Origin: Acidobacteriota bacterium
Lineage (GTDB): Bacteria > Acidobacteriota > UBA4820 > DSQY01
Assembly (NCBI GenBank): GCA_021778515.1
Contig: JAJYCJ010000006.1
Span: 1 to 63,124 of the forward strand
DNA: 63,124 nucleotides
Direction: 5' to 3'
Shown here: positions 1-63,124 of the stretch, in pieces
Layout: every line of letters begins with the position of its first letter
How positions within the stretch are numbered: the stretch's first letter is position 1
Program-made: the position numbers and the translations under genes
Notes under the pieces: generated by a model
Told to the model about the DNA's origin: nothing
Seen by the model: only the letters and a program-made list of their open reading frames with translations
Databases searched by the model: none

Positions 1-140
1 CTTCCGCGTCCCCGGGCATCGTCCCAACCTTCATGTCCTCTCGCTCATCCATTTCGATCTCCTCGGACAGCTCCAGTAAACCCTACTTCGTGTCCAAAGA
101 AATCAGGGGCGCATCACTCTTCCGCGCGATGGCCAGGGCC

Positions 141-176
141 CTGCCCCGGCCCACCCAGACGGGCGGGCCGGGGCAG
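141..176 (-). terminator. GC-rich hairpin after the first gene
   Basis: Perfect 12-bp arms (CTGCCCCGGCCC at 141-152 and its complement at 165-176) lie just past the stop of the leftward gene at 201. There is no T-run after the hairpin, so it is a possible terminator or processing hairpin rather than a classical intrinsic terminator. I see no supportable gene in positions 1-140. Confidence 0.35.
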
Positions 177-200
177 AGAGTGGGGTGGAACAAGCAGGGG

Positions 201-764
201 TTAGGGCTGGTGGCTCTGGGGGGCGAGGGCCTGGGTCACGTCCTGGAGAATGGACTGCTCCTCCGGGACGGCCGCGGCGGAGGCCTTCTGCTGGAGGAGG
301 ACCACCTTCACACCCGCGCCTTTCCCAATGTGGGACCCCGAGGCCGGATCGGCCTGGATGTGCATCGTCATCCGCTTGCCGTGATAGGTGCCCGCCGGCA
401 GCGTCAGGGTCACCACGCTCGTGGCCGCCGTCGTCCCATCGGGGAAGCTCACCGTCACCGGGTCAAAGGCCGCCGACAGCGCCGCCTTCCCCTTCCCGGA
501 CAGGGTGGCCACCACGGGATAGCTCACCTTCTTGCCGCCCGGGGCCGTCATCGAGGCCTGGAAGCTGAAGGTGCCCCCGGCATCGAGAGAGGGAACCGTG
601 AAGATCACCACCACGAGCCCCGACCCCTTCTGGGTCACCGTCGCGGTGGGATTCGTGGTGGAGGCAGCGACCGAGTACTTTATGGCGTGCCCCGCCGCCA
701 AGAGCCCCGTCGGCACCAGCGCCACCACGGCCAGAACGAACAGCAGAGAAACCCATTTCTTCAT
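201..764 (-). CDS. small secreted protein of unknown function
   Basis: The start is set at MKKWVSLL (764) because GAGGAGG sits 6-7 nt upstream; a longer reading from 788 would carry no useful ribosome site. Residues 1-23 form a typical Sec signal peptide (basic KK, then a Leu/Val-rich core ending at LLAAG). The remaining roughly 165 residues are rich in Ser, Thr, Val and Gly in an alternating beta-strand-like pattern, with no cysteines in the mature part and no catalytic motif I recognise. It is probably a periplasmic or surface beta-sandwich protein. I cannot assign a family. It is transcribed in the same direction as the large RHS protein gene upstream, but about 360 nt separate it from the small membrane protein gene, so co-transcription is uncertain. 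Confidence 0.75.
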   Translation of the reverse strand: MKKWVSLLFVLAVVALVPTGLLAAGHAIKYSVAASTTNPTATVTQKGSGLVVVIFTVPSLDAGGTFSFQASMTAPGGKKVSYPVVATLSGKGKAALSAAFDPVTVSFPDGTTAATSVVTLTLPAGTYHGKRMTMHIQADPASGSHIGKGAGVKVVLLQQKASAAAVPEEQSILQDVTQALAPQSHQP

Positions 765-1123
765 GACAACCTCCTCAACACAACTCACTCACACCAGCCG
801 GGCAGCCCCCCTGGCTGCCCACGGACTGGAAGGATGCACTTTGCCCCGCGAAGAACCACCCCTAGCCAGACCCTCCAGAACACCGGCGACACCACCCCCT
901 TCACCCAGCGAGAACCCCCGAGCCGGCCAACCCCCGCCTCCACCACGGACCCGCGCCGGAGGCCGTGAGCCGGGGCGAACTGACACCCTTGCGGAGACCA
1001 GAGGAGGCAACTTGATGCCACTGCGTCTGACGCCCTGCGCGTCGCTCCGCCTGAAGACAGCGCGGTTAACTCCTTATGCCGGTTTTCTGTTCCATTGCTA
1101 CCATTCCCCCATGTTCGGCCCGC
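765..1123. other. intergenic, no gene seen
   Basis: This 359-nt gap between two leftward genes holds no open frame with protein-like composition on either strand. I see no convincing sigma70 promoter or structured RNA in it. Confidence 0.5.
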
Positions 1124-1621
1124 TCAAGAGAGTCCGGCTTCGCTGAGCGCATCGTGCAGCTCCTCCTTGAACTTCTGAAACTCCGGCACATCCTTCAGCG
1201 CCCAGTCTGCCGCCTCAAGCAACTGCTGGCTTCGAGTGAGATGATCCCGTTTCTTCCTCTTCTTCCACGCCCCCAAAGCTTTCTGCGCCCGTTCGTAGCT
1301 CCCGATCGCACGGAAGTACGGACGGAAGGCCTCCGCATTCCTGCCGAAGCGTGAGAACTTGAAGAAGAGGGCGAGAAAGCCCAGGAATATCAAGGGCATT
1401 CCCTGCGGCTCGGTGAAAAAGCGGAGTGGCTTGGGCCACGACGAGAAGTTATAGCGGACTTGTACTTGTAGAATGGTCCCAAGGATTACGCCACCAATCA
1501 CCGCAAGTATCATAAGTGCACCGCCCAGGGTGTTCACTCGGCGCAAGTACGCTTGCTTCTCATGGAGTTCTTCATCGGTCGCCGGATGCCATTGGGGCAT
1601 TTCAGGCCACTGCCACGTCAT
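1124..1621 (-). CDS. small two-helix membrane protein, candidate immunity protein
   Basis: The start is set at MTWQWPEM (1621), whose ATG overlaps the TGA of the giant RHS protein in an ATGA junction, so translation is probably coupled; the longer frame to 1651 runs into that gene. The product has 165 residues. A soluble N-terminal stretch (about 1-34) is followed by a hydrophobic helix with Gly/Ile/Leu-rich core (about 35-55), a short loop with aromatic residues, a second helix (about 77-90) and a basic, amphipathic C-terminal half with a KKRKKR cluster. No family is recognised. A short gene placed directly and translationally coupled after an RHS toxin-like gene is the usual position of an immunity gene, and a membrane location would suit protection from a membrane-acting toxin. 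That role is inference from context only. Confidence 0.6.
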   Translation of the reverse strand: MTWQWPEMPQWHPATDEELHEKQAYLRRVNTLGGALMILAVIGGVILGTILQVQVRYNFSSWPKPLRFFTEPQGMPLIFLGFLALFFKFSRFGRNAEAFRPYFRAIGSYERAQKALGAWKKRKKRDHLTRSQQLLEAADWALKDVPEFQKFKEELHDALSEAGLS

Positions 1622-4600
1622 GGTGTAAACCCGCCTTGTTCGAACATCCAAAGCTCGCTATTGCCGATGGCCTCATTGGCAGCGTCCGGCATCCACATGC
1701 GAAAGCCCGCTCCTACCGCCCAGCCCAACCCGAAGGCCCCGGGGGCAAAGCCTGTAGTACCTAGCAATCCTACCTCACCGAGGGTAGCTCCACCCCCCTC
1801 CAGCAACATCGTCAGGCCTGTCGAGGTCGCGCCCCCCGCTCCGTGCTCCCACGCCGCGGCGCTTCCCGCGTTGCCCCACAGGTCGGAGGTCACATAGCTT
1901 CCCGCCGACCACAGGCCGTAGGCGGCCCCGGCCACCGGAGCCCCATAGGACAGAGCGTTGCGGGCGTCCATCCCCAGCGGCGTCATGCCGGAGTTGACCA
2001 CCGCCGAGGCAAGGGGGCCGCCATACTCCATGGCCATGGGCGCATGGCTCAGCCAGTGCTCCAACCCCACTTCGGCTGCTGCACTGCCCGCGCCGGCCAG
2101 GATCGCATTCATATCCCCCGTAAACTCCCACCCGCTCGAGGAGGAACCTCCCGTATTCGCGTAGAGGCTCGCTTGAATCTCCCCATTCGAGTAGCTGGAG
2201 GTTCCGGTCGTCTCTACGTATGTAAAGCCCAACTGCGACATGCTTAGAGAATCGCTAAGCCCAGAATTCACGCATGCCTGTAGCCACGAGTCTCCTTGGC
2301 CGTACATCTGCACCGCTGCCTGAAGGGGGTCGATGGAGATGTCCTGCCAAATCGTGGAATCCAAGTAGTTATCCTCCGTCTCCATCGGTACCGCCACGGG
2401 CGGCCTGGGCCCGAAGTGCCCCGTCGGGTCCGCGAAGACGACGGGGTTTCCCTCCACGTAGCTGTACAGGTTCCAGCTCTGCGGATCGGCCGGGTTGCCT
2501 ACCACGTCGTCCGGGCTGTAAAATCGCTCCATCAAGGCCCCGTAGAAGCGGTAGTGCATGTCGTCCATCGTGTCCGTCCCGTTCCCCGTGAGATCGTCCC
2601 TCTCCTGCCCCGCGTAGTGGATCAGCGCGTACGCGCTCTGTGTCGGCGGCGGCATCTCCTGCCCGTACGGCTCGTAGTCGTGCTCCTCCACGATCGCCCC
2701 CGCCGCATTCGCCACCACCCGCACGCTCCCCACCTGGTCCCACACATAATAGTACACCGTCTCGTTGGCCAGCGCGGCCTCCGGTTGGGCGGCCCCCTCC
2801 GGGGCTGCTTCGCCGGCCATGCTGCCGCTCTGGCCCTGCTCCAAGCCATCGCACCCCTCGCCCCGCCCGAACGGGCTTGGGCCGGGGCCCCCATCGGCTT
2901 GCACCCCGAAGGACTCCCCCCCGGCGGTCCTCTCCCCGCTCGGCACGGCGCGAGCTCCCGCCTGCCGCCCGACCTCTCCCGGTCCACCCGGCCGCGCTAG
3001 GCTTGCTACCTGCGAGCCCGTGGTGACGGTGAGCGCGGTGTCGTCCAGGATGAACGCCGTCCCGTACGCGTCGGAGTTGGTGACGGCCCTGAACCGGATC
3101 TGCACCGCCTGACCCAGCAGAGAAGAGACACTGATGGTCGCCTGCTCCTGTCTCCACCCCCCCGCGTTCACGTTGCTCAAGGTCACGGGCGTTTGCAGGA
3201 CCGTGCCACCGGTCGTCAGAACTTCGACGTACAGGTAGTCCTTCGCCGTGGTCCCCGCCTCCTGCGTGTAGATCGCCACCCAGAAGCTCAGCGTGGCCGA
3301 GGTGGCCGTCGCGGGGATCGTCACCGTCTGCTTCACCACATCCGTCTGCCCGCTGTAGTAGCCCCCGTTGATCCCCCCGCCCAGGATCGCCATGTAGTAC
3401 CCCGAATGCGGCGTCGTCTGCGCCGTCGTGGTCGTGACCACCATGTGGCTGTTAGGACTGGTGTTGATCGTCCAGCCGCTGGTGCCCGATTCGAAGCCCG
3501 GGTTCTGCAAGAGCTGCTGCGCCGTGGATGTCGCCGTGAAGTTGATGTTGGTTTGGCTCGCCCCGCTGATCGTGACGGAGGTGTTCGCCGGCGAGAAGGT
3601 GTAGCCGCTCAGGCTCGGCGTCACCGTGTAGCTCCCATTCGCTAGGCCGGTGAAGCTGTAGGTCCCCCCGGTGCCCGTCGTGGTGCCCGCCGTGGCCGTG
3701 CCCGTGAGGCTGATGGCCACTCCGGAGGTGACGGCCCCGCCCACCGTCCCGGAAATCGTGTAGGTGGTCACCGCCGAGAACGAGGCGGTGATCGTGTGAT
3801 TGGCCGTCACGTTGCTGAAGGTGTAGCTGGCGATGGCGCCCTGGTTCGTCCCGTCCACCACCACCGAGGCGATCTGGTAGCCACTGTTGGCCCCGATGGT
3901 AAACGTCTGACTCCCTCCGGAGGACACCGAAACCGAACCGCTCGGGCTGATCGTGCCGCCCGTCCCCGCCGAGGCGGTGATCGTATAGCTGCCACCCGCT
4001 GCCGTCGCCGTGAAGTTCACCCCGCTCTGGTTGGTGCCGTTGATGGTCACGGAGGTGCTCGACGGCGTGAAGGTGTAGCCGGACAGGTTCGGCGTCACCG
4101 TGTAGGTGCCGTTCACTAGGCCGGAGATTGTGTAGGCGCCCGTGCTGCTCGTTGTTCCAGAGCCGGCGCCGGCGGTCACCCTCACGCCCGAGAGGCCCGC
4201 GCCGCTCAGCGTCACCGTCCCGGAGATGCTGTACGTGGCCACCGCCGAGTACGAGGCGGTGATCGTGTGATTGGCCGTCACGTTGCTGAAGGTGTAGCTG
4301 GCGATGGCGCCCTGGTTCGTCCCGTCCACCACCACCGAGGCGATCTGGTAGCCGCTGTTGGCCCCGATGGTAAACGTCTGACTCCCTCCGGAGGACACCG
4401 AAACCGAACCGCTCGGGCTGATCGTGCCGCCCGTCCCCGCCGAGGCGGTGATCGTATGGCTGCCACCGGCCGCCGTGGCCGTGAAGTTGACGCCCGTCAC
4501 GTTCCCGCCGCTCACCGTCTCGGAAGCGCTGGCCGGGGAGAAGGTGTAGCCCGAAAGGCTCGGCGTCACCGTGTAGCTCCCGTTCGCTAGGCCGCCGATC

Positions 4601-7600
4601 GTGTAGGACCCGTCGCTTCCCGTGGTGCCCGTGGAGCCAGCCTCGGGCAGGCGGACCTTTCCCGCGAGTGCGTGCTCCACAATCAGGCCGCTCCGCCCTG
4701 GCGCCAAGGCCGGCTGGGGCTCGCGAGCCCCTGTCCGGCCCGCCCCGCGCACCGCCCCCTGCCCCTGCGGTACCGCGGTGAACTCCTGCTGCGTTCTGTG
4801 CTGCGAGTCGCACGGCCGGCCCCCCGACGGCGTGAAGTTGTACCCTGGCATCGAGGGCACGATCGTCCCTTCCACGCCGGCCCCGTTCCCGCTCCCGCCT
4901 CCCGGCGGCTGCAAGATGTACAACCCCGTCGCATCCGTTGAAGCCGAGGCGTTCGCCGCGCTCACCGACACCCCGGCAACCGGCGTCCCGTCCGTCAGCG
5001 CTACCGTCCCCGACGAGCACTTCCTGCAGACGGAGCCGAAGAAGTTCACCGTCACACTGGACCCGTTGATCGTCGTCGTCTTTGGGTTCTTGAGGTACGT
5101 GATCACAATGCCGGTCGGCTGCCCAGCCGTCACCGTGTACGAGCCGTTGCCCAGCCCCGTGAAGCTGTAGGCCCCGCCGTTCGTGGTGGTGCTGCCCGAG
5201 GCCGCCCCCGACAGCGTCACCGGTATCCCTGACGGGCTCGGCATCCCATTGATCGTGAACTTCCCCGAAATGCTGTACGCCCCACCGGCCTTCGCCGCCG
5301 TAAAGTTCACCCCCGTCACGTTCACCCCGTTCACCGTCTCGGAGGCACTGGCCGGGGAGAAGGTATAGCCCGACAGGCTCGGCGTTACCGTGTAGGTCCC
5401 GTTCGCCAAGCCGGAGATCGCGTAGGCGCCCGAGCTGGTCGTCTGCGCCGAAGCTGAACCCGCTGTAACCGTTACCCCCGAAAGGCCCGAGCCGTTGTAG
5501 GTGATCGTCCCGGAGATCGTGTAGGTGCCCCCCGCAACCGCCGAGACCGTCACCCCCTGAAGGCCCGAGCCGTTCAGCGTCACCGCGCCGGCGATGCTGT
5601 AGGTGGCCGCCATCACCGTCACCGTGAAGGACTGGCTCGCCGTGTGGCTCGCGCCGTCTGTCACCGTGCACGAGGCCGGGTAGCTGCCGGCGGCCAGGTA
5701 GTTGTACGTCCCCGAACTGGCCGCCGAACTCCCTCCATCCCCGAAGCTCCACGAGTAGCTGTATGGGGCCGTACCCCCGGAAGCGCTGGCCGAGTAGGTC
5801 ACGTTCAGCGGCGCACTCCCGCTGAGGGGGGTGATGCTGGCCGTGACGCTGAGTGAGGAGGGAGCCGAGACGCTGATGGTCTGAGCCGAACTCGCACTGG
5901 CTTGGGGGTTGGCGGAGTCCGTCACCGTGAGCGCCGCTGTGTAGGTCCCGGCCGCGGTGTAGGTGTGGGTCGCCGAGGCGCCGCTCCCCGTGGCACCATC
6001 TCCGAAGGCCCAGGCGTAGGTATAGGGCGGGGTCCCACCCGTCGCGGATCCAGTAAACACCACCGTCAGGGGTGCCCGGCCAGACACCGGCGAGGCCGAG
6101 GCGCTGGCCGCCAGCGCCGTGGTGGCCGTGGCCGTGAAGGTCACCCCCGTCACGTTCGCTCCGTTCACCGTCTCGGAGGCGCTCGCCGGTGAGAAGGTGT
6201 AGCCGCTCAGGACCGGCGTCACCGTGTAGGTCCCGTTGGCCAGGCCGCTGATCGTGTAGGCCCCCGAGCTGTTCGTCGTTCCCGTGGCGGATCCCGCGGT
6301 CACCGTCACCCCGGAGAGTCCCGAGCCGTTCAGCGTCACCGTGCCGGAGATGGAGTACGCGCCGCCAGTGCCTCCCACGCCCCCCTCTTCGGAAGTCGCA
6401 AGGTGGCCGCCGATATAGAGGAAGGCCTTGGCGTTGCTCTGGGAGGGGTTGGTGACGGACGGGAAGTTCTCCTGGAGGCGGACCTGCGAACCGGCGCGGA
6501 AGAAATAGGTGACCCCCGCGCCGTTTCCCACGGCGACCCGCTCGCCCGCGGCATCATAGTGGTACGCCAATGGTGTGCCTCCGCCTGGGGGAGTCACGGC
6601 CACAATACAGTTGAGCGGGTCGTAGGCAAGCGCATTCACCCCGTCATTGGTCATGTTGCCTGGGGCGGTTCCGCCGCCACCGTAGACCGGTGTGTGGGTC
6701 TGGCTTCCCGTGCCGGAATTGGCCGTGAAAGAGGTGAGGCGGTTGGTGGAGGTATCTGGGGTAAACGTGAGGTTGGGCAGGGAGGCGCTCGGCGAAGAGA
6801 CGGTTCGCCCCCTGAGGTTCCCGAAATCATCGAAGGAGTACTGAAACGAGACGGGCGTTCCTGTCCCGTGCGGGTGGTACACCGTGGCCTGCTGGAGCCG
6901 GCCAAGGGGGTCGTAGCCGAACGTATCCGCTCCTTCTGCGATCACGTCTCCGATACCGTCGTACTGATAGTTTCCAGAATCCCATAACGGTTCGGTGATG
7001 GTCCCGGTCCCCGTTCCCCAAGTAATGTCCGAAAGCCGCCCAGTTTGCGCATCTTCCGAAAACTGCGTGGAGGTACCGTTTGCAAAGCTCAAAGTGTCCA
7101 CTGCGCCGGAGGGCCAGTAGGTAATACCCGTGATACCGGGACCGTCGGAAAACACTTTGGCCACAGGCAGGCCATAGTTGTAGCTAATGTTGGTAGAGAC
7201 GCTCACAGCGCTGCCGCGCACATCGGTCTCCTGCGTCACCTCGCCCTGCGTATCGTAGGTGAGCGAGGCGGTGTAGCCTGCCGTTGGAAGGCCGGAGAGA
7301 TTCAACAAGAGACTCGCTTGGCTCAGGCGGCCGCTCATTCCATTGTAGGTCCAGGATTCCTCTATCTGGCCGTTCTCCGAATCGGCGCGCGTCAACCGGC
7401 CATTCGACTCACCGTGGCCCGGCTCATCGTAGAACCACTGCCGCCAGATTTGCCCTCCTTCGCTCAAGGTGATCGCCCGCCCCCGGGAGTCGTATTCGCT
7501 GGTGTAAATTCGGCCGGCGGCATCTTCAAATTGAATCAGATGGCCTCCAGCGTCGTACTGCACGTACAGAAGCGTTCCTTTTTCCGGCAGCGCGGCCTGC

Positions 7601-10600
7601 CTGAGGAGCCCCAAGGCGTCGTAGGTGAACGTTCTGTTCGCCTGATGCACCGTTCCGCTCGAGCTGGCCAGCGCAACCTGGGTGAGGTGGTTGAGACCAT
7701 CGTAGGTGTACGTTGCTTGGGCGCCGGTGCTCGGGCTTACGCTCAGCAGGCGGCCGAGTGCATCCCGGACGTACGTCGTGGTACCACTCAAGCCAGAACC
7801 GGAGCCCGGCGCCGCATTGATATCGTTGATCGTAACCTGCGTCGTGGGCCCTTGTGCTGCAATCTCGGGATAGGCAACATCTCGGTGAGAACCATCAGGA
7901 CCGAGCACCTCGGAGATTCGGTAGAAGGGATCCAGCGTGCCTTGGAACGGCTGCGCCCCGGTCGCCCCGGCGAAGGGGGTGGTCCACGTTCCATACCCCT
8001 CTCCAGAGGCATTGGCCGGTGCAGCCATACCGAAAGTGCTGCCCGTCTCCACCAGGCCCGAAATGGTGGGATTGAGTGTCGTGGTCACCGATCCGTAGGC
8101 GTACGGCAGGGATTGAAATACCGCTGCACCCCATGGAGCGTACAGGGTGATCTTCTCCGACCACGTGTATCCGCTTCCCGATGCGGGGGGCATAACCGTA
8201 TCTGTTCGCCAGGGGCGCCCCAGATCATCGAGAGTCGTCACGCTATACAGGTCCGTATTGGAAGGCAAAGGAGTGCTGCTTCCTGGGCTCAATTCCGGGT
8301 TGGCCCCGCTCCCCTTGTAACGCTCAATCGTGTTCGGATTCGGGTAGGCGATTTGGGTCGGCGCCTCGCTTCCCCAGGGGCCTGGAGGAGGGGTAACACG
8401 GGTTATGCGGCCAATTGCATCGTATTGGAAACTCGTGGCGAGCTGGTTAGGGTCGGCCTGCGAAAGGATACGGCTGGTCGAGGAGTCGATGGTGCGTGTG
8501 AAGTCATTATACCCATACTCTGGATGCGTGGGATCCGCGGTGTTCACCGTCCGCCATTCGCTGTGGACTACACCGCTTTCCCAGGCAAAATTCTGGGTGT
8601 ACCCATGGCCTGCGTCTCCGCCCTGGAATTGCTCTGATTCAAGGTTCCCCAGATCGTTCGGGTCGGTTGTATAGGTAAAGGCCTGCGCTTGGTCTCCGCC
8701 CCCCGGTTGGACGGGATTTGGAAAGTCGAGATTCGTGAAATCGAACACGAAGCTTGCTTGCACCTGCTCGTAGCTCGTGTGGCTGCTCGGAAGGCCGAGG
8801 GAGGACGAGGAGTCGTACGTCCATTGTTCTGCCTTGAACTGCCCATTGAAGGTTTGCTGCCCAGACACCGGGGGATCCGTAAGCTCGGAGTCGCTCTCCG
8901 AAGACACGCCAGACAGGGCGGCAGTGGCCGTCCCGGTGTCTTGCTGCACGACCCGGTCCAGCTGGTACACCGTGGTCCGGGGATCGGTCCCGCTAGCCGC
9001 CAGATCCGGCGTGGTGTTCTCAAGGGTCATGGCCCGGCAGGCCACCTCAACTGGGGTTTGGGCAGGCAGGCCCGTCCCTGTCGTCTGGCTGAATAGATAG
9101 GTACCGAAGCCGTTCCATCCCAAGGAACTAGTGTCCCGGGACCATAACTGCTCGCTGCCGTTGTATTGCCCCTCAAATACTTCTCGCACGCGCGGGTTGC
9201 CTTGTTGGATGGGCGTGGGCGGATTCTGGCTGTCGTCGTAACAGAGGTGCACGTCTCCCTGCCCCTGGGCGTTATCACCATGCGAGTAGTACTTGTCCAC
9301 CCGGTACACGCAGCCCGTCATTTGAGGGCTGGAGGTGCTATAGACCGTACCTGGGGCCAGGAGAAGGTCGTGGAGTTCCTTTCCTGCCCTCAATCCCCCG
9401 TTTCCATCGGTGATGTAATGAACTTCAATCCGTCCCATGGGATCGGTCACGGGGATGGGCCTCGTCTCGGCGGTGTCGTTTAGATATGTGTTTTCGGTCT
9501 GGTTGTGGTCAAAGGTCCATACCAGGACGTTACTGGCCGTCCCGCTGATCCGCCCCGTTGGATCCACGGGATGCAGGGTCAGCGTGCGGGTGGCCACATC
9601 GTCATCCTCAATCAGTGAAATCTCTCCGGGCGGCAGCGAGGAGGCATAGATATACGATGAAACGGCCCCCGTCGGATAGGTAATGCTCGTCAGGTGGGTA
9701 TCGACAGGAGGTATACCCGAAGCATACGCATAGCTCGTCCGTTGTCCCACTGCATCGGTGACTTGCGTTAGCTCGGGATACTCCGAATGGCCATCCTGAA
9801 AGGAGACCATGCTGTACGAATAGACTTCGGACGTCCCACCCGCTGAGATGGACAGCAACATAAATGGCTGTCCAGCTTCTGAACCATAGTCGAACACAAC
9901 TTGCCGGCCAAACTCGTCCGTGATGGCGGCTATGGCACCCCCGAAGGGCTGGGCCGGTGGATTGAAGGCCTCATAGCCTATCGCGATCTTGTTCCCAGCA
10001 CGGTCGTCGATTTCCGTAACGTACCAGCCGTTGCTGAACTTGTTGGACACAGCGTTGTTGCTGATTTGCGGCGCAATGTACCCATTGGAGGCGGTTGCCC
10101 CTGCCACCAGGATCATGCCGTTGGGATAATAAATGAACCAGAGGTTGTTGTTAGGATCGGAGGTGTTGGCTATATTGTCGTAGTAATAGGCCCGGATGTA
10201 GGAGCTGTCGTCCGTGTAGTACCAGCCCGCATGGGGCGGATCGGTAGCGGATATGTTCTGACAATAGGGACTGCTTCCATAGTATAACCGGTGCTCCGCT
10301 CCAGTATGGTCCATGAAGAAAAAGAATTCTCGGACAAAAAGCCCCTGTCCGGAGGGATCCGCCAAACCCCGCTCAAACACCCGGCCATAGGACAATGTCC
10401 ATCCCATACCAACCGGACCGTACGGCAAATCGGCAGACTGTAGGCTATTGGAGTACGCCGCTTCGCTCACTTTGCTGTTGTAATAGAAAGTCGGGCTTAG
10501 GCTCGCCCCTAGATTTTGCGGCAGCGGGACGCCAAAGGAGTGGCTCACCACGAGTGTCCCATTCGCGATGTTGATCTCCTCGCCGTGTCCAAAGTCCTGA

Positions 10601-10878
10601 TAAGGCATATACGCATTCATGCCAACCGCAGTGTCCACGGTCTGTGGCGAAAAGGGTGCTGGCGCGGGTGGCGGCTGCAGGCTCTGGCCCCATACCACAC
10701 TTCCCCAGAGAATCCCCAAGGTCACGACGAGGAACCGTCCTCGAAGGATCCTGATATTTGACAGATGTAGCGCCTGCCGCCCCTTTGCGCTGACGCCCGC
10801 CAGCGATGCCACGATCCAGCGGAGGTACGCCACCACTCGCGCGCTGCCGCGCGCCGCCTGCCCCTTCCCCATTTCCAT
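1618..10878 (-). CDS. giant YD-repeat (RHS-type) surface protein with inserted adhesion-like domains and a unique C-terminal tip
   Basis: 3086 residues. Start chosen at the ATG at 10878, preceded by GAGGGGG at a good distance; in-frame ATGs at 10893 and 10872 are alternatives. A hydrophobic signal segment occurs unusually late (residues 41-65, FLVVTLGILWG). Residues about 80-1490 carry many YD/RHS repeats (YDALG, YDPLGRL, YDSRGR types). The RHS core is then interrupted (about 1493-2705) by carboxypeptidase-regulatory-like repeats (SGTVTLNGSGLSGVTV type), two PKD domains (about 1589-1757), two near-identical bacterial-repeat units and a discoidin/CBM-like segment starting NPGFESGTSGW. The RHS core resumes at YYYVWDQVGSVRVV and ends at NPVVFADPTGH (residue 2821). 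The last 265 residues are a Gly/Ala-rich hydrophobic tip with no recognised catalytic motif. RHS shells of this kind enclose and deliver C-terminal toxins; here the toxin role is inferred. The coupled small gene at 1621 supports it. Confidence 0.85.
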   Translation of the reverse strand: MEMGKGQAARGSARVVAYLRWIVASLAGVSAKGRQALHLSNIRILRGRFLVVTLGILWGSVVWGQSLQPPPAPAPFSPQTVDTAVGMNAYMPYQDFGHGEEINIANGTLVVSHSFGVPLPQNLGASLSPTFYYNSKVSEAAYSNSLQSADLPYGPVGMGWTLSYGRVFERGLADPSGQGLFVREFFFFMDHTGAEHRLYYGSSPYCQNISATDPPHAGWYYTDDSSYIRAYYYDNIANTSDPNNNLWFIYYPNGMILVAGATASNGYIAPQISNNAVSNKFSNGWYVTEIDDRAGNKIAIGYEAFNPPAQPFGGAIAAITDEFGRQVVFDYGSEAGQPFMLLSISAGGTSEVYSYSMVSFQDGHSEYPELTQVTDAVGQRTSYAYASGIPPVDTHLTSITYPTGAVSSYIYASSLPPGEISLIEDDDVATRTLTLHPVDPTGRISGTASNVLVWTFDHNQTENTYLNDTAETRPIPVTDPMGRIEVHYITDGNGGLRAGKELHDLLLAPGTVYSTSSPQMTGCVYRVDKYYSHGDNAQGQGDVHLCYDDSQNPPTPIQQGNPRVREVFEGQYNGSEQLWSRDTSSLGWNGFGTYLFSQTTGTGLPAQTPVEVACRAMTLENTTPDLAASGTDPRTTVYQLDRVVQQDTGTATAALSGVSSESDSELTDPPVSGQQTFNGQFKAEQWTYDSSSSLGLPSSHTSYEQVQASFVFDFTNLDFPNPVQPGGGDQAQAFTYTTDPNDLGNLESEQFQGGDAGHGYTQNFAWESGVVHSEWRTVNTADPTHPEYGYNDFTRTIDSSTSRILSQADPNQLATSFQYDAIGRITRVTPPPGPWGSEAPTQIAYPNPNTIERYKGSGANPELSPGSSTPLPSNTDLYSVTTLDDLGRPWRTDTVMPPASGSGYTWSEKITLYAPWGAAVFQSLPYAYGSVTTTLNPTISGLVETGSTFGMAAPANASGEGYGTWTTPFAGATGAQPFQGTLDPFYRISEVLGPDGSHRDVAYPEIAAQGPTTQVTINDINAAPGSGSGLSGTTTYVRDALGRLLSVSPSTGAQATYTYDGLNHLTQVALASSSGTVHQANRTFTYDALGLLRQAALPEKGTLLYVQYDAGGHLIQFEDAAGRIYTSEYDSRGRAITLSEGGQIWRQWFYDEPGHGESNGRLTRADSENGQIEESWTYNGMSGRLSQASLLLNLSGLPTAGYTASLTYDTQGEVTQETDVRGSAVSVSTNISYNYGLPVAKVFSDGPGITGITYWPSGAVDTLSFANGTSTQFSEDAQTGRLSDITWGTGTGTITEPLWDSGNYQYDGIGDVIAEGADTFGYDPLGRLQQATVYHPHGTGTPVSFQYSFDDFGNLRGRTVSSPSASLPNLTFTPDTSTNRLTSFTANSGTGSQTHTPVYGGGGTAPGNMTNDGVNALAYDPLNCIVAVTPPGGGTPLAYHYDAAGERVAVGNGAGVTYFFRAGSQVRLQENFPSVTNPSQSNAKAFLYIGGHLATSEEGGVGGTGGAYSISGTVTLNGSGLSGVTVTAGSATGTTNSSGAYTISGLANGTYTVTPVLSGYTFSPASASETVNGANVTGVTFTATATTALAASASASPVSGRAPLTVVFTGSATGGTPPYTYAWAFGDGATGSGASATHTYTAAGTYTAALTVTDSANPQASASSAQTISVSAPSSLSVTASITPLSGSAPLNVTYSASASGGTAPYSYSWSFGDGGSSAASSGTYNYLAAGSYPASCTVTDGASHTASQSFTVTVMAATYSIAGAVTLNGSGLQGVTVSAVAGGTYTISGTITYNGSGLSGVTVTAGSASAQTTSSGAYAISGLANGTYTVTPSLSGYTFSPASASETVNGVNVTGVNFTAAKAGGAYSISGKFTINGMPSPSGIPVTLSGAASGSTTTNGGAYSFTGLGNGSYTVTAGQPTGIVITYLKNPKTTTINGSSVTVNFFGSVCRKCSSGTVALTDGTPVAGVSVSAANASASTDATGLYILQPPGGGSGNGAGVEGTIVPSMPGYNFTPSGGRPCDSQHRTQQEFTAVPQGQGAVRGAGRTGAREPQPALAPGRSGLIVEHALAGKVRLPEAGSTGTTGSDGSYTIGGLANGSYTVTPSLSGYTFSPASASETVSGGNVTGVNFTATAAGGSHTITASAGTGGTISPSGSVSVSSGGSQTFTIGANSGYQIASVVVDGTNQGAIASYTFSNVTANHTITASYSAVATYSISGTVTLSGAGLSGVRVTAGAGSGTTSSTGAYTISGLVNGTYTVTPNLSGYTFTPSSTSVTINGTNQSGVNFTATAAGGSYTITASAGTGGTISPSGSVSVSSGGSQTFTIGANSGYQIASVVVDGTNQGAIASYTFSNVTANHTITASFSAVTTYTISGTVGGAVTSGVAISLTGTATAGTTTGTGGTYSFTGLANGSYTVTPSLSGYTFSPANTSVTISGASQTNINFTATSTAQQLLQNPGFESGTSGWTINTSPNSHMVVTTTTAQTTPHSGYYMAILGGGINGGYYSGQTDVVKQTVTIPATATSATLSFWVAIYTQEAGTTAKDYLYVEVLTTGGTVLQTPVTLSNVNAGGWRQEQATISVSSLLGQAVQIRFRAVTNSDAYGTAFILDDTALTVTTGSQVASLARPGGPGEVGRQAGARAVPSGERTAGGESFGVQADGGPGPSPFGRGEGCDGLEQGQSGSMAGEAAPEGAAQPEAALANETVYYYVWDQVGSVRVVANAAGAIVEEHDYEPYGQEMPPPTQSAYALIHYAGQERDDLTGNGTDTMDDMHYRFYGALMERFYSPDDVVGNPADPQSWNLYSYVEGNPVVFADPTGHFGPRPPVAVPMETEDNYLDSTIWQDISIDPLQAAVQMYGQGDSWLQACVNSGLSDSLSMSQLGFTYVETTGTSSYSNGEIQASLYANTGGSSSSGWEFTGDMNAILAGAGSAAAEVGLEHWLSHAPMAMEYGGPLASAVVNSGMTPLGMDARNALSYGAPVAGAAYGLWSAGSYVTSDLWGNAGSAAAWEHGAGGATSTGLTMLLEGGGATLGEVGLLGTTGFAPGAFGLGWAVGAGFRMWMPDAANEAIGNSELWMFEQGGFTP
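3781..4467 (-). repeat. two 216-bp nearly identical units inside the RHS protein gene
   Basis: Positions 3781-3996 and 4252-4467 are the same sequence with only two visible differences (near 3882/4353 and 3986/4457), spaced 471 bp apart. Each encodes a repeat containing GGTISPSGSVSVSSGGSQ and VVVDGTNQGAIASY. The identity at DNA level points to recent duplication or gene conversion within the gene. Confidence 0.9.
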
Positions 10879-11641
10879 GGTGATCCCCCTCATCTCTCTT
10901 GTTCATCCCTCACGGCTGCTCTCCCGGTATGGGGAGCCTCCAGGCAGAGGGCGCGGGCTTTCCAATTTCTACGTTATCAAGATATGTTTTTTGGCAACAT
11001 CCGTGCCGTTCCGGCACCGGGCGTGACATGACATGGTACACAGAACGGAGTTCCCGGTCAGTCGGTCACGCCGACTTCGGCCCTCGTTTAGTTTCATGCC
11101 GCTAGTAGCGGCCCGCCACTGGACCGCGCCGCGAGGGCATGAGCACCGCGTTCTCGCGTCAACATGGCGCGCCACTCCGACACCGAAGGCCACCTTGGCC
11201 TGCCACACGGGCCGCACCTTGTCGGCAACCGCAGGAGCATCGGTAATCACCACATGGGCTCTCCGCTCTCCTAGGCCACGTTCGGACGGGCCTGGAAGGG
11301 CGCCCGCCGCCGGCGTGGTCCCGCGCCCTGCAACCGCCGAGATCGAGGCGAGTACTCTTAGACCCAAATTCGGCGGTTGAAATGCGGGTGGCTTCGACCA
11401 AGGTTCAGGTTCACGGGAGGAGACATTGTTTCTTGGACGGGGAGGGCCGAGGGCTTTCTCCTCCGATTCGCAGGCCAAAGCCTGCCGAATCGTCGCCTTG
11501 CCCTCCGGGGCCCCGCCCTACGGGCAACCCGTTGGGGCCCCACCCCGCCCTTGGGGCTTCCTCCCCCGGATCAAGTCCGGGGGCGGAGGCAACGCAAGTC
11601 TTAACGCATTTCTGTAACGGGTAGCGTCCTACAAGCGAGCC
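10879..11641. other. intergenic, no supported gene
   Basis: Upstream of the RHS gene. It contains a GTGCCG-TTC-CGGCAC hairpin near 11000 and several overlapping open frames on both strands (for example around 11033-11380 and 10969-11478) that are Arg/Pro/Ser-rich and look like chance frames of GC-rich DNA. I see no clear promoter for the RHS gene. Confidence 0.45.
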
Positions 11642-11955
11642 AATGTTGCAACCTTCTGCCGTGTTTGCGGCGATCTCTGCCCGGGCATACTCACAGGGAG
11701 CGCGTACCAGGACCCCTTTCGCCTCAAGCTGACGAGCTCGAACTTCCAGCACGGCAACCTCGGCTTCATCAACGGCGTTCAGGTGCCATCGAGCGCGTTC
11801 AAGGGGACCGATGCTACGACAGACCGGATACGGATGGTCCTCGGAGGCGGCAGCCAACTCAAGGCGATGGTGCCCAAGGGTTGGGCGGTCGCCATCACCA
11901 TCCAGAACCCGGACGGACATCAGTCGGCCAGCTTCAGCTTTACGAGGTGGCGCAA
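11642..11955 (+). pseudogene. remnant of a secreted beta-rich protein gene
   Basis: One frame reads as a believable protein piece (FRLKLTSSNFQHGN, GGGSQLKAMVPKGWAVAI, NPDGHQSASFSFT) of the kind found in IPT/TIG-like extracellular repeats. There is no start codon with a ribosome site, the frame runs into a TAA at 11615-11617 upstream, and composition becomes Arg-rich after about 11955. It looks like a truncated leftover at the edge of the accessory island. The family assignment is tentative. Confidence 0.4.
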
Positions 11956-12146
11956 CGGGGGGCAGGCCGGGATCGTGCGGGAATGCTCTTCGAGGCGTGC
12001 AGCGGCGGCACGCTGAGAACGTGCGTGGACAAGGGCGGTTGGCTCGGCTGGAACGCCACCGCCTGCCCGACAGGCCCGTGCGCGAACGCGACGACCTGCC
12101 GGGCGGCGAACTCGAACGCGTCCTGCACGCAGGTCGGCCCTAGGTG

Positions 12147-13451
12147 TTACCATGACTCCCCCCTCTCTTCAAGCCCTTCGGGCCGCCGCGGCCTCTCCAT
12201 CCTGATGTCCTCCCGGGTGGGCAGTCCGTCGCCTCCCCGCGCGCCGTGGGGATCACGCGTGGCCGATTCAACTTCGCGCATGAGGTTGGCCACGAGCCCG
12301 CCCGCCTCGCGGCCGGCCATCTTGCCGACGGTAGTGGCCACGGCGGCCTCGGCCCGCCCGGCGTTCTCTTCGAGGCGGCTGGTGATGCGGTCGGGAGTGG
12401 CAGAGTAGAGCTTGGCCGCGGAGACCTCCGTGTGGTCGAGTCCGTGCTGGTCCTTGAAGCTGAACCGGTAGAGGCCGTCCTCGCCCAGCCGGGCGGTCAC
12501 GCCGCGGTCCCGGAGTCCTTCTGCGAAGGCCTCGTGGTTCTTGGCCGGGCGCAGGGCTTCGATGATCCGGCCCCGCAGGTCCCTCTGCCAGGAGTAGCGG
12601 TCCGATCGTTCGTCCTTCAGCCGGCGCCGGTAACCCTCCGGATCGCGCCGGAGCTGTTCCTTCTGCTGGCCGAACTTCTCCAGCAGGCCCCGCCGCTGGT
12701 AGGGCTCCCCGAGCTTGACCTCGCGGATGGCCCGTTGCCTGCCCGTCTCGTCGGTCATGGCGTAGCTGTACTTCCCTCCCCGTATCCTCAGCTCGACGCC
12801 CTGCTTCTTGAGCCGGCCTCTGAACTCCTCCTCGGAGAAGGCCCGGCGTCCCGCCTCGCGGATGCGGTCCTGGAGATCCAGCTTCCAGGAGTAGCGCCCG
12901 CCTCCCCGCTCGGCCTGCCGGAGAAATTTGTCGCTCGGCCGGTGCGGGTCCCTCACCCGGTCCAGCTCCCGCTGGATGCCGTGATTTCTCGCCAGCCGGT
13001 CGTTCACGTCTCGGAGGCGGTCCAGGTTGTGGTTGTCGTGGTGATACTTCCTGCCATCGCAGCCGGTGGCATTCCAGAGCACATGCACGTGCGGGTGCCC
13101 CTTCTCCCCGTGGACCACCACGAGGTAGTCGTGTTTCTGGGCAATCCCCACCTCCCGTGCCCACTCTTCACCGTAGTCCCCGAGCTTCCCGAGATCGGGT
13201 GGCCCGTCCGGACGGGCCAGGTCCCCGAGGTCGTTCCGCTCGAAGCTGATGGCGACGTGATAATACTGGCGGCCTCCCTCCTGCTCGAATTGGCTTCTGG
13301 CCGATTTAAACTCCCGCTCGACGGACTCCGCGCTCCGCCCGGTCACGTTGCCCCCCACGGCCTGGACGCGGTTGCGCGCCTCGTTCTGGTTGAGGAGATA
13401 GGAGATCATCTTGGAGCTGTCGCCTCCGACCGAGATCTTGAGGATGGGCAT
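12147..13451 (-). CDS. relaxase (MobA/VirD2-type HUH nuclease)
   Basis: 434 residues. Relaxases nick one strand at the origin of transfer, stay covalently bound through a tyrosine, and pilot the strand into a recipient. The N-terminal 160 residues carry the family signs: MPILKISVGG start, the YYHVAISF strand, and the metal-binding histidine cluster in GHPHVHVLWN. The region after that has Lys/Arg/Glu-rich helices (two similar segments near YSWKLDLQDRIREA and YSWQRDLRGRIIEA, an internal duplication) with no helicase or primase domain. It starts 3 nt after the mobC stop, so the two form an operon. No type IV secretion genes are present, so the element would be mobilisable rather than self-transmissible. 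The catalytic tyrosine is probably in the YLLN segment (about residue 18), which is inferred. Confidence 0.85.
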   Translation of the reverse strand: MPILKISVGGDSSKMISYLLNQNEARNRVQAVGGNVTGRSAESVEREFKSARSQFEQEGGRQYYHVAISFERNDLGDLARPDGPPDLGKLGDYGEEWAREVGIAQKHDYLVVVHGEKGHPHVHVLWNATGCDGRKYHHDNHNLDRLRDVNDRLARNHGIQRELDRVRDPHRPSDKFLRQAERGGGRYSWKLDLQDRIREAGRRAFSEEEFRGRLKKQGVELRIRGGKYSYAMTDETGRQRAIREVKLGEPYQRRGLLEKFGQQKEQLRRDPEGYRRRLKDERSDRYSWQRDLRGRIIEALRPAKNHEAFAEGLRDRGVTARLGEDGLYRFSFKDQHGLDHTEVSAAKLYSATPDRITSRLEENAGRAEAAVATTVGKMAGREAGGLVANLMREVESATRDPHGARGGDGLPTREDIRMERPRRPEGLEERGESW

Positions 13452-13454
13452 GGG

Positions 13455-13802
13455 TCATCCGAGGAGGATCGTGAGGAGCTCCTCCATGAGGACCCGGAGG
13501 GCGGTCACCTCTTGGAGATCCACCCGCCCCATATTGGCTTGGTGGGCAAGTTGGTTCAGGTTGCCGGAGAGACTTCGGATCGCTCGGTAGACTTCGTCGG
13601 GAAATTTGGGGACGGTCCGCAGGCGGGCGCCCATGATCAATCGCCGGGTGAGGGTGGCGGGCCGCTGGTTGGCGAGGCGCGCGAGCCCCTTGAGATGTTC
13701 GTACTCCTCCCGCGTCAGGCGCACATGGACCCGGTAGGGCCGGAGGCGAACCGATGCTGGAGGATCGCGCGGGATATCCGGAGGAAGGGCTGGTTCCGTC
13801 AT
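13455..13802 (-). CDS. MobC-like relaxosome accessory protein
   Basis: 115 residues, starting at an ATG 7 nt after AAGGAG. The pattern VHVRLTREEYEHLKGLA...RPATLTRRLI followed by LSGNLNQLAHQAN is characteristic of plasmid MobC proteins, which have a ribbon-helix-helix-like DNA-binding part and bind or melt oriT for the relaxase. It lies directly upstream of the relaxase, the usual order in mobilisation cassettes. Its own upstream region (13803-13996) is the likely place for oriT. Confidence 0.8.
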   Translation of the reverse strand: MTEPALPPDIPRDPPASVRLRPYRVHVRLTREEYEHLKGLARLANQRPATLTRRLIMGARLRTVPKFPDEVYRAIRSLSGNLNQLAHQANMGRVDLQEVTALRVLMEELLTILLG

Positions 13803-13996
13803 GCTGGGACTCCTTTCTGAACGGGGGGCCGGGGCGGAGCCCTGGCATCCGCCCGGAGAGGAGGGGGCAGCCCTCCGGCTCCGGGCGGCAACGGCGCACG
13901 TCAGGGCGCCCGTTGCGCTGCTTGCGCTCCTGACTTCGACGGTCCTCCCAGCCCCGTTTGGGGTCCTTGGGCCATCGGCGAAGGCATGGCGTCCAC
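13803..13996. other. candidate oriT region upstream of mobC
   Basis: This 194-nt gap holds a perfect 10-bp inverted repeat (CCGCCCGGAG at 13849-13858 and its complement at 13879-13888) with further GC-rich dyads, plus GTCAGG and CCTGAC about 23 nt apart near 13910-13935. Transfer origins commonly lie beside mobC and consist of an inverted repeat next to the nick site. I cannot identify a nick sequence, so this is positional inference. Confidence 0.3.
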
Positions 13997-15154
13997 CTAG
14001 GGCAGAGCAGCACTTGCAGGCGGGGATTCGCCGGAGGCATCCGCCTCCGTCCCCCCGTTCAGCCGATTGACCGCCCTCTCCTGGAAATCCCTCTGGGCAC
14101 TCCGGGTCTCATCCCGAAGCTCGATCCGCCCATCCTGGGAGAGCTCCTCCCGGAGGCAGTGGAAGGCCCAGGCGCCGGGGTTCTTCGGGTGCGGTTCTTG
14201 CTGGAAATGCTCAAACGCTTTCCGGGCATTCTGAAGAGTGCAGCCGTGTTTCGCCAGGCAATGCACCTGATCCAGGGTCAGGCCCGAATCGCCCGGCGAG
14301 GTCCTCTGGTGCCGGTCCCGGCGCTGCATGGGGAAATGGGCCATGATGTAGCCCGCCACCTCGGATGGTGAGAGCTTGAGCTCCACTCTCTGCGCGATGG
14401 CCCGCAAAGAGAGCATCTCCGAATCCTCTGCATGCGCTCTTGTCCGTTTATCCGAATCGCCTTGGGGTCGGACCGGCTCCCCGGGGGCTCGGGGAACCCC
14501 GCACGAGGGGATCCGCTCCGCCAAGGAATCGGGATTCGGAAAGGGGGAATCCGGAATCAGGGAATCGGGATTCGGAGAGAGGGAATCCGGAATCAGGGAA
14601 TCGGGAATCAGGAATCCGGAATCAGCCGGGCCGGAACCGTGCGACACCGGGGCGCGTTCGGTGCTGCTTCCGGTCTCCTCCGGTGCCCAGCCGGGGCGAG
14701 TCTGGTTCGGGTCCGGTGCTGACACCAGACTGGTACCGTGCTGGGATGGAACCGGCTCATCCGGTGCCGGCGGTCCTGAAGGGCCAGCCCCGTTTTCGCC
14801 CGAGACCGGAACCGGACCGGCAGGGTGCTGGCCCGATGCCGGCAGGGTGCTCGCAGGCTCCTTGATGTGGGGGTTCTGGTGCCGATGCCAGGTCGTAACC
14901 TGGAGGAGGCGTAGACCGTCCACCTCGTAGCGCTGGATGAACCGCCGCTTCGCCAGTTCTTCCAGGAGGGCATCGACGTCGCAGTCATCGTAGGGAAAGA
15001 GCTGGGCCTTGATCCTTTTCGGCCGGTCCTCCAACCGCCCCTCGCGGTCGGCCAGCGTCCAGAGGCCCGCGAAGAGCAGGCGGCCCAAGGGAGGAACCTC
15101 GGCGAGCAGATCGTTCGTGAAGAAGCCTGGCTTGAGGTTGCGTGAGCGTGCCAT
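13997..15154 (-). CDS. phage/plasmid replication-type protein with a repeat linker
   Basis: 385 residues. The N-terminal 105 residues (LKPGFFTNDLLAEVPPL, LFAGLWTLADREGRLEDRP, then LLQVTTWHRHQNPH) match the winged-helix-like start of replication organiser proteins found in phages and integrated elements. A low-complexity Pro/Ser/Gly linker follows, with IPDSL/NPDSL repeats at about residues 176-210. The C-terminal part is helical with two Cys and conserved-looking LTLDQVHCLAKHGCTLQNARKAFEHF. A role in starting element replication is inferred from this architecture and from its place between the HTH gene and mobC. No helicase or nuclease motif is visible. GGGAG about 10 nt before the ATG is an acceptable ribosome site. 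Confidence 0.6.
   Translation of the reverse strand: MARSRNLKPGFFTNDLLAEVPPLGRLLFAGLWTLADREGRLEDRPKRIKAQLFPYDDCDVDALLEELAKRRFIQRYEVDGLRLLQVTTWHRHQNPHIKEPASTLPASGQHPAGPVPVSGENGAGPSGPPAPDEPVPSQHGTSLVSAPDPNQTRPGWAPEETGSSTERAPVSHGSGPADSGFLIPDSLIPDSLSPNPDSLIPDSPFPNPDSLAERIPSCGVPRAPGEPVRPQGDSDKRTRAHAEDSEMLSLRAIAQRVELKLSPSEVAGYIMAHFPMQRRDRHQRTSPGDSGLTLDQVHCLAKHGCTLQNARKAFEHFQQEPHPKNPGAWAFHCLREELSQDGRIELRDETRSAQRDFQERAVNRLNGGTEADASGESPPASAALP
14525..14626. repeat. GGAATC-type short tandem repeats within the replication gene
   Basis: About 100 bp of near-tandem units built from GGAATC, GGGATTC and ATCCGG, encoding the IPDSL linker. The array could be a set of iterons, since replication origins often lie inside the initiator gene, or a simple-sequence expansion of a flexible linker. 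The unit length wanders between 7 and 9 nt. Confidence 0.7.
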
Positions 15155-15177
15155 GGGATATCACTCCCTAACGGAGG

Positions 15178-15510
15178 TCACGCTTGGACTTCGGATTCTT
15201 TCACGGTCTCCTCGGCGGTATTCGTGTACACCCGGGCCGCCAGGTAGGCCTTGAGGTCGCTCAGCCGGTAGGCCACCCGCGCCTTCCGGCTCTCCCCGAG
15301 GCGCACATAAGGGATGCAGCCTTTGCCGCCCTTGAGCCGACGCACCCGCAACGTCTGCGGCTTGCACAGGAGAATCCGTGCGGCTTCCGCACTCGGGATG
15401 AGGATCTCGTCCTCACGCCAGATTTTGCCGCGGGGCGATTCCGGGATGATGTCCGTTGGTTCTGAGGGCTTGAATGGAATGAAACTCGGGGGGTTATCCG
15501 ACTTTGGCAT
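15178..15510 (-). CDS. helix-turn-helix (excisionase/MerR-like) DNA-binding protein
   Basis: 110 residues; ATG 7 nt after AAGGAGG. Residues about 36-90 form an HTH_17-type winged helix: LIPSAEAARILLCKPQTLRVRRLKGG then PYVRLGESRKARVAYRLSDLKAYLAARV, the pattern of excisionase and small element-encoded regulators. It is the first gene of the leftward cassette and 23 nt from the replication protein start. Likely roles are regulation of the cassette or help with excision. No integrase is visible in the window, so the excisionase reading is unproven. Confidence 0.7.
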   Translation of the reverse strand: MPKSDNPPSFIPFKPSEPTDIIPESPRGKIWREDEILIPSAEAARILLCKPQTLRVRRLKGGKGCIPYVRLGESRKARVAYRLSDLKAYLAARVYTNTAEETVKESEVQA

Positions 15511-15940
15511 GACTGAGCCTCCTTCAAGTGGTCCTACTGCTTCTGGGAGTCACACTTCAACCGTTCACCGATCGTCCGTTTCTGGCCAATCGCATGCGAT
15601 ACCGAGTTCCGTCTGATACTGGCAGGTGCTGGTTTAACTCGATCTTCCGGTCTCAGTTGATGGAGATCTCGCCCTCGGGAGGCGGGCCCTCCCTTCTGCC
15701 TTGTCTCCCCGTGCCACGCTCCGCCGCGAGACCTCTCGCTCCAAACCCGTGCCAAGGCAGCCTGAAAGGCTCTCTATCGAAGGCCAGCACCGGCTTGGCA
15801 ATGGACTTTCGACGAGAGGCTCCAGGCCCGACTTGCCCTGGGGCGGCCAAGAGAGTGGGCTCCCCTGGAACTCCTGAATGGCTATCATGATCAGCCTACT
15901 ACGCTCCTTCGCATCCCGATCAACGGCCGATTCCAAACCA

Positions 15941-15969
15941 TACATACGTCCTATTCTTCCATTTGTCAA
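15941..15969 (-). promoter_or_regulatory. sigma70-like promoter for the mobilisation cassette
   Basis: Read leftward: TTGACA (15969-15964), 17 nt, TATGTA (15946-15941). It lies in an AT-richer stretch with short direct repeats (TATACTCCT/TACACTCCT near 16001-16018, and AACTGAATTC/TTCAACTGAA around 16031-16048). It would leave a leader of about 420 nt before the HTH gene. Confidence 0.5.
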
Positions 15970-16543
15970 GCTTAGCTTAGTCAACTTGTTTAGGTTTCTT
16001 TATACTCCTGTACACTCCTTTCCAATAGAGTTAACTGAATTCAACTGAAGCACTCTGCTTGGCGTTTATAACGGTGGGTTCAGCAACCCATTGACGACTG
16101 GCCGTCCTCGATGGATCGCTCCCGTCCTCATCGAGAGGGAGTTCCAGGGCTCCATGACACTGGAGCCGGCTGGGGCGAGGCATGAAAAGATGCGGCTCTG
16201 GTTCCAGGGGATTGAGCCTTTCCCAACCGGGAAGGGCGTCGTGGATCGGGGCCGGCTGCCAGGACTCACCTTTCCTACTCCCCTGCCCGCACGGAGCCAG
16301 GGATGGATCAGCCTCCCAAGGCGCTCACGGCGACCACCAAGGCTGCTGCATTCCTCCTAGGCGCCACTCTGAACTGGTGGGTCCGCCAGGACCCCAACGG
16401 CCGGTGGCCACGGATGGGAACCCTTCGATACGCCCCTCGCTCCCTTCGAAGACTTTGCGAATAGAGGACTTCCTGTAGAAGTCCGCCCCTCCTCCCACCT
16501 GGCAATAGATACAACTCATTGAATTATAAGCACTTCCTCCACA

Positions 16544-16565
16544 CCGTGGAGCGGCGGTGGAGCGG
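16544..16565 (+). repeat. 22-bp direct repeat, copy 1 (one mismatch)
   Basis: Begins CCGTGGAGCG and ends GGTGGAGCGG. It differs from the other two copies at one base (16555, C instead of T). Confidence 0.8.
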
Positions 16566-16766
16566 CGAGGGTGAAGAAGGCGGTGCGCTCCCGCTCGGCG
16601 CCGGCAGGGCACCCTCGAAAACCTCCCGCAAGAGGTGACGACCCGGCCCGGGATTTTCTCCTCCAGCCACCCCGTCAGCCAGCCGAAGGAGCAGAGCCCG
16701 GTCATAGGAGAGGAAGGCCCCGCCAGGGGTTCCCCGCGGACCGCAAAAGGGAGGGAAAAATTGCTC

Positions 16767-16788
16767 CCGTGGAGCGGTGGTGGAGCGG
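16767..16788 (+). repeat. 22-bp direct repeat, copy 2
   Basis: Identical to the copy at 21507-21528. It sits 6 nt outside the 3' end of the group II intron. The two identical copies bracket the intron and the AAA/primase-helicase operon. Confidence 0.85.
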
Positions 16789-16794
16789 ATCGAC

Positions 16795-17447
16795 GTAGGT
16801 AGGCCCTCGCGGGCCTTCCCTGTCACACCACCGTGCGTACGGGTCCGTACATAGCGGTTCGGTGAGTTGTGCGGTCCCACCCTTAGGGGTGTCTCCGCCG
16901 GGTTTTCGGTTTCGCTTCCCGTGCCAAACGTTTCGGCCCTTCACTCCGCGAACCTTCGGGCTTCACCCTACGGCACCGCTTCGAAGGCCAGGTCGCCCCG
17001 GATGTTCCGCCGCTCTGCGTCCGCCATGGCTGCGTCCTGCTCGCCTCTCCAACCGTTCGGGCCTTCGGGGATCCCCTCCCCTCCTATGCCCTCTGCTGAC
17101 TCCAGCACCGCGGTCAGGGAGTCTTACGACCCCCTCAGTCCCGATCCCGGGAAACGGCGCAGGCCTCCCGGGGTAAGTCCAGCCGCCTTCCGCGCGCAAC
17201 CGCCAGATTTACGCTTTGCGCCCTTGATGGAGTTGGACTTCGCGCTCAGTAGCCCGCTCGTCCGGCGCTCACGCAATCCCATCTATCGGACCCTCCACCG
17301 GAGGGTCCTCCCGCTCGCTACTTCGCAGCTTGCGGAGATGGGCCCGTCCGTCGCGGTGACAGGCCCTTGCGCTTCGCTAACCCTTCACCTCCATCAGGTT
17401 GGGTAGAGGACTCTCACCCCAAAAGCTGCTGGTCATGCCGGGCACAC
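16795..17447 (-). ncRNA. ORF-less group II intron
   Basis: Read leftward, the 653-nt element begins GTGTGCCCGGCATG (5' end at 17447), a good group II 5' boundary. It continues with domain I motifs (GGTGAGAGTCCTCTACCC, then TTAGCGAAGCGCAAGGG) and ends with a domain V-like hairpin (GAACCGCTATGTACGG...CGTACGCACGGTGGTGTGA) and a domain VI-like hairpin (AGGCCCGCGAGGGCCTACC) with final TAC at 16795. No reverse transcriptase/maturase frame is present: domain IV is very short and all long frames are non-protein-like. It is either an intron that lost its protein and depends on one in trans, or a decayed copy. Boundaries are read by eye and may be off by a few bases. Confidence 0.75.
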
Positions 17448-17465
17448 ATACAGAACGACCATTAG

Positions 17466-17484
17466 ATGGTTGAAATTCAACCAT
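17466..17484. promoter_or_regulatory. palindromic operator candidate
   Basis: ATGGTTGAA-A-TTCAACCAT, a perfect 9+1+9 inverted repeat. It overlaps the -35 box of the next promoter and starts 52 nt before the ATPase gene, so a bound repressor would block polymerase. No dedicated regulator gene is adjacent. Confidence 0.65.
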
Positions 17485-17498
17485 TAAGCAGCTATATT
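17470..17498 (+). promoter_or_regulatory. sigma70-like promoter of the ATPase/primase-helicase operon
   Basis: TTGAAA (17470-17475), 17 nt, TATATT (17493-17498). Predicted transcription start is near 17505, only about 13 nt before the ATG, leaving a short leader with GGGAG as ribosome site. Confidence 0.7.
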
Positions 17499-17517
17499 TG
17501 AGCCGAGAGGGAGAGCG

Positions 17518-18753
17518 ATGATCAAGCGACACTTAAGCTCAGCCGTGGCCGAGGCACTAAAGGACACACCTGTAGTTCTCCTGGTCGGCGCGAGGCAGAC
17601 CGGAAAGAGCACCCTGGTCAACTCGCTCCTCGGGACCGCTCCCATCAGGCGCTATCTTACCTTCGATGACCAAGGCGTCCGCGATGCGGCGCGGAGCGAC
17701 CCCGCAGGTTTCTTGGCCGGTCTGGAGGGTCCGGTGACACTAGACGAGGTCCAGAAAGCGCCCGAGCTGTTCCCAGCGATGAAGGCCGTCGTGGACCGAG
17801 ACAGGAGACCCGGCCGCTATCTTCTCACCGGATCCGCAAACGCGCTCATGCTGCCGAGACTCAGCGAGTCTCTTGCCGGCCGGATGGAGGTCCAGACCTT
17901 GTGGCCCTTTTCCCAAGGCGAACTGAAAGGCCGGCGGGAGACCTACCTTGAAAAGGTTTTTCAGGCCAAGTTCTCTCCAAAGCCCTCTCATGGTGGCGGG
18001 GCAACGGCATGGCCAGAACTGGCCTGCCTCGGAGGGTTCCCCGAGATTGTCGCCCGCGCCTCGGCGCCTCGCCGCCGTCCCTGGTTCCGATCCTACGTGG
18101 CGACCGTACTTTCCCGGGACGCACGAGACCTCGCCAACATCGAATCGCTTGCCACTCTCCCCAGGCTCCTGGGCCTGCTGGCTTCTAGGACCGCGTCGCT
18201 GCTCAACTATGCGGACCTATCCCGCACTCTGGGAATGCCGCAGAGCACCCTAAAGCGCTATATGGGACTCCTGCAGGCATTGTTCCTCTTCCACCCCCTG
18301 CCCGCCTGGTCCAGTAACCTGGGACAGCGACTGATCAAGTCGCCGAAGGTTCTGCTTTCGGACACAGGCCTGCTCGCACACCTTACGGGCGCCACCCCGG
18401 ACAAGCTCCGCCAGGATCCGACAGCGGCTGGCCACCTACTGGAGAATTTCGTCGCCATGGAGCTGGTCAAGCAGGCCTCGTGGTCCGAGACGCAGGTCCA
18501 GGTCTTCCACTTCCGGACCCTCACCGGAACCGAGGTGGACATTCTCCTAGAGGATGAGGAGGGCCGCGTCGTCGGAATCGAAGTAAAGGCCTCGGCCACG
18601 CCATCGTCCTCAGACTTCAAGGGGTTGAAGAGCCTAGCGGAGTGCGCCGAGAACAAGTTCGTGCGGGGAATCGTGCTGTACACAGGCAGCGAGGTGATTC
18701 CCTTTGGGAAGAACCTCACCGCCGTGCCTTTGCCGGCACTCTGGGAGTCTTGA
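17518..18753 (+). CDS. AAA ATPase with DUF4143 domain
   Basis: 411 residues. Members of this family are P-loop ATPases (AAA_14) joined to a C-terminal DUF4143 domain with a restriction-endonuclease-like fold. Visible here: Walker A GARQTGKST (24-32), Walker B-like VTLDEVQ (73-79), a sensor-type LLTGSAN, a winged-helix middle part (YADLSRTLGMPQSTLKRYMGLL) and a C-terminal GTEVDILLEDEEGRVVGIEVKAS (about 340-362) in which the D and E-x-K residues match the nuclease-like core. The family is widespread on mobile elements and its function is poorly known. The next gene starts 3 nt after the stop, so the two are one transcript. Codon use is more AT-tolerant than in the chromosomal neighbours, consistent with transfer. 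Confidence 0.85.
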   Translation: MIKRHLSSAVAEALKDTPVVLLVGARQTGKSTLVNSLLGTAPIRRYLTFDDQGVRDAARSDPAGFLAGLEGPVTLDEVQKAPELFPAMKAVVDRDRRPGRYLLTGSANALMLPRLSESLAGRMEVQTLWPFSQGELKGRRETYLEKVFQAKFSPKPSHGGGATAWPELACLGGFPEIVARASAPRRRPWFRSYVATVLSRDARDLANIESLATLPRLLGLLASRTASLLNYADLSRTLGMPQSTLKRYMGLLQALFLFHPLPAWSSNLGQRLIKSPKVLLSDTGLLAHLTGATPDKLRQDPTAAGHLLENFVAMELVKQASWSETQVQVFHFRTLTGTEVDILLEDEEGRVVGIEVKASATPSSSDFKGLKSLAECAENKFVRGIVLYTGSEVIPFGKNLTAVPLPALWES

Positions 18754-18756
18754 CCC

Positions 18757-21216
18757 ATGGGGGATCGGCGCGAGCTTAAGGAACAAATCGCGCGCGAAGA
18801 AGAAAGACTCTCATCGTTAACCCGAAAATTGGAAGAGCAGCGCGAGATCGTCGCATCGCTCAAGAAAAGGCTGGATTTCGCAGAACCAGAACGCTCCGAA
18901 ACGATCACAAAGCCTGTTCTGGCCGCATCAAGCTCTGGGCTCTCTGCTATCGAGAAGGTGCGCCTGTTCAGGTCTCTATTTCGTGGGCGCGAGGACGTCT
19001 TTCCACGCCGATGGGAAAACGCGAAGACGGGCCGCTCCGGTTACGCTCCAGCTTGCGAGAATGAATGGGCACCAAAGGTCTGCGCCAAGGGCGAGGCGAG
19101 GGGGCGTCGCACATCCGGCAGCGTTTGTGGGGAATGCAAGAACCAGAGATTCCTTGCAGTCACCGATGAGCAAATCGCCTGGCACTTGAAGGGGCTTCAG
19201 GTCATGGGCGTCTACCCTCTTCTCCTGGACGAAACATGCTGGTTCCTGGCCGTGGACTTCGATGGCGAGAGCTGGCAGGAGGACCTCGCAGCGTTTTCGA
19301 AGACGTGTGCCCTTCATGGTTTTGCGGCATCCGTCGAACGATCCCGCTCTGGAAATGGAGCCCATGCCTGGTTCTTCTTCGCTGAACCTGTGCCTGCCGC
19401 GACAGCCAGAACAATGGGCTGTTTCTTCATTACCGAGACCATGGCTCGCAGGCACCAGCTTCCGATGAAGTCTTACGACCGTCTTTTCCCGAATCAAGAC
19501 ACGATGCCCATGGGTGGTTTCGGGAATCTTATCGCACTGCCCCTTCAACGAGAGGCCCGGCTTCGAGACAATTCAGCCTTCCTGGATTCCCGCTTCCTTG
19601 CGCTTCCAGACCAATGGAGCTATCTGGCTTCGGTCCCTCGAATTGAGAAATCCAGGGTGCAGGCAATAGCAAGGGAGGCAAGCAGCTCTGGACGGACGAC
19701 CGGACTCACGCTGCCTACCGAGCCAACCGACCAGGACTCTGATCTGGGAAGGCCGTACCGGCGTTCGGCTCGGCGAAGCGTGGTGATTTCGGAAGCGCTT
19801 CCCCAGCAAGTGACGGCCAATCTGGGAAGTCGGGTCCGGATCTCCAAAGAAGGCCTCCCCTCCTCGCTCCTCAACTCCATCAAGCGTCTTGCCGCATTCC
19901 AGAACCCTGAGTTCTACAAGAAGCAGAGCATGCGGCTTTCCACCGCCATGACTCCGCGGGTTATCGCCTGCTTCGAGGAGGACTCCCGCTTCATCGACCT
20001 GCCGCGTGGGTGCCTCTCCGACTTCGCTGCCATTCTCAAGGATCATGGAATTTCTCTGGTTCTCCAGGACGAGCGCGAGAGTGGTGTCCCGATCGACATC
20101 ACCTTCCATGGGCACCTGACAGATGAACAAGAAAGGGCGCTTCAGGCTCTTCTTGCGCACGAGACGGGAGTTCTTGTGGCTCCACCCGGGGTTGGAAAGA
20201 CGGTTACCGGAGTCTCCCTGATCGCGGCCAGGAGGAGGAGCACGCTGGTCCTGGTCCATCGAAAGCCGCTTCTGGACCAATGGACTGCCCAGCTCGCTCT
20301 ATTTCTGGGCATTTCCCCCAAGGAAGTCGGTCAAGTTGGAGGTGGTAAGCGCAAACCGAATGGGCAGCTAGATGTGGCCATGATTCAGAGCCTGGTCCGC
20401 AAGGGGAAAGTAGAGGGATTGGTACAAAGCTATGGCCACGTGGTCGTAGACGAATGCCACCACGTTTCCGCATCTTCCTTCGAGCGGGTTCTGGCTGAAG
20501 TCAGAGCCAAGTATGTCACGGGTCTGACCGCTACGGCCCGGCGCCGAGACGGGCATGAGCCGATCATCCAGATGCAGCTTGGACCCATACGCCATACGGT
20601 CTCCCAGAAGGAAACCGTTGCAGCCAGGGGAATGGACCGCACGCTGATTGTCCGCGAGACGGGATTCGATCCGACAACGATTCCCAACGGAGCCAGCATC
20701 CAAGAGATCTACGCCCTTCTCTGCCAATCCGAAGCCCGCAACGACCTGATCTTCGACGACATCATCGCGGCTCTGGAGGCGGGCAGGTCTCCCATTGTTC
20801 TAACCGAGAGACGGGACCACTTGGAGCACCTTGCTGAGAGACTCAAGCGATTCGCGAAACACCTGATCGTTTTTCACGGTGGCATGAAGGCGCGGGAGCG
20901 GAGAGAATCTTTTCTTCGCTGCCGAGAGCTGCCGGCACACGAAGAGCGGGTGCTGCTCGCCACTGGGCGTTTATTGGGCGAGGGCTTCGATGATGCGAGA
21001 CTGGATACCCTCTTCCTCACCCTCCCGGTCTCATGGAGAGGCACTCTGGTTCAATACACTGGGCGCCTGCATCGCAACTATGGCGGGAAGAAGGAGACAC
21101 TCGTCTACGACTACTTGGACGAGGAGGTGCCCGTCCTCAGGCGGATGTTCGAGAGGCGCCTGCGGGGATACCGAGCCATTGGATACGAGTTGCCCCATTC
21201 GCATCTACAATCCTAG
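18757..21216 (+). CDS. TOTE-type archaeo-eukaryotic primase fused to SF2 helicase
   Basis: 819 residues. Order: an N-terminal coiled coil (about 5-42), the family signature LFRSLFRGREDVFPRRW (70-86), a four-cysteine zinc-binding insert (C100, C109, C124, C127), then an archaeo-eukaryotic primase core with the DxD metal site in AVDFDG (D167, D169) and the histidine motif SGNGAHAW (H203). A linker of about 150 residues leads to an SF2 helicase: Walker A VAPPGVGKT (474-482), DECH box (565-568), GLTATARRRDG, and a C-terminal helicase lobe ending in QYTGRLHRN. This architecture is that of the primase-helicase in TOTE conflict systems, proposed from comparative genomics to act in element competition or defence. 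All catalytic residues look intact. It forms an operon with the DUF4143 ATPase. What the pair does to nucleic acid is not known to me. Confidence 0.85.
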   Translation: MGDRRELKEQIAREEERLSSLTRKLEEQREIVASLKKRLDFAEPERSETITKPVLAASSSGLSAIEKVRLFRSLFRGREDVFPRRWENAKTGRSGYAPACENEWAPKVCAKGEARGRRTSGSVCGECKNQRFLAVTDEQIAWHLKGLQVMGVYPLLLDETCWFLAVDFDGESWQEDLAAFSKTCALHGFAASVERSRSGNGAHAWFFFAEPVPAATARTMGCFFITETMARRHQLPMKSYDRLFPNQDTMPMGGFGNLIALPLQREARLRDNSAFLDSRFLALPDQWSYLASVPRIEKSRVQAIAREASSSGRTTGLTLPTEPTDQDSDLGRPYRRSARRSVVISEALPQQVTANLGSRVRISKEGLPSSLLNSIKRLAAFQNPEFYKKQSMRLSTAMTPRVIACFEEDSRFIDLPRGCLSDFAAILKDHGISLVLQDERESGVPIDITFHGHLTDEQERALQALLAHETGVLVAPPGVGKTVTGVSLIAARRRSTLVLVHRKPLLDQWTAQLALFLGISPKEVGQVGGGKRKPNGQLDVAMIQSLVRKGKVEGLVQSYGHVVVDECHHVSASSFERVLAEVRAKYVTGLTATARRRDGHEPIIQMQLGPIRHTVSQKETVAARGMDRTLIVRETGFDPTTIPNGASIQEIYALLCQSEARNDLIFDDIIAALEAGRSPIVLTERRDHLEHLAERLKRFAKHLIVFHGGMKARERRESFLRCRELPAHEERVLLATGRLLGEGFDDARLDTLFLTLPVSWRGTLVQYTGRLHRNYGGKKETLVYDYLDEEVPVLRRMFERRLRGYRAIGYELPHSHLQS

Positions 21217-21506
21217 GCTCCCTTCCCTAGGCCTTCATTCTTATGAATCCTGCTGGTCAGCCGGAAACGCGATCTGGGCGCTCCAGGTGGAGCGGCAGGT
21301 GGAGCGGCACAGATGGCAGACCCGGATCAGGCCACCTTCGACGCCGCGAAAGACCACGCTTATGGAACCAGAGGGAGGAGGGAACGGGCCGACTTTCGCC
21401 CTCCAAGTGCCTTCACGGCGCCTTCCCTCGGTGGGTCACGCCCACCTGCAAAGCCCGAGTTCTCCTGCGCTTCATCCGGAGCGGGAAAATGGTGGGGGGA
21501 CTATCG

Positions 21507-21528
21507 CCGTGGAGCGGTGGTGGAGCGG
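21507..21528 (+). repeat. 22-bp direct repeat, copy 3
   Basis: Identical to 16767-16788 and preceded in both places by a GGGAAAA-containing stretch. It lies 47 nt from the 3' end of tRNA-Thr. Confidence 0.85.
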
Positions 21529-21536
21529 CAACACGA

Positions 21537-21556
21537 AGGCCGCCTTTTGGCGGCCT
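21537..21556 (-). terminator. hairpin downstream of tRNA-Thr
   Basis: AGGCCGCC-TTTT-GGCGGCCT, perfect 8-bp arms, 19 nt past the tRNA 3' end on its transcription side. Only a short TT follows, so termination strength is uncertain. Confidence 0.5.
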
Positions 21557-21575
21557 CGTAACTACCTGATTTTTC

Positions 21576-21651
21576 TGGAGCCGACGGCCAGAATCGAACT
21601 GGCGACCTGATGATTACGAATCAACTGCTCTACCAGCTGAGCTACGTCGGC
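21576..21651 (-). tRNA. tRNA-Thr (anticodon CGU)
   Basis: Read leftward: 7-bp acceptor stem GCCGACG/CGUCGGC, D arm GCUC-AGCUGGUA-GAGC, anticodon loop UUCGUAA with anticodon CGU, T arm GCCAG-UUCGAUU-CUGGC, and an encoded CCA end at 21576. The anticodon stem has one apparent U-U mismatch (GUUGA/UCAUC). The 3' end faces the accessory island, the usual orientation for tRNA-targeted integration. Confidence 0.93.
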
Positions 21652-21824
21652 CCAGTCTTCGTATTGTATGCACTTCGTCCCCGGACGTCAACTGCCCTGG
21701 GGGTTGCGCGCAGGGGAGGCTCCCGCCTTAAGGACCCAACGGGCTTGCGGCAAGGGCGCGCCTGCTTCCTGCGTCGTCCCCTCGCGGGACGGCGCTTGAA
21801 GCGGCTGCGGAGGCGTGTGTGTCC

Positions 21825-22127
21825 TCAGACGAGCTTGGTGCCACAGCGGGTGCAGAACTGTGAGTCGGCCGCGCCGGCGGTTCCGCACTTCGAGCAAACC
21901 ACCGAAGGGCCTGCGGGCGCCGCCTGCTGGGCCACCTGGGCCACAGCCTGCGTGGGGACGCTGGACTCGGCGGCTACTTCCTTGGCGCTCTCGCGGAAGG
22001 CCTTGATGGTCTTGCCCATGGAGGCGCCGAGTTGGGGCAGCTTGGAAGGGCCGAAGATGAGCAGAAGGATGGCGAGGATGACGAGGAGCTGTTCGGGTGA
22101 ATCGATGAATGCTAGGGCGAGGGGCAT
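21825..22127 (-). CDS. tatA: TatA/TatE-like translocase subunit with C-terminal zinc ribbon
   Basis: 100 residues from the ATG at 22127 (GGGAG 5 nt upstream); the longer reading to 22160 has no ribosome site. The N-terminal helix (EQLLVILAILLLIFGPSKLPQLG) with the FGPSKLPQLG hinge and following amphipathic helix (GASMGKTIKAFRESAKE) is classical TatA, the pore-forming part of the twin-arginine export system for folded proteins. After an Ala/Pro linker comes CSKCGTAGAADSQFCTRCG, a CxxC-x10-CxxC zinc ribbon, which ordinary TatA lacks. The tail may bind zinc or a partner on the cytoplasmic side. It stands alone here, with no tatB or tatC next to it. Confidence 0.85.
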   Translation of the reverse strand: MPLALAFIDSPEQLLVILAILLLIFGPSKLPQLGASMGKTIKAFRESAKEVAAESSVPTQAVAQVAQQAAPAGPSVVCSKCGTAGAADSQFCTRCGTKLV

Positions 22128-22389
22128 TCGAATCTCCCGCGCCAGCCTAGCGGCTGGCACACGAGGGCACTGCCGTTACCGGGCCGCCGACGGCTGGCGG
22201 ATGGGCAGTGCAGGGGGCCGAGGGGCGCTTCGGGTTCATATCCGGGTGGTCCTGAGGGCCGTGGGCGGCCACACGCACCTGAGGACGTCTCTCCGTATTC
22301 TCCTCGGGCGCCAGGCGGGACCGCCGGGACGCCCAGGACGACGCCCGTATCTTAGGCCCGGCGACGGGGTGAGTCAATAGACTGGGCTG

Positions 22390-23634
22390 CTACTCGTCGA
22401 TCAGGCGGTGCGGGCCCGAGGAGCTGGGCGGGAGCCTGTGGGCCCCGGAGTCCGTCGCGGCGGGCATCCCGGTCCGAGAGTCCATGGGGCCGAGGCGCCG
22501 GATGCCGGAGTCGGTGAGGCCGGGGGCGGGCGGTTTGGGCTGGCGTTCGGCGCCGGCGATCTTCTGCTGTTTGAGGAGCCACCGGCAGACCCACGCGCCC
22601 GCCGCCAGAAGGAGGAAAAAGAGGCCGATGGCGCCCCACTGGGAACCCACGGGCAGCGCCCGCACCACGTAGTCGGGCCGGAGGGCGGCGTCCCGGACGG
22701 CGTCCCTCATCACGGCCATGCCGGCGAAGACCGCTACCAGCGCCGCAGCCGTCCCCCAGAGGTAGGGGCCCGGCTTGACGGAGTTGATGCCCAGGAGCGC
22801 CCCGCAGAGGGCGAGCAGGGCGGCCAGCAGGGCCACGCCGAAGGAGATGGAGGCCGGGAGGCTGCCGCCCATGAGCACCATCATCTGCTCCTTGGGCAGG
22901 GCGAGGAGCCACCAGCTCCCGATGGCCATGTTGACGAGGGTGGCGCCGGCGAACCAGGTGGCGCCGCTGCGGTACTGCCACCGGCCCTGTTCGGGCTCCA
23001 AGTGCAGCCGGCGCGCGCCGCGGATGGCGATGTAGAGCCCCGCCACCGCGACCGCGCCGACCATCATGTGCAGGAATCGCGGAATGAGCGTGGGCTCGGC
23101 CATGTTGAGCTGCCAGCCGCCGGGATGGGCGAGGTACTTGTTCTTGTATCGATCGGGGTCCAGCATGAGCGTGCTCAAGCTGGTCATGATGAAGCCGACG
23201 TAGCCCAGCAGCAGAAAGTTCAGGAGGGGCAGCCACGGCCGAGAGCGCCTCAGCCTGTCCCACCAGTAGGCCGCCAAGTACATGAGGGCGTAGGCCAGCA
23301 TGATGACGGGAATGGACAGCAGGAAGGGTGTGCCGATGAGGATCGCGCTGGTGTAGAAGAGCGGCCCGTAGAGCACCTGGATGAAGAGGAGCGGCGCCAC
23401 GCCGAAGACGATGGTGAAGGCCGTGGCGTAGGGCATGATGCGGACGAGGCCCCGGGCGGCGTCCAGGTGCCTCGGCTTGCCCTTGAAGGCGAAGACGGCC
23501 GCCAGCAGATTGCCGCCGGCCATGAGGTTCATGAAGAGCAGGTGCACGATGAAGGTCAGGAGCAGAAGCGCCTTCAGGAGCCAGACCGGGGCGGGCAGGG
23601 GCAGGGTGCCGAAAAAGGGCAGCACGGGCGTCAT
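22390..23634 (-). CDS. membrane subunit partner of a cytochrome bd-like oxidase
   Basis: 414 residues with about nine hydrophobic helices and a polar Pro-rich tail. Its ATG overlaps the TGA of the upstream oxidase subunit (ATGA at 23631-23634), so the two are made together. The second helix has FIVHLLFMNLMAGGNLL, similar in layout to the haem-ligand helix IHVFLAQFAVGGGFLL of the partner, and the helix after MAEPTLIPRFLHMMVGAVAVAG also carries a histidine. This suggests it is itself CydA-derived, as in CydAA'-type members of the cytochrome bd superfamily, rather than a classical CydB. Which haems it holds, and whether it reduces oxygen, cannot be read from sequence alone. Confidence 0.6.
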   Translation of the reverse strand: MTPVLPFFGTLPLPAPVWLLKALLLLTFIVHLLFMNLMAGGNLLAAVFAFKGKPRHLDAARGLVRIMPYATAFTIVFGVAPLLFIQVLYGPLFYTSAILIGTPFLLSIPVIMLAYALMYLAAYWWDRLRRSRPWLPLLNFLLLGYVGFIMTSLSTLMLDPDRYKNKYLAHPGGWQLNMAEPTLIPRFLHMMVGAVAVAGLYIAIRGARRLHLEPEQGRWQYRSGATWFAGATLVNMAIGSWWLLALPKEQMMVLMGGSLPASISFGVALLAALLALCGALLGINSVKPGPYLWGTAAALVAVFAGMAVMRDAVRDAALRPDYVVRALPVGSQWGAIGLFFLLLAAGAWVCRWLLKQQKIAGAERQPKPPAPGLTDSGIRRLGPMDSRTGMPAATDSGAHRLPPSSSGPHRLIDE

Positions 23635-25145
23635 GGCTTGGCCCCTTCCTGCGCCGCCAGGTAGCTCGCCAGGCTCTCGCGTTCGGCGTCCGTCCCGCTC
23701 CAGTGGGGCATGGCGCTATTCATCACTTCGATGGAGGCGATGAGGTCCGAGATGTCCTTGGGCCCCATTCCCTTCACGGTCGGAAGGACGGGGCGGAAGG
23801 GGCCGTTGAGGGTGTGGCAGACCCCGCAGCGCATGCGCCAGATGGCGGCGCCGCCGCTCGGGGCGGGCGCCTGGCCGGCCCGGGCCGCGAGGTAGGCCGC
23901 GATGGCCCTGGCGTCGGGGGCCTTGCCCGGAAAGGGGGGCATGCCCGGCCAGATGAGGTCGGTGCGCAGGACCAGCGCCGCCAGGTAGGGCTGGTCCATC
24001 CCCCGGATCGCCGGAGCCAGCGCGTTGAGCCCGCGCGTCACGGCGTGGCAGGAGGAACAGGCCACGCGGAAGAGATCCCTCCCCTCCGCCACTGCGCCTT
24101 TCGCCTCGCCCAGGTGCGGCGGGAGCCAGCGCGCCGACGCGAGCAACCCCCGCTGCTTGAGGAGGGGGTAGTCCTCCACCGAAATCCCGCTGGAGTAGAC
24201 CCGTCCCGTCACCAGGTAGGGGTCGCGCAATTGCTCTCTCTGCCACTCGAAGAGCCCCACCACGGCGAGCCCCACCAGGAGCATGAGGAGGGCCAGGCCC
24301 TTGGAGAGGTTCTTGGGCCTGAACCAGAGCACGGCGAAGCCCAGAAACGCGAGAAGGCCGAGGCATGCGGCCAGGCTCCATGTCTGGTTCTGCATGCTCG
24401 GGGTGAAGTCCCAGAGCTTCCGGTTCGCCCTCGGCAGCATCTGGGCGAACCAGAAACAGGCCGGCCCCATGAGCAGGGCGGGGATCCAGACCCAGCCCGA
24501 GGCGAAGCGCGCCACCTCGGCCCTGAGGATGCGGTCCCGACTGAACGAGGCCGAAGCCAGGGCCCACAGCCCCCCCAGCATGAGGCAGAGCAGGCACCGG
24601 ACGACCAGCGAGGGCAGCAGGTTCGGATTGAAGAAGGCGGAGGCCAGCGAGCGATTGTTCGGCCAGGCCCCGGGCGCGAGCTGGAAGGCCAGGATGCCGT
24701 CGATGGCCACCATGCTCAGGAAGGCAGAGCCGAAGTAGATCCAGCCGATGATGCGGTGCGTGCGCCGGGGAAGCCTGCCCCAGGTGCGGGCGTAGACGAT
24801 GACCGAGAGGATCTCCACCAAGAAGAAGACCCACTCGATCGCCCAGACCCAGACGAAGAGGTGGATCAGATCGCTGGTGGCCTGGGGGCTGATGAGGCCG
24901 ATGGTGAACCAGATGCCCACGCCGGTGGTGGCGCCGAAGACGAGGGTAATGAAGGCGAAGACCCTGGCCTGGCGCTTGAGCCAGTCCAGGAGGGCCTGGT
25001 CCTCGTGCCTGTGCGCCCAACTCTCCGCCGCCACCAGCAGGAAGCCTCCCCCCACGGCGAACTGGGCGAGGAAGACGTGGATCACGCCGACGACGATGAT
25101 CAGCCACTGGGAGCCGAAGGGCACCGACCAAACGGGGTAGTTCAT
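23631..25145 (-). CDS. cytochrome bd-like oxidase subunit I fused to a dihaem cytochrome c
   Basis: 504 residues. About nine membrane helices of the CydA type come first (IHVFLAQFAVGGGFLLVAAE with the probable haem-ligand histidine at 23; TGVGIWFTIGLISP), then a periplasmic C-terminal part with two haem-c sites, CSSCH (about residue 365) and CGVCH (about residue 442), each followed by a methionine-containing loop (WPGMPPFPG; SAMPHWSG). The long quinol-binding Q-loop of classical CydA is not evident. In the bd superfamily, members with fused cytochrome c are thought to take electrons from periplasmic carriers rather than quinol. Function as a c-type-linked oxygen reductase is therefore a reasonable inference. 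It is the first gene of a two-gene operon. Confidence 0.75.
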   Translation of the reverse strand: MNYPVWSVPFGSQWLIIVVGVIHVFLAQFAVGGGFLLVAAESWAHRHEDQALLDWLKRQARVFAFITLVFGATTGVGIWFTIGLISPQATSDLIHLFVWVWAIEWVFFLVEILSVIVYARTWGRLPRRTHRIIGWIYFGSAFLSMVAIDGILAFQLAPGAWPNNRSLASAFFNPNLLPSLVVRCLLCLMLGGLWALASASFSRDRILRAEVARFASGWVWIPALLMGPACFWFAQMLPRANRKLWDFTPSMQNQTWSLAACLGLLAFLGFAVLWFRPKNLSKGLALLMLLVGLAVVGLFEWQREQLRDPYLVTGRVYSSGISVEDYPLLKQRGLLASARWLPPHLGEAKGAVAEGRDLFRVACSSCHAVTRGLNALAPAIRGMDQPYLAALVLRTDLIWPGMPPFPGKAPDARAIAAYLAARAGQAPAPSGGAAIWRMRCGVCHTLNGPFRPVLPTVKGMGPKDISDLIASIEVMNSAMPHWSGTDAERESLASYLAAQEGAKP

Positions 25146-25180
25146 GTCACCTCATGAAAGGGGCCGTTGTGGGCCGGGAT

Positions 25181-25204
25181 GGGGAGATGGGGAGATGGGG
25201 AAAT
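25181..25204. repeat. 8-bp tandem array (GGGGAGAT)
   Basis: Three tandem units GGGGAGAT, GGGGAGAT, GGGGAAAT just upstream of the oxidase operon. A second short array (CACCTCAT twice) lies at 25267-25282 before the acyl-CoA dehydrogenase stop. These belong to the 8-bp-period family seen throughout the window. Confidence 0.8.
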
Positions 25205-25298
25205 GAGGAACGAAGCGCGGCCCAAATCGGCCGGGGCAAACACCGCCGTCTCGAGCTTTTCCGCGTCACCTCATCACCTCATCTCGTCCTTCCAAGGG

Positions 25299-26438
25299 CT
25301 ACTTCAGAGTGTTTTTGGCGATGACGAAGCGCTGGACCTGGTTGGTCCCCTCGTAGATCTGCGAGAGCTTGGCATCGCGCATGATCTTCTCGACGATGAA
25401 GTCCTTCGAGTAGCCGTCGCCGCCCATGATCTGGACCGCGTTGGTGGCCACCTCCATGGCCGTGTCGGTCGCGTAGTACTTGGCCATGGCGCTGTAGGTT
25501 CCGACCTCCTTGTCCTGGTCCGTCAGGATGGCCGCGTTCCAGACGAGGAAGCGGCTCGCCGTGATCTTGGTGAGCATCTCCGCGAACATGAACGAAATGC
25601 CCTGGAAGGCTACGATGGGCTGGTCGAACTGCCGGCGCTTGAGAGCCCACGCCTTCGACACGTCGTAGGCCTCCCGCGCCATGCCCACCGCCGCCGCCGC
25701 CACGCCCGCCCTCGTGCGGTTGAAGGTCTTCATGGCGATGATGAATCCCTGGTTCTCCTTGCCGATCACGTTCTCCACGGGGACCGCAACGTCGTGGTAC
25801 TCGATCTCCACCTGGCAGGAGGCGCGCTGGCCCATCTTGGGCAGCTCGCGGCCGATGACCACGCCGGGCGTGTCGGTGGGCACCACGATGGCGGACATGC
25901 CCCTGGCGCCGCGCCCCGGATCGGTGTTGCAGAATACCGTGTGGATCATGGCCTGTTTGCCGTTGGTAATGAAGCGCTTCTTGCCGTTGATGACGTACTT
26001 GTCACCCTGCCGCACGGCCGCCGTCTTCACCGCCCCGGCATCGGAGCCGGCCTCGGGCTCGGTCAGGCAGAAGGCGGCCAACCCACGGCCCTCCACGAGC
26101 TGTCCGAAGATCCGCTTCTTCAGCTCGTCGCTGCCGCCCACCAGGAGCGGCGTGAGGGCCAGGTTGTTGGCGTCGATGCAGATGCCGATTCCCGAGCAGG
26201 CCGCGCCCAGCTCTTCGCTCGCGAGGCATCCGTCGAGGGAGTTGTGGCCCGCCCCGCCGTACTCCTTCGGGATGGCACCGTTGACGATCCCCTCCTCGTA
26301 GGCCTTCTGGACTACGGGCCACGGAAACTCGCAGGACTCGTCGTACTGCCGCGCCACCGGGCGCATGACACGGTCGGCGAAGTCCTTGCTCTTCTCCACC
26401 AGTTCCAGTTGTTCCTTCGAGAGTTCGTAGCTGATCAT
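25299..26438 (-). CDS. acyl-CoA dehydrogenase
   Basis: 379 residues from MISYELSK (26438), with GGGGAG upstream. It catalyses FAD-dependent alpha,beta-dehydrogenation of an acyl-CoA, passing electrons to electron-transfer flavoprotein. Signatures: the substrate/FAD segment LAAFCLTEPEAGSDAG, FITNGKQA, the RTRAGVAAAAVGMA helix, the C-terminal QIMGGDGYSKD and IYEGTNQVQRFVIAK, where the glutamate is the catalytic base position of short/medium-chain enzymes. Length is normal. There are no etf or thiolase genes around, so the chain-length class cannot be inferred from context. Confidence 0.9.
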   Translation of the reverse strand: MISYELSKEQLELVEKSKDFADRVMRPVARQYDESCEFPWPVVQKAYEEGIVNGAIPKEYGGAGHNSLDGCLASEELGAACSGIGICIDANNLALTPLLVGGSDELKKRIFGQLVEGRGLAAFCLTEPEAGSDAGAVKTAAVRQGDKYVINGKKRFITNGKQAMIHTVFCNTDPGRGARGMSAIVVPTDTPGVVIGRELPKMGQRASCQVEIEYHDVAVPVENVIGKENQGFIIAMKTFNRTRAGVAAAAVGMAREAYDVSKAWALKRRQFDQPIVAFQGISFMFAEMLTKITASRFLVWNAAILTDQDKEVGTYSAMAKYYATDTAMEVATNAVQIMGGDGYSKDFIVEKIMRDAKLSQIYEGTNQVQRFVIAKNTLK

Positions 26439-26545
26439 GGGAATCTCCCCTTCTTGAGTAGGAGCGGTCGCCAGACCGCGACGCACGATCGTTGAGATCC
26501 GGGTTCATCCCGGATTGGGGCTCCTCGGAGCCCCGCCACGCCTCC

Positions 26546-27319
26546 TCAGCGAACCAAGCCCTCGGCGGGGCTGGAGGCGGTGGCGTAGCGCTTCATGGGG
26601 ATGCGGCCCGCCAGGAAGGCTTCGCGCCCGGCGCGCACGGCCTTGTTCATGGCGGCAGCCATGAGGACGGCGTCCCTGGCGCCGGCCACCCCCGTGTTCA
26701 TGAGGACGCCGTCCACACCCAGCTCCATGGCGCGGCAGGCGTCACCGGCCGTCCCCACGCCGGCGTCCACGATCACGGGAACGTCCATGAACTCCTTAAT
26801 GATGGAGATGTTGGTAGGATTCTGGATGCCCATGCCCGACCCGATCGGCGCGCCCAGGGGCATGACGGCGGCGGCGCCCGCATCCCTCAGCTTCTTGGCG
26901 TTCACCAGGTCGTCGTTGGTGTAGGGAAGCACCACGAAGCCCTCCTTCACGAGGGTCCGGGTGGCTTCGAGCAGCCCCTCGTTGTCGGGGAAGAGGGTCC
27001 TGTCGTCGCCGATCACCTCGAGCTTGACCCAGTTGGAGAGGCCCACCTCGCGGCCCAGCCGGGCGGTCCGGACGGCCTCGTCGGCCGTCGTGCAGCCCGC
27101 GGTGTTGGGGAGCAGGAAGTAGCGTTTGGGATCGATGAAATCGAGCATCGAGGCCTTGCTCCGGTCCAGCTCCACGCGCCGGACGGCCACGGTGATCACC
27201 TCGGCGCCCGAGGCCTCCAGGGCCGCCGCCATGGTCTCGTTGTCCCTGTATTTGCCGGTCCCCAGAAAGAGCCGGCTCGAAAACCGCCGTCCCGCGATCA
27301 CCAAGGTGTCTTCGGCCAT
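26546..27319 (-). CDS. thiG: thiazole synthase ThiG
   Basis: 257 residues from the ATG at 27319, preceded by GGAGG; an in-frame extension upstream has no protein-like content. ThiG joins 1-deoxy-D-xylulose 5-phosphate, dehydroglycine and ThiS-thiocarboxylate sulfur to make the thiazole of thiamine. Visible: [31 protein letters not shown], the Schiff-base lysine in [10 protein letters not shown], the phosphate-binding [15 protein letters not shown] and [15 protein letters not shown]. It stands alone: no thiS, thiF or thiH is adjacent, and the upstream region lacks a TPP riboswitch. Confidence 0.93.
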
Positions 27320-27702
27320 GGGAAACCTCCGCGAAGTGAGAAGGATAGCACAGCGGGGAGCATTTCGGAATTCGGAAAGCCGAACTCCGAGAAACGAAGA
27401 TTCACCATTGCTAATGGGACACCAGTAGGGCTGACTCTTTGCTAAGGGCAGCTTCGAAGTGGGGATGGGAGAGCAGCGAGGCCGAAAGCCTGAGCCTGCC
27501 CCCGCGAAGGCGGGGGAGAGGGAGGGGGCCAACCCCTTCCCTCTCGGATTCGTAAGACACTAAGGCACGAAGAAATTGGGGATTGGGGCCTTGGATTTGT
27601 GGCTTGGGATTCATGCCGCAACCATTTCTCCATCATCCATCATCCCCTTGCCGCGGCATCTCTCCCTCGGCTACCATGGCGGCGTAAGGCTGGCCCATCG
27701 CG
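27320..27702. other. intergenic between divergent thiG and lepB
   Basis: 383 nt with a CCCCCGC-GAAG-GCGGGGG hairpin (about 27499-27516). I looked for the conserved TPP riboswitch elements (CTGAGA and the P4/P5 core) and did not find them. No small gene is supported. Confidence 0.5.
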
Positions 27703-28197
27703 ATGGACGAACGGCTCCGGCGCTTTCTCTTTCCTTCAATCACTCCGGCCTTTCTCGTCAGGGTTGTGCTTGTGGCGCTCTGCGCCTACGGCTTCTTCGG
27801 CTTCGTCTGCACCCCCTTCGTCATCCGGGGTAAGAGCATGGAGTCCACCTATCGCGACGGCGGGTTCGACTTCCTCTGGAAGCCCCATTACCTCTACTCG
27901 AAACCCCAGAGGGGCGACGTGGTGGCCATCAGCCTGGCGGGCGAGGATGTCGTCTACCTCAAGCGCATCGTCGCCCTGGCGGGACAGACGGTGGCCTTCA
28001 AGGACGGCGTGCTCGTGGTGGACGGCCGTCCCGTGGCGGAGCCCTACGTGAAGGGCCCGTGCGACTGGAACCTTCCTCCCCGAACGGTGGAGGCGGATCA
28101 CGTCTACGTCGTTGGAGACAACCGGAGCATGCCCATGGAGCAGCACGACTTCGGCCAGGTATCGCTCCGCCGAATTGTTGGAGTTCCCCTATGGTGA
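27703..28197 (+). CDS. lepB: signal peptidase I (short form)
   Basis: 164 residues. One N-terminal membrane anchor (FLVRVVLVALCAYGFFGFV, about 18-36) leads into the catalytic part. The serine is in IRGKSMEST (S45), the lysine in VVYLKRIVALAG (K88), and box E-like YVVGDNRSMPMEQHDFG near the end. It cleaves signal peptides at the outer face of the membrane. The protein is shorter than enterobacterial LepB and close in size to Gram-positive-type enzymes. The window has several signal-peptide proteins but no other signal peptidase. The next gene overlaps its last 7 nt. Confidence 0.85.
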   Translation: MDERLRRFLFPSITPAFLVRVVLVALCAYGFFGFVCTPFVIRGKSMESTYRDGGFDFLWKPHYLYSKPQRGDVVAISLAGEDVVYLKRIVALAGQTVAFKDGVLVVDGRPVAEPYVKGPCDWNLPPRTVEADHVYVVGDNRSMPMEQHDFGQVSLRRIVGVPLW

Positions 28198-28688
28198 CCC
28201 GCAATAAAATCCTCGCCGGCGTGGCCGTTCTTCTAGCGGTCTGGGCCGTCTGGACCTTCTTCCCCTCGCGCACTCGGCAGGTGAAACGGCAGTTCAGCTC
28301 CTTCTCGGAGTGGGTCTCCAAGGACGGACCCGAGGGCAACCTGACCCTGGTCAACGAGGCAACCAAGGCCGATGAGTTCTTTGCGCCTCAGTGCACTTGG
28401 GAGGCCCACGGGTACGATCTCAACGGCACCGTCACCCCCCAGGAGGTCAGCCGGTACTACTTCGCCGGGCGCGCACGCTTCAACAAGCTCTCCCTGAAGT
28501 TCTACGACCTGGACATCCGCTTCCCGGAGCGGCGCACTGCCCGCGTCAAGGCCACGGTGAGGATCACCGGAACCCTCCAGGACGGCGACTCGGTGAGCGA
28601 GACCCACGAGGTGCGGTGCACCCTTCAGAAGATGCACGGGAAGTGGCTCTTCGGCCAGGTTACCGTGGTTGAGGTGCTCAAGCGGTAG
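28191..28688 (+). CDS. membrane-anchored NTF2-like domain protein
   Basis: 165 residues, starting at the ATG at 28191 that overlaps the lepB end, which implies coupling. One N-terminal helix (ILAGVAVLLAVWAVWTFF) anchors a periplasmic domain with the alternating pattern of the SnoaL/NTF2 fold: TLVNEATKADEFFAPQCTW, YYFAGRARFNKLSLKFYDLDIRFPE, ATVRITGTLQDGD, then VRCTLQKMHGKWLFGQVTVVEVL. No catalytic residue is evident. Co-occurrence with lepB may reflect a role in export quality or only transcription convenience. Fold assignment is by eye. Confidence 0.7.
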   Translation: MVTRNKILAGVAVLLAVWAVWTFFPSRTRQVKRQFSSFSEWVSKDGPEGNLTLVNEATKADEFFAPQCTWEAHGYDLNGTVTPQEVSRYYFAGRARFNKLSLKFYDLDIRFPERRTARVKATVRITGTLQDGDSVSETHEVRCTLQKMHGKWLFGQVTVVEVLKR

Positions 28689-28754
28689 GCCCGTCCGCTC
28701 GGTTCCTGTGCGTTCCACGGCCCGCCGGCAACGGCGCTCCGCCGCGCCCCGCCG

Positions 28755-29513
28755 TCAGGGGTGAAAGGCCTGAACCAGCAGCTTGAGGGCCATGGCGAAG
28801 GCCACGGCGAGGAAGACGGGGCGCACGAAGCGGGCCCCGCGTCTGAGGACCAGCCCCACGCCGATCCTGGCACCCACGAGCTGCCCCGCCGCCATGGCCA
28901 GCGCCTTCACCACGAGGACGTGGCCGCCGATGAAGAAAAAGAGGAGCGAGGTGAGGTTGCTGGTGAAGTTCATCACCTTCGTGTTCGCCGTGGCCTTCTT
29001 CATGTTGAAGCCGAGCAGCGTGACGAAGGCGATGATCCAGAAGGAGCCCACCCCGGGGCCGAAGAAGCCGTCGTAGAAGCCGAGCCCGAGGCCGAAGAAC
29101 AGGTGGAAGACGGCTGCGCTCATCCGGGGCCGGGCGTCCTCCAGGCCCAGCCTGGGCGTCAGCAGAGTGTAGAGGGAGATGGCGATCAGCAGCACCGGAA
29201 TGAGCTGCTTCAGGAAGCCGGGATTGGCCAATTGGACCGTCAGGGTCCCGAGGGCCGCGCCCAGGGCGGTGAAGAGGATCCCTCGCCCGCAGGTCTTGAG
29301 ATCCAGCTCCTTGGCCCTCGCGAAGTGGAAGGTGGCGCTGCCGGAACCGAAGCAGGCCTGGAGCTTGTTGGTGCCGAGGGCGTCCTGGGGAGAGAGCCCC
29401 ATGGCCAGGAAGGCAGGGATGGTGATGAGCCCGCCCCCGCCGGCCACCGAATCCACCATGCCCGCGAAGAGGCCCACGCCGAACAGGAGCGGATAGAGCC
29501 AGGGGCCGCTCAC
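28755..29513 (-). CDS. TSUP-family (TauE/SafE) membrane permease
   Basis: 252 residues with about seven to eight membrane helices, starting at a GTG (29513) with no strong ribosome site, so the exact start is uncertain. The family signature appears twice in the usual two-fold manner: GMVDSVAGGGGLITIPAFLAMGLSPQDALGTNKLQA near the N-terminus and GFYDGFFGPGVGSFWIIAFVTLLGFNMKKATANTK in the second half. TSUP proteins move sulfur-containing anions or organic acids; the substrate here is not evident. It converges on the lepB operon from the other side. Confidence 0.85.
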   Translation of the reverse strand: MSGPWLYPLLFGVGLFAGMVDSVAGGGGLITIPAFLAMGLSPQDALGTNKLQACFGSGSATFHFARAKELDLKTCGRGILFTALGAALGTLTVQLANPGFLKQLIPVLLIAISLYTLLTPRLGLEDARPRMSAAVFHLFFGLGLGFYDGFFGPGVGSFWIIAFVTLLGFNMKKATANTKVMNFTSNLTSLLFFFIGGHVLVVKALAMAAGQLVGARIGVGLVLRRGARFVRPVFLAVAFAMALKLLVQAFHP

Positions 29514-29628
29514 GCCGCCGTCCCGCCGGGTCCCTTCGTCACTGCCCCGTCCTTCTCTGCCATCTCATCCTCCGGCCACGCGGATGAGGGATGATCGACG
29601 AGAGGAAGCACACGGCCCATGGAGCCGT

Positions 29629-29657
29629 CTTCCTCACTTCCTCACTTCCTCACTTCC
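29629..29657. repeat. 8-bp tandem array (CTTCCTCA)
   Basis: Three exact units CTTCCTCA plus a partial fourth. It overlaps the last six codons and stop of the DUF3857 gene (29634), so the array supplies that protein's C-terminus. Confidence 0.9.
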
Positions 29658-31535
29658 AAACAGCACCCACCGCTCGGCCTGGGCGTTGGCGGTCCCGAAG
29701 AGATCCCTCCAGGCCTCGTAATTCTTGGGCTGGATGATCCTTCCAGGGATCTCCGCCGCGGCGTCCATGGTCAGAATCCTCCCGTCGGCCCCCCAGCTCT
29801 GGGAGAAGCTTCCCGCTGCGTTGGAGAGCTTCAGCTCGCCCGGCAGATAGAGGGGTTTGGCTCCCTCGGGGAGGGTGATGCGCAGCACGAGGTGCTCCTT
29901 TCCGCTGCCCGCCAGCACCAGGGGAATCGTCCTTTCCCCGAGGTAGCTCGCCGGGAACCGGGCCAGCAGTGATTCTCCCGGCAGCCCCGTGGAGATCGCA
30001 CGGATGCCCGCCTCGACCTTCGGGGCCGGCGCCTTGAAGAGGATACGGAAGACGCACTGTTGCGGCTCCAGCCTCACTACCGTGCAGTCCGTCAGCGCGC
30101 TCCCCGGAAGGAGCCCTTCCACGAAGGCGGCCAGGCAGGCCCTCTGCGCCTTCTCGTCGCCTTGGACCGCGTAAAAGGGGCTGTAGCGGCCCGCCAGGGT
30201 GACTAGGCCGCCGCCCTCCAGCGACAGGTCGGCACCGGCGGCCGCTTCGAGGTCGGCCTCGAGCAAATCGGTCCCACCGACGGGGGTCATGGTTTGCAGA
30301 TCATCCGAGCCACCCAGGAGGGGCAGGCCTTTGAACCCGGCGAAGTCCCGCTGCGATCGTTGCGACAGGCTCGCCGTGGGGTCGAGCCAGAGGGGGCCTC
30401 CGGGGCCCTCGACCCGGACGAGCACCGTGTCCATCTGAGCCATGCATGGAACCGCGTCGGGATCGAGCCCGCCTTGCACCGTCTGCCTTCCCGCCGAAAT
30501 TGCCGCCCCGATCCCAGCGCTCTTGAGCATGGCGCAGAGGAGGACGCCTTTGTCCAGCGCGTTGCCGTAGCCCGAGTCGTAGACCTCGGCGGCGCCGCGG
30601 GGGACGAAATCGAAGTCCGCCAGCGGCCAGCGCACGGTGTTGATGTCCTCGGCCACGTAGTCGTGGAGCGCCTCGATCTTCTCGAAGGAGCTTGCGACCC
30701 CCGTCAGGAGAGACTCCTCCTTTTTCTTGAGCTGGAGTGAGGTGACCCCCTCCGCCTTGGCCACCAGCCCGCCGATGGCCGATGACTCCTGCTTCCAGCC
30801 CGGACAGGTTGTGAAAATCAGGGTGGGCAGGAAGTTTCTCTCCTGCGGCCCCAGCTCATCCGGGGGCGCCAGGGGGACGTTGCCCAGGGTCCAGGTGGTG
30901 GTCACGGCGTCACCCGCCCGGGTCACCACAGGCTCTGCCAGGGCGCTGAAGAGCCGGTAATGCAAGGCCCTGCCTTCCGGCACGGTCACCGAGACGCTCC
31001 TCTCCAGGGCCGGGTCCTGGTCCTCGAACCGCTCCACCCCCTCCAGATACCGGCGCCAGGGGCGCTTGTCCGTGAGGGTGTACTCCAGCTCAACGACGCA
31101 GTTGAGATCCAGCCCCACCTTGGTGATGACCATCTGGCGCCAGTCCGTATAGGCCGGAGCCCTCTCCAGCTCGAAGGGGGTCATCTCGTTGAAGGAGTTG
31201 GCCTTGGCGTCCACGATCAGTCCATCGGCGGTGTAGGTCCGGCAGCGTTCGATGGAGAGCTCCTGCTCCCTCTTGTTGAAGGTGACCTTCGGGTCGCCCG
31301 TCTCGTCCATCCCCTGGTAGGTGAGGATCTTTTCCACGCGCCGGACCTTCTCGACCTGGCGCCCGTCGGGCAGAAGGGTGAAGTCGCGGCTCTCTGAGAG
31401 GACGAGCACGTCGGCGCGCGGATAGTCCTTGGCGGTGGGGGTTCCGGCGTATTGCGGCGGAAGCCCCGCCGCCAGGACCGGCAGCGCGGCCACCGCCAAC
31501 ACGAGGCCCGCCATCCCCCTAGCCGCCCTTCTCAT
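29634..31535 (-). CDS. secreted DUF3857/transglutaminase-like protein (second copy)
   Basis: 633 residues from the ATG at 31535, which has GGAGAGG 5 nt upstream. An ATG at 31580 would overlap the previous stop as ATGA but would read through an 8-bp repeat array, so I prefer 31535. Signal peptide at residues 1-23 (MAGLVLAVAALPVLAAG). The N-terminal half is a DUF3857 beta domain (LVLSESRDFTLLPDGR, VRRVEKILTYQG); the middle resembles a transglutaminase-like fold (IEALHDYVAEDINTV; GYGNALDKGVLLCAMLKSAGI, with the Cys in the usual region; WLDPTA). The C-terminal part is beta-rich. Such proteins occur in pairs in Bacteroidetes and Acidobacteria; their substrate is unknown. Confidence 0.8.
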   Translation of the reverse strand: MRRAARGMAGLVLAVAALPVLAAGLPPQYAGTPTAKDYPRADVLVLSESRDFTLLPDGRQVEKVRRVEKILTYQGMDETGDPKVTFNKREQELSIERCRTYTADGLIVDAKANSFNEMTPFELERAPAYTDWRQMVITKVGLDLNCVVELEYTLTDKRPWRRYLEGVERFEDQDPALERSVSVTVPEGRALHYRLFSALAEPVVTRAGDAVTTTWTLGNVPLAPPDELGPQERNFLPTLIFTTCPGWKQESSAIGGLVAKAEGVTSLQLKKKEESLLTGVASSFEKIEALHDYVAEDINTVRWPLADFDFVPRGAAEVYDSGYGNALDKGVLLCAMLKSAGIGAAISAGRQTVQGGLDPDAVPCMAQMDTVLVRVEGPGGPLWLDPTASLSQRSQRDFAGFKGLPLLGGSDDLQTMTPVGGTDLLEADLEAAAGADLSLEGGGLVTLAGRYSPFYAVQGDEKAQRACLAAFVEGLLPGSALTDCTVVRLEPQQCVFRILFKAPAPKVEAGIRAISTGLPGESLLARFPASYLGERTIPLVLAGSGKEHLVLRITLPEGAKPLYLPGELKLSNAAGSFSQSWGADGRILTMDAAAEIPGRIIQPKNYEAWRDLFGTANAQAERWVLFGSEEVRK

Positions 31536-31540
31536 GGCCC

Positions 31541-31580
31541 TCTCCAGCTCTCCAGATCCCCAGCTCTTCAGCTCCCTCAT
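31541..31580. repeat. 8-bp tandem array (TCTCCAGC)
   Basis: Five 8-bp units: TCTCCAGC, TCTCCAGA, TCCCCAGC, TCTTCAGC, TCCCTCAT. They fill the gap between the two DUF3857 genes. Confidence 0.85.
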
Positions 31581-33559
31581 TTCCCCACCACCACCGGCGC
31601 CTGCTCGGCCGCCCGAAAAGCATCCACCGCGGACTTGAGGTTTTGGTACTCGCCGGCGGAGATGATCTTCTGCTTGATGACCAGGTTTTCGTTGAATTGA
31701 AGCCGGTCCGAACGCATGGAGGCTGACGCGGAAAAGCCGGCCGCCGGGCCGTCCACCTTCGCGTAGCCGGGCGCACCGGTGAGGGAGTACCCCTTCGGTA
31801 GCGTCAGGGTCTCCCGAAAGGTGAAGTCGCGGGTCGCCCGCAGGTAGATGCCGTAGCTCCGCTTGTCGCCCTTCACCGCGCCCATGAAGTCCGTCATCCT
31901 CGGGCTGTCGAGGATGCCGTGGGCCATGGGAGGCACGAAGACCATGCGCCCGCCGGCCACCATGGCGTAGCCGGGAACGCTGTAGGTGAGGGTGATCGAA
32001 AAGGGCTTCGTCACCTCGACGGGGTCCGTCGTGCGGTAGCTGGTGAGTCGGGCCCTCGGCGAAATGCGGGCGACCCACTGCTCGAAGACGCTCCTCACCT
32101 CGCTCGCGGGGCTGTTCACCACGGCCCAGGCCAGGTTGGTCTCGCTGTAGTGGCCGCCCGTGATGGTCAGGGTGCCCGCGAGGTTCCCCTGCTCGTTGAG
32201 AGTGCCGTCCGACTCGATCAGGATGAAGTTGTCGCTGGCCGGGGCCGGCGGCGTCTCCATGAGATCCTCCCCCCGGGGAGAGCCGATGAGGTAGTTCTGC
32301 GGCTTCTCCGCCGAGGACCAGATCTCCCGGCTGAAGGGGCACCACGTGGGGTCGTAGAGCTTGTACCGGTTCGGCGCCACCTCCGTGGCAACGACGCAGT
32401 GGTCAAACTGGTCGGCCGCGATCTTCTCCACCTTGGCGCCCACCATGGTCATGGCGGGGTAGGTGTGCGTGAAACCGGCCGCGCGGAACATGGTGATGCA
32501 CATGCCGGCGATGTCCTTGCAGACCCCGCATCGGTCATTGAAGGTCATGATGCCCGGGTGCAGGGTGTAGCCCTCCCCCTTGCCCATGGAGATTCCGCTG
32601 TAGCGGATCTGGCGCGCCACCCAGGCGAGGATGGCGAAGCGCTTCTCGTCGTCGGTCATCAGGCCCCGCGTGATCTCCTCCACCTTGGCCTTGATGGCGT
32701 CGTTGTAGGCGAAGGCGTGGGCGTCCTCGTTCACCGTGTAGAACCAGCGGGACTTCTCCGGCCAGTCCTTCACCGTGGCCAAAACCAGCTTCGGGAAGGC
32801 GTCCTGGTCGTCCACCATGCGCGGCTCGCGCTTGGCGGCGGGCACGTTCTCCTTCCACCAGGTGTAGGTCAGGCTCTTCTCCCCGAAGGAGGTCGCGCTT
32901 CCCAGCTCGCCGTGGAAGACCTCGGCCTGGATCGGCTTGTCCTTGGGCAGCACGATGGTGTAGCTCTTCCTGACTATGGGCAGGCTCCCCTGGAAGAGCA
33001 CGACGTCGTAGTAGTGGCCCCGCATGGGAGGGATGTACTTCTCGTCCCCGGGCTGAGCCGGGTCATTCAGATAGGCGATGACGAAGCCCTTGGAGTAGGT
33101 CTCGATCTCCACCGCGTCGCCGGGGTCGAGCTTGGGCACGGAGGCCACCTTCATCCGCGGGTCCCAGTAGATCATGAACTGGGGCTGGGGAAGATCGTAG
33201 ATCCTGGAGGGGGGCACCTCCTGGACGCTCCCGTCCGCCCGGAAGACCGTCAGCTTCTTGATCTCGGCCACGGAGGAGGCGGGGTCGTAGTCGAAGCGCA
33301 GGGTGGCGAACTCGGCCGCCCCCTTCTCGGTCAGGACCTTGATGAGCAGCGTCCGATTGACGTGGCTGAGTCCCGACTCCTCCACGTCCACGTGCGTCTC
33401 GTCGAGGACCGCCACCGCGTCCGCGCCGGGATACTTCGCCGCCGTGACCGGCTTGAGCAGCTCTTCGACCTGGGCGGCATCCTGCGCCCTCGCCCCGAGC
33501 GCGCAGACCGCCAGCGTCAGGCAGGCGAGAACCGCCGCGGCGACCTTTTTCCTCCTCAT
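31577..33559 (-). CDS. secreted DUF3857/transglutaminase-like protein (first copy)
   Basis: 660 residues from MRRKKVAAAVLACLTLAVCALGA (33559), with GGAGGG upstream; the longer reading to 33826 enters mdh antisense. A Sec signal peptide (about 1-24) precedes a DUF3857 domain (VAVLDETHVDVEESGLSHVN, TLLIKVLTEKGAAE, AEIKKLTVFRADG). The transglutaminase-like core has a full triad: Cys in NDRCGVCKDIAGM, His in QFDHCVVATEV and Asp in KLYDPTW. The C-terminal domain is DUF2569/beta-rich in look. It is expected in the periplasm or on the surface. It shares an operon and only low similarity with the next gene. Confidence 0.82.
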   Translation of the reverse strand: MRRKKVAAAVLACLTLAVCALGARAQDAAQVEELLKPVTAAKYPGADAVAVLDETHVDVEESGLSHVNRTLLIKVLTEKGAAEFATLRFDYDPASSVAEIKKLTVFRADGSVQEVPPSRIYDLPQPQFMIYWDPRMKVASVPKLDPGDAVEIETYSKGFVIAYLNDPAQPGDEKYIPPMRGHYYDVVLFQGSLPIVRKSYTIVLPKDKPIQAEVFHGELGSATSFGEKSLTYTWWKENVPAAKREPRMVDDQDAFPKLVLATVKDWPEKSRWFYTVNEDAHAFAYNDAIKAKVEEITRGLMTDDEKRFAILAWVARQIRYSGISMGKGEGYTLHPGIMTFNDRCGVCKDIAGMCITMFRAAGFTHTYPAMTMVGAKVEKIAADQFDHCVVATEVAPNRYKLYDPTWCPFSREIWSSAEKPQNYLIGSPRGEDLMETPPAPASDNFILIESDGTLNEQGNLAGTLTITGGHYSETNLAWAVVNSPASEVRSVFEQWVARISPRARLTSYRTTDPVEVTKPFSITLTYSVPGYAMVAGGRMVFVPPMAHGILDSPRMTDFMGAVKGDKRSYGIYLRATRDFTFRETLTLPKGYSLTGAPGYAKVDGPAAGFSASASMRSDRLQFNENLVIKQKIISAGEYQNLKSAVDAFRAAEQAPVVVGK

Positions 33560-33579
33560 GAGTCCCTCCGGGTAAGGAA

Positions 33580-33607
33580 AGGGCTCCCCGCCTCGGCGGG
33601 GAGCCCT
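33580..33607 (-). terminator. intrinsic terminator of mdh
   Basis: Read leftward, a 13-bp perfect hairpin (AGGGCTCCCCGCC and its complement around a 2-nt loop) is followed by TTTCCTT. It lies 27 nt past the mdh stop and before the DUF3857 gene, separating the two transcription units. Confidence 0.85.
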
Positions 33608-33633
33608 GGACACGCGAATTCCGAGGCGACGGC

Positions 33634-34644
33634 TCACAGGCTCTTGAGCATGGCGTCGACTTCGTCGCAGGTCTTCTTGACCCCGGCGACCGACTTGACC
33701 AGCGCGGCCTTCTCCTCTTCGGTGAGGTCGAGTTCGATGACCTTCTCGATGCCGTTCTTGCCGACGATCGCCGGCACGCCGACGAACAGCCCCTTGACGC
33801 CGTACTCGCCCTCCAGCTTGGCGCACACCGGCAGGATCTTGCGCTTGTCGAAGATCACCGCCTCGGCCATCTCGAGCGCCGACCAGGCCGGCGACACGAA
33901 CGCGGAGCCGAAGCCGAGCAGGCCCACGACCTCGCCGCCCGCCTTGCGGGTGCGCGTTTCGATCTTTGCCAGGGTGTCGGCGTCGAGGAACTTGGTGACC
34001 GGGATGCCGGCGATCTGGCAGGAGCTGCGCACCGGCACCATGTCGTCGCCGTGGCCGCCGAGGACCATGGCGTTGACGTTCTCAACCGACACCTTGGCCG
34101 CCTCGGCGACGAAGTAGCAATAGCGCTCGGAGTCGAGGACGCCGGCCATGCCGAAGAGCATGTTCTTCTTGGGCGTGAGGCGCTTGTCGAGGGTGTAGAC
34201 GATGGCGTCGAGCGGGTTGGCGATGGAGATGACCATCGCGTTCGGGCAGTACTTCTGGATGCCCTTGGCCACCTCGATGGTAACCTTGAGGTTGATGGTG
34301 AGGAGTTCCTCGCGGCTGGGGAATGTCCCGTCCGGTCGGGCCTTGCGGGGAACGCCGGCGGTGTTGATGATCAGGTCCGCGCCCTCGATGGCGGAGTAGT
34401 CCTTGGAGCCGACGAGCTTGATGTCCTTGCGAATGGTGGGCAGGCCCTCGGCGATGTCCAGGCACTTCCCGATCGACACGGACTGCTTTTTGATGACCTC
34501 CTGGCGCTCCGGGGGATCGTTCGGGTTCGGCATGGGCGCCGGGTCCACCAACCCCACCTCGCGCGCGAGCCTCCGCTGGGCGATCTCCTGCGTGAGAACG
34601 CCGCCGATGTAGCCACCGCCGATGAGACCGATCTTTTTCAGCAT
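33634..34644 (-). CDS. mdh: malate dehydrogenase (LDH-like type)
   Basis: 336 residues from the second ATG (34644), which is 8 nt after AAGGAG; the ATG at 34650 is too close. It interconverts malate and oxaloacetate with NAD. Visible: the Rossmann motif GLIGGGYIGG, substrate arginine segment GVPRKARPDG, ISIANPLDAIVY, and the catalytic histidine in VLGGHGDDMVPVRSS. An unusual insertion of about 20 residues (DPAPMPNPNDPPERQEVIKK) follows the first aspartate, and the arginine loop is also longer (GTFPSREELL). It is divergent from the fumarase operon, and the two act in consecutive TCA steps. Confidence 0.9.
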   Translation of the reverse strand: MLKKIGLIGGGYIGGVLTQEIAQRRLAREVGLVDPAPMPNPNDPPERQEVIKKQSVSIGKCLDIAEGLPTIRKDIKLVGSKDYSAIEGADLIINTAGVPRKARPDGTFPSREELLTINLKVTIEVAKGIQKYCPNAMVISIANPLDAIVYTLDKRLTPKKNMLFGMAGVLDSERYCYFVAEAAKVSVENVNAMVLGGHGDDMVPVRSSCQIAGIPVTKFLDADTLAKIETRTRKAGGEVVGLLGFGSAFVSPAWSALEMAEAVIFDKRKILPVCAKLEGEYGVKGLFVGVPAIVGKNGIEKVIELDLTEEEKAALVKSVAGVKKTCDEVDAMLKSL

Positions 34645-34771
34645 GTGCATGTCTCCTTTCGTGCTTTGTGGTTCCGCCCCCGGGCGACCCCGCCCGCGTC
34701 CGCGCCGGGAGTTCGCCCAACCGAGGGGTTACTATAGCACGATCGGGGACAAGAGGGGACGGCTCAGCGCC

Positions 34772-34800
34772 TTGCCACCGGATGGGCGTGGGGGTATCAT
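34772..34800 (+). promoter_or_regulatory. sigma70-like promoter of the fumarase operon
   Basis: TTGCCA (34772-34777), 17 nt, TATCAT (34795-34800). Predicted start near 34807, 47 nt before the fumarase ATG. Confidence 0.55.
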
Positions 34801-34853
34801 CGGACGCTCGGGGGCCTGATGGATCGGACCCCCTTCTTGTCGGGGGATAAGAA

Positions 34854-35693
34854 ATGAGGACAGTCAAAGCCGAAGAGGTCACCGAGGCCCTGGCCAAGGT
34901 GGCCGTCAACGCCAACTACGACATCGGCCCGGAGATGCTCCGAGCCTTCGACGAGGCCCTCGCGGCGGAGAAGTCGGAGGCGGGCCGGGAGGTCATCCGC
35001 CAGATTCAGAAGAACGCGCGCATCGCCCGGGAGGAGTGCGTCCCCTACTGCCAGGACACGGGCTTCGCCGTGGTCTTCGCGGAGGTCGGTCAGGACGTGC
35101 ACGTGGAGGGCAACCTCACGGACGCCATCAACGCCGGCATCCGGAAGGCCTACTCCGACGGCTACCTGCGCAAGTCCATCCTGAACGACCCCATCCAGCG
35201 CAAGAACACGGGGGACAACACCCCGGCGGTCATCCACTACGAGGTGGTGCCCGGGGACAAGATCCGCCTCACCTTCGGAGCCAAGGGCGGCGGCAGCGAG
35301 AACATGTCCAAGCAGGCCATGCTCAAGCCCGCCGACGGCCTGGAGGGGGTGAAGAAGTTCGTCCTGGAGACGGTCTCCGCCGGCGGCGCCAACGCCTGCC
35401 CGCCGCTCGTCATCGGCGTGGGGCTGGGCGGCACCTTCGAGAAGTCCTGCATCCTCTCCAAGAAGGCTGCCATGCGCTCGCCCTTCCACCGGAACCCGGA
35501 CCCCTTCTACGCCGCGCTGGAGGACGAACTGAAGGAGAGCCTCAACAAGCTGGGCATCGGCCCCATGGGTTACGGCGGCACGGTGACGGTGCTGGGGGTC
35601 AACATCGAAGTGCACCCCTGCCACCTGGTGGCTCTGCCGGTCGCCGTGAACGTGAACTGCCACGCCGACCGCCACGGCGAAGTGGAACTGTGA
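34854..35693 (+). CDS. class I fumarate hydratase, alpha subunit
   Basis: 279 residues. Two-subunit class I fumarases carry a [4Fe-4S] cluster and hydrate fumarate to malate; the tartrate dehydratase branch is closely related. Cluster cysteines are in ECVPYCQDTG (C61/C65 region), SAGGANACPPLVIG and EKSCILSKKAA. Other family segments: KNTGDNTPAVIHYEVVPG, FGAKGGGSENMSKQ, and GYGGTVTVLGVNIEVHPCHLVALPVAVNVNCHADRH. It is followed 10 nt later by the beta subunit. The mdh neighbour supports fumarase rather than tartrate dehydratase. Confidence 0.9.
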   Translation: MRTVKAEEVTEALAKVAVNANYDIGPEMLRAFDEALAAEKSEAGREVIRQIQKNARIAREECVPYCQDTGFAVVFAEVGQDVHVEGNLTDAINAGIRKAYSDGYLRKSILNDPIQRKNTGDNTPAVIHYEVVPGDKIRLTFGAKGGGSENMSKQAMLKPADGLEGVKKFVLETVSAGGANACPPLVIGVGLGGTFEKSCILSKKAAMRSPFHRNPDPFYAALEDELKESLNKLGIGPMGYGGTVTVLGVNIEVHPCHLVALPVAVNVNCHADRHGEVEL

Positions 35694-35703
35694 GGAGGGG
35701 ATC

Positions 35704-36258
35704 ATGGCTGAATACATTCTGAAGACGCCCCTCACCGACGCCGACGTCCAGAAGCTCCGCATCGGTGACAGCGTCCGCCTTTCGGGGACCATATACACGG
35801 CGCGCGACGCCGCCCACAAGAGGATGGTCGAAGGCCTCGACAAGGGCCAGCCCCTGCCCTTCGACATCAAGGGGAGCCTCGTCTATTACGTGGGCCCCAG
35901 TCCCACCAAGCCGGGCAACGTCATCGGCTCCGCGGGCCCCACCACGGCCTACCGCATGGACCCCTACGCCCCTCGCCTCATGGAGATCGGCATGAAGGGC
36001 ATGATCGCCAAGGGGAAGCGGAACGATGCCGTGAAGGAGGCCATGGCCAGGCACAAGGTGGTGTACCTGGGCGCCACGGGCGGCGCCGCGGCTCTCATCG
36101 CCAAGTGCATCAAGAAGTGCGACATCATCGCCTACGAGGACCTGGGCCCCGAGGCGGTACGCCGGCTCGAGGTGGAGGACATGCCCCTCGTGGTGGTCAC
36201 CGACTGCCACGGAGGCGACCTCTACATCGAGGGCCGGAAGCAGTACGAGGTCCGGTAG
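35704..36258 (+). CDS. class I fumarate hydratase, beta subunit
   Basis: 184 residues, corresponding to the C-terminal swivelling domain of one-chain class I fumarases. Family segments: LTDADVQKLRIGDSVRLSGTIYTARDAAHKRM, VYYVGPSPTKPG-like YYVGPSPTKPGNVIGSAGPTTAYRMDPY, MIAKGKRNDAV, and GATGGAAALIAKCIKKCDIIAYEDLGPEA. It acts only as a complex with the alpha subunit. GAGGAGGGG lies 4-5 nt before its ATG. Confidence 0.9.
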   Translation: MAEYILKTPLTDADVQKLRIGDSVRLSGTIYTARDAAHKRMVEGLDKGQPLPFDIKGSLVYYVGPSPTKPGNVIGSAGPTTAYRMDPYAPRLMEIGMKGMIAKGKRNDAVKEAMARHKVVYLGATGGAAALIAKCIKKCDIIAYEDLGPEAVRRLEVEDMPLVVVTDCHGGDLYIEGRKQYEVR

Positions 36259-36313
36259 GAGCGCCCCCCAGAGGGCGATACGCCGGCTTCTACTTTCGGT
36301 GCTACACTCCCGA

Positions 36314-36339
36314 GGGAGGGGCTGAAGCCCCTCCCTTTT
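36314..36339 (+). terminator. intrinsic terminator of the fumarase operon
   Basis: GGGAGGGGCT-GA-AGCCCCTCCC followed by TTTT: 10-bp perfect arms with a T-run, 55 nt past the beta-subunit stop. Confidence 0.88.
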
Positions 36340-36372
36340 CGCGTTCCTTGGACACGGGGAGAGGGGGGAACC

Positions 36373-37122
36373 ATGCATCTGTGGCAGTACGAGCTTCTGG
36401 CCCTGCTCGGCCTGCTGACGGGCGTTCTCAACGTCCTGGCCGGAGGCGGGTCCCTGCTGACCCTCCCCTTCATGATCTTCATGGGCATGAGCCCGGCCGT
36501 GGCCAACGGAACGAACCGCATCGCGCTTCTCGGTCAGAACATCTCGGCGGTCGCGTCCTTTCGCAAGAAGGGGTTCTCCGATTTCAAGCTGAGCCTCACC
36601 CTCGGACTCTGCACGCTGCCAGGGGCCGTCCTGGGCGCGGTGGCCGCCGCCACCATCAGCCCCCTCTGGTTCAAGCGATTGCTGGCCCTCGTCATGATCG
36701 GGGTGCTGGTGGAGGTCCTGCGCCCCAAGAGGGGCAACAAGGGGGAGGGAGCACACCGCGTCCCCCACCCGGCGGCCGCCCACTTGGCCATGGTGGCGGT
36801 GGGCCTTTACGGCGGGTTCGTCCAGGCGGGCGTGGGGTTCATTCTCATGGCGCTGCTTCAGGGTCTGCTCGCGCTCGATCTGGTGCGCGTGAACATGCAC
36901 AAGGTCTTCATCATCGGTCTCTACATGATCCCTTCGCTGGCCGTCTTCGCCGTCCTGGGGGACGTTCGCTGGGTGGCGGGCCTCGTCCTGGCCGCGGGCA
37001 ACGCCGCGGGGGCGTGGCTCGGCGCTACCGTGAGCGTGCGCGGGGGCGAGCGGGTCATCAAGTTCGCCTTCGCCCTGGCCGTGCTGGCCACCGCGATCAA
37101 GCTCCTGCTGGGAGCCGCGTGA
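36373..37122 (+). CDS. TSUP-family (TauE/SafE) membrane permease, second copy
   Basis: 249 residues, about eight helices. The two family motifs are present: LLTGVLNVLAGGGSLLTLPFMIFMGMSPAVANGTNRIA and GLYGGFVQAGVGFILMALLQGLLALDLVRVNMHK. A ribosome site GGGGGG is 5-6 nt before the ATG. It lies after the fumarase terminator and is probably its own unit. Substrate unknown. It is clearly divergent from the copy at 28755-29513, so this is not a recent duplication. Confidence 0.85.
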   Translation: MHLWQYELLALLGLLTGVLNVLAGGGSLLTLPFMIFMGMSPAVANGTNRIALLGQNISAVASFRKKGFSDFKLSLTLGLCTLPGAVLGAVAAATISPLWFKRLLALVMIGVLVEVLRPKRGNKGEGAHRVPHPAAAHLAMVAVGLYGGFVQAGVGFILMALLQGLLALDLVRVNMHKVFIIGLYMIPSLAVFAVLGDVRWVAGLVLAAGNAAGAWLGATVSVRGGERVIKFAFALAVLATAIKLLLGAA

Positions 37123-37180
37123 GCTGCTTCTGGGACATCCTGGAGAGCGAGGTGTCCGGCCTACACGGGTTTCGCGGCTC

Positions 37181-38158
37181 TCATCCCCGGTCCACCCAGG
37201 CCATCATGTCGGGCGAATAGCGCTCGCCGCTCGGAGGGTTGGCCGCAAGGGCGGCCTCGATGGCGGCCAGGGTCCGGGCATCCAGCGCGGAGGCCGCGGC
37301 GTTCTCTTCGAGGTAGCGCACGCGCTTCGTGCCGGGAATGGGGACCACCGTCTCGCCCTGGGCCAGCACCCACGCCAGGGCCAGTTGGGCCGGCGTCTGG
37401 CCCCTGCCCGCGGCGATCTCCGCGAGCGCTTCACGCAGCCGCTCGTTGCGATCCAGGTTCTCCCCCTGGAAGCGCGGCAGGCCGAGGCGCATGTCTCCCT
37501 CAGCCAAGGTGTCGCTCCGCACGCTCGCGCCCGCCAGGAACCCCCTCCCCAGCGGACTGAACGGCACGAAGCCCACGCCCAGCTCGCGGCAGGCCGGTAG
37601 AATGCCGTGCTCCGGCTCCCGGTACCAGAGGGAGTACTCCGACTGGACCGCCGTGATGGGATGCACCGCGTGGGCACGCTTCAGGGTGGCGGGCGCCACC
37701 TCGGAGAGGCCTACGTGGCGGACCTTGCCCTCCTTCACGAGGGTCGCCAGGGCCCCCGCCGATTCCTCGATGGGCGTCTTGGGGTCCTTCCGGTGCAGGT
37801 AGTAGAGATCGATCACGTCCGTGCCCAGCCGCTTCAGGCTCGCCTCGCAGGCCTGGCGGATGTAGGCCGGGCTGCCGTCCAGGCCCCTTCCCCTCTCGCC
37901 GAAGAGGATGCCGCACTTGGTGGCGAGGAAGACCTCCCCCCGCCTGCCCTGGATGGCCGCGCCCACGAGGCTCTCGTTGTGACCTTCGCCGTAGACGTCG
38001 GCCGTGTCCAGAAAGGTGACGCCCAGATCGAGCGCCCTCTGCAAGGTCTTCCTGGACTCGTCATCGTTCCGCGTTCCGTAGGCCTGCGACATGCTCATGC
38101 AGCCCAGCCCCATGGCCGAGACCACGGGGCCCTTCGTTCCGAGGGATCGAGTTCTCAT
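37181..38158 (-). CDS. aldo/keto reductase
   Basis: 325 residues, the normal size. These enzymes use NADPH in a TIM barrel to reduce aldehydes or ketones. The tetrad is visible: Asp in [10 protein letters not shown], the Tyr in the same VYG, Lys in VFLATKCG, and His in DLYYLHRKD. Nucleotide-binding features: [13 protein letters not shown] and the C-terminal [17 protein letters not shown]. It most resembles the AKR13/YakC-type group. Physiological substrate unknown. Transcribed leftward with two other oxidoreductases, spacing about 40-70 nt, so a loose operon is possible. Confidence 0.88.
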
Positions 38159-38198
38159 GGGATCATCTCCGCTTTCTTCCTCACTTCCTGACCCCTTC

Positions 38199-39215
38199 CT
38201 ACTTTCCCACCCCCACCACGATCTTTCCGAAGTGCCCGCCCTTCTGCATGAGGCGGAAGGCCTCCCCCGCCTGCTCGAAGGGGAAGACCTTGTCCACGAC
38301 GGGCTTGAGGCGGTGCTCGCCCACGGCGCGGTTCATCTCCTCGAAGAGGGCCCGGCTGCCCACGAAGAGGCCGCGCAGGCGCACGCTCTTCATGAGGATC
38401 AACGTGAGGGCCACCTCCGTCTTGGCGCCCGAGAGAACGCCGATGACGCTGACGGACCCTCCGATGCGCACCGCCTTGAGGGCTTTCTCGAAGGTACCGG
38501 CTCCGCCCACCTCGACCACGTGGTCCACCCCTTCGCCGCCCGTCAGCTCCATCACGCCGCGGTCCCACTCGGGCTCCCAGGCGTAGTTGATGGTGGCCCA
38601 GGCTCCGAGCTCCTTGGCGCGTGCGAGCTTCTCGTCGCTCGACGAGGTCACGATGACCCGGGCGCCCGCCATCCGGGCGAACTGGAGGGCGAAGATGGAG
38701 ACCCCGCCCGTCCCCTCCACGAGGACGCTGTCCCCCGGCTTGAGGGGCACCTCGCCGAATAGGGCGTTCCACGCGGTGAGGCCCGCGCAGGGCAGGCAGG
38801 CCCCCTCCTCGAAGGTGAGGTGGCCCGGAAGCGCGACGAGCCCCTCCTCGGAGAGCACGGCCAGCTCGCGCAGCATCCCGTCCATCGGTCCTCCCAGAGT
38901 GCCCTTGCGGGCCGCCCCGCTGGGCGGGCCGGCCAGCCACGTCTGCGAGAAGGTGCTCGCCACGCGGTCGCCGGGTTTGAATCGGCGCACCCCGGACCCC
39001 ACGGCCAGGACCTCGCCGGCCCCGTCGGAACAGGGCACCAGCGGCAATTTCTGCTTGGGGTTGTAGGTGCCAAGGACGGTCATCAGGTCCCGGTAATTGA
39101 GAGAGCAGGCCCTCACGCCGACGAGCACCTCTGAGGGGCCGGGCGAGGGGTCGGGACGCTCGGCCAGCCTCAGGTTGTCCAAGCCGAATTGGGATTGGAT
39201 CTCGAAAGCTCGCAT
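38199..39215 (-). CDS. medium-chain (zinc-type/quinone oxidoreductase-like) alcohol dehydrogenase
   Basis: 338 residues from the second ATG (39215), 7 nt after AAGGAG; the first ATG (39221) is too near. GroES-like N-terminal domain ([49 protein letters not shown]) and a Rossmann domain ([25 protein letters not shown]). The catalytic-zinc Cys of classical ADH is replaced by the SLNYRD motif and there is no structural zinc lobe, so it is probably a zinc-free NADPH quinone/enone reductase. Confidence 0.85.
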
Positions 39216-39286
39216 GGTCATGCTCCTTTCATGGGCATCTGCCTCGCCAGGGGCAAATCACGGGCGCACCGCGGCCGCCCTCTCCG

Positions 39287-40294
39287 CTATCCGTCCTTCC
39301 GGCTTTCCGGATCCAGGTACTCCTCCCTCCGAACCACGCCGCGCGGCTCCTCGCCGCCCAGGAAGCGCTCCACGTTCTCCACGGCCCGGCGCAGTCCGTC
39401 CAGCAGGGCTCCGGGCACGATGCCCGAATTGTGCGGGGAGCCCAGCACGTTGGGGAGATCGAAAAAGGGATGCTCCAGCTCGAACCGTCCCTGGCGCTGG
39501 GGCTCCACCCACCAGGCGTCGATGGCCGCTGTGAAGGCTGGGTGCGCGGTCAGGTGGGCGTAGAGGGCGCGCTGATCGACGATCTCGCCCCTCGCCACGT
39601 TCACCAGGAGGCCATCCTCCTTCATGAGCGAGAGCTCCCTCCGGCCGATGAGACCGGCGGTTGTGCGGGTCAGGGGTAGGGCGACAACCACGATGTCCGA
39701 TTCGCCGAGCACCCGCTCCAGATCCTCCAGGGTTCCACAGAAGTCCGCAACCCCATCGCCTCGGCCCGTGCTGTTGACGCCCAGGATGCACACCCCGAAC
39801 GGTTTGAGCAGGCGCGCCGCGGCCCGCCCGATGCCCCCGTATCCCAGGATGCCGCAGCTGCTCCCCTTCAGCATCCGGTTGGGCAGGTGCTGCTCGAAGC
39901 TCCCCATCGCCAGGGCCGCGTGGCGGGAGCAGAGGTTCTTATAGACGCCCAGGATCATGGCGAGCACGTGCTCCGCCATGGGCTCCGCGTAGGCGCCGAC
40001 GTTGGCGGCGATGCGCAGCCCGGCGGGCAGCCGCGCGAAGGGGAGGTGGTCCACTCCCGCCGAGACGAGCTGCAACAGGCGAAGTCCGCCCAGTTGCGAC
40101 CACGATTCTTCGGGGAATTCGCGCTGCGGAAACCAAGCGATCGCGACCTCCGCACGGGCCAGGAGGGAGGCGCGCTCCTCCCTGGGAAGATCCTTCAGGA
40201 AGCCCAGGCGGACCAGGCGCCCCAAGCGCTCCTCCACGAGGCTCCTCTCCGCCTCATCCGTCCTGTAGGTCACGATCACGCTGGGTCTATCCAT
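39287..40294 (-). CDS. D-isomer specific 2-hydroxyacid dehydrogenase
   Basis: 335 residues from MDRPSVIVTY (40294), with GGGAG 8-9 nt upstream; the frame extends further but without a ribosome site. NAD-binding motif GILGYGGIGRAAARLL, substrate segment LVSAGVDHLP, catalytic Arg in VNVARGEIVD, Glu in DAWWVEP and His in SPHNSG (the latter two in the usual order). It reduces 2-keto acids or oxidises D-2-hydroxyacids; the precise substrate cannot be read. Confidence 0.88.
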   Translation of the reverse strand: MDRPSVIVTYRTDEAERSLVEERLGRLVRLGFLKDLPREERASLLARAEVAIAWFPQREFPEESWSQLGGLRLLQLVSAGVDHLPFARLPAGLRIAANVGAYAEPMAEHVLAMILGVYKNLCSRHAALAMGSFEQHLPNRMLKGSSCGILGYGGIGRAAARLLKPFGVCILGVNSTGRGDGVADFCGTLEDLERVLGESDIVVVALPLTRTTAGLIGRRELSLMKEDGLLVNVARGEIVDQRALYAHLTAHPAFTAAIDAWWVEPQRQGRFELEHPFFDLPNVLGSPHNSGIVPGALLDGLRRAVENVERFLGGEEPRGVVRREEYLDPESRKDG

Positions 40295-40541
40295 CCAAGG
40301 CGCTCCCGCCGGCCGAACGGCCGCCAGATTCATTCTAACGCCTGAGCGCCCCCGTTTTGTCCAGGCCCCCTTGGGGCCCGGCAACCTTGTTCCCGCGGGA
40401 GGCGTATAGGAGGTCTGGCGGAGTCCTTCGCGCGTGCCGCGCCGACGCGCCACGGGCTGGGGGGCTCCGAAAGGAGGGGCTTCTTCCCGTATCCCCTTCG
40501 TGGATGAAATAGGCTATTGTTGTGGATGTCTGGAGGTGACT

Positions 40542-41087
40542 GTGGAACAGGTTCATGCGACGACGATCATCTGCGTGGCGCGAAACGGGGCGGTGGCCAT
40601 GGCCTCCGACGGCCAGGTCACGCTCGGCCAGACGGTGATCAAACACACGGCAAAGAAGGTCCGAAAGCTGTATCACGACCAAGTGCTGGCGGGCTTCGCC
40701 GGTGGCGTCGCGGACGCCTTCGCCCTCTTCGCCCGCTTCGAGGCCAAGCTCGAGGAGTACAACGGCAACCTGGAAAGGGCGTCGGTGGAGCTGGTCAAGG
40801 AGTGGCGGATGGACCGCGCCCTGCGGCGGCTCGAGGCGGTCCTGATCGTGGCCGACCGGGAGCACCAGTTTCTCCTCTCGGGCAGCGGGGAGCTCATCGC
40901 CTCGGACGACGGCGTCCTGGCCACGGGCTCGGGAGGCCCCTACGCCCTGGCCGCGGCCCGCGCCCTGCTCGGCCACACGCCTCTCAGCGCGCGCCAGATC
41001 GCGGAGGAGTGCCTCAAGCTCGCCGGTGAGATCTGCATCTATACGAACCAGAACGTGACGGTGCTGGAGCTGGGCGAGGGAGGATGA
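40542..41087 (+). CDS. hslV: HslV protease subunit (ClpQ)
   Basis: 181 residues from the GTG at 40542, preceded by TGGAGGTGA; the longer frame is out of family. HslV is the proteasome-like peptidase of the HslVU complex. The N-terminal nucleophile Thr follows a short propeptide (VEQVHA then [10 protein letters not shown]), so several residues rather than just Met must be removed. Other marks: [57 protein letters not shown] and the C-terminal ICIYTN calcium/sodium-site region. hslU follows about 210 nt later across a repeat array. Confidence 0.95.
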
Positions 41088-41182
41088 GCGGCCACGGGAG
41101 AGGAGCGGTGAAACGTTGGGGCGACGGGGCGAAGAGGCGGTCCACGGATCGTTCAATCGCCCGTCTCTTTCCCAGCCCAACA

Positions 41183-41246
41183 GCTTAATCGCTTAATCGC
41201 TTAATCGCTCAATGGCTTAATCGCCCAATGGCTTAATCGCTCATTC
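41183..41246. repeat. 8-bp tandem array (GCTTAATC), eight units
   Basis: Eight consecutive 8-bp units between hslV and hslU: GCTTAATC three times, GCTCAATG, GCTTAATC, GCCCAATG, GCTTAATC, GCTCATTC. It is the longest and clearest array of its kind in the window. Confidence 0.95.
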
Positions 41247-41300
41247 TCCCCATCGCCTACGCCTCCCGTCCCCCATGTCCGATCGTTCGCTGGAGAAATC

Positions 41301-42716
41301 ATGATCAAGACAGAACCAGGATCGCTCTACAACCGGCTCGAAGATCCGCTGACCCCCAAGCGGATCGTGGAGGAGCTGGACAAGTTCATCATCGGCCAGA
41401 AGCAGGCCAAGCGCTCCGTCGCCGTGGCCCTGCGCAACCGAGTGCGCCGCCAGCTGGTTCCGCCGGAACTGAAGGACGAGGTGGCGCCCAAGAACATCAT
41501 CATGATCGGGCCCACGGGCGTCGGGAAGACCGAGATCGCCCGCCGCCTGGCCAAGCTCACCGCGTCGCCCTTCCTGAAGATCGAGGCCAGCAAGTTCACC
41601 GAGGTGGGCTACGTCGGGCGGGACGTGGAGTCCATGATCCGCGACCTGGCGGAGATCGCCTACAACCTGGTGCGGGCCGAGAAGGCGGCCTCGGTGCAGG
41701 AGAAGGCCCGCGAGGCCGCCGAGGAGCGGGTGCTGGATCTCCTCCTCCCACCGGCGCCCGTCTACACGCCCGGCCAGGCGCCCCAGCAGGAGGAAGGCGC
41801 CCAGGCTTGGGAGCCGCCCCCGGCCACCGCGAGCGTCACGGGCTCTCGGGAGCGCATGCGCGAATGGCTGAGAGCCGGCCGCATGAACGACAAGACGGTG
41901 GACGTGGAGGTGGCCGAGGGGGGAGCCTCCATGCGCGTCTTCACTCCGGCGGGCATGGAGGAGATGGGATTCAACCTCAACGACCTCCTCCCCGGCCTCA
42001 TGGGAGGGCGGCGCAAGACCCGCAAGGTCAAGGTGCCGGAGGCCCTCGACCTGATCGCCCGCGAGGAGGAGGAGAAGCTCATCGACAAGGACGAGATCGC
42101 GAGGGAGGCCGTGGAGCGGGCCGAACAGCACGGCATCATCTTCCTGGACGAGATCGACAAGGTGGCCGGCCGCAGCTCGGGCGGCCACGGCCCCGACGTC
42201 AGCCGGGAAGGCGTCCAGCGGGACCTCCTGCCCATCGTGGAGGGAACGCGCGTCAACACCCGCTACGGCCTGGTCCGCACCGACCACATCCTCTTCATCG
42301 CCGCCGGCGCCTTCCACATGACCAAACCCAGCGACCTGCTGCCCGAACTCCAGGGGCGCTTCCCCATCCGGGTGGAGCTCACCTCCCTGGGCAAGGACGA
42401 CTTCGTGCGGATCCTGCGCGAGCCGGAGAACGCCCTCGTCCTTCAGTACACCGCGCTCCTCGCCACGGAGGGGGTGGAGGTGGTCTTCACCGACGACGCC
42501 GTTCTGGCCATGGCGGAGTACGCCAGCGCCATCAACGATCAGCTCGAGAACATCGGCGCCCGCCGACTTCACACCGTCCTGGAGCGCATCATGGACGAGA
42601 TCTCCTTCAACGCGCCCGATCTGGGGGGCACCAAGGTGACCATCGACAGACCCTACATCGACGAGTGCCTGCGGGAGCTGGCGGGCAACCAGGACCTGAG
42701 CAAGTACATCCTCTGA
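41301..42716 (+). CDS. hslU: HslU ATPase subunit (ClpY)
   Basis: 471 residues. AAA+ unfoldase that feeds HslV. Start context LTPKRIVEELDKFIIGQKQAKRSVAVALRNR is typical. Walker A GPTGVGKTE (about 63-71), pore loop GYVGRDV, a full I-domain (about 110-250), Walker B IIFLDEID, the sensor arginine region GRFPIRVEL, and the C-terminal LSKYIL tail that docks into HslV. TGGAG lies 6 nt before the ATG. Confidence 0.95.
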   Translation: MIKTEPGSLYNRLEDPLTPKRIVEELDKFIIGQKQAKRSVAVALRNRVRRQLVPPELKDEVAPKNIIMIGPTGVGKTEIARRLAKLTASPFLKIEASKFTEVGYVGRDVESMIRDLAEIAYNLVRAEKAASVQEKAREAAEERVLDLLLPPAPVYTPGQAPQQEEGAQAWEPPPATASVTGSRERMREWLRAGRMNDKTVDVEVAEGGASMRVFTPAGMEEMGFNLNDLLPGLMGGRRKTRKVKVPEALDLIAREEEEKLIDKDEIAREAVERAEQHGIIFLDEIDKVAGRSSGGHGPDVSREGVQRDLLPIVEGTRVNTRYGLVRTDHILFIAAGAFHMTKPSDLLPELQGRFPIRVELTSLGKDDFVRILREPENALVLQYTALLATEGVEVVFTDDAVLAMAEYASAINDQLENIGARRLHTVLERIMDEISFNAPDLGGTKVTIDRPYIDECLRELAGNQDLSKYIL

Positions 42717-42764
42717 GGCCGTGGCGCACGGGCAATACGAACCTCTCTTGCGTTGTTTCACCAC

Positions 42765-42826
42765 TTGACGCATGACTTGAAAGTGCGTACTATGACCAGC
42801 TGGTTCAACTGGTGACCGACCGGTCG
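42765..42826 (+). promoter_or_regulatory. promoter and palindromic operators of the efflux operon
   Basis: TTGACG (42765-42770), 17 nt, TACTAT (42788-42793). Just after it are two perfect 10-bp palindromes, ACCAGCTGGT (42795-42804) and CGACCGGTCG (42817-42826), around the predicted start. This is where a TetR repressor would bind to control its own operon. CGACCGGTCG-type cores are common in TetR operators. Confidence 0.7.
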
Positions 42827-42851
42827 ACCGGGGAAGGCAAGGGAAGTCTCC

Positions 42852-43517
42852 GTGAAATCGAAACCGTGCATCCGGGCCAAGAGCGAGCGACGCAGCCGAT
42901 GGGAGCAACTGACCCGCGACGCCATCCACGATGGGGTCCTCCGCGTCCTTACCCAGAAGGGCGATGCGGGCCTCACGATGGAGAACGTGGCCGCCGAGGC
43001 GGGCGTGGCCAAGGGGACCCTCTACACCTATTTCAAGGACAAGAGCGACCTTCTCGAGTCGGTCAAGGAGTCCAGCCTCGAACCGCTCCGAAAGGAGCTG
43101 CTGGCCTTGCTGGAGGGGCCGCTCCCCCCCCACGAAAGGCTGAACCGGCTCGTGGAGAGGCACCTCGGCTACTTCGATGAGCACAGAGAGTTCTACAGGG
43201 TCCTGCTCTGGCAGCGCCAGTCCGCGAAATCCAGGCTCAAGCGCCAGCGCAGCGACCCCTATCGGGTCATGGTGGACAAGATTGCGGATTGCATCCGCGA
43301 CGGAATTGGGGAGCACCTTTTCAAGCCCTTGGACGCCACGAAGGTGGCGGCCATGTTGATGGAGGCCAATATCGCCATGATTGGACAGCGATTGTGGGAA
43401 GAAAAACCGGGGCCCCTGGAGGAGGACGCTCGGTTGATCATCGAGCTCTTTCTCCACGGCCTCTTGGCGGGCGCCTCCGATCCGCGAAGCCGCGCACCGC
43501 TGGGGAGTCGGCCATGA
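42852..43517 (+). CDS. TetR-family transcriptional regulator
   Basis: 221 residues, GTG start. N-terminal TetR HTH at about residues 22-66: AIHDGVLRVLTQKGDAGLTMENVAAEAGVAKGTLYTYFKDKSDLLESV. The helical C-terminal ligand domain is not diagnostic. It is the first gene of the RND efflux operon and its TGA overlaps the ATG of the next gene (ATGA at 43514), so it very likely represses the operon from the palindromes upstream. Effector unknown. Confidence 0.9.
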   Translation: MKSKPCIRAKSERRSRWEQLTRDAIHDGVLRVLTQKGDAGLTMENVAAEAGVAKGTLYTYFKDKSDLLESVKESSLEPLRKELLALLEGPLPPHERLNRLVERHLGYFDEHREFYRVLLWQRQSAKSRLKRQRSDPYRVMVDKIADCIRDGIGEHLFKPLDATKVAAMLMEANIAMIGQRLWEEKPGPLEEDARLIIELFLHGLLAGASDPRSRAPLGSRP

Positions 43518-44998
43518 CCTCGCGAAGCCGCTTGACCGGAGCGCTCCTCTCTCTGGGCCTGGCCGTCCTGGCCGGCTGCGTGCACAACCCCCCCAAGGTG
43601 TACGGGGTCCCGGCCACCTCGCCCTCTCCCGACAAGCCCTGGAGCCCGCCCGCCAAGATCTCGCAGGCGCCTCCGCCGGCCGCCGCACCGACGCCGGCCA
43701 TACCGCAGGAGATTCTCGCAAGGAGCCAGAACCTCACGCTCCTGGACGTGGTGGACATCGCCCTGCGAAACAGCCCCCTGACCGCCGAGGCGTGGGCTCA
43801 GGCGCGCTCGGCCGCGGCGGCCTACGGCAGCCAGAAGGGCAACTACTACCCGCAGGTCTCGGCCCAGGCCAACTACGACCGGGCCGAGGGAGCTTTCGCG
43901 AACGGCAAGATCTCCTACTACCAGCGCAGCTACGAACCCCAGCTCTCCCTCAACTGGCTCCTCTACAACTTCGGCGGGCAGGCGGCGGCCGTGGACGAGA
44001 AGCGGCAGGCTCTCATCTCCGCCGATTTCAGTCACAACGCCATGCTCCAGAACGTGACCCTGGCCGTGGAGCAGGCCTACTACCAATACGTGGCCGCCAA
44101 GGCCCTCTACAACGCCCAGGAGGAGACCGTCAAGGAGGCCCAGACCAACCTCGACGCCGCCCAGGCCATGCACAAGGCGGGAGTGGCCACCATCGCCGAC
44201 GTCCTCCAGGCCAAGACGAGCCTGGCCCAGGCGCAGCTGATCCTGGACGGGCTGGAGGGACAGATCCAGACCACCCGCGGCGCCCTGGCGACGGCCATGG
44301 GGCTTCCCGCCAACACTCCGTACGACGTGGGGATCCCGTCCAAGGAGCCCAAGACCGACCAGGCCTTCCAGGCGGTGGACAAGTTCCTCGCCCAGGCCGA
44401 GGCCAACCGCCCCGACCTCTCCGCGGCGCGCGCGCTGGCGGAGAAGGCGGCCGCCCACGTCCGTACCGTCAAGGCCGAAGGCCGTCCCTCCCTGAACGGA
44501 AGCGCGAGCCTGGGCCGGATCTACTACGACAGCAAGAGCGCCTTCGGGAACACCTATAACCTCGGCGTCGTACTGAGCATCCCCCTCTTCACCGGCTTCA
44601 CCCAGCAGTACAACGTCATCCAGGCCAAGGCCGACGAAGACGCGGCCAACGCGAGCCTATCGAGCCTCCAGCAGGAGGTCACCTTTCAGGTGTGGTCGAG
44701 CTACTACCAGCTCCGCACCGCCCGGCAACAGGTCAAGACGAGCCACGACCTGCTCGAAAGCGCCACCGAGTCCCACGACGTGGCCCTGGGCCGCTACAAG
44801 GCGGGCGTGGGCAGCATCCTCGACCTCCTGTCCGCCCAGAGCGCCCTCGCCAGCGCCAGGGCCCAGCGCGTCCAGGCCGACGTGAACTGGTACATGTCCC
44901 TCGCGCAGCTCGCGCACGATACCGGGACCCTCACCGTTGCCGACCAGCACAGCGAATTGGCCGCCCCCGTTGCGGTGGAGAAGGACAAAAAGCCATGA
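43514..44998 (+). CDS. TolC-like outer-membrane efflux lipoprotein
   Basis: 494 residues from the ATGA overlap. Lipoprotein signal with lipobox LAGC (about residue 20), then a Pro-rich linker and two OEP repeats characteristic of the TolC/OprM family (LTLLDVVDIALRNSPLTAEAWAQARSAAAAYGSQKGNYYPQVS; later LSIPLFTGFTQQYNVIQAKADEDAANASL and LGRYKAGVGSILDLLSAQSALASARAQ). It forms the outer-membrane duct of a tripartite pump with the next two genes. Its stop overlaps the adaptor start (ATGA at 44995). Confidence 0.9.
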   Translation: MTSRSRLTGALLSLGLAVLAGCVHNPPKVYGVPATSPSPDKPWSPPAKISQAPPPAAAPTPAIPQEILARSQNLTLLDVVDIALRNSPLTAEAWAQARSAAAAYGSQKGNYYPQVSAQANYDRAEGAFANGKISYYQRSYEPQLSLNWLLYNFGGQAAAVDEKRQALISADFSHNAMLQNVTLAVEQAYYQYVAAKALYNAQEETVKEAQTNLDAAQAMHKAGVATIADVLQAKTSLAQAQLILDGLEGQIQTTRGALATAMGLPANTPYDVGIPSKEPKTDQAFQAVDKFLAQAEANRPDLSAARALAEKAAAHVRTVKAEGRPSLNGSASLGRIYYDSKSAFGNTYNLGVVLSIPLFTGFTQQYNVIQAKADEDAANASLSSLQQEVTFQVWSSYYQLRTARQQVKTSHDLLESATESHDVALGRYKAGVGSILDLLSAQSALASARAQRVQADVNWYMSLAQLAHDTGTLTVADQHSELAAPVAVEKDKKP

Positions 44999-46182
44999 GA
45001 CGCCCCGTCGCCAACTCTCGTTTCCTCGCCTCCCCCATGCGCGGCCGCCGCTTGGCCGCCGCCTCCGCCACCGTCCTCGCCCTAGCGATCCTCTCCGCCT
45101 GCGGGGGCGGGCAGAAGAAGGGCGGCATGCCTCCGGCCCCCGTCACGGCGGCCGAGTCCGTGCACAAGGACGTGCCCATCGTCCTCAGCGCCATCGGCAC
45201 CGTGGAGGCCTACAACTCGGTCAACATCAAGCCCCTCGTGGGAGGTGAGATCACCCGGGTCGCCATCAAGGAAGGCCAGGACGTCAAGAAGGGCGATGTT
45301 CTGTTCGTCATCGATCCCCGTCCCTACGAGGCGGCCCTCCAGCAGGCCCAGGGGATTCTGGCGAGGGACAAGGCCCAGCTGGTGAGCGCCGAAGCCCAGG
45401 CCAAGCGCTACGCGGATCTCGTGAAGAAGGACTACGTCACCGCGCAGCAGTACGACGACGCCGCGGCTTCCGCGGGCGCCCTCCGGTCGTCCGTTCAGGC
45501 CGACGAGGCGGCGGTGCAGACGGCGCGGCTGAACCTCGCCTACTGCACGGTCCGCGCTCCCATTCCGGGACGCACGAGCAACCTCCTCGTCCAACTCGGC
45601 AACGTGATGAAGGCCAACGACGTGCCCGTTCTCGTCCTCAACCAGATCACGCCAATCTACGTGAACTTCTCGGTCCCCGAATCCGAACTGCCGGAGATCC
45701 GCCGCCAGCAGGCCGATGGGCCCCTGAAGGTCTCGGCGGTGCTGCCCTCCGGCGGCGCCACCTTCCAGGGCGAATTGAGCCTCATCAACAACGCCGTCGA
45801 TCCCAACACCGGAATGATCCTGCTCAAGGCCACCTTCCCCAACGAGGACAAGGCGCTCTGGCCGGGTTCCTTCGTCCAGGTGTCCCTGACGCTGGGCACG
45901 CAGAAGGGGGCCGTCGTGGTCCCGGAGAAGGCGGTCCAGGAGGGACAGCAGGGCACCTACCTCTTCGTGGTCAAGCCCGATCGCACCGTCGAGATGCGGC
46001 CCGTCACGGTGGGCCAGCGGCGAAACGACGAAGCCATCATCGAGAAGGGGCTCCAGGCCGGCGAGGAGGTCGTCACCGACGGCCAGCTCAGACTCTTCCC
46101 CGGGGCGAAGGTCGAGATCAAGAGCGGCCCCGCCCCCACGCAAGGCGCGGGAACCCCATCCGCGCCGGGAGGCGGGAAGTGA
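44995..46182 (+). CDS. RND efflux periplasmic adaptor (membrane fusion protein)
   Basis: 395 residues. Lipoprotein signal with ILSAC (about residue 36). Barrel-sandwich lipoyl halves (SVNIKPLVGGEITRVAIKEGQDVKKGDVLFVID; NLAYCTVRAPIPGRTSNLLVQLGNVMKAND), a helical hairpin between them (AAASAGALRSS) and a C-terminal beta-barrel (WPGSFVQVSLTLG, VVPEKAVQEGQQGTYLFVV). It belongs with MdtA/AcrA-type adaptors. Confidence 0.9.
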   Translation: MRRPVANSRFLASPMRGRRLAAASATVLALAILSACGGGQKKGGMPPAPVTAAESVHKDVPIVLSAIGTVEAYNSVNIKPLVGGEITRVAIKEGQDVKKGDVLFVIDPRPYEAALQQAQGILARDKAQLVSAEAQAKRYADLVKKDYVTAQQYDDAAASAGALRSSVQADEAAVQTARLNLAYCTVRAPIPGRTSNLLVQLGNVMKANDVPVLVLNQITPIYVNFSVPESELPEIRRQQADGPLKVSAVLPSGGATFQGELSLINNAVDPNTGMILLKATFPNEDKALWPGSFVQVSLTLGTQKGAVVVPEKAVQEGQQGTYLFVVKPDRTVEMRPVTVGQRRNDEAIIEKGLQAGEEVVTDGQLRLFPGAKVEIKSGPAPTQGAGTPSAPGGGK

Positions 46183-46312
46183 TGACCCGGAGACCTGCAG
46201 GGCCTGAAAACCAAGGAATCGCCCTCTGGAGAGCGCTCCTGCGAGTGGGCCTCCGGCGCCCAACCCCCCAATCTGCCCGGTCCCCCGAGGGCCTCCGCAC
46301 GGAGGAGACGCC

Positions 46313-49300
46313 ATGAACCTCTCCGCGCTCTTCATCAAGCGGCCGGTCATGACGACCCTCGTCATGCTGGCCATCCTCCTCTTCGGCATCACGGGATACC
46401 GGCTCCTGCCCGTCAACGACCTGCCCAACGTGGACTTCCCTACGATCCAGGTGAGCGCCTCCCTGCCCGGCGCTACCCCCGAGACCATGGCCTCGGCCGT
46501 GGCCCTGCCGCTGGAGAAGCAGTTCTCCACCATCGCGGGCATCGACTCCATGACCTCCACGAGCTACCAGGGCTCCACCACGATCACCCTGCAGTTCGCC
46601 CTCGACCGGAGCCTGGACGGTGCGGCCCTGGACGTGCAGTCGGCCATCTCGGTGGCCCAGGGCCAGCTACCGACCGGTATGCCGACGCCGCCCTCCTACC
46701 AAAAGGTGAACCCCGCGGACCAGCCCATCCTCTACCTCGCCCTGACCTCACCCACCCTCCCCATGAGTCAGGTGGACAACTACGGCGAGACCCTCATGGC
46801 CCAGCGCATCTCCATGGTGAGCGGCGTGGCCCAGGTGCAGGTCTACGGTTCGCAGAAGTACGCCGTCCGCGTTCAGGTGGACCCCAACAAACTCGCCAAC
46901 AAGGGAATCAGCCTGGACCAGGTGGCCAACGCCATCACCAGCGGGAACGTCAACCTGCCCACGGGAACGCTCTACGGGCCCCACGTCTCCTACACGGTGC
47001 AGGCCAGCGGCCAGCTCGAGGACGCGTCCGCCTTCCGGCCTCTCGTCGTGACCTATCAGAACGGCCAGCCCGTGCGCCTCGAGGCCCTCGGCCACGTCCT
47101 CGACAGCGTGGAGAACGACAAGACCTCCGCCTGGTACATCGACCACACCCACAACCAGCGATCCGTGGTTCTGGCCATCCAGCGGCAGCCTGGGACCAAC
47201 ACCGTGGCGGTGGCCCAGGCGGTGAAGGACCTGATCCCCACCTTCGAGCAACAGATCCCCGCCTCCGTGACGCTGCACACCCTGTACGACCGATCGACCT
47301 CCATCAAGCAGTCCGTCTCGGACGTGAAGTTCACCCTCCTGCTGACCCTCATCCTGGTCATCCTGGTGATCTTCCTCTTCCTGCGGAACGTGTCGGCCAC
47401 GATCATCCCCAGCCTGGCGCTGCCCATGTCGCTGGTGGGCACCTTCGCCCTCATGTACCTGCTGGGCTACAGTCTGGACAACCTCTCGCTGATGGCCCTG
47501 ACCCTGGCGGTAGGCTTCGTGGTGGACGACGCCATCGTCATGCTCGAGAACATCGTCCGGCACATGGAGATGGGGAAGGGCATCCTGGAGGCCTCCCTGG
47601 AGGGGTCGAAGGAGATCGGCTTCACGATCCTCACCATGACCTTCTCCCTGGTGGCCGTCTTCATTCCCGTCCTCTTCATGGGGGGCATCGTGGGGCGGCT
47701 GTTCCACGAGTTCGCCGTCACCATCGGCTCGGCCATCCTCATCTCGGGCTTCGTCTCGCTGACCCTCACGCCCATGCTGGCCAGCCGCTTTCTCAAACAC
47801 CAGTCGGAGGTCCACCACGGCCGCATCTACGACCTCTCCGAGAGGGGCTTCAACTGGATGCTCGGCTGGTACGAGCGCGGGCTCAAGTGGTCCATCGGCC
47901 ACCGGCGGCTGGTGATGATCTTCTCGGCCGTGGTCCTGGTGCTCACGGGCTGGCTCTTCGTGGTCATCCCCAAGGGCTTCTTGCCCAGCGAGGACGCCAG
48001 CCGCGCCATGGTCTTCACCCAGGCCAAGGAGGGCATCTCCTACGACGCCATGATCCGCCATCAGCAGGCCATCAACCGCATCATCCAGGCCAATCCGGAC
48101 GTGGACGCCTTCTTCTCCACGGCCGGGAGCCGCGGCTTCCTGGCCCCCAACCAGGGCATCTGCTTCATCCGGTTCAAGCCGCGCTCCGAGCGCAAGCTCA
48201 GCGTGGACCAGGAGATCGCCAGGATGCGAGGCCAGCTCATGTCGGTGCCGGGCATCATGGCCTTCATCCAGAACCCGCCTCCCATCCAGATCGGCGGGCG
48301 CCTCTCCAAGAGCCTTTACCAGGTGACGCTCCAGGGCTCCGACACTCAAGAGCTCTATGGCGTGGCCACCGAGCTGGAGAACAAGATGAGGGCCCTGCCC
48401 GGCCTCATCGACGTCACCAGCGACCTGCAGATCAAGAACCCCCAGGTGGAGGTGCATATCGAGCGGGACAAGGCATCGTCCTACGGCGTCACGGCCCAGG
48501 CCATAGAGAACACGCTCTACGACGCCTATGGTTCCCGCGAGATCTCCTACATCTACGCGCCCAACAACACCTACCAGGTGATTCTCGAACTGGAGGACCG
48601 CTACCAGAGGGATCCGTCCGCCCTCTCCATGCTGTACGTCCCCTCCTCCTCGGGGCAGGTGGTGCCCCTCGACGCGGTGGCCAAGATCACGCGTGACCTG
48701 GGGCCACTCTCCATCAACCACACCGGCCAGATCCCCTCCGTGACGGTCTCCTTCAACCTCGCTCCCGGCACCCCCCTCGGGAACGCCGTGGACGCGGTTC
48801 AGAAGCTGGCCAGGGGAATCGTCCCTCCCACCCTCACCATGAGCCTCCAGGGCACGGCGCAGGCCTTCCAGGCGAGTACCAAGGGCCTGGGCTGGCTGCT
48901 GCTGCTGGCGATCCTGGTGATCTACCTGGTGCTGGGCATCCTCTACGAGAGCTTCATTCACCCCTTCACGATCCTTTCGGCCCTCCCCTTCGCCGGCTTC
49001 GGCGCGCTCGTGACGCTGCTCATCTTCCGCGTGGACCTCTCCATCTACGCCTTCGTGGGCATCATCATGCTCGTGGGCCTCGTGAAGAAGAACGGCATCA
49101 TGATGATCGACTTCGCCCTGGAGGCCCAGCGGAAGGAGAACAAGCCCGCCGACGAGGCCATCTACGAGGCCTGCGTCATCCGCTTCCGGCCCATCATGAT
49201 GACCACCATGGCGGCCCTCATGGGCACGCTCCCCATCGCCCTGGGCATGGGCGCCGGCGCCGAATCGCGCCGCCCCCTGGGGCTGGCCGTGGTCGGCGGC

Positions 49301-49432
49301 CTTCTCTTCTCCCAGTTCCTGACGCTCTTCGTGACCCCGGTCTTCTACCTCTACATGGATCGCCTCCAATCGCTCCTCAGCCGGCGCCTGACGCGTTCGG
49401 CGAACGGATCCACGATTCCCGAGGCCGAGTAG
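46313..49432 (+). CDS. RND multidrug efflux permease (HAE1/MdtB-type)
   Basis: 1039 residues, normal length. Twelve helices in two halves with large periplasmic loops. Typical segments: FIKRPVMTTLVMLAILLFGI at the start, DLPNVDFPTIQVSASLPGATPETMAS, the helix-4 proton-relay aspartates in VGFVVDDAIVMLENIVRH, the signature GRLFHEFAVTIG, and GIIMLVGLVKKNGIMMIDFALE in helix 10 with the conserved lysine. GGAGGAG precedes the ATG. It is the pump of the TetR-controlled operon. Substrates cannot be inferred. Confidence 0.93.
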   Translation: MNLSALFIKRPVMTTLVMLAILLFGITGYRLLPVNDLPNVDFPTIQVSASLPGATPETMASAVALPLEKQFSTIAGIDSMTSTSYQGSTTITLQFALDRSLDGAALDVQSAISVAQGQLPTGMPTPPSYQKVNPADQPILYLALTSPTLPMSQVDNYGETLMAQRISMVSGVAQVQVYGSQKYAVRVQVDPNKLANKGISLDQVANAITSGNVNLPTGTLYGPHVSYTVQASGQLEDASAFRPLVVTYQNGQPVRLEALGHVLDSVENDKTSAWYIDHTHNQRSVVLAIQRQPGTNTVAVAQAVKDLIPTFEQQIPASVTLHTLYDRSTSIKQSVSDVKFTLLLTLILVILVIFLFLRNVSATIIPSLALPMSLVGTFALMYLLGYSLDNLSLMALTLAVGFVVDDAIVMLENIVRHMEMGKGILEASLEGSKEIGFTILTMTFSLVAVFIPVLFMGGIVGRLFHEFAVTIGSAILISGFVSLTLTPMLASRFLKHQSEVHHGRIYDLSERGFNWMLGWYERGLKWSIGHRRLVMIFSAVVLVLTGWLFVVIPKGFLPSEDASRAMVFTQAKEGISYDAMIRHQQAINRIIQANPDVDAFFSTAGSRGFLAPNQGICFIRFKPRSERKLSVDQEIARMRGQLMSVPGIMAFIQNPPPIQIGGRLSKSLYQVTLQGSDTQELYGVATELENKMRALPGLIDVTSDLQIKNPQVEVHIERDKASSYGVTAQAIENTLYDAYGSREISYIYAPNNTYQVILELEDRYQRDPSALSMLYVPSSSGQVVPLDAVAKITRDLGPLSINHTGQIPSVTVSFNLAPGTPLGNAVDAVQKLARGIVPPTLTMSLQGTAQAFQASTKGLGWLLLLAILVIYLVLGILYESFIHPFTILSALPFAGFGALVTLLIFRVDLSIYAFVGIIMLVGLVKKNGIMMIDFALEAQRKENKPADEAIYEACVIRFRPIMMTTMAALMGTLPIALGMGAGAESRRPLGLAVVGGLLFSQFLTLFVTPVFYLYMDRLQSLLSRRLTRSANGSTIPEAE

Positions 49433-49456
49433 TCCGAAGGGCTTCTCTGCGCTTCC

Positions 49457-49489
49457 GAGGGCGGGCCGCACGGCCCGCCCTCTCTGTTT
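49457..49489 (+). terminator. intrinsic terminator of the efflux operon
   Basis: GAGGGCGGGCCG-CA-CGGCCCGCCCTC (12-bp perfect arms) followed by TCTGTTT, 25 nt past the permease stop. Confidence 0.8.
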
Positions 49490-49652
49490 CCCCTCCTGCT
49501 TGCCCCACGGTCCCCGCCTGCATCGCGGCGGGCAAACTGCCGTTGTGGCCGCCTCGGGTTTGTGATAGGTTCCTCGCAGCGGCGTGCGGGGGCGCAACCG
49601 GTCATCGGCCTGCTCCGATGGCCGACGCGGGCATGCCCCATGGAGGCGTTGG

Positions 49653-52118
49653 GTGGAGAAATTGGCGGTCCTGCTGGTGACGCACGAAGCTGGCGCCCGC
49701 CTCCCGCTGAAAAAGGCCCTCTCCGAAGACTTCCCCGATCTCGATCTGAAGATTGCCGCGACTCCGGAGGCACTTCGCGAGAGCCTCGAGGAGTCTGGTT
49801 TCGACGTCGTGATCCTGGATGGCTCCGTCCCCTGGGCCAAGATCCGCGGGCTCGTGGAGGAGATCAGGGGCCTCCACCCGGAATGCCCCATGGTCCTCTT
49901 GACCACCCCGAGCCGCGAGGGAGAAGCCGTCGAGGCCCTGCGCCGTGGGCTGGACAACTACATCCTCCGGACGCCGGGCTACCTGCGCCGGCTCCAATCC
50001 ACGATCCTCGGCCTCATCGGCCGGTCCAGGGCCAGGACCCAGTCCGCCCGGCTGGAACGACGATTGAACGGCCTCCTCCAGCGGATCAACGTGGGCATCT
50101 TCCGCTCCACGGCGGACGGCCAGATCCTCGAGGCCAACCCCGCCTTTCTCCGGATGCTCGGGTTCCAGAGCCTTCTGGAGGCGCAGGGAGTCAGGCTCCA
50201 GGAGCTCTTCCTCGGAGCCGACGACCGGGTGAGGCTGCTCGATCAGATGCGCCACCACGGACACGTCCACCGGGCCGAGCTCAAGCTCCGGCGCATGGAC
50301 GGCGAAGTGATCTGGGTGCTCCTCACCGAGAGCATCGGATCGTCCCACAACGGGCAACTGGTCATGGACGGTCTGGTGGAGGACGTCTCCCAGGTCAAGC
50401 GCACCCAGGAGGCCCTGAGGGAGAGCGAGGCCCGCTTCACCCTCGCCGCCAGGGGTGCCATCGAAGGCTTCTGGGACTGGAACCTGCGCACCGAGGAGAT
50501 CGACTATTCGCCCCGCTGGAAGGAGATGCTCGGCTACGCGGAGGCGGAGGTGGGAAGCGGCGCCCAGGAGTGGCTCGGCCGCGTGCATCCCGACGACCGC
50601 GAACTCCTCCAGGCGGCCATCGAGGCCCACCTGGAGGGCCGGAGCCCCATGGTGGACTGCGAGCACCGCCTGAAGCACAAGGACGGCAGCTACGTCTGGG
50701 TGGCATGCCGCGGCCTGGTCTTCCGGTCCGAGGACGGCACGCCCCTGCGCCTCACGGGCACCCTCGTCGACGTCAACGACCGGAAGATGGGCGAGGAGCA
50801 GATCCGCCACGACGCCGCCATCGACGGGCTCACCGGGCTGGCCAACCGCTTCCTCTTCCTGGAGCGGCTGCAGGCCGCCATCCTTCGCTCCCGCCTGGAC
50901 CCGGCCTACGCCTTCGCCCTGCTGTTCCTGGACGTGGACCGCTTCCAGTTCGTGAACGACAGCCTGGGCCACGTGGCGGGTGACGAGCTCCTGGTGGCCG
51001 TGGCCAAGAGGCTCAAGGGCTGCCTCCGCTCGGACGACATCCTTGCGCGCCTCGGCGGAGACGAGTTCGGGATTCTCCTCGAAAACATCAGGACCGCGCG
51101 GGAGACGGACGGCTTCACCTCCCGGATCCACCACGAGCTCGAGGCAGCCTTCAGCGTGTGCGGACACGAGGTGTACGCCACGTGCAGCATCGGCATCGCC
51201 TTCAGCACCCGCGGCTACGACACGCCCGAGCAGCTCCTGAGGGACGCGGACACGGCCATGTACAAGGCCAAGTCGCGCGGGCGGGCCAGGCACGAGATCT
51301 TCGACGCCTCCATGCACGAGAGCGCCGTCCAGGTCCTCCAGACCGAGAACGACCTGCGCAAGGCCCTCGAACGGCGCGAGCTCCGCATCCACTACCAGCC
51401 CATCGTCTCCATGGCCACGGGCAAGATCGCCGGGTTCGAGGCGCTGCTGCGGTGGCAGCATCCCAAGCGCGGGCTCGTCCTTCCCGAGGAGTTCATCCCT
51501 GTGGCGGAGGAGACGGGCCTCATCGTCCCCATCGCCAAGTGGGTCCTGGCGGAATCGTGCCGGCAGACCAGCGCCTGGCAGTCCAGCTTCCCCTCCGCCT
51601 CCCCCATCACCGTGAGCGTGAACCTCTCCAGCCGGAACCTGGCCCAGCCGGACCTCATCGAGCAGGTGAACCGGGCCCTCTTCCAGGCGGGCCTCCAGGG
51701 CGGATCGCTCGGCATCGAGATCACCGAGGGCACCATCGTGGAGAACTCCGAGGCGGCCATCGCGGTGCTCTCCTCGCTCCGGGCGCTGAACGTGAGGGTG
51801 CAGATCGACGACTTCGGGACCGGCTACTCATCGCTCAGCTACCTGCACCAGTTCCCCATCGACGCCCTCAAGATTGACCGCTCCTTCATCTCAGGCATCG
51901 GCCGCAGCAGCCAGAACAGGGAGATCGTGCGGACCATCGTGGCGCTCGCCAAGAATCTCGGCCTCGTGGTCGTGGCCGAGGGCGTGGAGACCGGCGAAGA
52001 GGCGGAGCTGCTGCGCGGCATCCAGTGCGATTTCGCCCAGGGCTTCTACTTCCACGGCCCCGTCGAACCCAACGCCGCCGCCGCCCTCCTCAGCCGCGAG
52101 CGCCCATCGCGCAACTGA
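49653..52118 (+). CDS. receiver-like/PAS/GGDEF/EAL cyclic-di-GMP protein
   Basis: 821 residues from a GTG (49653) that follows GGAGG by 6 nt. Order: an N-terminal response-regulator-like fold (about 1-120; LLVTHEAGARLPLKKALSE, VVILDGSVP with the putative phospho-Asp, MVLLTTPSREGEAV), two PAS domains (about 130-250 and 265-390; GFWDWNLRTEEIDYSPRWKEMLGY), GGDEF (about 390-550) with the intact active site RLGGDEFGILL, and EAL (about 560-815) with FEALLRW, the NLSSRNL, DDFGTGYSSL and EGVE motifs. Both the synthase and phosphodiesterase sites look complete, so it can probably do either. It lies alone between the efflux and trp operons. Confidence 0.92.
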   Translation: MEKLAVLLVTHEAGARLPLKKALSEDFPDLDLKIAATPEALRESLEESGFDVVILDGSVPWAKIRGLVEEIRGLHPECPMVLLTTPSREGEAVEALRRGLDNYILRTPGYLRRLQSTILGLIGRSRARTQSARLERRLNGLLQRINVGIFRSTADGQILEANPAFLRMLGFQSLLEAQGVRLQELFLGADDRVRLLDQMRHHGHVHRAELKLRRMDGEVIWVLLTESIGSSHNGQLVMDGLVEDVSQVKRTQEALRESEARFTLAARGAIEGFWDWNLRTEEIDYSPRWKEMLGYAEAEVGSGAQEWLGRVHPDDRELLQAAIEAHLEGRSPMVDCEHRLKHKDGSYVWVACRGLVFRSEDGTPLRLTGTLVDVNDRKMGEEQIRHDAAIDGLTGLANRFLFLERLQAAILRSRLDPAYAFALLFLDVDRFQFVNDSLGHVAGDELLVAVAKRLKGCLRSDDILARLGGDEFGILLENIRTARETDGFTSRIHHELEAAFSVCGHEVYATCSIGIAFSTRGYDTPEQLLRDADTAMYKAKSRGRARHEIFDASMHESAVQVLQTENDLRKALERRELRIHYQPIVSMATGKIAGFEALLRWQHPKRGLVLPEEFIPVAEETGLIVPIAKWVLAESCRQTSAWQSSFPSASPITVSVNLSSRNLAQPDLIEQVNRALFQAGLQGGSLGIEITEGTIVENSEAAIAVLSSLRALNVRVQIDDFGTGYSSLSYLHQFPIDALKIDRSFISGIGRSSQNREIVRTIVALAKNLGLVVVAEGVETGEEAELLRGIQCDFAQGFYFHGPVEPNAAAALLSRERPSRN

Positions 52119-52169
52119 GGGCCGGCCGCCGCAACGGCGCCCTCCACCATCCACCGCTATTCACCCCCC

Positions 52170-52198
52170 TTGACACCGGCTCCGGTTTGACCTATTCT
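52170..52198 (+). promoter_or_regulatory. sigma70-like promoter of the trp operon
   Basis: TTGACA (52170-52175), 17 nt, TATTCT (52193-52198). Predicted start near 52205, 15 nt before the leader peptide. Confidence 0.75.
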
Positions 52199-52219
52199 CC
52201 GCACTGGAGGAAGGCAGAA

Positions 52220-52306
52220 GTGACGTACACCCAGATCGCGACGACCAACATGAACTATTGGTGGTACGGCGGGCTGGGTGTGCGCGAGAGGATGGCGGCC
52301 GCCTAG
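52220..52306 (+). CDS. trpL: trp leader peptide with tandem Trp codons
   Basis: 28 residues from GTG (52220), which follows GGAGGAAGG; an inner ATG (52250) begins MNYWWYGG but has no ribosome site. Two consecutive Trp codons (52259-52264) next to two Tyr codons are the sensing element of ribosome-mediated attenuation: when charged tRNA-Trp is scarce the ribosome stalls there. The peptide has no other function expected. It ends at TAG 23 nt before the antiterminator 3' arm. Confidence 0.85.
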   Translation: MTYTQIATTNMNYWWYGGLGVRERMAAA

Positions 52307-52334
52307 GCGCCACCATTCGCCAAACACCCGGCCC
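52271..52334 (+). promoter_or_regulatory. trp antiterminator pairing
   Basis: GGGCTGGGTG (52271-52280) can pair along its full length, with one G-U, to CACCCGGCCC (52325-52334). The second segment overlaps the 5' arm of the terminator, so the two structures exclude each other, as attenuation requires. Confidence 0.7.
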
Positions 52335-52358
52335 ACCGGAAACGGTGGGCCTTTTTTT
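52330..52358 (+). terminator. trp attenuator terminator
   Basis: GGCCCACCG-GAAA-CGGTGGGCC followed by seven T: perfect 9-bp arms. It lies between the leader peptide and trpE. Confidence 0.95.
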
Positions 52359-52389
52359 GTGCCCGCGAGGGCGGGCGGAGGATGCGCAG

Positions 52390-53817
52390 ATGCCCCAATC
52401 GGAGACCAAACGGCGCTCGGCCGCGCAGCCCAGGCAGATCGTCCGCCTGCGGGTCCCGGGGGACCTGCTCACCCCCGTCCGCGCCTTCCTGGCCCTCACC
52501 GGCCCCGGCGAGGAGGCGTTCCTGCTGGAGTCCGTGGCGGGCGGCGAGACGCAGGCGCGCTACTCCTTCCTGGGCCTCCACCCGGCGGAGGTCTTCGAGG
52601 CGGACGGCTCAGCGAGGCTCCGCCGCGGCTCCGAGAGCCTCCCCTTGGCCGGCTCGGCCCGCGAGGCCTTCGCCCGCTGGGTCGGCGCCTTCTCCTCCCG
52701 GTGGGCCGAGCCTCCCATCCCCTACATGGGCGGCGCGGTGGGCTGGGTGGACTTCTCCGCCTTCTCCATGGCCGAACCCGTGCTGGAGCGGTCCCTGCCG
52801 CCGACGAGGGATCCCCGCATCGTCTTCGGCCTCTTCACGACCGGCGTGGTCTTCGACCACCTTCGCCAGGAGTGCCACCTCTACCGCCTTCCGGCGCCCC
52901 AGGAGGAGGAGAGTACGGCCCTCGCTCAGCTCCGCTCCATCCAGCAGAAGCTCGAGAGGCCCCTGCCCGCTCCCCCGCCGCCGCCCCGCTGGGTGCCGGA
53001 GGAGAGGCCCGACCGCGAGCGCTTCGCGCGCAACATCGCGGCCGTGAAGGAGCGCATCCTCGCGGGCGACACCTACCAGGTCGTGGTCTCCGAACCCTTC
53101 GGCGGCCCCTTCCAGGGCGACCCCTTCGAGGTCTACCGGCGCCTGAGGCGCCTCAACCCCTCGCCCTACCACTTCTACGTCTCCCTCGGCGGGCGGCAGG
53201 TGGTGGGCGCCTCGCCGGAGATGCTCCTGCGCGTGGAGGGCCGTTCGGCCACTACGATCCCCATCGCCGGCACGCGGCCCCGCGGCGGGACTCCCGAGGA
53301 GGACCGCCGCCTGGAGCGCGAGCTCCTCCAGGACCCCAAGGAGCTGGCCGAGCACGCCATGCTCGTGGACCTGGCCCGCAACGACCTGGGCCGCGTCTGC
53401 GAGTTCGGCTCCGTGGGCGTCCCCGTCCAGGCCGTCGTGGAGCGATTCTCGCACGTCATGCACATCACCTCGGAGGTCCACGGGACGCTGGCGGAGGGAA
53501 GAAGCGGGCTCGACGCGCTCTGGAGCACCTTCCCGGCGGGCACCGTGAGCGGCGCGCCCAAGATCAGAGCCGTCGAGGTCCTGAGCGGGCTGGAGGCGCA
53601 GGACCGCGGCGTCTACGGAGGCGCCGTGGGCATCCTCGACACGGCGGGCAACCTGGAGACGTGCATCGCCATCCGGACCTTCGAATTCGCCGGAGGGCGG
53701 GTCCGCTTCCGTGCGGGAGCCGGGATCGTGGCCGACTCCCAGCCCGAGTGCGAATGGAAGGAGATCCACCATAAGGCCGGCGCTCTGCTCGATGCGCTGG
53801 GCGGAGAGGCGCGATGA
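52390..53817 (+). CDS. trpE: anthranilate synthase component I
   Basis: 475 residues from the ATG at 52390 (GGAGG 8 nt upstream). It converts chorismate and ammonia to anthranilate with TrpG. The feedback-inhibition segment FLLESVAGG (LLES motif) is present, as are the chorismate-site motifs AGTRPRGG, ELAEHAMLVDLARNDLGRV, GTVSGAPKIRAVEV, and the C-terminal AGAGIVADSQPECEWKEIHHKA. So it should be inhibited by tryptophan, in addition to the attenuation upstream. About 150 nt with an 8-bp array separate it from trpG, the largest gap in the operon. Confidence 0.95.
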   Translation: MPQSETKRRSAAQPRQIVRLRVPGDLLTPVRAFLALTGPGEEAFLLESVAGGETQARYSFLGLHPAEVFEADGSARLRRGSESLPLAGSAREAFARWVGAFSSRWAEPPIPYMGGAVGWVDFSAFSMAEPVLERSLPPTRDPRIVFGLFTTGVVFDHLRQECHLYRLPAPQEEESTALAQLRSIQQKLERPLPAPPPPPRWVPEERPDRERFARNIAAVKERILAGDTYQVVVSEPFGGPFQGDPFEVYRRLRRLNPSPYHFYVSLGGRQVVGASPEMLLRVEGRSATTIPIAGTRPRGGTPEEDRRLERELLQDPKELAEHAMLVDLARNDLGRVCEFGSVGVPVQAVVERFSHVMHITSEVHGTLAEGRSGLDALWSTFPAGTVSGAPKIRAVEVLSGLEAQDRGVYGGAVGILDTAGNLETCIAIRTFEFAGGRVRFRAGAGIVADSQPECEWKEIHHKAGALLDALGGEAR

Positions 53818-53898
53818 CGGCCCTGCGGCAGGGACGGGGGACTGGGCGCCCGGGACGAGGAAAGCTGGCAACCTTGCCGCGGTCACGCGTTCCCGCAC

Positions 53899-53930
53899 CC
53901 CTCATCCCCTCATCTCCTCATCACCTCATC
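53899..53930. repeat. 8-bp tandem array (NCCTCATC) between trpE and trpG
   Basis: Four units: CCCTCATC, CCCTCATC, TCCTCATC, ACCTCATC. The same type of sequence occurs at 25267-25282. Confidence 0.9.
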
Positions 53931-53967
53931 TCGATCCAAAGCTTGCCCATCGCAACGGAGGTTCCCC

Positions 53968-54552
53968 ATGATCCTCTTCATCGATAACTACGATTCCTTC
54001 ACCTACAACCTCGTCTCCATGATCGGGACCCTGGAGCCCGACCTGCGCGTGGTGCGCAACGACCACATCTCGACCGAGGAGATCCGCGCGCTCAAGCCCT
54101 CGGGCATCGTCCTCTCCCCCGGCCCCGGCGCCCCAGCCGACGCGGGCATCTGCCCGCGGGTGGTCGCGGAGCTGGCCCCCGAACTCCCCATCCTGGGCGT
54201 CTGCCTGGGCCACCAGGTCATCGTCGAGGCCTTCGGCGGAAAGGTAGGGCGGGCCTCGCGCCCCATGCACGGGAAGACCTCGCCCGTGCTCCACGACGGC
54301 AGCGGCCTGCTCTCCGGCCTGCCCAGCCCCCTCATGGCGGGCCGCTACCACTCCCTGATCGCGAGCAGCGAGGGCTTCCCGGAGGAGCTGCGGGTCCAGG
54401 GCTCCACGCCCGAGGGCGAGATCATGGCGGTCCAGCACCGCCGCTACCCGTGCCATGGCGTGCAGTTCCATCCCGAGTCGGTGCTCACGCCCGAGGGGAT
54501 GCAGATCCTGGCCCGCTTCGCCGGGCTGTGCAGGGAGGTGGCCCGTGCGTAA
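53968..54552 (+). CDS. trpG: anthranilate synthase component II (glutamine amidotransferase)
   Basis: 194 residues. Supplies ammonia from glutamine to TrpE. Class I amidotransferase triad: Cys in LGVCLGHQ, His and Glu in GVQFHPES. N-terminal ILFIDNYDSFTYNLV and VLSPGPGAP are typical. Its end overlaps the trpD start by 8 nt. Confidence 0.95.
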   Translation: MILFIDNYDSFTYNLVSMIGTLEPDLRVVRNDHISTEEIRALKPSGIVLSPGPGAPADAGICPRVVAELAPELPILGVCLGHQVIVEAFGGKVGRASRPMHGKTSPVLHDGSGLLSGLPSPLMAGRYHSLIASSEGFPEELRVQGSTPEGEIMAVQHRRYPCHGVQFHPESVLTPEGMQILARFAGLCREVARA

Positions 54553-55576
54553 GGAGCTTCTGGCCAAGGTGACGGGGGGCGGCCGCCTGACCGCCTCGGA
54601 AGCCGAGTCCGTGGGAACCGACCTGGCGCAGGGCCGCGCCGAGCCCCTCCAGACGGCGGCCTTCCTCGGCGCCCTCGCGGCCCGCGGCGAGACGGCGGAG
54701 GAGCTCTCCGGCCTCGCCTCCGCCTTCCGGCGCGAGGCCACGCCCTTCCAGCCCTTCCCGGAGGCCGTGGACACTTGCGGCACGGGGGGCGACGGCCGCC
54801 ACTCCTTCAACCTCAGCACGGCGGCGGCCCTCGTGGTGGCCTCCCTGGGCGTCCCCGTGGCCAAGCACGGCAACCGCAGCATCTCCAGCCGCTGCGGGTC
54901 GGCGGACCTCCTGGAACACCTGGGCTACCCCATCTCGGAGCCGCCGGAGGAGGCCCGCGCCCGCATGGAGCGCTGCGGCTTCGTCTTCCTCTTCGCGCCG
55001 CTCTACCACCCGGCCATGGCCCGCGTGGCCCTGGTGCGCAAGGCCCTGGGGGTGCGCACCGCCTTCAACTTCCTCGGCCCCACCCTGAACCCCGCCCTGG
55101 CCGGACGCCAGGTGGTCGGCGTCTTCCGCCCCGAGGCCATGGAGTTGATGGCCCGGACGCTGCTGGCCCTCGGCACGAGTCGCTCCCTCGTGATCCACGG
55201 CGAGGGGGGCTACGACGAGGCCGTCCTGCACGGGCGCGTGGCCGTGCGGGAGATCCGCGACGGGCGCATGGAGAGCTACGAGCTGGGCGCGAGCGACTTC
55301 GGCCTGCCCCCCTGCACCGAGTCCGAGCTCGCGGGCGGAGACGCGGGCGGCAACGCCGACCTGCTCTGTGCGCTCCTGGAAGGCTCCGGCCCAGCCGGCC
55401 TGCGGGACGCGGTGGCCGCCAACGCGGCCCTCGCCTTAAGGGCCGCGGGCCGGTGCGAGGACCTTCGCGAGGGCGCCGGCCTGGCCCGCGAGGCCCTCGG
55501 CGGCGGGAGGGCCGCCCGCTTCTTGAACCGAGTGCTCTCGTCCGACGGGGAGGTCCGGCGTGCACAGGTATCTTGA
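54545..55576 (+). CDS. trpD: anthranilate phosphoribosyltransferase
   Basis: 343 residues from GTG (54545), which follows GGGAGG by 6 nt and overlaps trpG. It adds the phosphoribosyl group of PRPP to anthranilate. PRPP-binding motif DTCGTGGDGRHSFNLSTAAA, then KHGNRSISSRCGSADLLEHLG, and GPTLNPALAGRQVVGV. Its end overlaps trpC by 17 nt. Confidence 0.95.
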   Translation: MRKELLAKVTGGGRLTASEAESVGTDLAQGRAEPLQTAAFLGALAARGETAEELSGLASAFRREATPFQPFPEAVDTCGTGGDGRHSFNLSTAAALVVASLGVPVAKHGNRSISSRCGSADLLEHLGYPISEPPEEARARMERCGFVFLFAPLYHPAMARVALVRKALGVRTAFNFLGPTLNPALAGRQVVGVFRPEAMELMARTLLALGTSRSLVIHGEGGYDEAVLHGRVAVREIRDGRMESYELGASDFGLPPCTESELAGGDAGGNADLLCALLEGSGPAGLRDAVAANAALALRAAGRCEDLREGAGLAREALGGGRAARFLNRVLSSDGEVRRAQVS

Positions 55577-56366
55577 GACGATCTTGACCCAGCGCATGCG
55601 CCGGGTGGAAGAGGCCGAGGCCATCCTGCCCGCCGCTGAACTCGAGAGCCGGCTCGGCCCGGCCGATCCTCCCACCGATCCGGCCCCGGCCGTGCGCTCC
55701 TCTCGCGGCTTCCTCATCGGCGAGATCAAGCGCGCCTCCCCGAGCAAGGGGCTCATCGCCAGCGAGGTGGACGTGGCCGCCCGCGCGCGCCGCTACGCGC
55801 AGGGCGGGGCCGGGGCCGTGAGCGTGCTCGCGGAGCCCGACTTCTTCCAAGGGTCGGACGAGGACGTGCGGACCGCCTCTGCGGCCGTGCCCCTCCCCGT
55901 CCTCTACAAGGATTTCGTGGTGCACCCCTACCAGCTCCTCACGGCCCGCGCCGCTGGGGCGCGCTGGGTCCTGCTCATCGCCCGGGTGCTGGAGGCGCGG
56001 CTCGCGGCCTTCGTGACCGATAGCCTGCGGCAGGGGCTGGAGCCCCTGGTGGAGGTCCACACGGAGCGCGAGCTCGAGGAGGCGTCGGGCTCGGGTGCCC
56101 GGCTGGTGGGGATCAACGCGCGGGACCTCGACACCTTCGAGGTGGACCTGGAGCGGGTCAAGAGTCTGGCGGCGCGCTGTCCCTCCACCTGCGCCTGTAT
56201 CGCCGAGAGCGGCATCCGGACCCACCGGGACCTCGTGGAATTGAAGGCCGCCGGTGCCCACGGCTTTCTCATCGGCGAAACCCTCATGCGCTCCGAACGT
56301 CCCGACGAGCTGTTACACACCTACCGGTTCGCCCTGGGGGCCGAGACCGCCCGGAGGTCCGCATGA
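55560..56366 (+). CDS. trpC: indole-3-glycerol-phosphate synthase
   Basis: 268 residues, GTG start inside trpD. TIM barrel closing the indole ring. Visible: [13 protein letters not shown] with the catalytic Lys, [55 protein letters not shown] and AESGI. Its TGA overlaps the trpF ATG (56363). Confidence 0.95.
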
Positions 56367-57046
56367 ACCCGCTCCGGCCCTGGATCAAGATCTGCGGCAT
56401 CCGCACCGAGCGCGAATTGGAGCTCTGCGCGCAGGCGGGGGCCACCCACGCCGGGCTCAACGGCTGGCAGCGGAGTCCGCGCTTCCTTCCGCCCGAGCGG
56501 ATGGGCCGGCTCCAGCGCGCCGCCCGCTCCCTCGGCCTGGTGCCCGTCCTCGTCCTGTCCCCGCTGCACGCGGCGTCCTTCGCGCTGCTCGCCGGGCTCT
56601 CACCGGGCTGGCTCCAGCTCACGGCCGCCCCGGCCCCGCCGCTCAGGCGCGAGCTGGCCCGGACCGGCTGGCGCCTGCTCGAAGCCAGGCGGGCCCTGCC
56701 GGGCTCCATGCCGGCGCCCACCTGGGGCGAGGCGCTCCTGCTCGACGCGCCCGGCCCGGCCGCGGGCGGCAACGGACGCCGCTTCGACTGGAGCCTCGCC
56801 GCCTCCGCCCCGCGCCCCTTCCTCCTCGCGGGCGGGCTGGGCCCCGACAACGTGGAGGCCGCCGTGGCCGCCTGCTCCCCCGCCGGGGTGGACGCCGCCT
56901 CGGCCCTGGAGTCGTCGCCGGGGGTCAAGGATCCGACCCTCGTGCGGGCCTTCTGCGCGGCCGCACGCCGCGCATTGGCCACCGCCGCACCCATTTCTTC
57001 CGTTCCGACCATCCCCCTCAGGAGAGAGCTATGCCCTTCGATCTGA
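56363..57046 (+). CDS. trpF: phosphoribosylanthranilate isomerase, divergent
   Basis: 227 residues. N-terminal [16 protein letters not shown] contains the catalytic Cys motif KICG, and [15 protein letters not shown] and [16 protein letters not shown] match the phosphate-binding end of the barrel. The middle is Ala/Pro-rich and diverges: the usual VQLHG strand reads LQLTA, and the conserved Asp region reads LLLDAPGP. Position between trpC and trpB makes the identity secure, but the sequence is unusually loose. Its end overlaps trpB by 16 nt. Confidence 0.85.
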
Positions 57047-58263
57047 CGACGCAGCAGCGGGACTTCGGCCCCTTCGGCGGCCGCTTCGTGCCCGAGACGC
57101 TCATGGCCCCCCTGCTCGAACTGGAGGAGGCCTTCCGCGACGCCTGGGGCGACGCGGTTTTCCTCTCCTCCTTCCGGACCCTGCTCCGGGACTACTCGGG
57201 CCGCCCTACGCCCCTATTCCATGCCGAGAGGCTCACGGCCGCGGCGGGCCTTGGCGCCATCTACCTCAAGCGCGAGGACCTCGGCCACACGGGCTCCCAC
57301 AAGATCAACAACGCCCTCGGCCAGGCTCTGCTCGCCAAGCGAATGGGCAAGAAGCGCGTCATCGCGGAGACGGGCGCCGGCCAGCACGGCGTCGCCTCCG
57401 CCACCGCCTGCGCCCTCCTTGGCCTGCCCTGCACCGTCTACATGGGCCGCACCGACATGGAACGCCAGGCGCCGAACGTCGCCAGGATGCGCATGCTGGG
57501 CGCCCGCGTGGAGCCCGTGGAGTCGGGGGCCGCCACCCTCAAGGAGGCCATCAACGAGGCCCTGCGCGACTGGGCCGCCCACCCGTCCGACACCCACTAC
57601 CTCCTGGGCTCGGCTTTGGGCCCTCGCCCCTTTCCCGCCATCGTGCGGAGCTTCCAGTCGGTCATCGGCGAGGAGGCCCGCGGACAGTTCCTGGAGGCCG
57701 AGGGCCGCCTTCCCGACGCCGCCGTGGCCTGCATCGGGGGCGGCTCCAACTCCATCGGCCTCTTCTCCGCCTTCCTGCGGGACGAGGCCGTGGCCCTCGT
57801 GGGCGTGGAGGCGGGCGGCTCCTCACCGGAGCCGGGCCGCCACGCGGCCCGCTTCTCGGGCGGCTCGCCCGGCATCCTGCACGGCTGCTTCACCTACCTC
57901 CTCCAGGACCGGGACGGCCAGGTCCTGCCCACCGAGTCGGTGGCTGCGGGCCTGGACTACCCCGCCGTCGGGCCCGAGCACAGCGACCTCTTCCGCACGG
58001 GGCGGGCGCGCTACACGAGCGTCCCCGACGGCTCCGCCCTGCGCGCCTTCCACAGGCTCGCCGAGCTGGAGGGCATCATCCCCGCCCTGGAGAGCGCCCA
58101 CGCCGTGGCCTACCTCCTGGAGCGCGGGGCCGCCGACCTGGGAGGCGGAGCGCGGGTGCTGCTCAATCTCTCGGGCCGCGGAGACAAGGACATGGGCAAC
58201 CTCTCGCCCCCATCTCCCGAGTGCCCCGCCGCGGGCCCCGACGCCCACGGACCCTTCTGCTGA
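57031..58263 (+). CDS. trpB: tryptophan synthase beta chain
   Basis: 410 residues from the ATG at 57031 (AGGAGAGAG upstream), inside the trpF end. PLP enzyme joining indole and serine. PLP lysine in [25 protein letters not shown], the phosphate loop GGGSNSIG and C-terminal LSGRGDKDM are all intact. The last 22 residues are a Pro/Gly tail. It forms a channelled complex with TrpA, which follows 10 nt later. Confidence 0.95.
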
Positions 58264-58273
58264 GGAGCCGCCC

Positions 58274-59134
58274 ATGAGAGAGCACGCCGTGACCCACGCC
58301 GACCCGCCCCCGTCTCGGAGCTCCAGGGAAGCCGGCCGCCTGGAGCGGGCGCTGGCCCCGGGCCGCGCCCTGATTCCCTACCTCACCGCCTTCGATCCCA
58401 CCCCCGAGGCCTTCCTGGAGGCCGCCGCCGGCGCCGCGGAGGGAGGCGCCCGGGCGCTGGAGATCGGCATCCCCTGCTCAGACCCGGTGGCCGACGGGCC
58501 GGTGATCCAGCGCGCCCACCAGCGCGCCCTGGCCTCGGGCGGATCGGTGGAGGGGACCCTTTCCCTGCTCGAAAAGCTTCGCGCCGAGACGGACCTCCCC
58601 GTCGTCCTCTTCACCTACGCCAACCCCGTCCTCGCCTTCGGCCTCGACCGCTTCCTCGTGAGGGCCCGCGACGCCGGGGCAGACGGCCTGCTCCTCCTGG
58701 ACTGCGCGCCCGAGGAGGAGCCCGCCTGGTTCGACGAGATCCGGCGCCGGGGGCTCGACCCCGTGGTCCTGCTCAGCCCCAACACCACCCCCCCGAGGGC
58801 CGCGCGCATCGCGGCCCTCGGGGGAGGCTTCCTCTACGTGGTAGCCCGGGAGGGCGTGACCGGCACGCACGGCCACGCCGGTTCGAACTTGGCCGCGAGG
58901 GTCGCCGCCGCGCGCGCCGCCTCCGCCCTTCCCGTGGCCGTGGGCTTCGGCGTGAAGGACCACGCCGACGTGGAGGGGCTCTGGTCCCTGTGCGAGGCCG
59001 CCGTGGTCGGCTCGGCCTTTGTCCGCCACCTCGAAAACGCCGGCGCCGGCGATCCTCGCCGCGCCGCCCAGCAGTTCATCCGGCAGCTCGCGGGAAGTCC
59101 CCTTCCCCGCGCCGGGAAGGAGCAGACCCCATGA
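58274..59134 (+). CDS. trpA: tryptophan synthase alpha chain
   Basis: 286 residues. Splits indole-3-glycerol phosphate to indole. The catalytic Glu and Asp are in LEIGIPCSDPVADGPVIQRA; also FTYANPVLAFGLDRFL, LLLDCAPEEEP, YVVAREGVTGTHG and VGFGVKD. The N-terminal 20 residues are an extra polar stretch. Its TGA overlaps the next ATG (59131). Confidence 0.95.
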   Translation: MREHAVTHADPPPSRSSREAGRLERALAPGRALIPYLTAFDPTPEAFLEAAAGAAEGGARALEIGIPCSDPVADGPVIQRAHQRALASGGSVEGTLSLLEKLRAETDLPVVLFTYANPVLAFGLDRFLVRARDAGADGLLLLDCAPEEEPAWFDEIRRRGLDPVVLLSPNTTPPRAARIAALGGGFLYVVAREGVTGTHGHAGSNLAARVAAARAASALPVAVGFGVKDHADVEGLWSLCEAAVVGSAFVRHLENAGAGDPRRAAQQFIRQLAGSPLPRAGKEQTP

Positions 59135-60210
59135 TCGTCAAGATGAGCCCCACCGCCTCCCCATCCGAACGCGGCGCCGTCTCCGAGGCCCTCGTCAGGG
59201 CAGGCTTCGAAGTCCAGCCCGTGGCCCTGCCCTTCGGCAGCTTCCTCGCCGGACTAGGCCCCGGCGAGGTCTTCGCCGGAAAGCTCCGCGCCATGGCCGG
59301 CGTGGAGTGGGTCCAGCCGGGCGAGAGCACCCCCGCCCTCGCCTCGCTGGAGGCCAACTCCGGCAGGACCACCGTCGCCATCGGCCCCTGCCTCGTGGGC
59401 GGCCCCGCCCTCGCCGTCATGGCCGGCCCCTGCTCCGTGGAGGGCCCCACGCAGGTGCAGACCTGCGCCCGCTTCGTCTCCGCCTACGGCGCCACGGTGC
59501 TCAGGGGCGGCGCCTACAAGCCGCGGACCTCCCCCTACTCCTTCCAGGGCTTCGGCCGCGAGGCCCTGGAGATGCTCCAGGAGGCGGGCCGCGCCGCCGG
59601 TCTGCCCGTGGTCTCCGAGGTGATGGACCCGGGCGACGTGGAGGCCATGGCCCCCTTCGTGGACTGCTTCCAGCTCGGCGCCCGCTCCATGCAGAACTTC
59701 CCGCTCCTCAAGGCCGTGGGGCGCACGGGTAAGGCAGCCCTCCTCAAGCGCGGCCCCTCCGCCGGGCTCGCCGAGTTTCTGCTCGCCGCCGAGTACCTCC
59801 TGCTCCAGGGCAATTCCAACGTCATCCTCTGCGAGCGCGGCATCAAGACCTTCGAGACGGCCACGCGCAACACCCTCGACCTCAACGCCGTGCCCATCCT
59901 GAAGGCGCGCACCCACCTGCCCGTCGTGGTGGACCCCTCCCACGGCACGGGACGCCGCGCCGCCGTCATCCCCATGGCCAGGGCCGCCGTCGCGGCCGGA
60001 GCGGACGGCCTCATGGTGGAGGTGCACCCTGACCCCGACCGCGCCCTCTCCGACGGCGACCAGTCCCTCACCCTCGCCGAGTTCCGCCAGCTCATGGACG
60101 AGATCGGCCCCGTCGCCGAAGCCGTCGGCCGCAGCCTCGCCGCCCCCCGCCAGGGCCTCCGCCAGACCGGCACCGGCCGCCGCGGCCTCGGCTGGGGCGC
60201 CGCGGGCTAG
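59131..60210 (+). CDS. aroF: 3-deoxy-7-phosphoheptulonate (DAHP) synthase, type I-beta with N-terminal regulatory domain
   Basis: 359 residues. It makes DAHP from phosphoenolpyruvate and erythrose 4-phosphate, the first shikimate step. Residues about 1-85 form a ferredoxin-like domain of the kind that gives aromatic feedback control in Thermotoga-type enzymes. The barrel follows: MAGPCSVEG, LRGGAYKPRTSPYSFQGFG, LLKRGPSA, CERGIKTFETATRNTLDL, VVDPSHGTGRR and EVHPDPDRALSDGDQSL. The ATGA overlap with trpA puts it in the trp operon, so entry flux into the pathway would follow tryptophan attenuation. The gene symbol is by family and the paralogue name is uncertain. Confidence 0.93.
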   Translation: MIVKMSPTASPSERGAVSEALVRAGFEVQPVALPFGSFLAGLGPGEVFAGKLRAMAGVEWVQPGESTPALASLEANSGRTTVAIGPCLVGGPALAVMAGPCSVEGPTQVQTCARFVSAYGATVLRGGAYKPRTSPYSFQGFGREALEMLQEAGRAAGLPVVSEVMDPGDVEAMAPFVDCFQLGARSMQNFPLLKAVGRTGKAALLKRGPSAGLAEFLLAAEYLLLQGNSNVILCERGIKTFETATRNTLDLNAVPILKARTHLPVVVDPSHGTGRRAAVIPMARAAVAAGADGLMVEVHPDPDRALSDGDQSLTLAEFRQLMDEIGPVAEAVGRSLAAPRQGLRQTGTGRRGLGWGAAG

Positions 60211-60598
60211 GCGAAGACGGGGGCATTCACCACGAAGAACGCGGAGAACACGGAGGGAAGAGGGAAAAAAAGGATTCACCACCAAGGCACGAAGACACGA
60301 AGCGGGAGAAATGACAGCCTTATCTTCGCGGCCCTTCTCGAATACAGGATCTCCCGCTTTCACAGCGCCGCGGGAACCGCCGACAGGGGGGAAAGGGCCG
60401 CGCAAGGCGCCGCGTTGGTCCCCCCGCGGTCTGCGACACTCTCCTCCCCGCCATTCTGGTTAGCAGAGCGAGTCCAGAATCCGATTTCGCACAAGCCAGA
60501 ATGACGGCCCTGGCGCGTGCCGCTCCCAAGAGGCCCCGTAGACAACCGAGAGGGTGAGCATCCAGGGATCGCCCCCGCCTATCCCCTCGCCAGGCGCG
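60211..60598. other. intergenic after the trp operon
   Basis: 388 nt with imperfect repeats (CGAAGAACGCGGAGAACACGG and CACGAAGACACGAAG type, about 60229-60303). I see no clear intrinsic terminator for the trp operon and no gene. Confidence 0.5.
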
Positions 60599-61117
60599 CT
60601 AATGTTGTTGCCTTCGCCACCAATCCAGAAACTCTCTGCGGCGCTCAGAAAAGGGTTCGCCGACCTTGTCGAAGCACGGGTAGTATCCCTTCTGATAGCT
60701 TTCCAGCATGACAAGCGCCTGAAAGGCAACGCTGGTATCCACATCAGGGGTCTGCAAATATCCTGACGTGGTGGACGGGTATACATCATGGCAGCTGGCC
60801 TTTGAGTCCAGAAGCCCGATCAACTTAGGCACATCCGCTCGCTTGATCCAACCGACGTGCCTGCATGTAATGAAGCACGCACCAAAGTCGGAATCATTCC
60901 TTTGCAGAAAGGCCAGAAAGTCAAGCGGACCCTCGTGTTGCCAGTCGAAGCTACAATTGTCGTGATTGGGCACCAGCGGTACCCCGGGCTTGGGGCAATC
61001 GAGCGCGTGGCTTCGGTCCACAGAGGGCGGCCGCTTGGCCGCACATGAGCACTCCACCAACACCGCAGCAGCCATCAGCCCAAGGGCTATGACCGTTCTG
61101 ATTCGCACCTTCCACAT
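60599..61117 (-). CDS. predicted lipoprotein of unknown function
   Basis: 172 residues. N-terminal signal (IRTVIALGLMAAAVLVECSC) with a probable lipobox VECS-C, so it is likely lipid-anchored. The mature part has six cysteines, some in CSFDWQHEG, ACFITCRHVGW and SCHDVYP contexts that could form disulfides, and ends with a charged helix (SERRREFLDWWRR). No family recognised. It is isolated: 388 nt of gap on one side and about 155 nt on the other. Confidence 0.65.
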   Translation of the reverse strand: MWKVRIRTVIALGLMAAAVLVECSCAAKRPPSVDRSHALDCPKPGVPLVPNHDNCSFDWQHEGPLDFLAFLQRNDSDFGACFITCRHVGWIKRADVPKLIGLLDSKASCHDVYPSTTSGYLQTPDVDTSVAFQALVMLESYQKGYYPCFDKVGEPFSERRREFLDWWRRQQH

Positions 61118-61272
61118 GGTCCAAGCCCCTCCTCATTTGGTTCACAGCTCCAGGGGGTTCACATCTATGCGATCGTACGCTGGGTGAGTCGCTGCGTCAA
61201 CAGGCTCGCGGCGAGGCTGAAGGCGGTGCCGACCAGAAAGCAGGCCACAGCCCTGTCATCATCTTGGCTACA

Positions 61273-62374
61273 TTACAAAGCACGCATATCCACAATTATG
61301 GCTCCCAAGAACGCGGCTGTGCTGATGCCCACCAGCGCCATGTAGAACCAGGCCGCCGGCCGTGCACAATTGAGCGTATACCTCGTGCCGCCTGGATACT
61401 GGACAAGGAGGGCCGGATCATCGGGGTTGTAATGAAAGGTTCGGCCGCATCGCCAGTTGGCCTCCTCGGCCTCCGGGCCACCGGGGAGGGTTCCGCCCGC
61501 CTGACGGACCGCTCGCTCCGCTGCCCGTAGTTGCAGCTGCCGCCGCATCCAGACCACCATGCTCCAAGCAAGTCCAAGCACCGTAGCCACGCCCCATGTG
61601 TCCCAGAGCCAATCGCACTCGGCAATTGGAAAAGAGACGGTTGGGGAGACTAACAGGAGCGCCCCCAGAAGACCGACCAGATAGTCGCCCATGATGAGCA
61701 TCACCAGAAACGCTCGTAGGACTCTCGACGCATACGTTCCCAGGTCACCCTCGACGTAGGTGCGGCGTCAGTGATGCGCTATGCCCTCCACCGTGAGGGC
61801 TGTAAGCACCGCAAACCCAAGGAAGGCAGCGAAGAACAACGTCCACTGGAGCGGCGATTTGGCTATCAAGTGGGTGGTGTCGCCTCTCCGCATTGAGGGG
61901 AGCATGGCGGGTACCACCGGCCATTGCCTCCACAGCAACGCTCCCGCTGCCAAAACCATGAGGGTGGGTACGGCAAGGACGACAGGGCGCCGGGCAGCCG
62001 CTCCGCGTGCGCCTTCACCTGGGCCTTGCGCACGGTGATGGGCGGGCTGAGGTGAGGCAGCACCTCCCTCCGCGATGAGGCCAGAACGAGAAGGTATCCC
62101 GGCGTGAGTGTCAGGTCGGTGACCCCAATCGCCCAGAATCCCCAGAACCATGCGACAACGGCTCCTAACAGTAGGCCGCAGCCGGTCAGGGCCATACGCT
62201 GGCGCCGATAGCGATTCAGAACGCCTGCGGCCGTATCGCCCCGAAGAAAGTCCTGCGAAGTGCGCACCAAGAAGAGTGCATCCGACCTCCCGGCATGGGG
62301 AATGATCCACATCGCTACCGCCGGGATGAGGACGTCGGCTTCGACTGCAGTCAGCGGGCCCAGGTTCGAGACAT
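61273..62374 (-). pseudogene. broken DUF1648/DUF5808 membrane protein gene
   Basis: Read leftward from the ATG at 62374 (after GGAGG), three frames carry successive parts of one protein: a start with WIIPHAGRSDALFLVRTS...RYRR (frame ending 61866), a DUF1648-like part LRRQWP-type WRQWPVVPAMLPSMRRGDTTHLIAKSPLQW (frame ending 61768) and, in the same frame past an in-frame TGA (61768-61770), RRTYVEGDLG leading into helices and the DUF5808 motif FHYNPDDPALLVQYPGG...YTLNCARP. Frame changes fall near 62350 and 62000. The last part (61273-61704) could still be expressed alone. Members of this family normally form one protein of 350-400 residues next to a GntR gene, as here. Confidence 0.7.
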
Positions 62375-62381
62375 GACCTTG

Positions 62382-62798
62382 CTACCTCCTTCGGTCTGCT
62401 TCTTCCTTCCGGATGCGCTCGGATGCCGACCCGAGCACCTTAAGAATGCCTTCCACGGAGACCCCGCTGCTCCTTGCTTCGGCGAGAAGCTCGAACAGCC
62501 GTTTCTTGAACTGCGCCTCGACTTCGGCGTTGTGAGCCGGGGAAGGCCTCGAAAGGACGGTTGCCCCTCGCCGGCGCTTCAAGCTTATCCAGCCTTCTTC
62601 GGCCAGAATCCTGTACGCCTCGGCCACAGTGTTGTGATTGATCCCGAGCTCAAGAGCCATGCTCCGGACCGTCGGTAGTTGATCGCCTGCTGCGATGGCG
62701 TTTGAGACCAGCAGGGCGCGCAACGAGCTGACGATCTGCCGATGCAAGGGGGCAGAGGAGGCTACGTCGATTTCCAGAACAGGAGAGGAATCTGCCAT
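62382..62798 (-). CDS. GntR-family (YtrA-type) transcriptional regulator
   Basis: 138 residues from MADSSPVLEID (62798); an ATG at 62852 would be almost at the predicted transcription start. Winged HTH at about 18-78: PLHRQIVSSLRALLVSNAIAAGDQLPTVRSMALELGINHNTVAEAYRILAEEGWISLKRRRGATV. The tail is only about 55 residues, as in the YtrA subfamily, which lacks a large ligand domain. It sits upstream of the broken membrane protein gene (8 nt) and presumably controlled it. Confidence 0.88.
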   Translation of the reverse strand: MADSSPVLEIDVASSAPLHRQIVSSLRALLVSNAIAAGDQLPTVRSMALELGINHNTVAEAYRILAEEGWISLKRRRGATVLSRPSPAHNAEVEAQFKKRLFELLAEARSSGVSVEGILKVLGSASERIRKEEADRRR

Positions 62799-62852
62799 GA
62801 TCTCGTTCCATCGTCCCGGCGCAGAACCTATCTTCGCCCGAGGCGGACACAT

Positions 62853-62892
62853 TGTATGGCCAATTCATACATTATCGCCGCGTCGCTGTCAA
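62853..62892 (-). promoter_or_regulatory. GntR promoter with operator
   Basis: Read leftward: TTGACA (62892-62887), 17 nt, TATGAA (62869-62864). An inverted repeat TGTATG-N7-CATACA (62853-62871) covers the -10 and start region, a fitting site for autoregulation. Confidence 0.65.
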
Positions 62893-63004
62893 GTTGGCCC
62901 CCATTGAGAAGGGAGCGCGCTGGGGCGGTTCAGCGTGGCGTGCGTGGAGGCCACAAAGAAGCACGCTGTGGCAAAGACTGCGGAGGCAGTGCTCTCCGCC
63001 CAGC

Positions 63005-63124
63005 TTACCGAAACTGCGGGGCGGGAATGAGGACCTTGGCGCTGAGGACGGCGGCCACGAGGATGGAGAAGAGGGCAACGGCGGTGAGCGCCAGCCCCCA
63101 GGGCTCGCGGATGAGCGGAGCGAG
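63005..63124 (-). CDS. C-terminal end of a membrane protein, cut by the window edge
   Basis: 39 residues plus TAA, open to the window end. It is one helix (WGLALTAVALFSILVAAVLSAKVLI) with a short tail APQFR. Too little is present to name the family. Confidence 0.55.
   Translation of the reverse strand, partial: LAPLIREPWGLALTAVALFSILVAAVLSAKVLIPAPQFR

Follow-up and report, generated by a model that had tools for sequence, protein, structure and literature searches.

A palindrome over the promoter of a DUF4143 ATPase gene, its probable autogenous operator, follows the recognition helix of the encoded protein

In a 63,124-nt stretch of Acidobacteriota DNA, referred to here as the window, two genes on the same strand follow a promoter whose −35 box lies within a perfect palindrome. 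We consider it probable that this palindrome is an autogenous operator, with which ORF1, the DUF4143 ATPase encoded by the first gene, would read its own promoter through a winged helix and control the two-gene operon. Comparison of sequences across genomes assigns the operator to the DUF4143 gene, places it over the promoter of that gene, and shows that its sequence varies together with the recognition helix of the protein.

The perfect 9+1+9 palindrome ATGGTTGAAATTCAACCAT occupies positions 17466 to 17484 (core TGGTTGAAATTCAACCA at 17467 to 17483), as the preliminary description had reported. It contains the −35 box of the plus-strand promoter TTGAAA-N17-TATATT (TTGAAA at 17470 to 17475, TATATT at 17493 to 17498), which was likewise confirmed and is the sole sigma-70-like site in 17400 to 21600. 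A purine-rich, putative ribosome-binding site (17505 to 17515, plus strand) precedes the ATG of ORF1 at 17518, and 3 nt separate the stop codon of ORF1 from the ATG of ORF2. The geometry TTGAWW-N17-TAWAWT is retained at loci L048, L049, and L050 and at L159 of Thermus, in another phylum. Judged from these sequences, the palindrome is more than chance, because a congener (L002) keeps it as AGTGGTTGAAATTCAACCACT (10+1+10), with the pair 17466/17484 altered on both sides from A-T to G-C, although DNA similarity between the two loci stops at 17459. With up to one mismatch allowed, a search for TGGTTGAAATTCAACCA gave a single site in each of the genomes G000, G002, and G118, and no site in 17 other relatives. 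Lying over its own promoter and being unique to that promoter are features of the operator of an autogenously repressed module, and both were found here. The heptamer ACCATTA (17458 to 17464) recurs 22 bp on, at 17480 to 17486, as a direct repeat; locus L049 of G118 has a complete second operator copy at 22-bp spacing, and ACCATTA may be the remnant of such a copy at the spacing of the family.

ORF1 (17518 to 18753, plus strand; 411 amino acids) comprises an AAA_14 ATPase, a winged helix-turn-helix (wHTH), and a DUF4143 PD-(D/E)xK nuclease. Profile searches matched AAA_14 (E = 2.3e-23) and DUF4143 (E = 1e-44; 152.5 bits against a cutoff of 28.1), and the PADLOC profile PDLC04790 covered the protein end to end (residues 1 to 410, E = 4.7e-166), placing it in the PDC-S01 family. 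The ATPase and nuclease residues are intact: G29, K30, and T32 of Walker A and the catalytic E339, D341, E355, and K357 (18532 to 18588, plus strand) were invariant in 26 homologues. In the AlphaFold model (pLDDT 90.4, pTM 0.91), the wHTH is confidently formed by residues 213 to 261 (18154 to 18300, plus strand), with helices 213 to 223, 231 to 238, and 242 to 254, the last being the recognition helix, and a strand at 258 to 261. Neither sequence nor fold searches returned a solved full-length homologue. DUF4143 genes show a patchy, multi-copy distribution and are frequent on plasmids and islands. Of 5.39 million papers searched, only one names DUF4143. The family is a common but uncharacterized ATPase-nuclease and a widespread candidate defense family.

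ORF2 (18757 to 21216, plus strand; 819 amino acids) is an AEP-TOTE primase/SF2 (XPB-like) helicase, matching AEP-TOTE (E = 1.5e-90), ResIII (E = 3.6e-22), and Helicase_C. The primase, zinc-cluster, and DECH helicase sites that had been described as intact were invariant in 31 homologues (D167, D169, H203, C100/C109/C124/C127, G480-K481-T482, D565-E566, and H568), with C567 kept at 90%. The primase part also aligned with 7nqd/7nqf (E = 1e-7), which we take to be the CRISPR-associated primase-polymerase; ORF2 differs from that protein in carrying a helicase. The PADLOC PrimPol profile matched ORF2 at E = 5.5e-83, and the PrimPol_Msp score of 82 lies under the NCBI cutoff of 200. The proposed link to TOTE conflict systems (TPR, OB, TBP, Effector) held for the protein but not for the system. 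ORF2 shares the AEP-TOTE primase domain (303 bits against a cutoff of 27), as a primase/helicase effector of TOTE should, but TBP (PF00352) had no match in the genome, which is 97% complete, whereas the same profile matched in 4 archaea used as a control. The definition of TOTE quoted in PMC12458937 includes TPR-OB/CSD and TBP genes; a classical TOTE system was therefore rejected, as TBP is absent from the genome. In its flanks, ORF2 adjoins ORF1 and a tRNA-Thr (CGT) gene annotated at 21576 to 21651 (minus strand), with no TPR-sized gene between and no TPR-OB gene evident next to ORF2. The tRNA gene is a possible cargo-island boundary; no 13-mer of the tRNA region recurred elsewhere in the window as an att-like repeat.

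Repeats of this kind recur across the DUF4143 family. Inverted or 22/23-bp tandem repeats with a score of at least 9 stood directly upstream of 45 of the 69 DUF4143 genes of the phylum (65%). Among 395 control genes, the share was 7.8% (p about 1e-22), and a control stretch 340 to 430 bp upstream of the same DUF4143 genes gave 0 to 8%. This joint score replaced a tandem-only periodicity test (24/71 positive), and about one third of the DUF4143 upstream regions fall below its threshold, some of which may be explained by start-codon choice and ungapped scoring. The same trend was seen outside the phylum, in other phyla (12/27), viral contigs (12/21), and plasmids (6/10). A single-sequence search of the viral contigs gave no close relatives of ORF1 or ORF2; querying them with an alignment retrieved 31 DUF4143 loci. 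In the reverse direction, a search of 396 genomes with a clade-B double-site pattern gave 10 hits, and in 9 of these a DUF4143 gene follows directly; the reversed pattern, used as a control, gave no hit. The figure for the clade-A pattern was 4 of 5 genomes.

The motif also follows the recognition helix, a link that holds even between phyla: the helix TLKRY pairs with TGGTTGAA and the helix SRPTIRDY with TTnCAATCAGCCG. The palindrome is kept in L002 and G118, and the same motif stands before TLKRY-type homologues in Thermus, Azotobacter, and Pseudomonas. Operators were alike in 36% of the pairs at 50 to 60% protein identity and 77% at 60 to 80%, against 2% for a control flank. With identity outside the wHTH fixed at 50 to 60%, operator similarity climbed from 13% to 65% with recognition-helix identity. 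The partial Mantel correlation was 0.106 (300 permutations: standard deviation 0.019, maximum 0.056), which is small since most pairs are distant and have no operator in common. When operator similarity was ranked against identity in the AAA, wHTH, and nuclease parts, the three correlations lay too close together to discriminate, whereas the helix test at fixed background did so. By these comparisons, the operator tracks the protein, not the host genome, because 37 of 42 cross-genus TLKRY-helix pairs share it, against 2 of 29 pairs of same-genome paralogues. The idea that the ATPase itself binds the palindrome through its winged helix thus has strong comparative support, and ORF1 most likely represses its own promoter, since the motif tracks the recognition helix rather than the host and such motifs lie almost solely before DUF4143 genes. 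Positive autoregulation would fit these comparative data nearly as well, with repression favored because the operator overlaps the −35 box.

The preliminary description had proposed the two genes as a defense operon, and one reading is that the DUF4143 ATPase and the primase-helicase form a dedicated two-component system acting jointly on invading DNA. The genes are 3 nt apart in two species, all active sites of both proteins are intact, and in 4 of about 70 lineages, independently of one another, a DUF4143 gene lies within about 1.5 kb of a primase-helicase gene, against an expectation of 0.18 (P = 4e-5). However, a recurrent neighborhood in unrelated genomes was not borne out: in a search that covered 45 ORF2 relatives on GTDB contigs, together with 396 genomes from the phylum, the tight pair was found, outside this genome, only in L002 of the same genus, and the three other lineages show a looser proximity with no conserved order or orientation (upstream, divergent, or convergent). 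Primase-helicase genes also adjoin AbiE-type genes (13 neighbor sets), Fic-like genes (7), and RhuM and ATPase_2-DUF234 genes, and G118 has the ATPase and operator with no primase-helicase. We regard such a dedicated system as unlikely. The pairing looks incidental. The palindrome belongs to the DUF4143 gene and stays with it even without a primase-helicase, as in G118, which keeps operator and ATPase alone; a candidate defense role for the operon is still plausible.

Other origins of the repeats are less probable still. In one alternative, the protein that binds the operator is a transcription factor or a nucleoid protein of the host, and the DUF4143 gene is a mere target. This would be in keeping with how common palindromic operators for trans-acting factors are, with the 7.8% of control genes that score as high, and with the comparative nature of the support for ORF1 binding; it is improbable given that same-genome paralogues carry different operators while same-helix proteins carry the same one across genera and phyla, that the motif occurs nowhere in its genome but at the DUF4143 promoter, and that it covaries with the helix. 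Mobility recognition or attachment sites, or replication iterons, are about as improbable. The spread of DUF4143 genes over plasmids and islands and the presence of RuvB and Orc among the structural neighbors of the ORF1 fold speak for them, but the repeats lie upstream only, overlap the promoter at fixed geometry, and occur not only on chromosomes but also on plasmids and viral contigs. A matching motif stood downstream of the DUF4143 gene in 2.9%, and ends of a flanking element were ruled out for want of a downstream copy. An ORF-less group II intron lies at 16800 to 17447 (minus strand; RF01998 match at 17060 to 17138, ends read by eye), and about 19 bp separate the operator from the 5′ end of the intron (GTGTG on the minus strand). 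The idea that this intron targets the palindrome or gave rise to it is contradicted by L002, L049, L051, and Thermus L159, which keep the palindrome next to upstream DNA that differs from the intron.

For the autogenous operator, we envisage the following mechanism. The TLKRY-type recognition helix of ORF1 would bind the half-sites TGGTTGAA/TTCAACCA that cover the −35 box, and bound ORF1 would block the sole visible promoter of the operon. In many family members, two or more sites follow one another at a step of 22 or 23 bp. Such a step corresponds to about two helical turns and suggests that an oligomer binds cooperatively along the same side of the double helix. What makes ORF1 leave the operator may be the nucleotide state of the protein, a ligand, or invading or broken DNA that titrates it away. 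Once vacated, the operator would allow expression of the ATPase-nuclease, presumably against the invader, and of whatever passenger gene follows. The primase-helicase would be such a passenger, having come under the ORF1 switch in this genus. In Thermus thermophilus, the AAA_14/DUF4143/HTH gene TT_P0211 (equated with TT_RS11170 from accession order) was up 6.6-fold with plasmid in an Argonaute-positive strain in a 2015 RNA-seq study; the induction requires Argonaute, and several genes near CRISPR loci were up too (PMC4406477).

Some elements of this arrangement are known from other systems. ORF1 is a full-length match to PDC-S01, the PADLOC phage defense candidate with an AAA_14-DUF4143 ATPase, whose regulation is not described in the available portion of PMC12988326; the present analysis adds to PDC-S01 a self-operator that is phased by 22/23 bp and covaries with the recognition helix. 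In the AbiE type IV toxin-antitoxin system, whose genes are the commonest recurrent neighbors of ORF2-type genes, the antitoxin AbiEi exerts negative autoregulation by binding inverted repeats, according to the accessible part of PMC7319586. There, an antitoxin separate from the toxin AbiEii represses, whereas ORF1 would combine the repressor with an ATPase and a nuclease in a single chain. A fold search with the ORF1 model returned NTPase-winged-helix proteins of the STAND and Orc/RuvB types (RuvB, Avs3/4/5, Apaf-1, and Orc subunits), none full length and all with low superposition (TMq at most 0.40). To our knowledge, none of these is an autogenous repressor-nuclease.

PMC12988326 counts 29,494 detections of PDC-S01 in bacteria and 9,986 in archaea and describes most such candidates as still awaiting experimental validation. 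It is conceivable, though we put it forward tentatively, that DUF4143 ATPases are a very large class of one-protein switches, with sensor, repressor, and nuclease in one molecule. In such a class, operators phased by 22/23 bp would be specific to each clade and recognized through its variable helix, so that many paralogues could share a genome without cross-talk; foreign or cleaved DNA would make the protein leave the operator, and passengers that settle behind the gene, such as the primase-helicase, would become inducible. A helix-to-operator code would make the DNA target of each protein readable from its own promoter, so that binding is quickly testable, and would account for the coexistence of paralogues that differ in their operators; the operator could also serve as a reporter in the search for the inducing signal. 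The ORF1-ORF2 pair would illustrate how an unrelated effector comes under a DUF4143 switch.

The only sigma-70-like site of the region, TTGAAA-N17-TATATT (17470-17498), precedes ORF1 (17518-18753; AAA_14 and DUF4143), and its -35 box lies within a 9+1+9 palindrome (17466-17484). ORF2 (18757-21216; AEP-TOTE primase and XPB-like SF2 helicase) follows on the same strand after 3 nt. ORF1 covers the model of the PADLOC phage defence candidate PDC-S01 end to end, and its ATPase and nuclease residues were unchanged in 26 relatives, as were the catalytic and zinc residues of ORF2 across 31. The preliminary description, which had claimed intact ORF2 sites and a palindrome on the -35 box, was confirmed in these points and as an observation overall.

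The idea of a recurrent two-gene DUF4143-TOTE system was not supported, the tight operon being seen only in the window's genus; neither was membership of the pair in a TOTE system. In a relative (G118) with an ATPase 80% identical to ORF1 and the same operator, no primase-helicase was found behind the ATPase gene. DUF4143 and ORF2-type genes probably share islands, since, of about 70 lineages, four independent ones have them near each other, with 0.18 expected. Other such neighbourhoods comprised two DUF4143 genes flanking the primase-helicase (L143, G113), a divergent pair (L126, G389) and a convergent pair (L024). Commoner neighbours of ORF2-type genes, with families assigned via representatives only, were AbiE-type (13 neighbour sets) and Fic-like (7 sets), with single cases of RhuM and ATPase_2-DUF234. 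AbiEi/AbiEii often adjoin the primase-helicase (loci L007, L013, L024, L025, L026, L034, L035, L041 and others; Pfam-confirmed at L007, L034 and L041), in some sets a few tens of bases away or overlapping, and a CcbP-like small gene lies directly 3′ of it in 6 sets. AbiEi, too, is an autorepressor (PMC7319586). Tentatively, the primase-helicase could be a passenger settling behind self-regulated modules.

An integrative mobilisable element next to a tRNA-Thr (21576-21651) may carry the operon, although no att repeat for it was found in the window. The minus strand carries a MobA/VirD2-type relaxase (12147-13451), a NikA/MobC-like gene (13455-13802), a small HTH, excisionase-like gene (15178-15510) and a single 3,091-aa open reading frame (1618-10893). 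An ORF-less group II intron (16800-17447, minus; RF01998 match 17060-17138), whose 5′ end is about 19 bp from the operator, had no counterpart at the same position in any homologue read.

Because palindromes with arms ≥9 and loops ≤3 stand at seven sites in the window, size alone is little proof. At the congener locus (L002), the palindrome is lengthened to 10+1+10 with one base pair altered on both sides, and the DNA farther upstream is not alignable with the window. The 17-mer operator core had one copy in each of three genomes with a close ORF1 homologue and was absent from the genomes of 17 other relatives. In sequence terms, conservation rather than size marks the palindrome as more than chance.

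Upstream of about 70 DUF4143 genes read in the window's phylum, inverted or tandem repeats with a period of 22 or 23 bp were common. A joint score for both repeat types reached the threshold of at least 9 at 45/69 DUF4143 genes versus 7.8% of 395 other genes (p 1e-22). Such repeats also preceded 12/27 DUF4143 genes in other phyla, 12/21 on viral contigs and 6/10 on plasmids, one gene (L024/L228) being present in two sets and hence counted twice; at 340-430 bp upstream, only 0-8% in these sets had repeats. In the reverse direction, the two-site pattern of operator group clade B occurred at 10 places in 396 genomes and its reversed control at none; a DUF4143 gene follows directly at nine of the 10 and is decayed or truncated at two of these. 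For clade A, the pattern was present in five genomes and preceded a DUF4143 gene in four. Operator arrays at L201 (G242) and L206 (G297) precede a decayed or truncated DUF4143 gene, and one at L204 (G206) had no DUF4143 gene within the 3 kb read. No description of such a self-operator as a general feature of DUF4143 genes turned up in the literature searched, which lacks most subscription papers.

The operator motif follows the protein across the sequences compared. Gene pairs with proteins 60-80% identical had a common operator in 77% of cases and similar far-upstream DNA in 2%; among pairs 50-60% identical outside the winged helix, operator sharing grew with the identity of the recognition helix, from 13% to 65%. 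The TLKRY helix goes with TGGTTGAA in the window's phylum, Thermus, Azotobacter, Pseudomonas and one viral contig, SRPTIRDY with TTnCAATCAGCCG, QPTVHRYLNLLE with TGAATGANTATCATTCA (window's phylum and Thermus), VNTVKAWLSVLE with TTTTGCATTNNGAATGCAA, and RRYLD-type helices with ACCATGAAA...TTTCATGGT or one change from it (Syntrophus-, Gammaproteobacteria- and Coriobacteriia-labelled genomes). Reading of the site by a host factor fits poorly with operator likeness in only 2/29 pairs of same-genome DUF4143 paralogues versus 37/42 pairs of TLKRY proteins from different genera. The paralogue load, 21 to 31 DUF4143 matches per genome in G396, G398 (31), G411 and G418, is striking for a candidate defence gene. 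Regulation of the operon by the ATPase itself, as suggested in the preliminary description, is well supported by these comparisons.

The structure model of ORF1 (pLDDT 90, pTM 0.91) places a predicted winged helix (residues 213-261) between ATPase and nuclease. In fold it is similar to RuvB, Orc and STAND NTPases, and Card1/Can2 nucleases were listed too; sequence and fold searches found no solved full-length relative. The spacing of two sites by a single 22/23-bp step suggests that the protein would bind as an oligomer on one DNA face. Repression by occlusion of the -35 box by operator-bound ORF1 protein is favoured because this box sits in the operator, 17 bp from the -10, a geometry also kept in Thermus. 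The Thermus gene TT_RS11170, with the palindrome TGAATGACTATCATTCA upstream of its start, is taken to be TT_P0211, judged from accession order only. TT_P0211, described as AAA_14, DUF4143 and HTH, was 6.6-fold up with plasmid in an Argonaute-positive strain, a rise absent from the Argonaute deletion strain (PMC4406477). This response to plasmid is one published hint at what frees the operator.
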